Assembly (NCBI RefSeq): GCF_030867145.1
Contig: NC_134418.1
Span: forward strand, 50,753,682-50,817,681
Direction: 5' to 3'
From: Opisthocomus hoazin
Lineage: Eukaryota; Chordata; Aves; Opisthocomiformes; Opisthocomidae
DNA length: 64,000 nt
Shown here: positions 1-64,000 of the stretch, in pieces
How positions within the stretch are numbered: the first letter of the stretch is position 1
How the letters are laid out: each line of letters begins with the position of its first letter
Position numbers and translations under genes: made by a program
The notes under the pieces: generated by a model
Told to the model about the DNA's origin: nothing
Seen by the model: the letters and a program-made list of their open reading frames with translations, nothing else
Database searches by the model: none

Positions 1-2188
1 CACCAACCTTTCATAAAATCCAGAGGGATTTTCCTTTGGCTCCTGTCATACTTTGTACAATTTAGACACATTCCCATTCCCTCTGTCTTTTCCCGATACT
101 GGGCTAAACTTCTCATCTCCTATGCTTTTCTGCTCCAAGATCACTTCCTCTTCACCAACAATTACACGTACTCTGCACCAGTCTTGAGACATTCTTTTCA
201 CTTCAAACAGCCATTACAACAACCATACTTTGTTTTTCCTTTTCTTTTTGTCACTTCAAATATACCATCACCATCAGGCATCAGCAATTTACAGTCCTTC
301 CAAGTTTTATAGTAATTTTGTAACTTAAGGAACAAATCAACATGCACCATTTCATCACACTTTTCTAACTGTCTGCAAAACAGCATCAACTGTAACAGCA
401 TATCATAATTCATAGTTCCTTTTTCAGGCTGTTTCTTGCCATTGTCCAAATCATATATAATTCACCAAACATTATAGAACAAATCAACATACGGCACTTC
501 ATCCCATTTCCCTTTGCACCAGCAAAACAACATTGATTGCAACATTATACTGTAAAGTTCCATTCTTTGGCCATTTCTCTTGATCTTCCAAAATATACAT
601 TAGCCACCACTGATTACAATATTCAATTAATCACTTCCTTGTGAGGGGATCACCTCCCACCTCCTTCCAATGCTTCAATAAACACCCCAAAGGTGATTTC
701 TTTAAAATTCCTCCCTCCGAAGCTTGTCCAGAACCCATGTTACAATAAAATAACCTCTCTACTTCTTGACTGATCGGTTAACACAACACACACACATATC
801 ATAGGGGGGATCTTTCTAAAATCCCGCTGGCTACAATCTGTGTATCACTTCAGTACAACACTATATATGTACAACACACAACCAACCTACCTCAAACAAT
901 AGGTTTATATATATATATACTGTATATATAACACACAACCCCAAAACAGAGTCCCAAAGTGATCGGTCAATGCCAAATGACCAGAGAACTTGTAACCCCA
1001 CAACGCATACCGACTTGTAAGTATCCCAAAACCAAAATTCCCAAATAGTACCAATTCCCTTTTAATAAATCAAACCCCATATATTATTAAGCTGTTAATC
1101 AAGTGAGGGCGTCCCTCCCCAATCTTTCCCCAATGCTTTAATATACATCAATGAAGTAAGTTCAGAAGGTAATTATGTGGTCTTTTAACAGGCAAAAGTC
1201 TAACACCAACAGATCTGTCTCAGAACCAAATATCACTGGAACTGTAACACAAACCAGAAGTCTCAACTGTAATACAAGTGAAAACTGGGTCTAAAAGAAT
1301 GAGAACTCAATATTAATTCCACAAACCAGATGGGGTAAAAACCCCAAACCCAGGTGGGGACTCGAACCCCACAAGCAGAAATCAGATGGGGTAGAAACCT
1401 CTAGAACCAGAACCTGATGGCCACAAAACCTGATTAATAGCCTCATCCTGCATGGCTAATTTCTTGCCCTCATCTGACAGGTGGGTGCCCAGAAAGAATG
1501 CTTTTCCACTTACTTCAGGTCCCTCAGTCCAGGGATCAGAAGGTCTCCCCAAGAAGTTCCTGGTGCCGGCTGGAGGTCCCATGATCCCACAGATCCGTAG
1601 GGAGTCAGAAGCAGAGTCCCCTCTGGGTTGCCAAAATGTTACCGTACGTCGGCAAAACCAAACATTCTCTAAAACTCGTTTGGGAATTTTAGAAAGCAAG
1701 CATTCTTTATTACACCGCCGGATGCACAGGGGATAATTCCTCCTAGCGTGCACACCACGTATCGAAGCAGGCTTTCCTTTATTCAGTTTCTTACCAATAA
1801 GTTTCAGCCCACGGGACAGTCCCATGCTGCTGACTGGTTACATCATCTACACAATGCTTGGTCAGCATTTTCACACTGCCCATGTTCAGTGAGCAGGGGT
1901 CTGGGGGGTCTTCCTTTCAGGGGATGTGGTTTTTAGAATTATCTTGTATGATCATGAAAGACAGGTTACCCTCGGACTTCACTTCTTTACCAAAACCAGC
2001 TAAAACCAATCAGGCGTTAACAAGCATGCTTCTTGGGGTGTTCTTATCTCCTTCAGGAACAGTTCCCTTGATTTAAAGGCTCCTTTTGTTCATCTTCTTG
2101 GCAGCTTGAAGGCAAAGGTTTCAAATGCATTCCTAAATAAGCAAAACAGTCCTGCTATTCTGACTATACTAAGGCCTTTATGATAACA
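1..2188 (-). mobile_element. Class I (gammaretrovirus-like) ERV fossil, 5' part
   Basis: Read on the minus strand this is the 5' end of an endogenous retrovirus: an LTR (about 2188 to 1637), a primer-binding-site-like stretch starting TGGCAACCCAG just after the LTR end, a leader, and a gag start near 738 whose first residues are Met-Gly (myristoylation type) followed by matrix-like sequence with a KHWKEV block and an EKWPKNGTL block. That matrix pattern is what I associate with class I ERVs. The gag part contains an imperfect tandem duplication of about 150 bp (compare about 310-450 with 468-600). The element is clearly broken, with several interruptions in the short gag stretch visible, and runs off the left edge, so pol, env and the second LTR are not seen. 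Age cannot be estimated without the other LTR. Confidence 0.7.
1637..2188 (-). repeat. LTR of the left-edge ERV
   Basis: On the minus strand this segment begins TGTTATC and ends GGTAACA, an inverted terminal pair fitting LTR ends. AATAAA lies about 70 bp from the 3' end, and a tRNA-primer-like sequence follows at once. The left border (1637) is well supported by the adjoining primer site; the right border (2188) is my best guess from the inverted repeat. Confidence 0.6.
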
Positions 2189-4440
2189 GGGGAAATGCAG
2201 CTGTGGGTAAGTGTCTGGGGGGTACGAGTGGCTCAGGGCAGGGAGCTGGTACTGTCACTGCAAGCAAGGCCCTGACCCTAGTACAGCTGGGGTTTGTGTC
2301 TGGGCTAGGTGGAAATCAAGAGGAAGCCCCTGCCCTGCACCCTGATCCCTGCCTGGCTGCTTAGCCGGGGAAGCAGAGCTGCTGGCTCTGTGACATGGAT
2401 CACCTGTGACAAGTGGCTTTTCCATCATCCCTGCTCCTGGCAGTGGTTTGGCAAGTTTCATGCCAGTAATACCTCAAATAATACATATAGGTGTGCCTAT
2501 AGGTAGGTGATGATAGGTACGTACTTGCTTTACTCATGGTCATTTTTAGTAACTTGTAGTAACTTGTAATAAATTCACAGACACAAAGCCTCCATGTCCT
2601 TGTGTACTGCAGCATCCTACAGACCCGCTGTTGTGATCTTCACATACCTGAGGGTCACAATGTCCTCACAGGTCTCGGCAGTGACACCTGCACAGCCTGG
2701 GGCTTCTGCAGGAACACAGGCCCTGGGCTGGGGTCACCCAGCTCAGCTCAGCCCAGCCCAACCGTGCCCACCCTGCAGCCCCGCAAATGGGGGGGCCCCA
2801 GCAGGGCCAGCCCTGCACCAGGAAACTGCCCCCAGAGGAGGGGGAAACTGCTTGGTGCAGGTGCGGCATGGCCGGGTGTGGGACTGTTTGGCCCCTGCTT
2901 TGGGCACTCAGCAGGCATTGCCTGCAGCTCCTACGTCCCGCGACACTTCTTGGACGAGGTGGGCACTGGTGCCCCTCACCCAGGCTCAGGGCTGGCTGCT
3001 CCTGGCTCCTTGCAGCACTGTTGCAGCATTGCCTGCAAGGACAAGAGCCCCACAAGGACCCAGGTCCCTGCGGGGGTCAGAGCTCCAGTCCCTGCTCCCA
3101 GTGGCCCGAGCTCTGTATGTGTCGGCAGAGAAACAGGCCTGGAGAGGACATCCCGTGACCAGGGATGAGCAAAGCTGTGCAGTCCCTGCAGACCCTGCCA
3201 GGATGGGCCAAGGCGCAGAAGGGTCCTGAGCAGGAATGACTGTCAGGGGACCTTGTAACAGCAGTCACACTGGGAGGGGAGATGGGAGCAGGTGGTCTGC
3301 AGGAGCCCCGTGCTGGGGACACAGGGCTCACCTGTCACTGGAAAGGGGGGACCCCAGCACTCAGGGCTGGGGGGCTTTGAAGACCTTGACCCTGGGCGCT
3401 CTCAGCTCATCCATGAGCTCCCAGAGCAGCATGGCTGTCGCTGAACTGGCCACCCCAAATCACACAGCTGCCTCTGCTGCAAGGGGAGGCTCAGACACAG
3501 CCCCTCGCCCCTGCAGGTTGTGGGTGATGGGCATTTGGGACCAGCAGTCAGAAGTGGGCAGATGTGACCCAGTACGCTTGTGGGCCACGCACAGACCAGC
3601 ACAGTGATGTCTGTCCCTGATGTATGCAGCAGACCCACACACTTGTCAGCTCCCAGTTCCGACTGTCACCTTGCCACAACCACCTTCTGCGGCTTCTCTG
3701 TACACACACGTTTTGAGCGTACAATGGCATGCACATGCGCTGTCATCAGAGGCACAGCCTCACCCCTGCACAACAGGGATGGCACAGTGCTGCGGCCACT
3801 GCGGAAGATGCAGTGGGAGTTGCAATGAGGAAAATGGCAGGGGGGAGGTACTTATGAATAAAACCTACTCCTGTTCTGAAGGTGCCAGGAGAAAAGCACA
3901 AACGTGCCAGAACCTGAGGGCCCCATGCAGACCCAGCCCACTCTGGGTAAAAAGCACCTTTTTCTGCTAAAAGCAACAAAGCTTAAACCAATCCAAGCTG
4001 GCGCTCGGTGGCTGCAGAGCAACCCCAGCCCCAGAGTTACTTCTTCCCTGTTCTTCACCATGTCAGGTAATGGACAAACCCCTGCACCACCAAACCCCAG
4101 AGAGGTGCAGGTTGTCCCAGCTTTTCCACCACAGCATATTCATCCAACACCCACACCCACAGCTGTGGAGGTCTCACTTCACAGACAAGCAGCTCCCATG
4201 TGACAGGCTTCTAACAAGGTTTGTGTGGAGGAAGGCAGTGGGACTGCGGTCCCCTCACCGTCACCTTCACTCCTCACTGCTGCCTTCTGTGTTGGTGCTG
4301 GGGATGGTCCAGGCAGAAACAGGTTCAGTGCTCTCAGGCCTCTCTGAGCACAGCGTGATGCTCTCATCAGCTCTGCATGTTGCCAGTGCCCACGGAGAAG
4401 CTGACCTGTCTGCAGTAGGCTTGGCTTTTGTTTTGTTTTC
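2189..4440. other. Intergenic, no gene recognised
   Basis: The stretch from about 2590 to 3600 is GC-rich and open in several frames on both strands. That is base composition and not coding: no frame shows a recognisable domain. I see no RNA gene here. Confidence 0.5.
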
Positions 4441-4877
4441 ACAGAATCACAGAATGGTAGGGGTTGGAAAGGACTTCTGGGGTTCTTCTAGTCCAAGCCC
4501 GCTGCCGAAGCAGGGTCACCTAGAGCAGGCTGCACAGGATCTCATCCAGGCAGGTTTTCAATATCTCCAGAGAAGGAGACTCCACAACCTCCCTGGGCAG
4601 CCTGCTCCAGTGCTCCGTCATCCTCAGAGTGAAGAAATTCTTCCTCATGTTCAGAGGGAACTTCCTATGCTTCAGTTTGTGCCCGTTGCCCCTTGTCCAG
4701 TCGCTGGGCACTGCCGAAGAGAGTCTGGCCCCATCATCTTGACACCCTCTCTTAAGATATTTATGGGGATTTATAAGACCCTCTCTCAGCCTTCTCTTCT
4801 TCAGGCTAAACAAGCCCAGCTCCCTCAGCCTTTTCTTGTAGGAGAGATGCTTCAGTCCCCTCATCATCTTCATAGCT
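4441..4877 (-). mobile_element. CR1 LINE, 5'-truncated 3' end
   Basis: On the minus strand this is the 3' part of a CR1 retroposon. The end of ORF2 reads as the usual C-terminal block (compare LRELGLFSLKKRRLREGLIN), followed by the short 3' UTR and a tail of CCAACCCCTACCATTCTGTG type ending in ATTCTGTG units at the left side. CR1 is the main avian LINE and most copies are 5'-truncated like this one. Confidence 0.9.
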
Positions 4878-6240
4878 GTGGAATTATAAGTAAAATTAAG
4901 GTTTTACATCTGAAAATGAAGGTTTATATGAAAATGTAGCAGTGTTCACCCATTGAGGAAAAGCAAAAGGAGCTCTGAGGATGGGACACAGCTGCAGAAG
5001 GCATGCGAAGAATCCACTAACACAGCAACTCCCTGCAACATACCATAGAGGATGGAGTGGAGACTCCGTGGCCATGCTCCATGATGACAAAGCGGGAAGA
5101 AATGGTTCTCTAGAACTGATGAGCAGCTCATCTGGCCCCCTGAGCCAACAGGTTTTCGAAACCTTGCCAAAGTGCTATCTTCTTGTGAACTTTGCTCCTT
5201 TTAATATCATTTTAATACCAAAACACACCTCCATCCCGAAGGCTACCCGCCTCCAAGGTGCGACCACGCCTCTTCGAGTCTGCACTCTCGATTTTTCGTA
5301 AACTATACCTTTAAACGTGAAGCAAGAGAATTTTACACCAATGATGATAAAAGGTATGTATGACTACAGTCACTCAAACTCCACCTTAAAGGTAGAAAGG
5401 ATATATAAATAGCCAGGGAAATGGGGGATTTTCGGAGAAGAAGATAACACTGTAGATTTTCAGAGGAGAAGAAGATAACACCATGAGCAAGTCAAGGGAA
5501 ACTCCACCTCAGACTGCCTCCGACAACCGGGACTGGCCGATGGGCTGAGCCTTGCTTCTCCCCTCCTTGGGACGCCTTGGGTGAGACTTTAAGCGCTTTT
5601 TCTCGGGAATAGTTACTCCCTAATGTTTATAGCCAGGCTGTATTATTTATAACCTTTTCACGGGTTTTATATTTGCACGTGCTTTCTTGCAGACAGTCAC
5701 TATCACTGGCAATTCAAAAAACCTGTATACCTGTTGCACAAATCAAACTGCACTGTTTAAGTAGCCAGTTGTCGCAGTTTCTCACTGAACACGACCAAAT
5801 GCAGCTGTGCTAGTTCATGAGCACGACTGGAATGAAGGTGCAGACTGCTATGAGTGTATCCAGAATCGTGGTAGTTTAATATACGTATTAAATGTGACTG
5901 GACTGGTAGTGGCAAATTGGACATTACTCAGAATTTAAACCTAGCTGCACCTAGCCTCTCACTCCGGTGAAGAGAGTTAGAACGCGAGGGGGTTTATTTT
6001 CTGCCAAATTAATGCGACAATAGCCCTCTGCTGGACTTTTTCCAGCTCTTCCTTGTCTTATTTTTTTATCTTCTCACTGAGCTTTGTGGTCTGGTCTCAT
6101 CCCAGTGTGGGACTGCAAAAGTCTGCTTTATCTGATAACCACAGCATGGCTCTGACTGCACAGTATATGAAAGTACAACACTGTCCTCTGGTGCTGCAGG
6201 AAGACACAGAAAAATTAATAACAACACACAGGCAGGAAGA
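4878..6240. other. Intergenic with LTR-like promoter segment
   Basis: No gene is seen. About 5180-5980 has the look of an old LTR: a TATA-type box (GATATATAAATAGCC near 5400), then two tandem imperfect copies of a 26-28 bp unit (core GGAGAAGAAGATAACAC, near 5432-5482), then a GC-rich leader-like part. I could not define TG/CA ends or a target duplication, so the LTR call is weak. Confidence 0.35.
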
Positions 6241-6252
6241 CAAACTCTGCTG

Positions 6253-6258
6253 TTTATT
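6253..6258 (-). terminator. Poly(A) signal of first PLAC8-type gene
   Basis: AATAAA on the minus strand, about 230 bp past the stop codon. The surrounding 3' UTR is shared with the second PLAC8-type gene (signal at 11866-11871), which supports it as a real transcript end. Confidence 0.6.
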
Positions 6259-6487
6259 TGCGGTGTTACTCAGGGGAGGGGGGATCAACCACAATCAAGG
6301 CAAACCCTCCGCGGTGCACCCCCCAAGGGCCAGGGCAGCAGCAACTCTTGCCCGCAGCAGCTCCACAGGGAACAGCGAGGACGGTGGCATCTGCAGCGGG
6401 ACAGGGGAGGAGGGTCAGGGAGCAGTGCCGTGCCTCGCCACACCACGCGCTTGTGTGTGTGTGAGTTTATAAGCCAGCACGCCTGGC

Positions 6488-7411
6488 TTACCAGAAGATG
6501 CCCATCTCCTTCCTCCGGTTGATGTCTCTCTTCAGCTGGCAGAGGGCACACATGGGGCAGAACATGAAGGAGATCCAGTCACTCAGAATGGAGCCCTGCG
6601 GAGCAAGGGACACTGTATGAATAACCCTGCCCCACGTTAGCTTTTAAGTCTTCCTATTTTTCATTGTCATCACCCCGGGGCAGCTCACCCCTGGCCCTGC
6701 AGCACGCTCCTGCACATGCCCAGTGAGGACTGGGATGAGGCGGTGTGCAATGGTATTACCTCCGGCTCACAGCGGGGATGCAGATCTTTCCCTGGCTCCC
6801 TGCCTGCGGGGCTGCCCGTGCAACTCCTCACCACCCCTCTTTCCCTCGGGTACTCCTTTCTCCTTCCCTGAGCCTGCACCCCAGCACCCAGCTCACAGCT
6901 ATCCCCTGCCAGCAGGGCAGGGCCCACGGCTGGTCACTGACCGGGATGTTGTATCTGGTGCGGTAGAGGGTCCTCATGGCCACGCTGGATCCGCACAGGC
7001 AGCACTCGTTCATGTCCCCGGCCACTTGGCACCCCAGGCAGGGGAAGCAGAAGGCTCCGCAAATACCTGTGGGACAGTGAGACATGGGCTCGGCTGAGGG
7101 GTGCAAGGAAAGAGAAAAGGGGGGAAAGCGGGCTGGGGATGCAGCTGTGGGAGCCATGGCTCTTAACCTCAGAGAGGAGCTGCTCTGCTGCTGGTACCCA
7201 CAAGAGTGGGGTTTGCAGCAGGGGCGATGCTGCAGAAGGAGCGGGGAAAACACCAGAAACACATTGTGAGCTGACACCAGGAATGAGGGGTATGTATGTA
7301 CTCACACACGCCGCAGTCAGAGCAGCAGTCCATCAGCCCCGACTGCCACTCGCCTACCCGTGGGGCAGTCATAAACTGGGGCTGGACTGTAATGACTTGC
7401 TGAGAGGCCAT
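6488..7411 (-). CDS. PLAC8: PLAC8/onzin-family protein, copy 1
   Basis: Three coding exons on the minus strand: 7411-7306, 7066-6942 and 6595-6488, giving 112 aa. All junctions keep frame: donor GTGAGT after a split Cys codon, then donor GTCAGT after Pro. The protein begins MASQQVITVQPQ and has the cysteine-rich PLAC8 domain: CICGAFCFPCLGCQ, then NECCLCGSSVAMRTLYRTRY, then CQLKRDINRR, ending MGIFW. This matches human PLAC8 closely in length (human 115 aa) and motifs. An acceptor (CCTTCCAG) 40 bases upstream of the start at 7451 shows that the start exon also holds 5' UTR (7412-7450), so a non-coding first exon lies further right (candidate near 10505). PLAC8 proteins act in cell growth and differentiation; the molecular role is unsettled. 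Which bird copy is the one-to-one orthologue of human PLAC8 I cannot say. Confidence 0.93.
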
Positions 7412-9045
7412 TGCCAGCACAGGGTCGCGTCCCTCTGGGCAGTTTGTGGTCTGGAAGGAAAAACCATTAGAGAAAGATGCTGCAGGTGTTTCTGAAGAGG
7501 GTGTCTTGTTCAGGCTCCTGTGTTTGAAGACGGAGAGGGCAGCACAGGTCCCTAAGGGGTCCCCACTACCAGGGCAACACCACCCCCACTGCAGAGTGGG
7601 GGGCACAACTCTGCCAGGAGCTGCCACTGTCCTTTTCGCAGCAAAGCCCTCTCCAAAACCAACCCCACACCAAAGGCAGCAGCACCTTTTCCCCCTGCCT
7701 ATGCAAGCAAAACAGAGGTCCTTCTGCTTCAGAGCCTCAGTGCTTCAACGCTTCATTCCTTTCTTCTCATCCCCAATTAATCTTTCATTATTATCTGCTT
7801 AAAATTGTATTTTTTTTATGTTCACAGTGTCCCAAAGCTACTATTACTTGGTCCTAGATTTACAGAGCTCTCAGTAGTCACCTTAATCTTTGCATTTTTC
7901 CCTGAGAATCTCAGCCTGTTTGCCTCTCCCTTTCCCTTCCTTCTTCACCTGCTTTCTTCGCAGGCTTCAAGGTAGTGGGTTTTCCTTGTCCCTTTCCATC
8001 ACCCTAAGCCCAGTCACCAGTTCCCATCCCTTTTCCACTTGCCTGTCTGTGCCAGTGCCTCATCCTCCTCTTCCTCAGTTCCCTGGGGCCACCACAGGCC
8101 CTAGACCCCCACTCTTGCCCATCCTTTCCCAGCAAGGGCCCAGAGACCCTGAGAGTAGCAGAGGTCCTGCTCACAGCACTGTCTCCAAACCCACCTGACC
8201 CATGTAACCACTGCACCTGCACCTCCACTCCAGGTGCGACCCCTTCCCTCCTTGCCACGCCCTGCCATTCTCACTTCAGCTTCCAAGCTTTAATTTTAAA
8301 AAATTAAAATAGAGGATGCTCCCGTAGGAAGTTGCATACGGACAAACTCCCTGCCCTGTGCCCAAGCTTGGCACCACTCTGTTAAGCAGCACAGCGATGA
8401 GATGCAAAGGCTCCTATGGTCTCAGAGCTACAATGGCTCTCTCCCACTCCTAACGCACAGCCACACATCCTCAGCAAAGAAATCACCAGCGGGGAAGCAG
8501 CCTGAGCTTTGTTTGGACAGCTCGTGTCCGACCTGCCCTTGCCCATCTTTGACACGTTTGTCCTGCCTGCGCAGGCAGCAAGGCTGCCTGTCGGGGTGAT
8601 GGCTGGGGGTGCCTGCTGAGCAGCCTTCCCCTCCCTGCCCTGCGGCTCCCTGCCCCTGTGTGACAAGGGAGCGCCTGAGTTTCGGGATGCTGGGAGGAGC
8701 AAAAAGAAAAACAGGGGAAGTATTTACATTTTGAAGCAGGGGATGATGGCATTAATCCCTGTAAATTCTGTTAAAGCACTATAAAGTGAATGGGATCATT
8801 TTCATGTCAGAATTACACATTCACACAGAGCTTACGTATTAAACACAAGGAATATGGTGGAATAAATATATTACTATGCCCAGCATTCAGGTGATGCCAT
8901 TGAGCACACTACCCACGTCCAACACCAGAGAGACACAGGCTGCGGCATTGCATTTATATTGACTACTGTCAACAGGGGGAAAAGTGGTCGGTGGCTCTGC
9001 TGGCACCTCCTGCAGCTCCCCATAATTTACAGACTGGCCTGGACA

Positions 9046-9418
9046 CATAGAATGGAATCATAGAATCATTAAATCTTAGAATGGTTTGGGTTGGAAGGGA
9101 CCTTATAGTTAATCCAGTTCCAACCCCCTTGCCATGGGCAGGGACACCTTCCACTAGACCAGGTTGCTCAAAGCCTCATCCAACCTGACCTTGAACACTT
9201 CCAGGGAGGGGGCATCCACAGCTCCTCTGGGCAACCTGTTCCAGTGGCTCACCACCCTCATAGTAAAGAATATCTTTCTTACATCTAATCTAAATCTACC
9301 CCCTTTCAGTTTAAATCCATTACCCCTTGTGCTATCACTATGTGCCCTTGTAAAAAGTCCCTCTCCAGCTTTCTTGTAGGCCCCCTTCAGTTACTGGAAG
9401 GCTGCTCTAAGGTCTCCA
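9046..9418 (-). mobile_element. CR1 LINE, 5'-truncated
   Basis: Minus-strand CR1 3' end, inside the presumed first intron of the first PLAC8-type gene. It has the typical GGTTTGGGTTGGAAGGGACC block near the tail (plus-strand view) and ATAGAATCAT-type tail units at the left end. It belongs to a different, more diverged subfamily than the copy at 4441. Confidence 0.88.
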
Positions 9419-10498
9419 GGCTGAATGTCTCTACTGTCAGACACCGCCTGATGTGGTATGGCCTACCGTTGTGCCCTGGTAGTATGCAGAAAGAATGGAT
9501 GTTGAATTACGCCGTGAGAGGGAAGAAAGCTTGTAAAGAGTCTCCACGTGATCTTCTCATGACTTTTTGCAGCTTTCTGCAAGCAGCAGAAGCATGGCTG
9601 GGCTGATGCTCTCTGAGACATTAGTATCTGCTCCCATTAGACGACCAGTGGCCATGAAGGGTGAACCGACAGCTGGTGCGATTGTCTCAGTCACCAGCCC
9701 CCGCCGGGGGCCCAGAGGCAAGGCTGTTTTCCTGCTGCCACTGAACAGGGCTGTTGAGCAGTAAAAATGCTGCTGTGGCCTCGCTGGGGCAAGCCAGCTG
9801 GCTGTCAGCAGGGACCTTTAGAGAGAGCGCAGGCAACCCCTCCACCAGCCTCCCACACCAAGGAGGGTCTCCCCCACCGCCAGGTAATGAGACCAACAGC
9901 AGCGCAGGGTGAGGATGCGGTCGAGCGCTGCTCGCCACCACCCTGTGCCCTTTGCAGGTGGGGCATGGACTTTCCCTTCCTCTGCCCACGTACGAGCACA
10001 CCACATTCCTGCGCGGACAAAGGCTGTGGTGTGGAGCAGGCAGCAGCCTGGAGAAGACTCTGCAGCATGAGCACCTCCTGAGAGGTGGTCTGGGCCCAGC
10101 ACACCCAGCAGATCACTTCGAATGCCCCCCAAATCTGCAGCTCCGCGGCACGATCAGCAGTGTTGTAACAGCCGATGGGAACAAAACAGACCCTGAACTG
10201 CGAGCAGCTGCATTTCACCAATAACCAAAGTCATAAAGCAGTGCTTTGTTGTGTATAGGCACATTTATATACGCACAAATGAACAACACAGTGCAAAGCT
10301 GCTGTCCTTTAATTCTGCCACCCACTTCTGTCAAGCCACCCATCAGCAGCACCCTCTGATTTAGCTCTGAAGTAGTTTTGCAGGTAGAAAGTCTCCCCTC
10401 CTTTTCCACCCCTTCACCTTCCCCAGCAACACCGCTTCAGCCACGAGCAGTTACCATAGTTTTGCACCGCAGCTCTCGCTGAAGCAAAGCCAAGGCGT

Positions 10499-10560
10499 AC
10501 ATACCTGCCCGTGTCCCAGGAGACGCGTATCCTTTTCCTGGTTCCCATGCCTTATATGCT
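10499..10560 (-). promoter_or_regulatory. Candidate TATA promoter and non-coding exon 1 of PLAC8 copy 1
   Basis: On the minus strand a CATATAAGG box (about 10558-10550) is followed about 45 bp later by a strong splice donor CAG|GTATGT (exon end 10505). A very short 5' UTR exon starting near 10525 would fit, joining the acceptor at 7451. This is inference from motifs only. Confidence 0.35.
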
Positions 10561-11850
10561 CTGGGTGCTCCCCGGCAAATGACCTCTGCTCCCTCTGACT
10601 AACAGACCAGGTGCTGGCTTAGGTGCTGCTTTGCGTAACTGCAGCTTCACCGCTGAAGGCAGCTGGCTGCAAGCCTGCTGCCCCCACCCCCACCCCCTTT
10701 CCCCACCTCAGCATCCCGCAGGCCCAGAGCCCCGATGGGACACCTCACTTTCGCAAGCGGTTTTCAGACAAGGACAGTTTGTTTTTGGGCTCCTGCGCTG
10801 CCTTAAGTGATCTGCTGCTGGAGGTGCAGCACCTTTCCTTCCTCAAGCCTGAACATAAGCAAGAACTGACCATAACTCCATTGGGTGACACAGGTGCTGC
10901 CTTGAGGTACAGCTACCAGATCATACCATGCTGTGCTGGGATGAGATGGCAGCATGGTATTTGTTCACTCCCCCTCTCCACATTCCCGGCTTTTACCCCT
11001 TTCAGGCTAAAAATGCAGTTTTTTGTATTTCCAGAGATCATCCACAGGACTGTCTGGGGTATAGGCAGGTGGGAGAGCTGCAACGCAGACACACCCCGCA
11101 GCACTGACAGAGCCTCCACCTGCCCTTTACAAGGTTTGTGGTGAAGGCGTAGGCAGAGGGGGAAAGAAAATACTGTGTTTTCCTTAGAGCGTGAAGCTGG
11201 GGGAGATTTGCAAGGATCAAAAATCCTTCGGCATCTCGTTGAGAGTGACAGAGAGAGGGTGGATGCAACCTCTGCCTTTTGTATGGGGAGCGTATCACTA
11301 ACAGCCCAGCGCAGGCAGGCATGCTCTGGCTGGGAGACGGCAGGGTTTGCCCATGGGGAGGACTTGGCCAGCCCATGGCCCAGGCAGGTTTTTAATTGCA
11401 GGCGGGTGGGAATTCATGCTCAGAGTCATAGGGGAGTACATCTCTGCGGTGCAGGAGGTGGGCTGGTGCCAGGCAGCCAAAAATCCCCGAGGCTTTATGT
11501 TCAGAAAGGTGGGACTGGCCAGCAGACCTGGACAGCCACCCAGGCCACTGCAGCACAGGCGATTTGACACTTGGTGGCCTGCAGCCATCACCTGCCTGTG
11601 GGAAGCCCCAGCTCTGCCCTAAAGCAGAAGTCATTTTTCCGAATTTTACAGCTTGGAGGGCAACAACGACTCCCCCCATGTATTAAACACCCTTTCCAAA
11701 AGCTGAGTGAATAATGAAACACTAGTGACAATCTTTCTCTGCAGCGGGTGCAGGGAAATCTCACCTGCACCAGGGGCTGCCAAGATGGGCAGAGCAGGAG
11801 AAGGATGGGTGCTCCCAGGCAGCGCAAGAGTGACACACACAGAGGCAAGA
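10561..11850. other. Spacer between the two PLAC8-type genes
   Basis: I see no exon or repeat I can name. The downstream UTR of the second gene begins near 11850. Confidence 0.4.
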
Positions 11851-11865
11851 AAGCAAACTCTGCTG

Positions 11866-11871
11866 TTTATT
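11866..11871 (-). terminator. Poly(A) signal of second PLAC8-type gene
   Basis: AATAAA on the minus strand in a block (about 11853-12065) that is plainly the copy of 6241-6460 downstream of the first gene. Confidence 0.6.
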
Positions 11872-12261
11872 CACGATATTACTCAGGGAAGGGAGAATCA
11901 ACCGTAATCAAGGCAAATCCCCTGCGGTGCATTTCCCAACAGCCGGGGCAGCGGCGACTCCTGCCCACAGCAGCTCAGCAGGGTGCAGCAAGGACAGCGG
12001 CATCTGCAATGAGATGGGAAAGGAGGGTCAGGGAGTGGGGCTGTGCCTTGCCACACCATGTGTGTGTCCCCCAGTCCTTCCCCTCCTGTCCTGCATGAGG
12101 GTCTCAGCAACATTTTGCTGCAGGACAGGTCACTTTTGTCACCTGTCCATGGCTGTTTCCCTGCTGCAGCAACCCTGTGTCTTTCGTCAGGTGTTGGCAG
12201 GAGAGAGTCCGCTTGGCTGCGTGTGGTGATGGCTTGATAAACCAGCACCAGCACGCCAAGC

Positions 12262-14090
12262 TTACCAGAATATGCCCATCTCCCTCCTCCGGTTGATGTC
12301 TCTCTTAATTTGGCAAACGGAGCACACGAGGCAGCACGTGGTGACACAGCAGTCAGAGCAAATGGACCCCTGTTAGGAAGAAATTGGTTAGGGACATAGG
12401 CTTCCCAAAAGCCATGTTTTGGCCAAGAAAAGGTTAATCACGTTCCACGTCATGTGTTTCCTGGCTGGCTGCAGACACTAAAAATTGGGACTGGCGAACC
12501 CCACACAGTGGAAGAGAAAGAGGGAGCCCTTTCTGCAGGCTGCAGATAGCTACCTCTCTTTCAGCTTTCGAGGTTAAGACTGGGAGGAAAAACGCACACA
12601 GAAAAAGACAATTTGGGTGAACTGGACTTGGGCTGTCATGGTTTGCACCGGGGATGGCACTAACCCCCAGTGGGAAGAAACCATTTCACATATGTACTGT
12701 TTCCAAAAGTCCACCTTTCTCCTGCATCCAAGATATTTATCTGTTTAGTTGACTTAAAGCAAAGTTTCCCCAAGCTGTTAGAGGAGATACCCGCTGTCAG
12801 CTGAGGGTGGTGGTAGTGTTTCAGCACTCCTATGGCAAGGCAGATCAGTTTATGGATGATGCAGCAAGCAAGATCAAGGACCACAGCTGTCTGAACATCT
12901 GTCCACTGACTAATGTGACGCTGTTGCGGTGTATCAGGTGCCATGGGAGTGCTGACACCCATAAAAGCAAGGAGACTTCTGTCTGCTCTTGAAGGCCTTT
13001 GTTGGTAAAAGGAAGTATCTTCTTTCCCCCTCCTCCCCTTCATTATTTTTGCACCAAGATCTGGACATACCCCTTGTATCCATCGCATCTAGAGCTTTTT
13101 AGATTAGATACAGGGAAGAAATTTTTTTACAGTGAGGGTGGTGAAACAGTGGAAGAGATTGCCGAGAGAAGTGGTAGATGCCCCATCCCTGGAAACATTC
13201 AAGTTGGTTTGGATGGAGCTCTGAGCAACCTGGTCTAGTGGAAGATGTCCCTGCTCATTGCAGGGGGTTTGGACTAGATGACCTTTAAAGATCCCCTCCA
13301 ACCCAAACTGTTCTATGATTCTACGATGATTCTGCCAGCTGCTGTGGCCAGTGGCAGCGGAAGGCAGGACGTGCCACTGGTGAAGGGCGCTGGGAAGGAG
13401 TTGTGTCTGATTAACATGTGTTGTTGGACACCAGCCCAGGGATCAGCATGGCTGAGAGTTTCCCAATCCCTGTCCTGTGCTCCCAGCATCCTGCAGGATA
13501 CGAAAGTGAAGAAAAGGGCGAGCGGAGAGCACTGCTACCCCATGCTCATCCCTGATGTGCAGAGAGAGGAGCCTTGGGGTCTCCTCGTTTTTCAGCCTTG
13601 CAGCACAGTGAGGGGGTGGGTTAACTACTGACCGGGATGTTGTATCTGGTGCGGTAGAGGGTCCTCATGGCCACGCTGGTCCCGCACAGGCAGCACTCGT
13701 TCATGTCCCCGGCCACTTGGCAGGCGAGGCAGGGGAAGCAGAACATCCCGCAGCAGCCTGGCAGGGAGAGAAACGCAGTGGTGGGTGAGGCTCTGCCTGC
13801 CTGCCTGGCACCGCTGGCATCAGGGTAAGAATTGGGACAACCAGGCTACATGGCTGTAGCCATGGCACCACCAACCCGAGTGGCAGGGGCAAGAAAAGTG
13901 TCCCAAGAGGGCATGGGACCGACCACAGCACGTCACTGCCGACGGCTGAGAGACAGGACCACCTGAGGCACTCACAGACGCTGCAGTCGGTGCAGCAGTC
14001 CATCAGCCCCGTTTGCCACATGTTCCTTGAGGCAGCGGGCACGGCCATGCCGTACTGCGGCTGGATTGTCACGACGGAGGGGACAGCCAT
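12262..14090 (-). CDS. PLAC8: PLAC8/onzin-family protein, copy 2
   Basis: Three coding exons on the minus strand: 14090-13976, 13757-13633 and 12369-12262, giving 115 aa with the same phases as copy 1. The start MAVPSVVTIQPQ sits just after an acceptor (TTTCAG at 14105). The PLAC8 domain reads CCCGMFCFPCLACQ, NECCLCGTSVAMRTLYRTRY, then CQIKRDINRRREMGIFW. The middle exon is almost identical to that of copy 1 over its first 96 bases from the left end, while the flanking exons differ clearly. Intron 2 carries a CR1 copy and an LTR-like segment. Tandem copy with copy 1; the C-terminal exon is a little closer to human PLAC8 here, the GVC-CG region closer in copy 1. Confidence 0.93.
12637..13090 (+). 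mobile_element. Possible LTR fragment
   Basis: The segment starts TGTCATGGTTTGCACC, the kind of start seen in bird LTRs, and has a CATAAAAGC box about 320 bp in. The right end is not defined because the CR1 copy starts there. Low confidence. Confidence 0.3.
13095..13333 (+). mobile_element. CR1 LINE, 5'-truncated
   Basis: Plus-strand CR1 3' end inside intron 2 of the second PLAC8-type gene. It shows the GGTTTGGACTAGATGACC block and the tail TTCTATGATTCTACGATGATTCT type. Confidence 0.88.
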
Positions 14091-15888
14091 TTCTAGTTGG
14101 TCTTCTGAAAGAGACAGGAAGGCAACGGGGCAATTAGAGAAAAAACTATGGTCGGTCTGATGCTCCAACTGAGCTGGTCGCCATCGCTCTTCAGCTGGCA
14201 GCCTGTCGCCCAGCTCCCTTGCTGCCACTGGAGGTGACAAAGCATAACTGTATCTTATTTTCATTTTTGCCTTTTCAAAGTTTTTGCCTTTTCTGCCATT
14301 TTTATCAAGCCTTCAGAATAGCATCAGGCCACTGACGTTTCCCACTCCACCCCAGAAAGGCTTTGCTAGTGCTTAGATGCAGTTCACCTATTTCCCGTGT
14401 GCCAAGCAGGGCTGGGCAGCGAACCTAGGATAAAGCCAGTGACTCAGGCATTTTGGTTGTTGAACTTGGCATGTTTTACACAAGATCGCTTTGACATGGG
14501 TACAAAGCATGTGGGAAGCAACCATGGTCTTGCATTTCCTTGTAACGAAGCTGGGCTTCACACAAGAGATACTGCAGAAAACTAGTATTTCCGGTTTCTT
14601 GTCCTAGAGAGCCATAAAGGCAGAAACTCCGCACTATGTCCCAAGGCTGAACCCTGGTCCCTGCCTTCCTGTGGTTAAGCAAGCACGTAAACCTTGAAAA
14701 CCAGTAAGCCTCAGGTCTAAAAAAGCCCATGAAAATCTGTGCACTCCTATTCTCCCAGCCAAGTAAAAGACAGCACAAAACATTCCCAGACAACAATTAA
14801 AAGCAAGTTTTGCCCTGAGGCCAAGTTCTTCTAGTTATGCACAAATAGAAGAAACGGGAGCGAAAAGCAAGTAAGATAAACTGCCTGCTCACATTTGTTG
14901 ACACTTTTTGCTACAAATTGGAGTTGTTCTTTTTTTTTTCCTTATTAGCAATATCAGCCTGGGAAAGGCAGAACCTTGCTGCTGGGTGATTGGGCTCCTC
15001 CCTGCACAGCTCCTGAGCTCAGAAGCCAGAACAGAAACTGAAATGAAGCAGGCGATGCTGAGGCGAGGGGCACCTTCCCTCTCCGCACTTTGGGGTAATG
15101 CACACTCCTCCAGAAGGCCCACTCCTGGCTTCACCCGGCAGCACACGCCAGCCTGCGAGCCCGGCGTGAATGCAGCCAGAGGCAGCATCAGGAATGTGTT
15201 CAGAGGGAAACAGTGAGCGTGCATTACCTCCAAGCGCTTCCCTCTGCTGACCCACAGCAAGACTACCGACACACAGTAAATCTCTCTACTTTCTACACTT
15301 TTACAAACACACAGTATTCTGTGTACGAGTATTGTTCACATACTTTCTTAGCCGCAAACATTAATGAAGAGATTGCAACATTAAGATGCTCTTGTCACCA
15401 ACACCACACCCCGCTGAAAAGGACAGCAAATACACAGGGAGACAAGGGAGCAACATACAAAAGTGACTGACATCCAAGCTTCTGTCAGGACAACAGCTAC
15501 ATCCAGCACATCCTCAAAGCCTACCAGAAAACACATACAGCTAATCAGCCTTGCTAAGAGGAATTTGGTCTTGTGCATCCATGTAGACATGAGAGACCCC
15601 AATTTAAAGAGAAAGCGAAGTACCAGCCAGGTTCCTTTAACATGCTTATACAGTTCTGGTAGCAGGAGAAAGCAGCAAAGAACAAGTAACCTCTCCATAA
15701 TCCAGCTTTTGTGCATAACTTTTTAAAAGCCTCCCCCCTTCCCTAAGCAGGATTTGCCATATATTTTTCTCTAAATTATGTGCTGAGCATGAAAAAAAAA
15801 ACAAACCAAACCCTCTACTTCTGCACTATTATCCCACTCTTCTCAGGCTAACAATTTTTTACTATTTCCATGCTTTAAGAGAACCAAC

Positions 15889-15950
15889 CTTCTGTCGAGC
15901 AGCAGATTTCCTCGCCGGCTGGGGCCCTGCGCAGAGAGGCTCTGGGGAAG
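15889..15950 (-). other. Candidate non-coding exon 1 of PLAC8 copy 2
   Basis: A minus-strand donor AAG|GTTGGT at 15889 ends a GC-rich stretch, with a CCAAT box about 95 bp upstream (near 15985). By analogy with copy 1 a 5' UTR exon is expected to the right of 14104. Motif-based guess only. Confidence 0.25.
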
Positions 15951-15959
15951 ATGAAACTA

Positions 15960-18900
15960 AACTGTCTCACTCTTGGAGGCTCTTATTGGCAGCCAGCAGT
16001 GAGCAAGTACAATGGTGGGAGGTAACTGGAGGGGGAGGTCAGGAGCTCTGTGCTCCCTTGGTACGACTACAGGCTTAACGCACGTGCAGAGCACATTTTT
16101 ACTTTTATTTTCCTTTTCCTAGAATTGAATCACTGACTCCTATTCATCTTTTTAAAAAACGATTGCGTGTATACTGTCTTCTTCCCTTAAATCTGCGTAC
16201 ATGTGGTTGTTGTTTGAGGGAGAACAGCTCCAAATGATGTGCATTTGTCAGGATAGACATTTTTCCCACATTTTCCCCCACGAAAAAGCATACTTCTCAG
16301 ATCCCAGACCAGACTAAATGAAGAGCACCTCAGGATGCCTCACTCTGAGCTTCTCCCTTTCCTCAAGGAAAAGGCTGCAGACAAAAGAGATTCTGCAGAT
16401 CTGCTTGCTTTCACAGCCAGCCTTGGGCAATGGCGGGTGAGCAGCAGGGCAGCGAAAGGGGGCCGTGGCAGGGGCTCCTGGGTGCCCGAAATGTCCCTGC
16501 GGTGCCCAGAACAACCCCAGCCCGCTGTTGCAGGGGGCAAAACAGCCCTGTGCTCTGAGCCAAAGCCAGCAACAGCTAAACCCATCTGCATCAGGGTGTG
16601 TGTGCCTGCAGCTCAGCACCTTGTACCACAACACGGTGACGCGGGGCAGCCCCAACCCCGACCGTCCTCCTCCACTTCCATTCAACTGCAGATAAGGCAG
16701 CAGCAGGACATGATGGTACTTTTACTTTCAATCCTCTCCTCCATCTGCAGAAAGTGTGCTCCCAGCTCCTTCTTAGGGATGCATTTGGGTGTTCATTTCT
16801 GAATTGGTAATTATACCCCATGTGGAGGTTTTCTATAAAAAATAGGCTGATTCCCTAAGTGCTTGTCACACGTCATGTAGCCCAGCTACTGTAAAATTAA
16901 CTGAGTCCTTACCATACATGCATCCATTTCCCTCTGTGAGATACTGATATTTACCATTTCTCTGCTAACACACCCCAACTGTTTAACTGCTTATGCCCTG
17001 TGCGAGTCACTGACAGTTTTGGATGCACTTCCACATTTCATAGCGAAGCTGTGACACCAGGATAGCGGTTTTGGGTTCCTAGCGTGATGCACAGAGTGTG
17101 CAGAGAGCACAGAGTGGGTCTGAGCAGCTGCTTGCCCAGAACATCACAAGTTGAAAGCATCCCAGGTGAAGTGCTGATGGTGTGTTCCTCTTCTCTCTCG
17201 CCATTGACAAGAACAGGGGAAGGGGAAGTTTGGGTTAAACTGCAGCTTACCAGCTTTGCGAACAGGCCAGGATTTATGGTGCATTAAGCATCGCGTTTTA
17301 CCAATGGCACTGCTGAGATAAGAGTGAGCTGTGCCCTGAAGTACTCTCCTTGGCTTCCAACAGCTCCAAAGTTTAACTGCAGCTGTCCCTGCTCTGTGTC
17401 GGGGCTGCCTGGCTGGCCCTTGGCTGGATCATACACTTTTTCAAAAACATTGCAAGAGGTTGCGGGAATTGAGGTCTGCAAAAAGTTGCAGTTCAGCAGA
17501 TGCGTTCTAGAAGGCGAGACACCTGACGTCCCATTGCCTGGCTAGAGGAGGCCCCCAGCCTAGATGTCTGCTGGGCAGGGAGGGAAACAGGAAGCTGAAG
17601 TGCACAGTCAGTATCAGAGATGACAGATTAAAAAATAGCTAATTGCAACATTTTAAGGATTTTAACAGTATGTCCTCTATTCAGAGCTGGGGTGATGCTG
17701 ACTGGTTGAGCAACCAAGCCCTGCAAGTGCTTTTCTTCTGCAGAAAAGCAGACCACTTCTAGCTTCAATCGTGGTGCATCAAAGTGTAACGGCCCTATGC
17801 CAACCGAGAAAACACCACCACAAACATCTGCCTTAGCTCATTCCCTCTACCCGGTGTTTAAGTCGCACAAAAAACCCTGCAAAAATCTCACCAGCAAAAT
17901 CAAAACACGAGCTCCTGAAACTCACTCGCAGCAAGAGCATCCCCCTCGCCCAGCACCATCCCGGAGCCCCCGCCATGGCTTCTGGCCAGAGCTCACCCTA
18001 TGCCCTGACCGGGGCTCTGCCGATGGCTGGCGGCCACGGTCCCCTTCACGTGTGGCTTCTCCAGGTCTGCAAAGTGGCACTGCAGGAAGACAGGCAGTTG
18101 CTGCAAAGCACCCCTCTCTCAGCCACAGCAAGGCAACAAAGAACAAAACATCTCAATAGCTAAGAAGAAAGGGAACATGCTAACAGAACCAAACCTTTAA
18201 CGCCTTTTTCCATGTAGTAAGAATAAAAGATTATTTCTAAGCAGACAATAGAAAAAATCAGTTGAAATTAATATTCGTCAATTTAACTTGTATTACAGTA
18301 AATGCAATTTTGATAAAGATGCAGGAGTACAGATCAAAAAAACCCCTCCCTGAACACATTTTTGCTTTCTCTACAAAGAACAAAGTACAAATTACATAGT
18401 TTACCATTGCATTTTACAGAGAAGTGGCAACCAGAAACTAGTTTATTCCATTTTATGCTGATGCCATCCACATGCAAATACTCCCACCTGTTCTCCGTAC
18501 CATTTGAAACAACTCCATCATTCTACGTAAAACACTACCACAAATCAGCAAAGCCACCTTCCCCAGCACGCTGCCTCGTGCTCCTTGTGACACAAACCCT
18601 GGTGTCTTGAGTGGCGAGTAGTGGGCTCGTTGACAGAGGGCCTGCCGTAAGCCCACTGGTGTGCAGGTCTGGGGGGCTGTCTGGTGGAGGAGGGTGCCTG
18701 AGGGCCTCTCTCCAAAGCTCTGGTCCCACCAGCCCTTGCAAGAGGCAGAGTGCCAACCTCAGGGTTTCAGCATGGTTTTGTTTCAGACATGGAGAAGGCC
18801 TTCTTCATCTGAAACTTTGCTTTTTTCCAAATGTCTCAGCTGGTTCAATGGAAGAGCACCTCTCCCCCAAACCCTGCCTCCTTCCCACCACTTGGAATGG

Positions 18901-21900
18901 CTCAGGCGAAATGAAAATCCCTGTGACTACAAAAGCTGGATGAGAAAGGAGTGGAGCAAGTGCTAGGGGAAGTTTTCACAGTACTTAGAAATGCAGGTAA
19001 GGGTCAGGTTCACATCTCACTGAAACCAAAGGGACTGCAGCTGGTACGAGGAGAGCGCTGTTCTCTGCCCACACCTGCACATCCCTCGCCCCTCCAGTGC
19101 CAGGGATGCTGCACACGGTGGAGCAGGTCTGCTCGGCTGGCTGATCAGACAGAAAATGGGACTGGGGTTACAACTGGGAGGATCCATTGCCACCTAGGCA
19201 AGCTGCTCAGACCCCTCGTGCTGCAGACACCCAGACACGAGGTGCAGGGCACAGCAGGGAGCTCCCGGCTGGAGCCAAGGGTATCATCTGCTTTGCAACA
19301 GCACATGGCGACAGCACGTCACACCCGAAGGAAAGTAGTGGTAGAAATGGTTTCACATCTGCTTGTGGTCACATGCCGGCTTAGGGAAAGGTTTGTCACA
19401 AGATGCTTCATGCAGCCTGGCTGAGCTTCTGCTTCCCCTGCTCGTTGTCTATTATTTCTTACCATCCTTTCAGTTGTGCCACTTTTCCTCTGGGTCACTC
19501 AGACTTGCAGGACAATGCCCTCTGGGAAGCAAACTTCATCGCAGGAGCTCATAAGGTAAAAAACAACTAAGGCAAAGATCAACACTCAGATCAACCCCTT
19601 TTGCAGCAGACTAGTCCAATTTGTTAATTTTGTAATCTGCTACTTCATTGATTCCCTAACTCACAAATTCACCAACTCGCACCCACGCACAAGCAGAAGA
19701 GCTACCAGAGGGTGCGAGTGTGGGTTCTCCTGTACCCATCCCCGCCCTCACACGGCAGTGGGAACCAGGAGAACCTCAGCAGCCTGGCTGCTATTCCAGT
19801 CTGGCTCTGGAAGCATTACTGTGTCCACTGTGTGGTGTCACGCACGCGGAAGTGGGGAGGGAAAAAAAGCATCATGCCAACGCCAAATATATAAATTCTT
19901 CAAGGTGCCTTCCAGCCAATGCTTAAGTAAAGCACAATAGCAGTGCAGGTATTGCCAAAAGACACACTGTGGTGTACATAAAGTCTGTGCTGTCCTTCAT
20001 TGTTCTCTGAAGTACTTTTATTTTCGTTCATGTATTTTCTGAATAAGCGGTTAACAGCATGACAGCATTTTGGGGGAAATAAGCTCTGATAAAGCTGGAA
20101 AATGTGTCTGACAAATACTTGGCCATGCTACAGCATGACAGCCAACACAAAACGCACACAATCTTTGTACTAAGCAACCACTTCACACTGTTGAAATTTC
20201 TCCTCAAAACAGTCCCCTCTTGCTATGCATGTGCTGTTATCTCCAAGTTACACTGGCAGGCAATCTTATCTCCCTTCAGTATACTTTTCATTGAGAGCTG
20301 AACAATACTTTAAGGCAGTCCAGGAAAAAAACCCAGGGTACTGTGGAATAGGCATGCAGTTGCTTTTCCCCACCCCCGCCCTCACAGCTTGTTATAGGCT
20401 TGGTTCTGTTCTTCACACAGCTGAAGCAACATATTGTAAATTAGATACTTCTCCTTGCTACTCTACCTGTCATAGCCAGGAAGCTCTGCAATTTGGAGGA
20501 ATTGTGTTCTGCTGGTGTAAACAAACATTCGGGGGGGGTGGGTGTTTGGTTTTGGGTTTTTTTTTTCATCAGGGCAGGGATTTCTGCTCACTCTTCCAGA
20601 AATTAAAGCTGTATTTTAAAAAGTTTTGAACTTGGCCTTTGAATACTGGTTTTTGTTGTTGGTTTTGTTTTGGTTTTTTAATTGTGTTAGACCTCTTCCT
20701 GCTTAGAGCAGACAAAACCACACGCGTACAGCTGCCTGGCTGGGGTAGGGGTGGTGTTTTTTAACCACCACCATGCAGGAAAAGAAGAGTGTTGTGAAAC
20801 CAAGGAGATTTTTGCATCTCCTTTGTAATTCTGGTACTGTATCTAGCACACATTCTGTTAAAATTTGCTCTGGCCTTTTGCCTTTGTCACAAACCACAGG
20901 GAGGTACCGCAGGAAACTCACCTCTCCAGGATGCCAGGAGCCTTCAAGCTAGTGTCGGAACTTCGCATTATCCATGGATCATTAACATCAACCTTTTTTT
21001 GACAGCTTCATTTTGAAGCTTAAACGGATCTTCTCTCCTGGTATTTGCACTGCGATGTGTTTAGAAACAAATTAATGGCCCTTTCCCTGCTTTTGCCAAA
21101 CGTTAAAAACAAAGAAATGCCCACAAAATATTCTCCTGCTTCTGTTTACCACACCAGTCCTTCCTCACACCGGCAGTGCTTTCAGGGTCTTCCCCGAGTA
21201 CTAGCTAACCACAATGCCATGCTGGTACAGGTGATGGGTTACCGTAATTTTCAGCTGGCATTTTAGTGACTTCAGCCCACAGGATGGTCCGATCCTTCCA
21301 CATACTGACACACCTTGCTGACTTTGAGTCGAGCCACCTTTTCATTCCCACATTATACTACCAGTGGCTGGTGCTACGCCTGACCTACTGACCTGGTGAT
21401 CCCCTGTGGCCAGACTGTCTTCCAGCCACCGTTGGCTGCCCGTGTCCTCCAGCCCGTGCTGTTTGCACACCACAGCTCCTGAGCTAGATGCCTGTGGCGC
21501 ATACTTTCTTGAAATCAGAGGGAGGGAAAAATCTGACCCCCTTGCATTAATGATACTGTATTTACCAAGAAATGCTCCCCCTGGCAAAGGTGAACGTGCA
21601 AGCTGCCATGTGCCACTGTCCCAAGCCGGCTTCTGAACCAAAGATCCAGCCCCATCATGAAGGGCTGCTGATGCCTAGGCAACCTCTCCCTGTACCCCTG
21701 CAGGAACTAGCACCCCTATGCAGGTACAGCTACTCCTGGACAAAGAACTGGTGTTGCTCTGCTACAGCTTTCTACAAAGTACAATGAGAACACACAAATG
21801 CAAGTGTTTGTGTTGGTTACAGAGCTTTCTGTTTCGCTAAGCAACTGTCAGCATTTCACGATTGCCTTAGCAAGGCACATTTGACCTTCCTGCTGCCTCT

Positions 21901-22952
21901 AAAAGGATTTCTTATCTCAATGTCCTGCGCAGGAACATTTGGAAACGGATGGGAGGAGAAAGGCAACATTTGACACTGGAGGAGAAACTTCCAGAGGACA
22001 CTGTTTGTGCAAAAGCACACTAGCTAATAATGAAGCTGCTGCTTAGAGATAGGTGTATCTGAGAATTTTTTTAACAGACTGTATCTAAATACAGCGGAGA
22101 GTGTCTTTGTGAAGATTTGGAATGGAATAGCTTGAGAATGGAAGGGGAACAGAAGATATGCACATATACCTGCCAGCAGATACAAACAGGGTTTTAGCAA
22201 GGAAGTAGTTCAGCCTTTGTCTCTTCTGCACTTAAAAAGTTATTTCTTATTTCTGTGTATTAATCATATAATGCTCACACAAATAACACAGTATTACAGC
22301 CTAGAACCTAAACCTTTCTTTTCTTCAATGAACCTAAAATACAGCTATGGCTTATCTTTGTAAAGCGCATTTTGAGTTGAATTTAGAAAATCCCCACAGA
22401 AAACATGCAATGATTTTCAAGTTTAGGACACGAGGACTGTTTTGAAACTTGAATGTTTTACTGTTTTTAGCTACACCTTCTTCTTCCTCTCATTACAAGA
22501 CAAACACTTGCTTGTGACAAGTCATCATCAAAGGACACCAGTAGGTTCAAAGCCACTACAAAATGTGACCTCTTCCCAAATCTAAGATGCTTAAAGACAC
22601 TTTAATGTGTTAAGGACAAATGAGTAACTTTTGCCACAACCTCTCTAAGGTAACACCACAAGTATTAAGAAACTGATCCAAACTAATTACACCACAGGAC
22701 TCTTTTATTACCAGTAAATGCCTTATAACCAAAGTTCAACAGGAAGTTGGATTTATCCAATTTGCACTCTACAAAGTGCAACTTTATCACACAATTGTTC
22801 AGAAACTTATTCATTTATAAACTGCTTTTTTTCAGCTTAATACTTCTCCACCCCAAAACTACAAACCCTATCTAAGAACAATTTCTGTGTAGGGACCAAG
22901 GAGGCACTAAAAGCAGTTAACGCTTCCTGACATTTTCACATATTTCTATCTT
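15960..22952. other. Long intergenic stretch, no gene recognised
   Basis: Between the PLAC8 pair and COQ2. Open frames here are short and show no domain. I see no CR1 tail or LTR until 22953. Confidence 0.45.
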
Positions 22953-23490
22953 TGTCCTGGTTTCAGCTGGGATAGAGTTAATTTTCTTTCTTGTAGCTGG
23001 CATAGTGCTGTGTTTTGGATGTGGAATGAAAATAATGTTGATAACGTACTGATGTTTTCAGTTGTTATGAGGCAATCAAAGATTTTTTTAGCTGGCTCAC
23101 ACTGGCTTGGCCTGCCAGGTGCACGGGAAGCTGGGAGGGGACACAGCTGGGACAGCTGGCCTCAACTGGCCAAAGGGATATTCCATACCATATGTCATGC
23201 TCAGTATACAAGCTGGGGGAGTTGGCCTGGGAGCAGCAATTGTTGCTTGGGGACAGGCTGGGTATCATTCATCAGGTGGTGAGCAACTGCATTTGTGCAT
23301 CACTTGTTTTGTATACATATTATTGTTACTATTATTATTATTATTATCTCTTCCTTTGCTTTACTGTTAAACTGCCTTTATCTCAATCTACAAGTTTTTA
23401 CTTTTTCCCACCCACCTCCCTCTCCCATGGGGTGGAGGTGGGGAGTGAGCTGTCTGATGGTTAGCTGCTGGCTGGGGTTAAACCATGGCA
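22953..23490 (+). mobile_element. Solo LTR (TGTCCTGGTTT family)
   Basis: 538 bp, starting TGTCCTGGTTTCAGCTGGGA and ending GGTTAAACCATGGCA, flanked by a perfect 5-bp target duplication ATCTT (22948-22952 and 23491-23495). It contains an ATT microsatellite near 23326. No internal retroviral sequence is present, so it is a recombined solo LTR. The 5-bp duplication fits ERVL-like elements. Confidence 0.9.
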
Positions 23491-23499
23491 ATCTTACAT

Positions 23500-25178
23500 G
23501 CAGTCAGGCTGAAAAACCTACTCGAATTTGCTCAAAATATATTCGACATTACTTGTTTAAATAATAAAAGAAAAAAAACAACTTTACAAGGTGTACATTA
23601 AAAAGAAGTGTTCAGAACCCACAGAAGTCTGTTCCAGCCCCTAAAAGAATCTTCTGTGACCAAAGCCATTGACTCACTACATGCTTTCTCACTTCCCTGG
23701 AACAGGGACTTCTTCACCTGTTCGCCATCATCAGTAATGCAAAACTAGTTAGCAAGCCTTGAACGCACAGCTCTGGACTGCAATGTCTCTCAGACACATT
23801 GGTTTAAATAACCTTAAAGTATGATATCCATCTTCAGATCTAGAGCAGTACACAACCTTATTTTTGGCGCGACTGCATGGGCAGTTGTGCCCAACCACTC
23901 AAGGAGCAGAGTGGACATCAGGAAAGGTTGTTGGGATACCATAACGAGTTTGGCAACCAAACGCGCCGCATCACTGAACCACACCCCCGCAGCAGGCATA
24001 CGCAAAGCCACCTGTGGAGAAAAGTGCGCTTACATTACCTACCAGTATGTAAATCGAGATAAACTCCACCATATCATTTTCCTAGAACAGGCGTGTCCTC
24101 TCCTCCTTCCACAGAAATGAATTCCAGAACACACCAAATAAGCTCTTTCGCACCATACGTCAAAGAAAAGGTTAACTACTATGCAAATCATGTAACTGAG
24201 AGACAATAAACCAGCTGAAAACATGAATGGTTTGGAGCAATATAATTGTTAGCCTGCAGTTGCTATTTTTATTCTTTACAGGGGCCCTCCTAGAAACAAG
24301 TTCTTCTTGTAAGACTACAAATAAAAACAGTGGGCATAAGTCAAAACAGATTTAAAAAATAAAAATAAAAAAATAAGCACCACTTTGCAGGATGAATTTA
24401 TAGCTCAGGGTCAACCACCAGTCATGCACACTTGGCAACAGCTCTGAGCTGCCCTTGTTTTTTTTATGTCAGCAGTCTGTGTTCAAATTGTTCTTGCCAA
24501 ACGAGCTCAGCTCACTCTGTGCAGGCAACTTTGCAGAAGCCTGTTCTTTTCACGTGAAAAGGAACCACTGCCAACGAACACACAGCAAGAGCAAAAGGTA
24601 ATTTTAAATACTTCCCCGCTGACTTCTAATTTTGGACCTCACACAATCACAGAGTCCCAACTGCTTCTAGACATCTCAGGATAAAAATTGTTACTGCAAT
24701 TCCTTCACACAACAAACTCCAACTCAAACTGAAAAAAATATTCATGTAATAAATCAGAACACCAAACATATACAGCCAGATTTTATTTACATCCTGAAAT
24801 CACTTTGCATTTTCCCACGTGCTGTCACTAAGAGATATCTGTTTCGTATAAAATCTTGGGGTCATAGTCTTGAGAGCTTAACAGAAATTTGTTTATACTA
24901 CACAGGACCAGCAGAGCAGCTTCACATGTTGAAGCTTCTATGGAGGCTGAAGTCATTTAAAGGATAATCAAAACTTACATTGTAGGATAATCTCATTTGC
25001 ATATTTTTAGAAACAAGCATGTTTTCACCAGCTTTTATAAATAAACAGTACAAAGCAGCTACAGTAATGTTAAAAGTGTTTTCCTTCTTACAGTACTTAC
25101 ATTTTAGCTAAAGTATCAGTATTTACAGTAATTTCAACTACCTGTTTCCTAAAGGCTCTTCTACGTTTTTGAGTCTAT
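23500..25178. other. Intergenic / COQ2 3' UTR region
   Basis: No gene recognised. A minus-strand AATAAA at 24782-24787 could be the COQ2 poly(A) signal, about 390 bp past the stop codon. Confidence 0.35.
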
Positions 25179-28100
25179 TCATTTGCACAGATTTCCAAGC
25201 ACAATCCCTGTGAAGAGCATAACTCCTACAGTACGATTTGAAGCAAATTTCTTCCAACAGTCTTCAGGTTTGTCTATGTCCAACGTGTAAATCTGCAAAA
25301 GCATGGTATAACATTCTAGCATTATTATTCTACAGACGCATAAATATTTGATACATCAGAAAAAGACACTTCAAAAACTGAATCTCAAATTCTAAAGTCT
25401 ACCCTTACTTCCACAATAAACAGGAATACTCTGCGCTTACAAAGGACTCTGCGTAACTGGCAGATTTATTCAACATACAGCAGAAAAGTCAAGGATCACA
25501 TATGAACATGATTCCCGGATCCTCCCAATGAAGGACCATATAAACAGCCTGGATATTGGGTGCGTTTGGTTTGATATGTAAAAATGAAAAAGTATCTGTG
25601 CATGTAAATAAGTCTTTCTGAGATTTTCCTCAGGAGGCAGCCACCTAATTCTTTAATGGGAACTTTGAATAAAAGGAAAAGCCCTCAAACCTGCCTGCAC
25701 CTTTAAATCTCTGCTGCAAGGTGTTGCTGCGTGTTTCAGTAGAGACAAGGCACTGGAGACCCAGCAGTGAACCAGGCTAACTGGAACGGCACAGGAAGGT
25801 GCCCGGCCCTGCCTACTCACACAGGGCTGGTTTACTCCAGTCACTCCTAGCCATGTCCGTTCAATTCTCTTGCAGAACAGAACCGCGACACCTGCAACAA
25901 GAGCTAGAAGCAAGGCTTGCCCAGCTTGGCAGCTGTCTGCTGTGAGTGAGTCACAACTAAAGGTGAAAAAAACCCACATAGTGCAGCAAGAGCAAAGTTA
26001 CTGAAAAATATTTCCGGAAACAAAACTTGGTGCAAAAGTCTTGAGAAGGATGACAAGAGGAAATATTAAGCAAAACAAGTGAAAGGATTAATAGAAAAGT
26101 ACCCCCCAAAAAATCTCAAACCTTGCTATTCAGCGTCTGAAGAAGTCAAAACAGAACACATCCGACTAAAAGAAGTGAAACCTTCCCTGGGAAACCAGTT
26201 CCTCTGCCATCTGCAGTTGTACAGAGGCCAGGGCTGAGTTCTGACCAAATAATCTGAAACGTTGTTCACAAATTTCTAAGACATGGTGTTATCCACACCC
26301 TTAAAAACCTGCCAGTCCCTCCAGCACAAGGAACTGAAAACACTGAACTGACAAATAAAACCCAAAAGCAGCCAAGCCATGAGATATACCTTCAGAAATG
26401 CAAAGCAAATAAAAAGATGTTGTTTTTCTATCGGTGAACTTCTTGAGTGGGACAGAAGTTTGACATCTTCATGACCCAAACTCCTGTCTCAGGCACACAT
26501 TCAATGAACCAAGGAAAACGTACCCCTCATGCGGCTTACTCAGCTTTCTAAACTCAGTTAAGCACATGTTCAGAAATCTTGAACAAGAAGATAAGCATGA
26601 GAATGTTTAGGCAGAACTAATACTAAAATATTCACTCAAAAAGAAGCTACCCTGTGATACACAGAACAATGCTGCTCTTGTGAATTTGGCAATCTATGCT
26701 ACTGTTGTGCACTCTTCACCACTTACATTAAATCGGTCTGCATTCTCACTTATAAAAGCCCTCTCTGCAGGAAAGCAATTTCTATTTGTGCCAAAACTAC
26801 AACGTAAGAATTCTCTGACAATTCAAACTGTAGACGATTATGCAGTGGAATGCAGTACTCTTTCCCTCATAGATTTCCAAGCACAATTGCTACGAAAAGC
26901 AGTGGCTGACAAGTACCAAAATACACAAGTTTTCTCTTACTCAGAGGCATGTTTAATATCCATCACCTGCATGAGCTCCCCTCATTAAAGTTGTAGCATA
27001 AGTCTAATGTGCTTTAACAAGTTTCATGGGAACCACAGACTTCTCAGATCATCAATGGTTTTACTACTTGCAACACACAAACCTCTTTGCTATCACTCAC
27101 CTATCGAGACCAGAAATTAATTTTCATATAGACTGGCTCGTCACTGCAAGAATGGGCAACACAGTTGTTAGGATTCAGAAAGAACAGGGTAACAAGATCC
27201 CATCTGCTTCCTTTACTCACAAAGCTAATGTCTTTCTGTTAGTCATTAAAATTTCTAAACTAATACAAGACTGAACTGGATTGTTCTCTGCTATAAAGAG
27301 AACTGTGAATTAGAACTGTCAATTACCATAAAAGTATAATATTAACATCTGCTACAGGTGGTAGTGAAGAAGCCACAGACAATTTTGTTATACTGTCAGA
27401 TCCCAGACTGAACCTCCAGATCACCGTACTGAATAATGAGATATAAGATTGACCATCTCTGAGAGACAGAACATGCAACATTCATTTTCATATAGCTACT
27501 GTATAGCATGTCATAATAAAACATGTCATAAAAAAACAAAAAAAATAAAGCCTGCATGTGTCCTTGATGTTGTATACCATATGATCTTTTAAAGTAAGTG
27601 AATGATCATTATATACATCATTTGCAGTCTCAGATCATATGCAACAGACATAGGAAGAGCTACATATCAGAACAGTAAAAACTGCATCATCTTGCAGGAT
27701 ATTGAGGTAGATGTAGCTGCATCTGCTACTAGAAGCGAGAAGAAAATCATTCCCTTGAGATCACAGCTTAACACGAGGCAGTTCTTTTGCTTAGGAACAG
27801 ACTGAAAACTAGCGCTCTGCAGTCTGCGGACCACTGGAGGTCTCTTCAAACAAAAGGTCTTTAAAAGGTACTCTTGCTTCTCTTGAGCAAGCTTACTTTC
27901 TGAAGACTTCAGTTCCCTTTACAGGAATTGGGGTTTTTCTCAGTAGTTGGCGAATTGATCGGGGTTGAAAAGCACTCTGATGTCTTATCAAGAATCTCCA
28001 CATGAAAAAAGTATAAATAAATCCATCAAACCTGGTGCGCTAGGTGAGCCCCTATGGCAGCCACAGCTGAGTAATATGGGAACGTCTGGTTACAATTCAT

Positions 28101-31100
28101 TCCTGTCATGCACAAACTCAGGAGCATTACAAGGCTGAAGCCACTGAGCCACTGCTTCGTATCCTCCTTGAACTGCAGTGCTGTTGACTTCACACCGATA
28201 ACGATGTCGTCCCTCTTATCCTAGAATGAAAGGATGAATTAGCAAAAAATCCACAATCCAACTGCCACTTCATAAGGAAAATAAGAAGGGATGGCTTGCT
28301 TAAGTTTTCAATACTTCTTGTTAGGAACCCAGTTTAAGTGCATTCGTAGGTCCCTACATTAAAACTTAAATTAAAAGGCTTTTCCTTAGACTTGCTTTAG
28401 CAGCCAAGAGCTAATACCAATGTCAAAGTTATTGACACAGTGCAAATGCATAAGCACACAAACTGCATTACACTTTCAGCTTCCCACCTGACACGGAAAA
28501 CATTTGCAAACAGCAATAAAAAGTGCAAGGGTTGGGCTTTCTTTGGTGCTGTTTTAGCTCAGCTGAGGGTGAAGAACTGCAACAGGTTAGTACTGCTGTT
28601 TGACAACAAAGTTGTAAATTAAACACACAAACATATACAGATATCTAAAATTTCCTGCTGTTACTCTACCTGATGTGCGTAAATGGTATCGTATACCAGC
28701 GTCCACATTACTCCAGCTAAGTACAAGGGCAAACACACAGACCACTCACATGACCCTCTGATGGCAGACCAGCCAAGAAGGGCTCCCCAGTTAAATGTAA
28801 GTCCTAAAAACATAAAGACAGTAAAAAAACAGAAAAAAGTTACAAGGTTGCCAGGAGCAATCTAAATTACATGTACAGAACTAAAAATTACTTGTTTAAG
28901 TGTATATCATATCAGCAGCTTTTTGTACAATATTGCCGTCTCTGTTTTTCTACCACTTAATTTCAGGCATGTAATAAATACAAGTAATTTGACCTTAAAT
29001 ACTCTGGACATACAAGGAGAAATACGTGTAGCCCTGTATGTTTCCCCAACTAAAACTTGATTTCATTAGCATAGGGAAGCACTTGCACAGAACTATTCCA
29101 GTGTACTCAAACAACTCAAATTTTAACTCTGAAGTTAAAATGCTTAGATGCCAGTGTAACAAAAGATGTCAGTGTAACTGACTGCAAAAGAGTGCACAGC
29201 AGCCAACTATGGTGCTCCAAGGCTGAAAATGACAATTTTGGCTGAAAAAGTTGAAGGCAGCTGGAATGCGAAGGCCAAAATACAAAGATATGTTTGCTCA
29301 ACCTGAAATACAAGCACCATCAGTTTCTGCAGGAGTTTAGAGGCTGAAGACTGAAATGCAGGACAACTACATGTTTAAGAAATGTTTCGAGATAACCCTA
29401 AAGCTGATTCTCAAATGACAAATACTTATTTTCTCCCTCCCTTCACTCCATCAAAATAAGGAACTGATTTTTAACAAAAAAAACCCCAAACCCAAATATC
29501 AACTCTTCTACGTGTTACAAATTGTTTAAGAAGCTTCTGGCACAACAGAACTTTGTCTATAAGGTATTTTTATTTTAATACAAAGTTATAAAAAAATCAG
29601 ATCGCTGAAGTTCAATTACTAATTTGTAAAACACCCCAAAAACTACATCTGAAGACAAAAATATTAAAAATATTTCCAGCTCACCTAGAACTAACTGTGG
29701 CCAATATGTTATTCTCTTCATCAGAGGGTAGGTGACCACAAGAGACAAAGAGGCTGCTCCCAGAACAATACTGTAAAAGGTACCAAGACGTTTATTGTTT
29801 GCCAGTCTAGATCACAAGATATGGTGCAGCATTACAGGAGCTGTACACAGTACTGAACTAATTCTTTTACCTTCAGATACAATTCCATGACTAATAACCT
29901 CCTCCCTCTGCCCCCAACACCTTTTCTACTGAAAATCTCAGTAACACCGTGACTCCAGACCCGGAATCAAATTTCAAAAAACAAAAGATAACTTATACAT
30001 TACCTATAGTAATTCAGACACAGAAGCACACAAAGTGCCAAACTAAGCTGTCCCCCAAGAAAAACGAAGGACTGAAAAGTGGAGATATCTCCAGCTGCCA
30101 GGGGCCTACTTGCTGTCCTTGCAACCTAAAAATGGAAATAATAGTATTAACCCAACGTAACACATTCCAACATGTCTTAAAAGTCACACCAATTGGCATA
30201 TATGCGGAAAAATAAACAGAAATAGGGCACAGAATGTATGAGACGGGGTTCCTTCAATGACGCAAACCTAGCGTATCATCACGGACATGAGCTGCATTCC
30301 TCAGCAGCAGCGCTTATAATAGAAGCATGCAGGCTTTAAAAACTAGAGCAGAAATAAAGTGCCACTTGTGTGCAATGTGGCTGATTAGAAACACTGCAGA
30401 CATCTTATATATGAATTTTACTACTTCGGTGAAAAAAAAAAAATCAGACTTAAAAAGTTGTGAGCTAACTATCCCAATTTCGAGCAGCATTTCTGTGCTT
30501 AAACGCTTGAAAGTGATTACCATGTAAATATTGTAAAGATGCAGGGCTTCTCTAGTTGTTAATAATCTCCGAACCCTAAACCACCCAAAGCTGCCACCAA
30601 ACCTGTACTGACTCATTGCCTTCCCAACAGCACAACAATGCTGTAAGAAGAACTTCACGTCAGATTGGCTCATTACCCTGTCTCTTGCCATCACCGAAAC
30701 CCAAACCCCCAAACCAGAGGAACAATCTAAGCAGAGGAAACAGCACAAGCAGCGATGCATGGCCAGGATACTCCCCTCCAAGCCTGCACCTGGGCACATT
30801 TCAACATCTGACACTAGGCTCTGCCTTTTGCTTATTTCCCTCTTCTGAACAGAAGGGAGATGAAAAATACAACATAACAGAAGAGGATTAGCTCAGAGTT
30901 GGGCATGATACTCTTAACAGCCGTTCTCATGGTGAGATTAACAATACTTTAGGAAACCTTGCTCCTGAAAATAATAAAAAAAAAATAATAAAAAATTTCT
31001 CAACCCGGAGTGCTATGCCAGCAAGGAACTGCTGGCGATGCTGGGAGACCAGCGGACACATACTCGGTTAATTAACCAGCAATTCACTTCCCTGGGTCTC

Positions 31101-31784
31101 TGCAAGCCCACGGGGGCTTCTCTACCTTTCTGTCATAGTCGCGATCCCACATGTCGTTGACCGTGCAGCCGGCTCCGCGCATGAGCACCGCGCCGACGCC
31201 GAACAGGGACAGCGTGCGCCAGTCCGGCAGGCAGCCCGGCTCGGCCGCCAAGCCGATGCTCCAGGCGCACGGCAGGTACAGCAGCCACGTCCCTGGGGGG
31301 AGACAACGCCGGCGGGCGAGCTGAGGCGGGGGGCGAGGCGCGGCGCGGCAGGGCGGCGGCTCGTAGCGCAGTAACGGCACTGCCCGGCAGGAACGGGCCG
31401 CTGGCGAGGGCGGCGGGGGCCAGGGAGGGGAGTTACGGCCGCCGGCCCCGGCTCCCCCCCGCGCCCCGGCCGCCCCTCGGGGCTGGCACCCGCCCACCTT
31501 GACCCGCAGCGGCCGCCCCAGCCCCGCGCGTCGCCATGGTTGCCGCGTCGCCACGGCGGCGCGCCGCCCCGCTCACCGGCGGGCTGGTGCAGCCGCATGA
31601 GGCGGAGGTAGGGCCGCAGCGGGCCCGGCGCGGCGCGCACCAGCTCGGCCGCCGAAAAGCTGAGGGGCCGCGGGGCTCCCGGCGGCGCGGAGAGGTGGCG
31701 CAGCGGCGGGGGGGCAGCGAGGGGCAGGCGGGCGGCGCGGAGGCCGGGCGCGCCCCGACAGAGTCGCGCCAAGAGCGCCGCCAT
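25179..31784 (-). CDS. COQ2: 4-hydroxybenzoate polyprenyltransferase, mitochondrial
   Basis: Seven coding exons on the minus strand: 31784-31577, 31292-31126, 30125-30004, 29770-29685, 28803-28670, 28220-28032 and 25292-25179. They join in frame to 339 aa. The enzyme attaches the polyprenyl chain to 4-hydroxybenzoate in ubiquinone synthesis, in the inner mitochondrial membrane. Seen: an Arg/Ala/Leu-rich N-terminal targeting peptide, the first Asp-rich motif NDMWDRDYD at about residues 115-123, the second DTIYAHQDKRDD at about 233-244, and many hydrophobic helices. Similarity to human COQ2 is high throughout ([26 protein letters not shown]…GIVLGNL). The start has a good Kozak context (AAGATGG). 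The C-terminus is short, ending GNLCK, whereas human has a longer charged tail. No breaks. Confidence 0.96.
26859..26900 (-). other. COQ2 last-exon-like segment in intron 6
   Basis: A 17-base exact match (26871-26887 versus 25189-25205) to the end of COQ2 exon 7. On the minus strand it reads [11 protein letters not shown] then stop, compared with [14 protein letters not shown] in the real exon. The 15 bases upstream also match at about 10 positions. A weak acceptor (CTTGTCAG) would put it in the right phase after exon 6. It may be a decayed exon duplicate or an alternative last exon, or chance. Confidence 0.35.
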
Positions 31785-32150
31785 CTTGCCGCCGGGTGTG
31801 GCGGTGTCACGCGGTGTGACGCTGCGCCGCACATGCGCAGCGCCCCCCTACTTCCCCTCCTCCCCCTCCGAGGGAGCCGGGGACGGGGCTGCGCGTCCCC
31901 ACGCCCGGGTCCCCGGGGCGTGTGTGGACTGGAGCTTCCCGGGAATCGAAACTGCGGGTCAGGCCGGGCGGAGCCCCCCCCCCGGTGCTGGAGCGGGCGT
32001 TTCCCCGTAGGCCCGGCAGGAAGCGGTGTGGAAGCGGAGGGCGACAGCCAGGCCTGCTGGCAGGGGGTGTGAGGGAGGCTGGAGCCGCGCACGCCGTCGG
32101 CTCCGGGCAGTGAGCGCTGACAGAGCACCCGGGCGGGACCGGTGGCGAAA
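31100..32150. promoter_or_regulatory. CpG island at COQ2 start
   Basis: Very GC- and CpG-rich, covering COQ2 exons 1-2 and about 350 bp upstream, with no TATA box near the start codon: a housekeeping promoter. The island continues rightwards and could drive a divergent transcript; a plus-strand AATAAA follows at about 32358. No coding exon is evident on that side. Confidence 0.75.
31776..31788 (-). promoter_or_regulatory. YY1-type motif over COQ2 start codon
   Basis: Minus-strand CAAGATGGCGGCG contains the AAGATGGCGGC core known for YY1 sites, which often sit just downstream of the transcription start in nuclear genes for mitochondrial proteins. The ATG of the motif is the COQ2 start codon. 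Confidence 0.55.
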
Positions 32151-33144
32151 CAACAGGGTGCGCAGGTTTAAGCGGTGGTCGTTAGTTAGTGTGCCTCGGC
32201 ACCTCGCTGGCAGCACGTGTGCTGATTTCACGGCTGAATTTCTTCAGAGTCTTCGTCCTGTTTGTTGAAATCCCGTAGGTGACTGTGTATTGTCGAGACA
32301 TGCGTGTTCGTGTGTCAGCATATGTCTCGTCTCCCAAAGCTTTCCAGACTGTAGTTAATAAAAATTTATTATTTCATAAACGGCCTTCGGATCTCTGTTC
32401 TCATTCACTCGGTTCTTGAACCATCTTTATTGCATAAACTGGGGAGAGAGGGGAGCTTTGGACAGAACCATAAAAACTTCATCTTGCATAGCATGGTACC
32501 AGTGAAAAAATGTCCCCACATTTGCTGCTGAAACATTTCTTGGAGAATTCAGTGTCCCTGTAGTGTGTAACTTCTGTCTCGTTCCACACTTCTTTCAGCT
32601 TGAGCAACGGACGCACTGATGAAAAACAGAGGAAACCATTCTGAAGTTTTAATTTCCCAGAATGTTGACTACCAGGAGGAAGTAAAAAAAACATGATGTA
32701 GAAGTGACTTTCACATTTTTCCATTCTCTGTTTTAATGAGCAGTACTCCGCAGCAGTAAAACGATATGCACAGGACCATAAAAGAAACAGTCACTCAAAT
32801 CTGATTAAGTTTGACCAATGTATTTTTATGTGACCTTGGCTCTGTTTCAGGCTGACGGGTCCGTCATCGTTTATTCAGGTACATGGACAAGTGCCCGAGG
32901 CGTGTTCCAACAGTGCATCCTGGAGGGCCGCGAGTGAGTCCCCGGCAACGTGTGCCCACAGCCTTCCTGCCTGCTGTGTCCGTAGGAGCTCCAGTACGCT
33001 GATTTTCACTGGGTGGGTGCTCCTGTGTAGACACTGTGGGCGGGGTTTTTTATGTGTGGTGTGGTGAGCAAGCCCTGGACCATCTGCAGACAATTTTTAA
33101 GGAGCTCGTGAAAGTAAGGCAGAAAAGCAAATTTATTGTCACTA

Positions 33145-33212
33145 GATTTGAGGGTTGGACTAGATGACCCACAGAGGTCCCTTCCAACCCCTACTATTCT
33201 GTGATTCTGTGA
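33145..33212 (+). mobile_element. CR1 tail fragment
   Basis: Short plus-strand CR1 3' end: GGTTGGACTAGATGACC, then CCTTCCAACCCCTACTATTCTGTGATTCTGTG (given in two parts here: block 33154-33170 and tail 33179-33212). Confidence 0.85.
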
Positions 33213-33219
33213 CTTATAT

Positions 33220-34083
33220 TCATTATATGTGGGCTGGCCCCTCACTGAAAAAAAAAAAAAAATCTAGGGAATAGCACATTTCAGACTTTGAAATATCACC
33301 AAAAGCTATTAAGACCCCACTGTCTGGTTTGACTCAAATCCGAGTTGATGGTCAAATTGCCTGTGATTCTAAGGAGATTATCAGTTTCCTTCTTTTCACA
33401 TACATTAAATGATTCCCTATACAAAGGTGTTGTGACACAACCTACTCCACCTTCCAGGAAGTAATCTACAGTAAACCCAAGGTGAGTAATCCAAGCTCCA
33501 GAGTCAAAAATGCAAACATAAATTGGAACATGCCCAAGACATAATCGTCATTCCTGCTCTCAGATAAGTGTGTGTGTCTCTCTCTCTCTATATATATTTT
33601 GACATTCAAGGTCGAGACCTCAAGGTTTACAACATTCATGGAGGAAAAAAAAGCCCTAGAGATAAGGTCCTGTGAGGCGGTGTTCGCCTCTGGTTCTGAC
33701 CGTACCTGTCTCGGTGTGCTGGGATCCGGCATGCTGTTTCCTACACTCCTCTCCCTCCTGCTTTGTACAGAGCTGACAGTAGCTATCATCTTAATACACA
33801 ACACTTTGTAAAGAGAAGTCATCTGGGGCTGTTTTAAGTTGAAAGCGTTTACGCAAGTTGTAAATCATACCTCCCACCACCATATAAAGAACCAGGCTCA
33901 GAGGAGATGTGACTGGGAGGTGCAGCCAGAGCAGGTGCTGTCTGCATGCCCAAACTTCCCTGTACTCCTCTGAGTAGTTCCTGCGTGCCGATCATCACCC
34001 TGTGTGTTGTGTCTGAGTCAAACAGTGGTGTGGAGGGCTTCTGAGCTGCTGGTCAACTGCAATTGAAACACCAACCTGGATAC
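33220..34083. other. COQ2-HPSE intergenic, nothing recognised
   Basis: No gene, only an A-run near 33248 and a short CT/AT microsatellite at about 33570-33600. Confidence 0.4.
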
Positions 34084-34088
34084 GCTTT

Positions 34089-34706
34089 TGTCCTGGTTTC
34101 GGCTGGGACAGAGTTAATTATCTTCTCAGTAGCTGCTGTGTTTTGGATTTAGTGTGAGCAGAATATTGATAATAAACTGCTGTGTTTAGTTGTTGTTGAG
34201 AAATCAAGGACTTCTCTCCAGTTTCCAATGTCTGGCTAATCGGCAGGTGTGCAGGAGCTGGGAGGGAGCGCAGCCAGGCAGCTAGCCCAAGCTGGCCAAT
34301 GGAAATAATCCATACCATGGGCATCATGCTCAGTATATAAATGGGGGCTGGCCGCAGGGCAGGAACACCTGTTTCCAGGAGTTTGAACTTTTCCGTGAGT
34401 TTGGCTGTTCTGTGGGTTTGGTGAGCTCTGTGAAATCCGCGAGTTCCACTGTTGCTGCTCAGGGATAGGCTGTGCAATTGGTTGTCGGGCAGTGAGGAAC
34501 ATGGTATTGTGTGTCGCTTGTTTTGCATATTCTTTATTATTTCTGTTTCCTTTGTTGTCTAATTATTAAACTGTCTTTATCTCAACCCACGAGTTTTACT
34601 TTTTGTCCATTCTCCTCCCCATCTCACTGGGGGGGGGGGGGGAAGGGAGGGGTGAGTGAGCGGCTGTCTGGTTCTTGGTTGCCGGCTGCCGGGTTAAACC
34701 ATGACA
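34089..34706 (+). mobile_element. Solo LTR (TGTCCTGGTTT family)
   Basis: 618 bp, starting TGTCCTGGTTTCGGCTGGGA and ending GGTTAAACCATGACA, with a perfect 5-bp target duplication GCTTT (34084-34088 and 34707-34711). A run of 14 G lies at 34629-34642. Same family as the copies at 22953 and 53009; the longest of the three. Confidence 0.92.
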
Positions 34707-34711
34707 GCTTT

Positions 34712-36642
34712 CTGTCAGTTTTTATTTACTTGGATACTCTTCCTGGGAATCATACAAAGTACAGGTGATATATGACCAGAAGAAATCTAGGGAGTTTCGT
34801 GACATCAGTATGCCAAAAAGGAGTCTTACAAAAAAGGAAGATTGCCAAAAGCTAGTATAAATCACTTTAATTAAAATATTCAAATATAAAAGTCACAAGC
34901 ATTGGAATAAACAAAACTGTTAGAAAAGTTCTAAAGAGAATCTACCAGGCAAACAATAACTTTGATGTCTTAGTTGTAACTTATGTTATTATAATAATAA
35001 CATATTATTAACTTTATGTTGGCCGTATGTAAGACTTTCCACTCTACTTTATGCTCTCTTTACTTCTTTTATTGAACTTCGATAAGCCTTCCTTATTCTC
35101 ATTTCTGATCTATATTACCCCTGATACATAACCCTTCACAGAATACGTCTGTGCTGTGAATGCAAACACTCCTTTGACACCATTTTTCATCACAGCTTCA
35201 AAAGTACCTGTTTTTAAAGTCTTCTCATTAGAAACGGTCCTCTCCCCCCCCCGCCCTGCATTGAAACCCCATGTAGCTGGTAGCACCCCTTTAAACCTTA
35301 GAAAGGGAAATACAGTAGAATAGTGGTGGTGTTTAGCCCTGTTGTGCTCAAAATGTCATAAGACGTTGACGGTGGCATGGATTGTGTGTCTTCAATAAAA
35401 GTAGATGCAAATAAACACATGTAGGAGACCACAGGTATTCACTGAGGCGTTTTGCTGCCCTGCAGACCGGCAGCCCATGTGCCTGAGAAAAGCGGCCAGC
35501 AGCACACCGAACCACAGCAAGGTGCACACGGGGAAGGCACGGCCGGGGATAAAAGGCACGGCCATTGCAGATTTCTGGCCAAAATGGCTGTTTACCCTGC
35601 AGAAGGGATGTCACCCTGGGCAGCCAGGTTTGTCTCCAGGATGCTGTAAGGCCACTGACGTCCCTCTGATCATTGAGGGGTGGGTGGTTTGCTCCATCTC
35701 TTTACTCTTCTGCTTCCTCGATGACAGGAGAGATCTGAGCGAGTTAGGGAGCGTAAAGCAGAGCTTCACCTGCAGATAGGTTCAGGGAAGTCCTTTCCAG
35801 CCCAACCGCCTCCAGAGTGGTGAAAGTTGAGGAGCTGTGAGCCCTCACTGTGTAGCCCACTGACCACGGAGGGTTTACCGAGGTGCTAGTGGGGTTCTCT
35901 CCTTTCTTCCCGGGGATGAAGTATGTGAGGGCAGAGGTAGACCACCCTGCAGGAACCGCCTGCATTTCGTGTGTCGAAAACCCATCTTTGGCAAGCATGT
36001 GGCCACAGCTCCATCTTGTGACTGAACTTTCCTAGCTTGGGAAAAATGTGTGGTGCTGCCCCAAATCCTACGGAGGACCTGGTTTCTCAGCAAGGCGTTT
36101 TCCCCTGCAGGCACCCCGACCTCGGTTTGCTTTGTGTGTCCCCGCTTTCCACCCCAAAATGCCCTCAGCAACCACAACCCCTCCTCAGGCTTCATCACAT
36201 GGTGCAGGCAAAATCACAGCTGTACAGCTAAAATGAAAACCCTGCTCATCCTTTCTGAAGGCAAGCTTTTGAAGAAACTGCTCCAAGAGCCATGCTTGCA
36301 GGAGCGAGAGGGGAGGTTGCAGCTCCCAGCTGGCAGAGCCCCAAGGGCAGTGTGAGAAGCTGACGCAGCTCTGGGACACCCTGCTCAAGCAGTGACCCAG
36401 GCTGGACCTGCTTGGGCTTGCTCTACCTGAATAATTCTCCCGGGAGCTTAATGAGCATCTTTCACATCCATCTTACCTAGTGGGAGCTCATGTCTTCCCC
36501 GGCCCACACATCGTACCAGTGCCGCTACATTTGCATCCCTTGCTAGAATTAAATCTCATGGTAGAAACATGAATTTCTAGGATTAAACTTCCCTGCTAGC
36601 CAAGTGCTTTACATTTATCCTGCATGTGTGTATATTAACCAT
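34712..36642. other. COQ2-HPSE intergenic / HPSE 3' UTR, nothing recognised
   Basis: I find no gene or clear repeat. A canonical HPSE poly(A) signal was not found close to the stop codon. Confidence 0.4.
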
Positions 36643-39600
36643 TTAAATGCAAGCAATAGCTTTGGCATTTTTGATAACATAAAAGCCGTAGGAGAAGGCT
36701 GGAAGGCCGAGTATGCTGCCAGGACCAAGGGGTTTTTCAATAAGCTCTGGCAGTGTGGTGTCATCCACCATCCGTAGCACATGGCCGTTCAGCTCAATAG
36801 ACCTGTGGAGAGACAGAAAAACTCTTTGGGCAGCTGTGCTCTGCTTGCCATAGAGCACAAACAGCTCTGTAGCACAAGCAAGTTAAGAAGTACATGTTTC
36901 TTACTCTCCCTAGTGAGGTTAACAGCAGAATAGGCTTTGAAAAGTACAAATTTTAATTGGTTTTTCTCCTGCAAATATTAAGGTAACTTCTATGCCCACA
37001 GAGCAGATCCTTCCCATGCCAATGCATTAACGATAATGACAAAAGAAACCATACAAAGCCTGAACGTATTGCTGTAAATCAGGAGCCTGCACTTGTGAAA
37101 GCACTATACCTGTGCTTGTGCAAAAGAAAAAGGACTTTAGCAGCTGGTCCAGAGCCCTGAAGCATGCTAGGAAAAAGCTTCCCAACTAACATTGAACAAG
37201 TGTCCTTGTACCTTAGCAAGCTTTCAGCAGCCTGATTTTAGGAGACTTAATTTGACAGAAGTCAGGCCTCACTGAAAAAAAACCCAGATGACAGAATGGT
37301 AACCTATCTCCCCACCTTGCAAATTGCATAAGGTGAGGTTTTAGAGGCCATCTAACTCTACTCACAATCCTTTCTACAGAGACAGGAGGAATTGCACGCT
37401 TACCTGGAAAGTACATTCTCTTTGCCATGAGGCAATAAGAGGTACTGATCCACGTGCTTGCTCGATAAGTAATTTGGTAGCTGTAAGTGTTGGGTAATGT
37501 TGTAGAGGTTTAAGGCAAACAGCGTCACGTCCCCTTCTCTGTACTTTGGGCTGCAAGGCAAGAGAAGATAATGGTGGGGATTGGGTGAGAAAGAAGTTTC
37601 AGAGAAATAACGCGCATCCTTGCGCTGTCCCACGTTGCTTTTGCTGGCCTGGGGGTGGCCGTGGGCTCAGTTTCTGGGATATTTCACCCTTTCTGGAGGC
37701 TTACTGGAGGGTGTTTGTGCAGTGGAGGTAGACGCGGAGCTTCTTCTCATCAGCTCCTGCCAGGCCAACCTGCAGCACCTTGGTACCCACCAGCTTCTTG
37801 TAGAGCAGCGAGAGCCAGTAGTCCTGGGAGGCACAAACACACACGTAAGCACTTGTGTACATGCCAGGTACTCCACACGGTGCTTAATGTAACACCCATT
37901 TTGCTGGTAACTTCAGGGTATGTTTCCCCCCACAATTTGTTGCTTTACCAAGTTTTTCACCATATCTATTTAAATTCCCACAAACAACATTAGCTAAGAG
38001 AAAACCCTGCCTCCAAGCTGCAGAGCAGCTGTGTTTATGAGGTACCTTAGAGTCACTTTCCCCTTTATATGCAAACCTCAGAGCTCTTTCTGTGGTGGAG
38101 ACACTGTTTTCGTTTTGGCAACGCCCTTCTGCAGGGTGCAGAGCAACCCACGGCTGAGCCTGCGGGGGATGGATGAGCTGCCCTGCCTGTGGGAAAGCCT
38201 CTGCCCCATCCACAGGCACAACACCGGGGAGAAGCCCCCGACAAGCTCTATGCCTTTCACTAACATCGAGCTTTTGGAAGGTCTCGGGATTAATTTCTGA
38301 ATGCCAGTCAAGAGTAAATCCTCTGACACCCCAGGATGATGCCCAGTGCAGACTCATTTTTTTCCAGGTCTGCTTTTTCTTGCATCTTGACCGCTACTTT
38401 TCCTCAATGAAGTCCATGACCGTACCAAAGACAGTGCATGGTCTGTGCAGCAGTGTTTTGGGGCTGGGAGGCCACAGGCAGACTGCATTTTGCAGCATCG
38501 CTTCTCTGAGTGCAGCCCCAGGGGAGGATGTGCTCCAGCTGGCGGGTTTCGAAGAGCTGCTCCCAGCTCATCTGTCTGTCTTTGAGGTTTTCCTAGAAGG
38601 AAAACTGTTGTGCTTCAATCCTGACTCTCCATGAGCCTGGGGAGGTGACTTTTCCTATCGGCTTGCAGGCTCAGCACCTCTACAAGAAGGTGCAGCCTTC
38701 TGACACTGCTATGCTTCTTCATTTCCAGGCTAACTAAAACTGAGGGACCTGGGTTTGGATTTTCCTGCCTCTAAAACATTATTAGCTTGATTAGTGTTTG
38801 TACTGCCTATAGATGAGGACCAAGGCACATACTTTCGGTCCAAATTAAACCTATTTTAAATAGAGGAAATAAAAAGCCCAACGCAACAAGCTTGACAACG
38901 CAGCCCCTGGTACAGGGACCAGCTGAACAGGCAGGACAGAAAAACCCTCTGTGCTGGGTTTCCTCTCAGATGGTCTCTATGAGCCTGTGAAAATCACAGC
39001 TTGGAAGCAGAAAAATGAGAGCAAAGCTAAAAAGAAAGATGCTATCCTCTCACTCCAAGGTAAGTGCTACTAGCACAAAGAAACACTCTGTACGTGCAAG
39101 AAAAACAGTTCAAATAATGATGTTCCATCACAGCAGAATGTTATTTCCTAACAAATCCAACTATACTAAATGCATGTTTTCATTTAATTATCCTTCAGCT
39201 ACTACTGAAGGCTAAATATGCTCATGACCTAAGAAATGCTTGAGTCTTGACTTTCTGTTGGTTTTCACTTTATTGTTTATTATAATACCTCGTATCACTT
39301 CTCTTTAAAAACTACTCATCACTCAGCTGAAGAGTACTCAAACCAAAACAGTCCATCCAGAAAAGCCTTGTGAACTCCAGAAGCATCTGCATACAAATCA
39401 AAGCCTCATGTCCCAGAAATCAGTCTCTGCTGTGCTAAAGACTAGCTGCATCCCTGCAGTTGCAGTAAATACCTTGTATCTATATATACACAATACAGGA
39501 ACCCATAATGAAACATGAGCTAACTTTAGGTGCAAGGATAACTATGACTATCCTACAAAATCTGTTGCTATCTTGTTTTTTCAAAATAGCTGACTTGTAT

Positions 39601-42600
39601 CTCCACATCCAGTGTTGCCTGTGCAGAAATACACGCAGCATTCAGACGGTGTTAGCAGGGTTGCATACATACCGGTAAAGGCTCAAAGTTGGCATCCACC
39701 AGGTGATAGGTCCCCGCCCCGAAGAAAACCTGTCTCATCACCACGTCAATCCCCTGCCTGGCTGAAAGCCCGAGTTTGTCCAACCACCTGCCAAAAAATG
39801 AGGCAAAAAACATGCAGAAGAAATTGCCAATCTCAACCATACACTGTTGCCCCTCTCCAACCAGCTCGGGAAGTAGGCAAGCAAGAATTAGAGTATGATG
39901 CTGACTTCCTTAAAACCACACAACTAATTTCAATTCAAGTCTTGCACTGATTACCTTAAAAATTTTTTTCAGACCACCTATGGAGGTCTAAGCTGGTGGG
40001 AACAGTTGCTCCACTCCCCTGTTTGCAGGTGGTGGAAACTAGGAGCGGCAGCTGAACTGGCTAAGGGCCTGAAGGCTGAGAGAAATCATCACACGAACGA
40101 CCAGGTTGCCTGCCTTTACCAAGCTTTGACTTGCTGACCCACCAAACCCTGATGAAAAGGTCATCATACCTTACAGGAGGGAAAAAAATACATTGCGACC
40201 ATGTTTTTGGTTAATTTTCAAAGTGTGAACCACACATTCCCATGCAACTTTATCTCCCTGAATGTACAAATTGATAAAAATGCTCAGAAAAGCCGGAATT
40301 TTTTTATTTAAATGAAATACTACAATTGGAGTCCTTGGAGACAATTATTTTCATGACTAGATTTCACTTTGGTTAGCTACTTCATGGTGGTTGAAGGATG
40401 ACATTGGAAAAGGACACCCATCTCATGAATGACTTTCTGTCCGCACAAAAGGATAGAGTGAGCATTGCAGATTTGAGGGCAGAAATACAACTTTCTCACA
40501 CTTCTCATCCCTTGTTTCCCACAGGAATCTGCTGTTACCTGGGCCTACACTGAACTTCAAGCATGGGAGAAGCGCGCAGGGAGGGGTGCGAGGATCCTCA
40601 ACCCATCCATTGCCTGTGCTTCCCGGGAAGCCTGAGGGGGACTTTCCTCCCGTGGTGCATATACCCCCTTCAGCTGCTAAAATGTGTAATTTCCCCACAC
40701 CTGTGACACAGAACTCACATAAAGCCAGCAACATAAGTGTTGGACAGCCTGGGAGCTCCACCTCCATAGGCAGAGCTCGTCTCTCCTAGCCAGATCTTCT
40801 TGTCAGGCACAGTCCCACCAACAATCTGGCCGGTGTCATGTAGGGAAGAACACAAAGAGACAACAGTTACGATTTCTGGCTACTGAAATAACGGGCAATC
40901 TAAATTTTGTGCTTTAGCCAAATGCTTACGTACAACATTTATGTTTAAAGGCTAACATCCCGCTACTGAGGCGGGATGTCACAGAAATTTTGATCAAAAG
41001 GACTAGAAACAAAGTTACTTCTCTCCTTCCCCCCCAAAAAATCACATCTATATATGTAGAATGAAGCAAGCATCACTAAAAGCCAGGTCCTGTAAGTCTT
41101 CTCATGCTGAGTAGTGGTATACTCTAAGTTACACCGTTCTCAGTATCTTAAAATACAAAGAAGTTAACTGCATCGATAAATGAGAATGTTGTAGGTTTGT
41201 GATGGATCTGGCATCACGCGTGCTGCATGGCAAACTACTGGAACTCATTTATTATTAGCATTGCTATTTTTTTTTGTTTTATTTACAATGACAGCAGCAC
41301 CCAAGCTTTGAGGATCCCTGTTTATGGCTAGTAAGAAGTTGTACTTAATTCTGGATTCTCTGCTAACCCCCTGGGAAACTGAACATAGGAATGATTGAAC
41401 AGGACAAGGCACCTCCAGGACTTTGCGTACAGCTGTGGCAAATGTATCCAGCACTTTAGGGCTCAAGAAATCCGCCCTTGTTGCACTTCGTCCATTCACA
41501 TAGTAACTGGAAATGGAAAAAAAACACAAAACCCACAGCCAAAATTCAGGGAAAATACCACCACTGATACAAAACACCACCAGAAGTACTCAATCGCTTG
41601 ACACATTTATCCACAGCGCTATTTTTCTGTCTAGTTCTTCTTTTTTTTTTTTCCAAATGTGTAGGTATGTTGTTTGTATTTAAGGGACTATCAGGTATAA
41701 TTACCTTGTTGGAGGCATGATGTCACAGAAATTTTAATCAACAGTAGTAGGGTGTTTTTGCATCTGCTTACTTAGAATGAGGAAAATATTACTGAATAAG
41801 AGCCAGCTTCCGTAAATCTTCTCTTGCTGAGCAGTCTGACATTCCTATGTCATTACTTGCTTTACTGTATCAAGTTGAAAATATCAGATGCCAGCTTCTG
41901 TCTCTCAGCTGGAGTATTTTGGCCACCTGGAGAGGAACGGGATGGAGGCATCCCTATGGGATGAAGGTTGCCCTCCACCATAAGCAGAAGAGCTTTCAAG
42001 TCTTGTTGGTCCAAATAAAGAACAGGATACTGGCATCCCTCTGTTTTTTTGCATTTCATCATGCTATCACTCAGTCCTGCCAGAATTAGCTGAGGTCTTC
42101 CAGCCACAAGAGGAAGCTAAAACCTGATAATTCTAAATTAGTAAAGAAAACAATGCATGCCCATTTAAAGCAAAGGCAGCTACAGGGCAAGAACAGCCCA
42201 GGAAGGGGAAAGGACGCATTGTATGCCTTGCTAGCAGCTCAAAATACATAGATAAGTCATGTATGCATACATATCTACAATATAAGCATGTGCATCTTTT
42301 CCCACTGTTATCTGACTGCTGCATGTCACCGTGCTGCATTCAACTCAGGAAAAAAAAACCATCTTGACATGGAAATCACTTTGAAATGTGGAGTTCATGG
42401 CCTGTGCCCCAGGGCCAGCTTAGCGCGCTGCCCACCTGAACACTTCAAAACTGTATCTCTAAGCCCTGGCTCGAGAGCGAAGGGCTGGGACTGTGCTGGT
42501 GCTGTATGCACTGCGGGTGGGACCCAAGCGTGGTTGCCTGCACACAGCCAGAACTGACTTGGAGAGCAAATGCGAGGGAGCAGGAGAAGCTGGTAGCACT

Positions 42601-45600
42601 TCTCTATGGACAAAGGTCAGCCAGACCTGGAGGGCTTTTCACTTATATCAAACTGACATTAATAGAGAAAAAAGCCAGCATGGAACGCATCAGCCAACAA
42701 AGCCTCTGCTGCATTTTTTACGAGAAGCTGGGTGCATTTGCCAGCAGGGTCATCAGTAACTCCCTGAATTTGCTTTCAGGGAGCGAAGCTTTCACTCAAG
42801 CCGGTTCAGCCTTTCTAATGCCAAGGAGGGCACCAATGTCAGGGGTACTAACGCTGTTTCAAAGCCCAGCCACCCACAGGTTGTTTAAAACCTTATGTCA
42901 AAAACCTTCTTCTGTTGCAGAAGTTCAGCACAGGCATTTCTGCAGAGTAAGTCTGAGCTACCTTCTTTTCCATGTATATGACACCTCCTTCTTCCCACGG
43001 GAAAGTACATTTTATTTGCAAGAGTTGGCAGCTTGAAGCTTTGAGACAACTGGGACTGCTGCTCAGATCTCACTAGCTTTTACTATATGTTGAAACACGG
43101 CATATGCAAAAAAGCTTAACCGCTGCAGAAACTCTCCTCGAGCAGGGGAGAGTGTGACCTACCCCCTCATGCTCTTCTAAGAAATAAAGCATCCGTTCCA
43201 TCTATTTCTCCACATCCCACTTCTGTTTTTCTCAGTGCACATATTTAGGAAGCAAGATGACCGTCTTGCACATGCTGCATTCCCCGGTCCTATGCCTACG
43301 TTACAAACCCCTGCCTGCTGCTTTTGGGTCTCTGCACCAAGTAGCCTCTTTGGAGACCTTGTGCATTTCTGTAACATGCTCCCTCAATTCATCTCTTATT
43401 CTTAGTAAAGCAGTTTGCAGAAAGGCACCACAGGAACTGCTAATATGGGTATTTCACGCCCTCCTTCCTGCTGAGATGTTCAAATTGACACTTTATAAAG
43501 AAAACAGCGATAAACAGAGTGACGATGGTATCCGAGCAGTACTTACTGGTGCCACGTAACAGAGTCAATCACCTTCCCTCCCGATTTCAGGAAACTGCAA
43601 CCAGAGCGGATGTGGTGGAGAGCAGTGTGTTAGCAGGTACCGGTGATGGGTCACAGGCGCCCACAAGTGAGCTGCCATGCACAGCCCTCCCCTCTACCCC
43701 TGGCTGGCAGTAGTGATAGTGAACTGCTTTGGGGCCATGCTTGCAATGGTTTTTAAATGGGCTCAAATAGGCTGGATGTATCCATTTGTACATCCTTACT
43801 ATTGATTTGGAGCAGAAAAATCCTTAAAACCCTGCCCAGCTGCCTCCCCATGCCCCCTGCATCTGGGTGCAGATGAGCCACCACTATCCATGCCTGCCCA
43901 CCCTGGGGGGTGCCGCCGGGGTCCCACTCCCCTACCTTCTCAGTAGTCTCTGCGTGTGCTTTCGGGGCTGCCCGACATCGGGACCGTAGAGCTTCGCGTG
44001 CCGGTAGAGGACATAGTTATTCAGAAGTTGGCGTAAGTGAATAAAATCTTGCCCCAGCTGGAAGCCGTCGATGTAGACACCAGATTTCTTTCTGAAGCTA
44101 TTGGGCTCTGGGGGAGACACATGAGCATCAGCACCCTGCTCCAGTTTCGAGTTTCGGGGCACAAAATACACAGCTTGTTCCACGTAGGGAGTACCAACCC
44201 CCTATGGCTTCACGTGGTTTGGCATGGTATGGGTGAGATGTTCAAAGGCGATGAGCACGAAAACTGAAAGCCCGGGTGACAGAGCGTGGTGCTCTGCAGC
44301 ACTCTGTCCCAGCCAGTCCCCATAGGTGACATCCTGCACCTCGCGAGACATCCTTCACCTCATCTCAGAGCCTTGGTGGGAGCATCAAAATCATCTCAAT
44401 TTGCTCATTTGTTGGGCTTTCCATGAAATCCCTCCTTGCAAATTAAGACCTTAATGTTTCCTATTAAAACATCACCTTGCCTTTACGGGCCATCATCTAA
44501 AACATCCAAAATTGCCAGCCACAGCCACCAAAATTACCACCTGCGGTGGTACCTTTCCAGGTGACTGCTGGCCTGGCCCACAAGCAGGCTTTGCACTTAC
44601 CGTTCCCGAGCTCCCAAGAGATGTTGTACCTCTGCGAGGCACAGTAGCCTAGCAGCGCCTGGGCATTCGAGCTGTCCCACTGCAAGTCATCTTTCCGCAG
44701 CAATGCGTTGAGCCCAAAGATCAGGTGAAAACCTGAGCAGTTTGCAAAGCTGTAGAGAATATCCAGTGTATTTCCTGCTCAGAGGAGAGAGGGGAGGATG
44801 TTTATCTCAAGGTTACAGCATGCTATTTGAGCTCTGGCCAAGCGACAATCATTACTGCCTGTATTTATTTAGCCTGGTGCTGCAGATATGCCAAGCTCTC
44901 CCAGTCAGGCAAAAGAGCTCAGACCTTACTACATACCATACTGCAAGGTGCTGAGATACTCCCAACTTCTGCAGCAGCTGAATGTTATTAAATATGAGGT
45001 GGCAGACAGTAGAAAAAGATTTCTTAGAAACATTTCACTCACTTAGAAAAATATTAATTTTCAGTGGTTTTAGCTCCTAACAGCCTACAACCCTTTTAGC
45101 GCAGGGCAGAGATTTGCAGCCCCCTTGTTATAAACCCTAGCAGAAAAATCCATCAAAGTCTTACTTGTAATGGTGGTGTTTTTGTGCTTTTTCCAGTTAT
45201 GCTCTGCAAGAATCAGCTTCTCCTGGCTGGGCCACTGGGCCAGCAGCAGCTTCTCAACAGCAGCAAACGCAGGCCTCGAGCCACAAGCCTCTGTAGGGCA
45301 AAAGAAGGTTGACAGCAATTAAAGTCCTTGTCTTCATGGCCAGGGTCCAGCTTGCAAAGCGCTGCATCCCTCAGGAGGAATCACAACTGCTTGGTGCCAG
45401 GCGTAGCACCAGTCGTGCACTTCTGTGAGACGCTGCCCTACTTTCACAGTGTTAACCACATAGAAAAAGAGGGCTAGCTTGGTGCACAAATATGTATTAT
45501 ATATATAACGTATATTTCCCAATGTAAGGTGATGGAGATGGGACTGAGCTGTGCTTCTGGAGGATGATCACACCCCAATAAACTATTTTAGCTGAAGCGC

Positions 45601-48490
45601 CATCCAGAAACCCTGGTTCCAGTGAGCTGACAAAGCACAGGCTGTGGTGCTCAAGTAGCAATAAGCCACCCCGCCGTGCAGCGGTACGGCAGGGCTCATG
45701 GCTGTGGGCAGATATGGGGCAATGCTTCCTGTGCTGCCCGTCTTGTGCAGGGAAAAGCGCTGACTGCCCCGCACGGCTCCAACAGCAACGCTGGCAGGAC
45801 TCATGACACTTTTTCTTCAAAGCTCGTATTTTTTCTTGGCATGCAAACCAGGAACAAGCCATAACCAGAGTGGAAGGCCAGAGTCACAGCTACCCAAAGA
45901 GGAGGTGGCAGCTTAGCAAAGCAGTACGGGGGAAAAAGTACCACTCGACTTCAAAACCGAGCATCACTGGTTGGACAGTGATGTATGATTGCACTGTTGT
46001 GCTATGTAACACAGGAATAGATGGGATTTTTTTAATCTGAAGCACCTCTAGAAGGGTTTATGTGCTTTTGCTAATTTTTAAGACGAAATGGTCTTTGATG
46101 CAGTGGGAAACCCATGCACCAGAACCAAGCTTGAGCAGTTGGCAGTGGTCCGGTGGGTTTGCACTTGTCAAAGTGACCAGAGAGCAAGGCTAGCTCTGGC
46201 TTTGGCCAAGGTAGAGAAAATGGACACTCTCTTCTCATCAGATTATTTCTTCCATCCGTTACTTAATTTTCATAATGAAACCACAACTTTTGAGCTGACC
46301 TTGACCACCTCCCAGGCATCGTGAGAGCTCCCAAGGCTGCTGCAGGGAGTGTGGGGTGGCAAAGAGAGAGTCCCAGCAGGTGTCGGGGTGGATGTGAGGT
46401 CCCCCGTGCCCTTCCTTGCTTTTCCACGGCTGGCACAGCTCCTCCCATGGACCGTGCTGAAGGTCCACAGATCTCCTCTCCATTGAGGAGAGCAATCCCG
46501 AACCCGTGGAGGACCCCCAGGGCTGCCGCCATGCCCTTGTGACATACCCAGCCTATATCAAAGCCACCTCCTAAACCCAGGATGGTTTTGAGTCTAACAT
46601 GTTTTACCTTGCTGGGCCTGAAGTTCCCAAAGGATTTTTTCTTCCAAAGTTGAATCCTTGTTGGGATCAAAGATGAGAAAATCCGTCTTGGTGCCGCCAA
46701 ACCTCAGGAAACCTGGGGACAGAGCTGTTGCCAGGGCACGCAGTTTGGGATTGCTGAGGAAACGATGTCAAGAAACAGAATAAAATCTGTATTCATGCAG
46801 ACTATGGTTTTGGTGTAGAGGTTAAACACGGCAAGTGCTCGGAGGGACGTTCTGCAGTAGGTGATCTGGTGTACCCAGCAGCCTCAGGACACTCCTGACC
46901 CCTTGCTGGACCTGCGCCCCAGCCCGCTGCACTGTGCATCAGAGACGCTGCTGGCCAAGCAGGCCAGGAGAACGTTGGTGAGGCAGCGAGGGGGAGATGT
47001 GCCCCAGGAAACAGGCTCACAGATGGGGAGTCAAATCCTGGTGGCAAAATAAGGGAATACTTCAAAACAAGGTGGTTTTTTTTTCAAGAAATTCTGTTCC
47101 CCTATATTTTTTGGTGTTTTGTTTTTTTTTGTACAAAACTAACATACCAGTACCTTGAGAAGACGGACGTAAAACTGACTTTACACCATCAGTCCCAATT
47201 TCCATCAACAACAGCCAAAGCGATCGCTTTTGTACCCAAGAGAGATTAAGAGTCCATGTTGGGACAAGTATTAGCTTTAGTGAAGCAGGTTTATGAAATA
47301 ACGTAAGCTCTGCCCCTGCGACTTGCATGCACCCCAAGCAGGACGTGCAGCACCGACACCTGGTCTTGGCTGGGGAAACCGCGAGGCATCGGAGGATGCT
47401 GGGCGCAGAAGCACTATCTGCTCCGTGGCGACACGCAGCAGATTAGGGGCCACCAAGTACTTCCCCTTCCTCTCGTGGCAGCAAGGTTGGCCCCATACTG
47501 AACCCCAGGGTGTGCGGCTGGGGATGGAGGTTTGAGACCTCAGCTCTTTGCAGTAAAGCTGGTGTCACCTTTCTCCCCACCTTGGTGAGGAGGAAAAGAT
47601 AAAAATGGTGGGAGGAGGGAAATCAGGACTGGAAAAATACAGAGGGGCTAAAACATGAGATCACACAGATGAAAAGGAAAGAACTAAGCTTCCAAAAAAG
47701 GCAGAATCAAAAGGAACAGAGCACAAAAAAAACCCAAAGCAAAAGCAGGGAAGAAAGGGCAAGAGAGAAGTCGCAGCCAAACGGACAGTCAGGGAACGCC
47801 ATCCCTCGGCAGTCCAGAGTTGTTCAGTGTTACCCAAGCAGGGAAAACGTCTTCGTTTTTACGATCTCTCGATTCAGTTTTGATGGCAGCAGACCTTCCT
47901 CAGCATTTATTTGACTTTACGTTGACACTGCCCCAGTAAACATTTGCAAAGCTGCCCGAGGACTCGGCCAGCAACGGCAGGTACCGCCTCGCTGCCCCGG
48001 AGGGGTGAAACTGCCGAATCCCGGAGCAGAGGGCGTGCAGCAGCCTGCCCCAGCCGCGGCTCCAGGGGTTGCGTGCAACGCTCCAGGTCGCAGAGTGCAA
48101 CGACAGCGGGCTGGAAAGCTGCTGCACGCTCCTCGGCTCCCCCCGCCCCCCCAGCTTTCGCCGGCTCCCCGCCGGCATGCCCGGGCTCCCCTCTCCGCGG
48201 CTGCGGACCTCTCCCCCTGCCCCGGAAACCCCCCTGCAGCCCCTCTCCGGGGCCCGCTCGGTTATGTGTGGAACCGACGGGGAGGGAGGGAGGAAGGGAG
48301 GGAAGGAGGCGGCTCACCTCAGCAAGGCGACGTAGCGCGGGTCCCGGGCCAGGCTGGCGTCCAGGGTGAGGGAGAGGAAAGCCGGGCTCACCTCCCCTTG
48401 GGGGCTGCCCCGCAGCCCCAGCTGCAGTACGGCCGCCCGCCGCCCCCCCGTCAGCGCCAGCAGCAGCAGCGGCAGCAGCAGCAGCCCCAT
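36643..48490 (-). CDS. HPSE: Heparanase (endo-beta-glucuronidase, GH79)
   Basis: Twelve coding exons on the minus strand: 48490-48318, 46753-46608, 45290-45165, 44774-44601, 44107-43936, 43594-43547, 41506-41413, 40825-40719, 39787-39673, 37823-37705, 37550-37404 and 36802-36643. They join in frame to 526 aa. It cuts heparan sulfate chains in lysosomes and the extracellular matrix. Seen: signal peptide [23 protein letters not shown]; the acid/base Glu in GNEPNSF (about residue 207); VTWHHYYVNGR; the nucleophile Glu in [12 protein letters not shown] (about 326); [11 protein letters not shown]; and the C-terminal end [15 protein letters not shown]-glycosylation sites NTT, NIS and NIT are present. 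Length fits chicken HPSE (about 523 aa). The family is cut into 8- and 50-kDa chains around the linker, here residues of exon 3. The start follows the signal peptide and a good Kozak context; an in-frame upstream ATG (48589) is less likely. Exon 7 has a weak donor (GAG|GTGCCT). Confidence 0.97.
40962..41836 (+). repeat. Diverged direct repeat pair flanking HPSE exon 7
   Basis: Two copies of about 130-150 bp, 40962-41115 and 41710-41836, share blocks such as ATGTCACAGAAATTTT and TCTTCTC-TGCTGAG. HPSE exon 7 (41413-41506) lies between them, in a spacer of about 600 bp. I do not recognise the family. Confidence 0.6.
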
Positions 48491-48800
48491 CCTCGGCTCC
48501 CGGCCCGCCGCGCCGCCGGCACTGGCACCGGCACCGCCCCGCGCAGGGCGGGCAGCGCCCAGGGGCGGGGGCGCAGCCCCTGCCCCCACCCCTCCGCGAA
48601 GGGCGGGGGCGTCGCGAGCAGCCGGCGCCGAGACCCTCTCTTGCCCCTCTGAAGGGGGCTTCGGGCCGCGACAGCGCCCTTGTAGCGCAGCCCCGCGCCT
48701 TGAGCCCCGGCCGCCCCGCGGCCCCTCGGCCCGGCGCGCGGCACCTGAGGCGCGGCGTCACCCCCCGGCAGCCTCGACCGCTGCAGAACGCGCCCGCCTT
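47990..48800. promoter_or_regulatory. CpG island at HPSE start
   Basis: Very CpG-rich block covering HPSE exon 1 and about 300 bp upstream; TATA-less. It is open in long frames on both strands because of its composition. Confidence 0.75.
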
Positions 48801-48852
48801 GCCCTGGGCGGCTGCGTGCAACGACAGCGGGCTGGAAAGCTGCTGCACGCTC
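48096..48852 (+). repeat. Exact 36-bp direct repeat flanking HPSE exon 1
   Basis: Copies at 48096-48131 (HPSE intron 1) and 48817-48852 (upstream of the start codon), starting TGCAACGACAGCGGGCTGG, identical over 36 bases and 721 bp apart. The upstream copy abuts the CTG microsatellite. Confidence 0.85.
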
Positions 48853-48854
48853 AG

Positions 48855-48856
<2 letters not shown>

Positions 48857-48901
<45 letters not shown>

Positions 48902-48941
48902 AAGAGACGAGACGAGACGAGATGAGACGAGACGAGATGTC
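48857..48941 (+). repeat. (CTG)15 followed by (GAGAC)n
   Basis: Fifteen perfect CTG units (48857-48901), then imperfect GAGAC pentamers (about 48903-48941), about 370 bp upstream of the HPSE start codon. Confidence 0.95.
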
Positions 48942-48965
48942 AGCCTGACATCCCAGCCACGGGCG

Positions 48966-49113
48966 GGTGGTGGAGTCACCATCCCTGGAGGCGTTCAAAA
49001 AGCCGTGTAGATATGGTGCTCCAGGACATGGTTGAGCAGGCACGGTGGTGTTGGGTTGACGGTTGGACTTGATGATCTTAGAGGACTCTTCCAACCTTGA
49101 TGATTGCATGATT
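48966..49113 (+). mobile_element. CR1 LINE 3' end fragment
   Basis: Plus-strand CR1 fragment with GTGGAGTCACCATCCCTGGA, GGTTGGACTTGATGATCTTA and a degenerate tail ending GATTGCATGATTCT. Confidence 0.88.
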
Positions 49114-49119
49114 CTCCAC

Positions 49120-50020
49120 TGTGGGAAACTGAGTCACAGCAGCACGCAGCGAGCCTGTGATCAGTGCTGCTGCAGGCTGAACCCACCTTCCCCACGCTGC
49201 GACACCGTTGCAACAAGGGTGTTTGCTAATTACAGCCAACATGCAACTTGGAATTGCTGTTACGAGAAAGACTCAAGCACCCTCTGGGTCTGCTCCCCCT
49301 CATTGCTCCCTGCAGAGTCCAGCCTGTGCCAATACTCCTCCTTTAGCAACAGCTGGACTTGCCACAGAGCTCTGTCAGAAAACGGCCAGCTGCAGCCACG
49401 GGGCAGGTATTGCTTAATATACACACTATTTAATCATCTGCAGAGTTTTTAAACTATTATACCTAACATCACCATTATGTTTCCCACCTGCATCAGTTTT
49501 CTCCTGAAACATCCATCTTTCTTATTAAGTTTGTTTTCAAAACAGTCGCCTGCTGGAACACACCACGAATTGTCCAACCCTTATCTGTGAGCTTATTCGG
49601 GCACCGCACTTCCCACGCTTACCGAACTCGGGACGTTAATCAGCGCGGCTTGAGTGCTCGCCTGCCTGGCCCTTCCTGTTCCTGCTTGCTCTACGTTTTT
49701 GCACTATTAAGCAACTCGCTGCCAGAACGAGAAGAACTAGACCAAATTAACCCTGGTTCTGATAAACACATCCATGGCTCTGCCAGGAAGGAAACATCAG
49801 TGACATTCCTGACTGTCTCAGTATCTTAGTCAGGGCAAGGCTTCCCATTTCGGGGGTACACCACCAATTATACGCCTACACCCGCAGGAAGGGCTGGGGT
49901 GACTGTAAGCCAGAGGAATAATTCATCTATCAATCAGTAGATGACTAGAGCGCCATGCAAGCTACCCAGCCCCACGAGTGAACCCAGGATTTAAGAATGC
50001 AGCTCAGTGTGTGACAAAAC
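49120..50020. other. HPSE-HELQ intergenic, nothing recognised
   Basis: No gene, CR1 tail or LTR seen. Confidence 0.4.
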
Positions 50021-50024
50021 ATTG

Positions 50025-50690
50025 CTGCTGATGCCGTGAAAAGCTGGAATTGAAGACTCAATAGTCAGAAAACTATTAAGCAGGTATTCTTTATTACAGT
50101 GCCGGGCACATGAGGGATCTCTCCTCCAAACATGCGCGCCAAACACCCTGTCATTTCAGGTTAAATACAATAAAAATGTACATATTTATTATATTTCTGA
50201 GAAATGCTTAGCATATTCATGACTTCTCCAAGAACTAATTAGCATATGTTAATGTCTTTCACGCATGTCTGTTAGTGTCCTCGGGTGGTCTTTGGGGGTC
50301 TCAAGATGAAGGCTTATACTTCTCATCACAGTGTCCGCTGGTTGACCTTTGTTTCTGCGCAGACTCAGTTCTAAGATTACGTATACCGTGTCCTTCCAGG
50401 TTGTTTTGCTCCGGTCTTGTTGCCCTGTTGGTGCATCTTTATCTCTGTGGCTTGCTGCATCTGCCCTCCCAAGGCTGAGCTGTCTGGGGTAGAATTATTT
50501 AGGAGCCTCTCTATCTTAGAGCTTTCCTGTCTTCTCAAAACAACAAGTCAAGTTTGTCTAAGTAGTGTTATTGAGGAGCCTCTTTATCTTAAAGCTTTCC
50601 TGTCTTCTCAAAACAGCAAGGATCTAGTTTAGTTTAATTACAATCACTCTGCTAAGTGGAAATTTTACATTTACAGGTATCACTGCAGAA
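50025..50690 (-). mobile_element. Probable solo LTR with duplicated U3 segment
   Basis: On the minus strand a GCACTGTAATAAAGAAT poly(A) region (plus 50088-50104) lies near the left end. It resembles the same region of the LTR at 1637 (GGTGTAATAAAGAATGC). The U3 part holds two 73-bp-spaced copies of about 50 bp (from about 50497 and 50570; core GCTTTCCTGTCTTCTCAAAA). Exact ends and target duplication were not settled. No internal viral sequence is seen. Confidence 0.55.
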
Positions 50691-50699
50691 CAGACCAAG

Positions 50700-53003
50700 G
50701 TCATTACTACAGGTACAGGAAATGTTGATAGCCGTCAGGTGAGATGCAGCCTGTGGATGATTTTTTTTCCTTTGGAATTCACATTTCGGATTCAATCACT
50801 GTGTGCAGGTGTGGGTACGAAATGTCTAGCCTGTGTTATGCTTTTAGCAGTCCACAAAACCTTGTAGCTGGAAAATAATGCCTTCCAGCATTACTACCTG
50901 GAAGAGCTACAGGTATTAAACAGGCATTGGTAGCTTCTGCCTGGGCATTTTTCATGTTGTATTATACCCATTTTAAAATATTGCAAACCAAGGGAGATCA
51001 ATACACAGGTATTTGGACTCCCGTGGAAATTAGGCAGAATTTGAGTGATGCCCTGTGAGCTACAAGGGGAGGGCGTCAGAACCAGGGCTAGGCCTAAACC
51101 CACTTGCGTGTTGTAAGAGGCCAGCTCCATAGCAGCACCCCATCCTGCTTCCTCGCTCCACAGAAAGCCTAGCCCCTGCCTTGTGGTATTCAAATGCTTG
51201 GGTCACACAGCTCCTGTCACGCAGTTCTGCTTCTCCCACGCCAGCGACGCCCTTAGCAGACACTCTGTGCCGACTAGGGTTTTGCAACTAGGAAGAACTA
51301 AAAATAAAACTTCCCAGGAATTTCAACTGTCCAACAGTAGAAGCACCACGCTATCACCAACAGCGACCCCAGCGCTGTTCCTGGGCAAGAACCAAGAGCT
51401 GATGCACAGGTAAAGCACCAATATACATATAAAAAAGGGATTCAGAAAGGAAGAGTTATCCACACAAAAGGCAAGTAGTTGTTGTGACACGGCAGTGTTT
51501 GGGCGGATGAACAGAACTGATCTTTGTCAGAGTAGCACTTAATCTATGTTTCTATATAAGAAGCCTCCAGAAGATGAAACTAAGACAAACCTGATACCGA
51601 GAAAGCTTGGAAACTGTAAATCCACAGAGAGATGCCTATCAAGGTGTTTTCATAAGCTGTCCTTACTCCTTGTCCCCAAACCCCCATCCAGACCTTGTCC
51701 CAACACAGCACACGGCTCTCAGCTCTCCCAGCTGGTTTTGTTTCTGAACCCAGCTGAATACGAGACTCTCAGATGGCACATGCTTTGTTTATTCAGAGAT
51801 GGCAGTGACGCTTTGGGTCTTGTTTTCAGCAGTTCTCTTCGAAGCACTCACAGCTATATAGATAATGCTAGAAGAATTTGTTTCCACTGAGTCTGCAGCT
51901 GACAAACTCAGTTACTGCAGGAGCTGCTGAGCTCCAGCACACCAAACACAGCACCACGAAAACACTCAGCCTCTCTCCCAATGAGAATAGAAAGCTTTTA
52001 AGTAATAATATTTTGCTTTCATTACAACCAATATTCAGTGCTGGACCACCACGCTGGAAGAGATGAAACAAAACTTTCAAAGGAAGGACGTACGGAGAGC
52101 TGCCGAGGCAGGACTAGCTCACGTGGAAGCGGCTTTCCAGAATTCAGGAACACAATAGGTCTCATTCACACAATGAGAATTAACAGCTGAATGTTAACCT
52201 AAGCCTGACCCTCTTACCAGTCCATCCAGAGAAACAGTTTTCAGTAAGTTTTGTACAGGGATTCCTGAAAGCACAGAGTTATGGACTTGATGGAAGGAAG
52301 GGAAGGGAACTGCACAAACTCCAGAACTGGTCTACACAGGCAAGTTCGAAAGTGGAGTGAATATGCATAAAGACTAAGAAAAATGCACCGAGGTTTTCGG
52401 TCTGAACACTTAGTCTGCACTAGTTGCAACCCGAAGAGACTTAGACACACCCAGTTTACTGTGGGTTATGAAGAAATTGGCAGGAACCTCCTACAGAGCA
52501 TTTTTTTACAACCTACCTTAGCTTTGACACGTCTATCGGATAAGCTGATCATTGTTGCTTCTTTCCCTTCAACACAGGTTTTAGGATATAAACATTTTAT
52601 TGAAGCAAGTGAGAAATCTTTGCCTTCTAAAAATGTCCCGAAGGCATCTTTAGCACAAGCTTTGCCATAGCACAACCACCCGTAACAGACATTCACCAAA
52701 CCAAGCTATACCCATTCTGACACCTGCACATTATACCACATTTTATGAGCCCAGTACTGTGCTGCACGCAGAAGCATCTCAGCATCATCCAGCAGCACAA
52801 AAATACTGTGACCAACATCTGTTGTATACTTTTTTCCCCTCTCCTCTTTCCGCCCAGGTGAAAGTCCAAGGTAGGAAAGCTTTCTGCAAAGAGCATTTAA
52901 TCGTACATGAATACATACTGTAGAAAGGAAAAGCAACATCAACGATGTGTACTGCCTTGCTCAATAAGTTTGATTTCAGAAAAGTAAGACAAGCTACATA
53001 TAG
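50700..53003. other. HPSE-HELQ intergenic, nothing recognised
   Basis: No gene recognised in either strand; short open frames only. Confidence 0.4.
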
Positions 53004-53008
53004 CAAAG

Positions 53009-53439
53009 TGTCCTGGGTTTGGCCAGGACAGGGTTAATTTTCACCGGACTCCAGGAAGGGGCACAGCCGGGGGGTGGGGGCTGACCCCATCTGGCCAAAC
53101 AGAGCCCGGTATTCTATACCATGTGACGTCAGGCTGGGTTTCCGGTGGGGGGGGGGGGGGGGGGGGGGCGGCGCGGCGGGGACTCACTCGCGGTTTGGGG
53201 GGCGCGGCACCGGTGCTGTGCGGGAGAGCGGCTGTCTGGGTCGTGCGGTTCGTTGTTGTGTTTTCTCCTTATTTGTACCGTTGTTGTTCCTGTTTCCCTC
53301 TGTTTGCTGTTCTGTTAAACTGCCCTTACCCCGACCCACCACTTTCTGCCTGTTTTCTTTTCATTCTCCTCTGCATGCCGGCGGGGGGAGGGGCGGCTGC
53401 GTGGCGCTTTTGTTGCCAGAGGCAGCTGAAACCAAAACA
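53009..53439 (+). mobile_element. Solo LTR (TGTCCTGG family), with G22 run
   Basis: 431 bp, starting TGTCCTGGGTTTGGCCAGGA and ending AACCAAAACA, with a perfect 5-bp target duplication CAAAG (53004-53008 and 53440-53444). It contains 22 consecutive G at 53147-53168 and a TTCTGTTAAACTGCCCTTAC block shared with the other two copies. Confidence 0.9.
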
Positions 53440-53449
53440 CAAAGCTTTA

Positions 53450-55806
53450 GTGCAAATCATTTATTTGACTTCTGATGTTATCCAAGGTCACACAGAAAGC
53501 CTTGGGGGAGTTGCACTCACCCATCTGGCAAAGCACAGCCTGTGTAAACAGGGCAGCAGAGACGACAATTGTCAACCTCATTTTCTTTCCAGACCAGCTT
53601 TGTGCAGACCTGAAACCACCCACTTATCTCAAGCCAGCTTTTGCTACTATTTGTAGGGAAGAGCTGACTTCATTCCTAAACCTGCATCTCACCAAAACCT
53701 GATCTTGCAACAGTGCTGGTTGTTATGGTGGTGTACAAGTGTGAGGAGGGGTAGTTAGCGACCCGACAAAAGACAGCTGGCAGAAGTAATTTTTTTCCTG
53801 CCGTTCCCCTCCACAATATAAAGATAAAAATGTAATGTTTTTTTAATTAACGTACAAGTACAAATATCATGGGAAGTATTGTGACAGAGGTTAATGGCTC
53901 ATTAACTATTCCTGTAAGCAATTAATGGATTATTTCCACAACATCAGTTATTGCAATAGCTTAGTACTCAGAGTGAATAATTTTACAGTAATTTGCTCCA
54001 TTTCTTTTTTCCCCGAAATCCACGCAACACCGTTTCAAACTTTGAAGGAACACCATCAAGCACCAGTAAACCTTTAGAGCAACTGGTTAGGCCTTAAAGA
54101 CATCACTAAAATTTTCCTACATGTGTGCGACAGAGGTACTCACATTTATGCTGGAGTGAGCATCATCTGTCTTTTGAAGATAACACAAACAAACCAATAG
54201 AGAATTTCATGTTACCTATGATTTGGTCAAAAAGGTATCTTAGTTAAAAGGGCAAGGCATTAAGAGGTACACTTAGATAACTTCAAGTCATGGCCAATTA
54301 TACCTTATTGTTAGAGCCAATTTAAGATGTTCTCATGCTTCCAAAACCATATGTGCTTTAGGCACTTAAGTATCAGTAACAGGATTCCCCTGGAGGCACT
54401 GAATCTACCAGTGGGAGTGAATCATGCTGCCTCTGTAAAGTGCTGATTGTAAATTCTTGACCTGGTTTAATACCAAATACACTCAAATATTTCACTTATC
54501 CAGACTTTGTAAGCCACTACGAATTATCACCATCATGGTGTCAGGGGCATGTTTCTGCTAAATGGTGGGTTAATAAAGAATTTATTCAATTGCTACCTAT
54601 GATTTCTCTAATGTAACAACAAAATGATCAGCAAAATACTAGCCTTTTCATCAGTCTTTCACCATAACCCCTTTCAGCCAAGTATTCAGTCTCTAACAGC
54701 CCCACTGGATTTAAAACCATTCCTGTTTATCTCTAGAATTTTAACACCATTAACATAAATTGAATAAAAACCACAATTTAACTAAGGTTTATATTGCTTT
54801 TCCTTTACTGAGAAGGGACACCTGATTTTACCTAGAAAAGCCATATTTAAGTGTGACAGTATACTGGTTACCATGATTTAACCCAGCAGTCTGTCACAGC
54901 TTTCAAGTTCTTCTTAATGTGCGGTGCTCTAATGTTGTCATGTACTATGCACCAGCTTTAAAAAGGAGTTTACTGTATCACAAATGAAGAAGTTTCACAC
55001 GTCTTCAAAAAAAAGTAGTTAAAGCCTAACTTTTTGACAGGGCAAATCAGTTTCAGATACCTTTAAAAATCTTAACTAGTGTGACTGACACGTGTCCATG
55101 GAGTCTCAGAACTTAATATGGCTTCTCAAAAATCAGTTCTTCAAGCCTTCGTCTTTACTAGTCTTCACATTTAAGCATGAAATTTAAAAACATTTAAAAA
55201 TTTAAACTTTCTGTTTGGAAGACTGCTGTACAAAGATTCAGAAAGAATTCTCTCTCAGGAAATTACCTGAGACTGAATACAAATTTGATATTTGCATGTT
55301 TTAACAAAGCTTGAACTAGACATCATTTACAATTTCTTACAGAACTCTGGGACAACTTCTTTGTTATGAACTGCAACTCTATTTCTCTCCTTCCACTAGC
55401 TACAGCTAGAGTACAGAGATTCCTGCAAGTAGGAATTTTGGAGTAGTTCACTCAAACACATATGTCCTTAAAGGGAATATCCAATGTAAGGGCATTATTT
55501 AAGTCAGCTATGAACCTCAGCGCCAGGCAGAAGTCCACACCAGCCAGTTAGTTCAGTCCCCAAAGCACTCCTAGGGCTATGTCTAAAAATGAATGAATGA
55601 ATGAATGAAGATCACATCTTTTGATCCTAGGCTGTTGCTCAAGAGGTTCATAGTCAAAATCTTAAAATGAAGTCAACTTTCCAGGAAACAATCTGAACTC
55701 AGAACTCACACAAAATTGAGGTATACAAAAGACATTAAACATTTATTATAATTGCAGGAGCTTTACAGATGAAAGTTAAAAGTTTAAAAATAACCCGATT
55801 TTTGGT
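53450..55806. other. HELQ downstream region, nothing recognised
   Basis: AT-rich, no gene. A short (TGAA)5 microsatellite lies at about 55588-55608. Confidence 0.4.
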
Positions 55807-57221
55807 TCATGATTTTTCTTTATGACGATTGGTCAGTAGGGTCCCTGGGATATCTGTAGGCACCTTTAAGAGTTCTTCAACTTCTTCTTGTAAAGCCTCA
55901 GCTTTTTCACCTGGCAGCATCTGTAATGGAAAAAATATTACAAAACAAATACAAGCATTAGCTATAACTGTTACACAGGTTAAAACACCAACGTGTCTGA
56001 ACTTACACACGGTCTGTAAAAAACTTCTGCTGCTGCTCACAGAACCACAGTACCTTTGCCTCAAAAGACCAACATTTTTGACTGTTTAGTCTATATATAT
56101 ATATGAAAAAAACACTAATACAAAAATTCATACAGTACACAGCTGATTTTCTCTATTCTGCCATGACATAATACACAAAATTCAACGGAACATAAACAGT
56201 TTTGACTAGAACTGTTAACAAGCATTTTTAACCTTAAACATTTATTTTCCATGTTGGAATAAACATTCCTAAGTTGTGCCTGCCAAGTTGCCTATTTCTT
56301 GCTTTACACAAAATTGATTACTATAGCATTTTACATCAGACATATGGGACTCCTGATGTTAGCAACTGTTTGATCTACTGCCCTGAACTGTTTGTTGCTG
56401 GCAGTCGCTGTGTAACAGTCCCCCAGCAGCATATGTAGCGTAACACATGCAAGCACTCTTCTAACCTCCCAGCTAGAGAAAACTCCACCAGTTTAATATC
56501 TGAGCACGGGAGTAAACTGGATTGCTGGATTTGGCACTGATGTAGATGAGAAATCTGCATATACCCCTTTCTTTTGGCTCACACAGCAGTAAAAAAAGCA
56601 GTAAGGAGCCTGCAACAACATTAAACAGCAACGACCTTTTAAGTGCATAAACCCCAAAGTTGGTACTTTTATTCCCTTGGCTCCTCCTTTACCTTTGCAG
56701 ATGAAACAATTTGTTTGGCTTGACATCGTGACAAGTGTTCAATCATCTTGACCAGAGTTTCTGGATTTGCATTAGCCACGTGTGCTAAAGTACCCCCAAG
56801 ATTTACCTCCCCATACAATCTTACCCAGCTCTTAGGAACCTATTTGTCATTATTTTCGCTGAGCCTGGATGATACCAACTCTGCCATCCTCTTCTATTAC
56901 CATGTTTTCTGCACTCATTGTCACAGACAGGAATGACTGTCTCATGTTCTTTGGAGGCGTCTAAGTGAAAGGAGGGCCGATTTTATCTGTTTCATTTTTT
57001 GCCCACAGAGTTTTCACAGGCAGAGCTTTCACAAAATTCCAGAAAAGACTATACTTTCCTGTTTCAAGCTTATAAATATTTTTTCTTTTAGTATCACAGT
57101 ATCTTTTTAATTTCTCTGGTTTTGTGCGAAGTCATGGCTGTGAGCTCATATATACAGGAGATGATAAACACATCACAGGAGAGATTCTCTGGCATTTGAT
57201 TGTCACTGATGTTAGCGAGTG

Positions 57222-57558
57222 TGCATTCTATAACTACCTGAAAGGACGTTGTAGTGAGGCAGGTGTTGGTCCCTGCTCCCAGCTAACCAGCAATAGGATG
57301 AGAGGCAATGTCCTCAAGTTGCTTCAAGGGAGGTTTAGATTAGATATTAGGAAACATTTCTTTACTGAAAGAGTGGTCAGGCATTGGAATAGGCAGCCCA
57401 GGGAAGTGGTGGAGTCACCATCCCTGGAGGTGTTCACAAAATGTGTAGATGTGGCACTTCGGGACATTGTTTAGTAGGCATGGTGGTGTTGGGTGGATGG
57501 TTGGACTTGATGATCTTAGAAGTCTTTTCCAACCTATGATTCTATGATTCTATGATTG
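57222..57558 (+). mobile_element. CR1 LINE, 5'-truncated, in HELQ intron
   Basis: Plus-strand CR1 3' end with AGGTTTAGATTAGATATTAG, GTGGAGTCACCATCCCTGGA and tail units CTATGATTCTATGATTCTATGATT (positions 57534-57556). The reading [17 protein letters not shown] is typical of CR1 ORF2 C-terminus. It sits between two HELQ exons in the opposite orientation. Confidence 0.92.
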
Positions 57559-57899
57559 TCAGCTGCTCTGAACTTGTTTGATCCTGTTGCTATGTCAGGT
57601 AGCCAAGCAGTATCTGCTTAATAGAGGGTCTCTGGGCAAACATCTACTTTGCTAATCAAATACTGCTAGAACTTTACAAAGTTTAAATTAAAATGCATTT
57701 CTACACTAGTAGTGGAGAGTAATCTAGTATGCCCAAGGCTTTAGCATCCTGAGTTACAGAATAATACCCATTTGATGAGCAAGCATTACGCCCCCAAACA
57801 TTTGGTGAATTACCTCTGCATCTGTAGAAAATTTTGTATTTACTCAAAAAGGTTAAGAATTTAGGTTAGAATTAGTATTACGCTAAATGCAACCACAAT

Positions 57900-58475
57900 G
57901 CCGCTCGAAAGGCCTGAGATGTTGTTCTCAGCCGTGTCCCTTGTACAGACCCACCCAAGGCTGGCTTAAAACCCAGTCAAGCTAATCACACAAAGACAAT
58001 ATTAACAAATGCTGATTATCTAAATCAGGTTTATCGCAGTATAGAAGGAAACTATTTGTATGAGAAAATTGATTGCTTTAACTAAATTTTTAAGAGAACG
58101 TCTTGAAGCCTCTCGAAGTCTTTCTCAGAATTGTACCAAGCAGAATTCATAGAAGAAGGTAAAGGACAGACGACAACCCGAAGACGACCCTGAAACCCAA
58201 TGGGACCTGAAACCAGTGAGGGAGAATTCTGCTAAGACAGAAGAATAGCGAGAACTTAATAAATGATGCATTTAAGGAACTGGACGTTGCTTAGAAACTT
58301 ATGAAGATTCTACACTTGATGTAATTGGTTTAAGAAATGTATATAAACTGGTCTAGCAAGTTGAGCTTTGCCACTCATTAAGGTGATGGCCCAACTGTGA
58401 GTTGTCAATAAAGCAAACGTAGAGGTACTCACATCTGGTTGTACAGTATCCAACATGTAACGGGTTACAATATAT
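57900..58475 (+). mobile_element. Possible solo LTR in HELQ intron
   Basis: A TATA-type box (TGTATATAAACTGG, about 58337) is followed 60-70 bp later by AATAAAGCA (about 58408) and an end-like GTAACGGGTTACA at about 58456-58468. This spacing is that of an LTR promoter and poly(A) region. The left end and target duplication were not found. Confidence 0.4.
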
Positions 58476-61400
58476 TATCTTCCTCCATAGTAATTGAGGA
58501 CTATGCAGGTTCATTAATGTGACAGAGGTGTCATTAATCTCAGCACAAATAACCACTAGTTGCCAGCAAATATTTTCTGTACTCTGTTTGGCTGTTACAT
58601 GCACAGTATGACAGATGATGCAGAATCTCTCCCCGCTAATGATTTAGATCTCATGAAAAGGTTTTAGACGGCTCTTTGAAAACTGTACAAGTAAGGGGGC
58701 AGAAAATAATTTTCTCCTTTACTACAGTAACCTAAAGATTGATTTTATTGTTTCCTCCACAGAAATCTAAGCAAATTACTTCTGTTCATGATTGTCGTCT
58801 ACCTGCTACAAATATCAGCTGTCGGTATAGTTTTAACTCCGATGCAGAAGTACCTTGGTGGTAGCAAGAATTATGAAGAGCCATCTTTAAAATGCAACTT
58901 CAGCAGAATCATGCTGTCCAGGCTGGTTTTGCCGTTACACAGAAGTGCTCCCATATGGAGTGAGCCGTGAAAAAAAGACTATGTACCTTTTACAGTCAGT
59001 TCAGAAAACTTGATATATACAAAAAACCCATTACGCTCTAAGTCTTCATAATTGTTTAGCTTCTCAGAATAAAACCTTACTGCCACTAAATTCAATAGTT
59101 TGCTCACAAACTGATTCTACAATAGGCTGGACAGGCAAGTTTGAAGCCCAGAAAGATTTTCTACTTTAACAGAAGTCTTTGATTCAGAGATCAGTTAAGT
59201 TTCTTAAAATACACGCAGCACTGAAAGCAATGATAAAAACCTAAGTTCCCAATAGGACTTCACATGTTTATAAGGATCGTCTCATTTAACTAAATATGTA
59301 AATTCTTACTCCTCTTCATTCCCGTGAACTGAATAATCCTTACCACAAAGGAAACCTGGACTCTGTTTTCCAACTGAGTATGCAGCTACATTGTTGTCCA
59401 AATACAGCATTTTCACTGTTGCTGTGGCAGCAGCCAGAAGAAAAACATTTTTGGCTGCAGCTCACATTTCCTCATCAGACCACTTTTTCCCCAGCCTCCA
59501 GGACTGTTGTGGGATATCTGCACTATTCCAAAATCTCAACACAACACTAGCTTAGTCTACCAGATATACTTGAAAGACCCAGAAGGATTTAGCATACAAG
59601 TTTACATGGAAAAATGTCAAAGCCAAGTTTTACTAAACTCTAGAACCCCTGCTACCTCCATCAGAGGGATGAGTTCTGTCTTAACACAGTATGTCAACTG
59701 CTTAGTAAGTTCTGTCAGTAAGGCTTTATAAAGTCAGAATTCTTCCAGTTCCTGCAGAGACAAAGATCACTAAAAATCAGATCCTAAGTTCTGTATTTGG
59801 GGGTACAACTGATAAGAGCTCTGCTACAGCAACAAGCATCTATTTGGCTATTAGACATGTGAAGCACTATTATTTCTAGTTATCATTGCAGCCAGTTGCA
59901 TAGTTGTGTTCAGCACTCTTCAGCTGAACATCCCAAAGTTGGGGCAGTTCTGAAGGATAAGCAATGGGTTATTTCAAAAGAGGAATAAAACCAAGAGAAC
60001 AAACCAAATCAGCTCTTTCCCTGAGATGACATTCCACAGCTAGACGGCCTTATTTCCAAGAGAAAGGTAAAATTCTCAGTTATTTCACCAACAGTGCTGA
60101 CAGTGATCAATGCCCTGTTCAGTTTGTATACTTTCACATTCACAGTGCATAAAGCTTCCTTTGAATGTAAGAAATAACCTCTGTACAAGCATGCTTTTCT
60201 GAACAGTAAAGACAATTTTGAACAGGAAAGGTGAAAAAAATGGAGTTTTGCACAGGATAGGTGAAATACACCACATGTGTTCAGTTTTAACATAAGAAAA
60301 AAAACTCCAGATTTTGCAAAATCAATCCCAAATAATTTATTGAAATTCATTTAAACACACTACTTCACAGAAATGTAGAACACAGAAGGTGAATGATTTT
60401 GCACATATCCTAGGGTCATATTAAATTTCTTTGAAAGACTCCATATATTAGTCTCCTTCAGTAGGGTATAAAAGACAAATGACAGGTAAAGCCTGTTCAC
60501 CACAGCACTGTCCACATTCTAGGAAGAAAACAAGTGGAATTCAGAGCCAATATCCCATTCAAGATACTCAGTGCTACAAGGAAATTCTTTTCATCTCTAC
60601 TCCTTCACGTCTCTAAAACATGGCTGTATTACATCCAAAGACACCAAACAACATTAAGAAAATCAACCAATGTGGTTAAAAGACCTTAATAAGCAGAACA
60701 GTAAAAATCACTAGCAGAAATATAATCTAGAATTTGAACTGTCACCATAGGTATAAGAAATCTCCAGCCTACCTTTCTGATGGCTTGACCAGAAGCCTTT
60801 TTTGTAGTAAAGCTTTCAGGTGCTCCCACAATATCCGCTACTTTTTGCTCTGCTGCACTTAGCTGATTGAATTAAAATAAGATTGAGTACAGTTAAGATT
60901 ATTTATTAACAACTCATTAGAAGTTACAAGTGTGATAAATCAGAAGAGCTTCAGACAATGTGAATATACTCTATTTAACTGTAAAAAAATAATTCACATC
61001 AAGTTTGTATAATGATGATACCACCTTCAGACAGATAATTTGCTTTCCCTTTTGCTCTGTGAATGACAAGCTTTCATTCTTTTTCACCTTGAATTTCACT
61101 TGTGTGGAAACACATTTTCACATGTGTTCTGCTGATAAACTTATGGTGTGCATACATATGCAGCTTTTCTTTTTATAAATGTGTAGCCCACACATCATCA
61201 TGTTTCTCACATCCCTTGGTAAAAATGTCTACTTGTATATTTAGGATTCAAGATGACCCTGGAGCAAACCCTGGAGAACCATGTCACTTCTATGTGCTCA
61301 AATATTTTTTCCAAGAAATGTCATCAACTTTAAAGTATCTCCTGGATACTCCTCTCCAAATAGTTATCAAAGGCTGTTCTCCAAGCTTAACAATTGTTCT

Positions 61401-63577
61401 GCAGACTCCAGGAGAGTTTTATAAAGAATTTTCAGATCTGTAGTTCTCTTAATATTTTCTTAGAAAATACAAGTCTACTTCTCAAAGCGAAAAAATGTTT
61501 TTCTGTATCCCTATACAGCACTCTGTTACTAGACCAGTATTATAGTCACTAGACACAGTCAGATCTGCAGCTTCTTTGCCTACTTGTTTGAATTATCTGT
61601 AACTGTCCATCTCCAAATGCCACATTTTAACAAAATTCAACAGATTTTAGTGTTACCCCTAGTATACAACACATTACAGAAAAGGGAGTATTTGAATTAT
61701 GGGTGGATCTTACAGAATGTGCAAGACTGTGCGTAAGGGCTGTGCTGCTAAGGCTGACATCAGCACAGTAGTCTGTAGGAAGGCAATGGCCACAGTTGCA
61801 ATCATGGCCGGAGTTAAGCATTAGACTCAGATGTCAAACAAAGATTAAGACTTAACACTCTTTGTGTATTTTGCTCCTTAAACTACAGATTAAATGAGCA
61901 AGCATCAGAAGTTAAACTGATTAATCCCCTGTTCACAATACCTGTTCATAACAATGAATTATAAAACCAGGTTGTGAGCCATTTTGATTACAATCACTAA
62001 ATCAAACCTTTAAATCTTTTTTTGAGGGTACAGTTCTGGTTTTACTCCCATTGTGACCAAAGTTATTACACTTCATTCCCATCGCGTTCAGTCATGCACT
62101 ACTTGTTCATCCCCATTTTCAGTCCAGCATGTCATTTAGTAACCAAAACTGTCTCTCTACAACTTCTTTTTCATTGCGGTTTCAGACTGAAGATGGGAAA
62201 ACCTATCAAACTGAGATAAGGCTGAGATGAAAGGGTTTGTTGAAATAAAGATTATATAGAAATAAATAAAAAGCCTTACCTTTCTGTGTAGCTTTACCCA
62301 AATGTGTGATTGTTAGCGCACATTTGGAATTGTGGTCCTTCTCAGATATTCTTCCTTTTTGAAGTCCTTTTTCTACTATATTTTCTAGCCCATCTTTCAT
62401 TATTTCTGAGAGGCTCTTCTTTTTAGACAGCAGCTGCTGCTGAACGCCCAGAAATGTACTGCACATAAAATCATTGACTTCTTCATGGATAACTGCTATC
62501 TGCATCAGTTTTGCAAGTCATTAACATGTTTAAAGGTGTCCTTTCACATAACACATTTCATAAGCTATATGAAAAAAAATTACTGAATAGAGAAGCAGTT
62601 TGATATCCTGCTGCTGTGTTTCTACAGAAATCCAGGACAACAAATAGAATGATAACAGCCTATGATGGATCTGATGGGACTGCTCTCCCCCTGTTCTATG
62701 ATTCTAGCTACTGCATCGTGTTGTTTCCATGGTTTCTAGTTGTATTTTGAATCAAGCATCAGAAATGGAAATATTATTAATACTGTAATGTATCATAAGG
62801 TAGATACATTTTTTACTTTTACATATAAAGAAATAGTCAAGTTCCATGATTACTTGAGAAGCTAGTTAAATAAACAGATTAATCAAATCTTTGTCCTTCT
62901 TATCTGATTAGAAGCTGTCCTGAACTTGTAGCAAATCTGTTTAATAAGTCCCTTTTTTCTGTACTATCAACAGATAAGATTTTCTTTGCATACCCAAACA
63001 CTTAAGTTACTCAGAGAGAAGAGTTAACTGATACCTTCAGTCCAACCAAAGATGACAACAGGCTCTGCATTCACTTGGTCAATTCCAGCAGAAGATTGCT
63101 GTAACAGTTCTCCAGAGGACTCTTAACTAAATCCTGAACCTAAAAAAAGCAAGAAATATATTAGTTTGGGGAAAATATTTATGCATTAGTTTTACACTTT
63201 TCGAAATACTGATACACATGATTGAGCTTATAAAGAAAATAAGTGTAGACATTGAAAGTTTAGAGTTCACATCTGAAAACAAACCACATGATGGTAGTTC
63301 ATAGGTATTACTACGTAAGTCAAATACTTGCAACATTAAGAAGTAAACAAAAATTAAGCTAGGCAGCTCAGCTTCTCCAGTTCAGCCAACAGCATAATCC
63401 AACATTTTAAATTACCAACAGCTTTGTAAAAATTACTAAGTGCTTGTCTTTTTCTTGTGTTATGAGAACACTTTCTCCAGCACTGTCAAGACTAGCTCGA
63501 CCAGCTCTGCCAGTCATTTATTTGTACTGGTTCTTCTTCAGGAAGTCATTAGCAATATAAGAAGCTCTTAGAATAAC

Positions 63578-64000
63578 CTTGTAAAGAAGTCTTTAGTAAG
63601 CTATGCTTTACATTAAAATTACTAAAGCAGCAATAAAATTTTACAGATGCGTTCTTTACATACGCCCCTTGCTAAGTACCGATAAAAATCAAATGCACCT
63701 GTTTGAACAGATGTGTAAATTAACCAGGAAAACATTCAACAATTTAGGGTTTATTGAATGATAAGCTATATTTATTTTGTTTTGCAGAACCTTTGGAACT
63801 AGCCTCTACATCTACTCAAAGGCCTGAGTTTAAGAGTGAAAATCACTGAGAGAAGCAAACATAAGCAATACGGACCATACATCAGTTATGCTAGAAAGAC
63901 AACACTTCCCTCTCTGAATATTTTTCTCCCCATAGATGCGTTATTCCAACATACATGCACACAAAACTGGATTCTTAGCAAACAGTCTTTGGTCATACAG
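63578..64000. other. HELQ intron, no exon recognised
   Basis: The next upstream HELQ exon (the CTSTLAAGVNLPARR region in human) was not found before the right edge, so it lies outside or is lost. Confidence 0.4.

Follow-up and report, generated by a model that had tools for sequence, protein, structure and literature searches.

The HELQ sequence in the window, by which we mean the whole 64,000-nucleotide stretch of Opisthocomus hoazin DNA analysed here (C5:50,753,682–50,817,681, from a 1.48 Gb assembly with 415 contigs), is very probably a duplicated, unprocessed pseudogene (psiHELQ), and the working HELQ of this bird is most likely another copy (HELQ_B), which lies 1.85 Mb away in the opposite orientation. 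The duplication of HELQ itself is established. The earlier note had called the window copy a unitary pseudogene; the assignment as a pseudogene stands, but it is not unitary, because an intact copy with 18 exons is present on the same contig at C5:48.95–48.97 Mb.

Exons and lesions of psiHELQ were assigned by aligning it against the intact copy as reference. The duplicated segment occupies positions 54991–64000 of the window on the minus strand and extends a further 8 kb beyond the window, to what would be its position 72039. Exons 10–18 of 18 lie within the window at 55807–63578, also on the minus strand, and exons 1–9 lie beyond its end at 71736–64443, with exon 1 at about 71736, in the next 30 kb. 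All of the lesions named in the earlier note were found: in-frame stops in exon 10 (TAA at 63520; exon at 63437–63578), exon 11 (TGA at 63073; 63035–63139) and exon 16 (TGA at 59736; 59638–59751), a donor changed from GT to TT in exon 16, a frameshifting deletion of 19 bp in exon 15 (60364–60518), and the absence of exon 13, at whose site (61861–61926) psiHELQ lacks the equivalent of about 1 kb of the intact copy. The statement that the remaining splice sites were normal held only in part, as the acceptors of exon 10 and exon 14 (60773–60871) are changed from AG to AA. A further lesion, missed at the first reading, is in exon 17: compared with the intact copy, about 215 bp are deleted, which takes away the acceptor and 5′ part of this exon and leaves 56693–56791. 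Exon 12 (62280–62499) is open, and so, as noted earlier, is exon 18 (55807–55920, placed by alignment to the intact copy), which ends with a stop at 55807 and encodes a C-terminal tail longer than that of the intact copy, where 1 nt is deleted.

Past the window there are nine further stops, three in exon 2, two in exon 3, and one each in exons 4, 6, 8, and 9; exons 1–9 also show frameshifts and altered splice sites, the donor in exon 4 and the acceptor in exon 8, which is interrupted by an insert of about 390 bp. The 892 codons compared, a set that excludes exons 1, 13, and 17 and a further 10 codons with gaps, contain a total of 12 stops in psiHELQ. Lesions hit 13 or 14 of the 18 exons; the lesion-free exons are 5 and 7, past the window, and 12 and 18 within it. 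Two doubtful splice readings (exon 2 acceptor and exon 8 donor) did not enter the counts. Placement of exons 1, 13, and 17 by MAFFT was unreliable and exon 17 was aligned anew; the stops that had appeared in exon 17 were false products of that placement. Reasoning from the assembly rather than from reads, we agree with the earlier view that sequencing error is not a plausible source of this many separate lesions. Two inserts within the window are missing from the intact copy, neither with an assigned strand. One, at 57226–57561, resembles other sites in the region, ends in ATTCTATGATTCTATGAT, and is presumably CR1-like; the other, of 632 bp at 57816–58447, looks by eye like a solo LTR.

When the DNA of exon 12 was searched against the bird's own genome it matched two places, the window itself and, with 89% identity on the opposite strand, C5:48,962,442–48,962,670; the exon 12 peptide gave no match in a sequence search of the PDB. 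The second place belongs to HELQ_B (C5:48,953,586–48,970,877, plus strand), about 1.85 Mb from the window copy on the same contig and inverted relative to it. Its exons were joined by splice-site and human-guided choice, yielding 18 exons with GT-AG introns and a single 1043-aa open frame; the guides, human HELQ and its neighbours, were protein sequences that may deviate from the reference entries. The HELQ_B protein is identical to this human HELQ at 682 of 1028 aligned residues. Pfam matches to DEAD, Helicase_C, HTH_61, and POLQ_helical were above cut-off and HHH_5 was below its cut-off, and the protein thus has the superfamily 2 helicase core and the HELQ/POLQ C-terminal domains by which HELQ is recognized. 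In the last exon (C5:48,970,791–48,970,877) the deletion of 1 nt relative to the pseudogene alters and shortens the final residues, a tail that falls outside the Pfam-matched domains. A PDB search with the HELQ_B helicase core returned 69 distinct sequences, headed by POLQ and Hel308, with no HELQ-named entry among the best 60 of the 69. In a six-frame, genome-wide search with the HELQ_B protein, scored among the best candidates, 33 of 37 matches fell at C5:48.95–48.97 and C5:50.81–50.82 Mb; the other four were distant (37–58% identity), three at C1:137.17 Mb (46–58%), which are probably POLQ, and one at C2:84.2 Mb (37%). Among these best candidates there was no third HELQ locus in this assembly. 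An intact copy elsewhere in the genome, the finding that the earlier note had named as able to overturn its reading, therefore exists.

The two copies are collinear through introns and exons, a stretch that spans 17 kb in the window copy and 21 kb in HELQ_B. On the MRPS18C side the similarity stops about 35 bp upstream of that gene's start codon; on the other side it reaches beyond the last HELQ exon, by 0.8 kb in the window copy and by 3.1 kb in HELQ_B, inserts included. Window positions 4876–6019 hold a sequence of 1.1 kb that is 90% identical to an insert in this 3′ flank of HELQ_B; 5 bp of the empty site are shared by the two edges of the HELQ_B insert, in the manner of a target-site duplication, and the shared sequence is probably a mobile element copy. 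Identity between the HELQ copies is about 87% in introns and 90% in exons; by aligned block it is 82–89% in 11 of 13, 73% in the promoter block, and 95% in the exon 17 block. Because similarity runs through the introns as well as the exons, we consider the duplicate to be unprocessed, and the presence of introns rules out a processed (retro) copy. Intron divergence, taken over columns passing a local-identity filter, is 0.140 substitutions per site, which at the neutral substitution rates of birds means that the copies probably split tens of millions of years ago; the suggestion that the loss was fairly recent is accordingly doubtful.

Divergence at codon positions 1, 2, and 3 is 0.101, 0.094, and 0.115, and dN/dS between the copies, with stop codons left out, is 0.49. 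The amino acid differs at 152 of the 892 codons, 12 of these being the stops in the window copy. At the 152 differing sites the human residue equals that of HELQ_B at 70, equals that of the window copy at 21, equals neither at 56, and has no counterpart at five; the asymmetry of 70 versus 21 has a two-sided p of 2.5e-7. On the promoter side the ratio of observed to expected CpG is 0.90 in HELQ_B versus 0.53 in the window copy, whose promoter region has lost CpGs. This pattern of substitution fits one conserved and one neutral copy, with HELQ_B conserved and the window copy drifting.

The neighbours of HELQ are divided between the two copies. Next to psiHELQ on its 3′ side is HPSE (36646–48757, minus strand), whose exons were placed with the human protein and whose first exon was set by eye on the basis of an open frame, its outer end being approximate; COQ2 follows (25230–31847, minus strand), with an outer end that is also approximate and taken as the end of an open frame. 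HELQ_B keeps MRPS18C, ABRAXAS1, and GPAT3. For human genes we take AGPAT9 to be a synonym of GPAT3, and the orientations within the human block are assumed. The human block comprises COQ2, HPSE, HELQ, MRPS18C, FAM175A (ABRAXAS1), and AGPAT9, as given in an excerpt of one report (PMC5340257). In O. hoazin this block is thus divided between two places, each with a HELQ, and the syntenic position claimed for the window copy holds on the HPSE side only. HELQ_B and MRPS18C stand head to head with start codons 352 bp apart, and the two genes probably share a promoter. At least two sets of GPAT3-like exons are present (C5:48,853,525–48,925,049), suggestive of tandem duplication next to the rearranged block. 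To the right of either HELQ, over about 110–120 kb, a search for coding neighbours with 15 proteins or fragments gave no match at E 0.001, and the features listed there comprise only repeats and open frames without an assigned name; the only matches of these queries were COQ2 and PLAC8, both inside the window. Two PLAC8-like genes stand in tandem at window positions 6494–7091 and 12268–14018 (minus strand).

That HELQ was lost in this bird, with the window copy as its unitary remnant, agrees with the confirmed lesions and with the position of the broken copy beside HPSE and COQ2, as unitary pseudogenes stand beside some ancestral neighbours; we nevertheless consider it highly improbable. Judged by sequence, an apparently functional copy exists elsewhere in the genome, the intact 18-exon HELQ at C5:48.95 Mb beside MRPS18C, which is conserved relative to human HELQ; with an open, conserved copy about 1.85 Mb away, the proposed loss is unsupported and HELQ has probably not been lost. 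The 1-nt deletion in the last exon of HELQ_B and the 21 residues at which the window copy equals human are points against HELQ_B as the working copy. Even less credible is an assembly artefact, in which the copies would be two haplotypes of a single gene or a falsely duplicated locus. Both copies lie on the same contig and are separated by runs of N, as such an artefact might leave them, but an intron divergence of 0.14, flanking genes that differ, and numerous insertions and deletions private to one copy together exceed allelic difference by far; we rejected a haplotype pair on these grounds. The duplicated, unprocessed pseudogene that we prefer has what is found in others of its kind: introns retained, several coding lesions, divergence that is nearly the same at all three codon positions, and a parent copy in the genome that is intact by its open frame and conservation. 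It differs from them in nothing of substance, the HELQ copies being inverted at a broken synteny block.

As the six genes form one block in human, HELQ was probably duplicated, and inverted, when a rearrangement split the block; we lean toward this link between duplication and rearrangement. Breaks flanking HELQ, staggered or assisted by repeats, would have left the 17–21 kb segment as inverted copies at both new junctions. The copy joined to HPSE would have been cut within the short HELQ–MRPS18C region and then decayed, and the copy joined to MRPS18C would have retained that region whole and remained under selection; the probable shared promoter region, cut in the window copy yet whole in HELQ_B, may be the reason for this outcome. 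In Drosophila subobscura, staggered-break inversions leave inverted duplications at the inversion ends, according to an excerpt of one study (PMC5080602). The HELQ copies resemble these in being inverted at the ends of a displaced interval with their neighbours divided; they differ in that the other expected adjacency, with BMP3, was not found and in that the copied segment, of 17–21 kb, holds a whole bird gene. Inverted copies at both ends and divided ancestral neighbours, as expected of duplications at inversion breakpoints, are present here, given the assumed human orientation. One inversion predicts BMP3 just past the pseudogene, if human gene order is taken as ancestral, but BMP3 is at C5:88.27 Mb, 37 Mb away. 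RASGEF1B-like exons lie at C5:49.34–49.36 Mb (plus strand), in the opposite orientation to the one that human order would predict, followed by HNRNPD (49.42 Mb) and SEC31A (49.55 Mb), both on the minus strand; the PRKG2 match on C5 is weak, 58% over one stretch with a stop. The RASGEF1B-like first exon is present in three copies (C5:49,336,750–49,352,344). From the placements of BMP3, RASGEF1B, HNRNPD, and SEC31A against human order, we concluded that the region is the product of more than a single event. The position of BMP3 goes against the prediction from one simple inversion; the placements of RASGEF1B, PRKG2, HNRNPD, SEC31A, GPAT3, and BMP3 speak for the split of the block and not for a single clean inversion.

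Another route, which concerns only how the copies came about and is compatible with a duplicated pseudogene, is an earlier segmental duplication elsewhere followed by recombination between inverted copies that swapped their flanks. It would yield the same inverted copies and split neighbours, and the position of BMP3 points to a history of several steps; it needs an extra step, no direct trace of it was found, and we regard it as possible but rather unlikely. About 7 kb past the intact HELQ begin degenerate TTAGGG repeats that extend for more than 100 kb on one strand only, from C5:48,978,000 to at least 49,084,899. They are possibly an interstitial telomeric block, which may be centromeric, or a former chromosome end. 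We mention as a speculation, less probable again, that a rearrangement beside this block, possibly a new or moved centromere, broke at HELQ and copied the gene to both sides, and that only the copy with the promoter shared with MRPS18C survived. The repeats include two 2500-N runs, about 79 and 92 kb past the intact HELQ, which are either gaps in the assembly or sequence withheld, so that the order and distance of the two HELQ blocks may rest on scaffolding.

At the level of titles and listings, the papers listed for HELQ in birds, in chicken, or together with MRPS18C and HPSE contained no report of this pseudogene. In the excerpted portion of a study of chicken embryonic heart, HELQ is among the differentially expressed genes (PMC9390884), from which it follows that at least chicken has HELQ. 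With psiHELQ recognized as an ordinary pseudogene, found at a rearrangement of modest interest, the claim that a bird has lost a conserved DNA-repair helicase is removed. The case also carries a caution, that where synteny holds on one side only, a broken gene does not preclude an intact copy across the break; because the intact copy may sit there, scans for gene loss that rely on one flank can report false losses. What the two HELQ copies provide instead is a datable marker of chromosome rearrangement.
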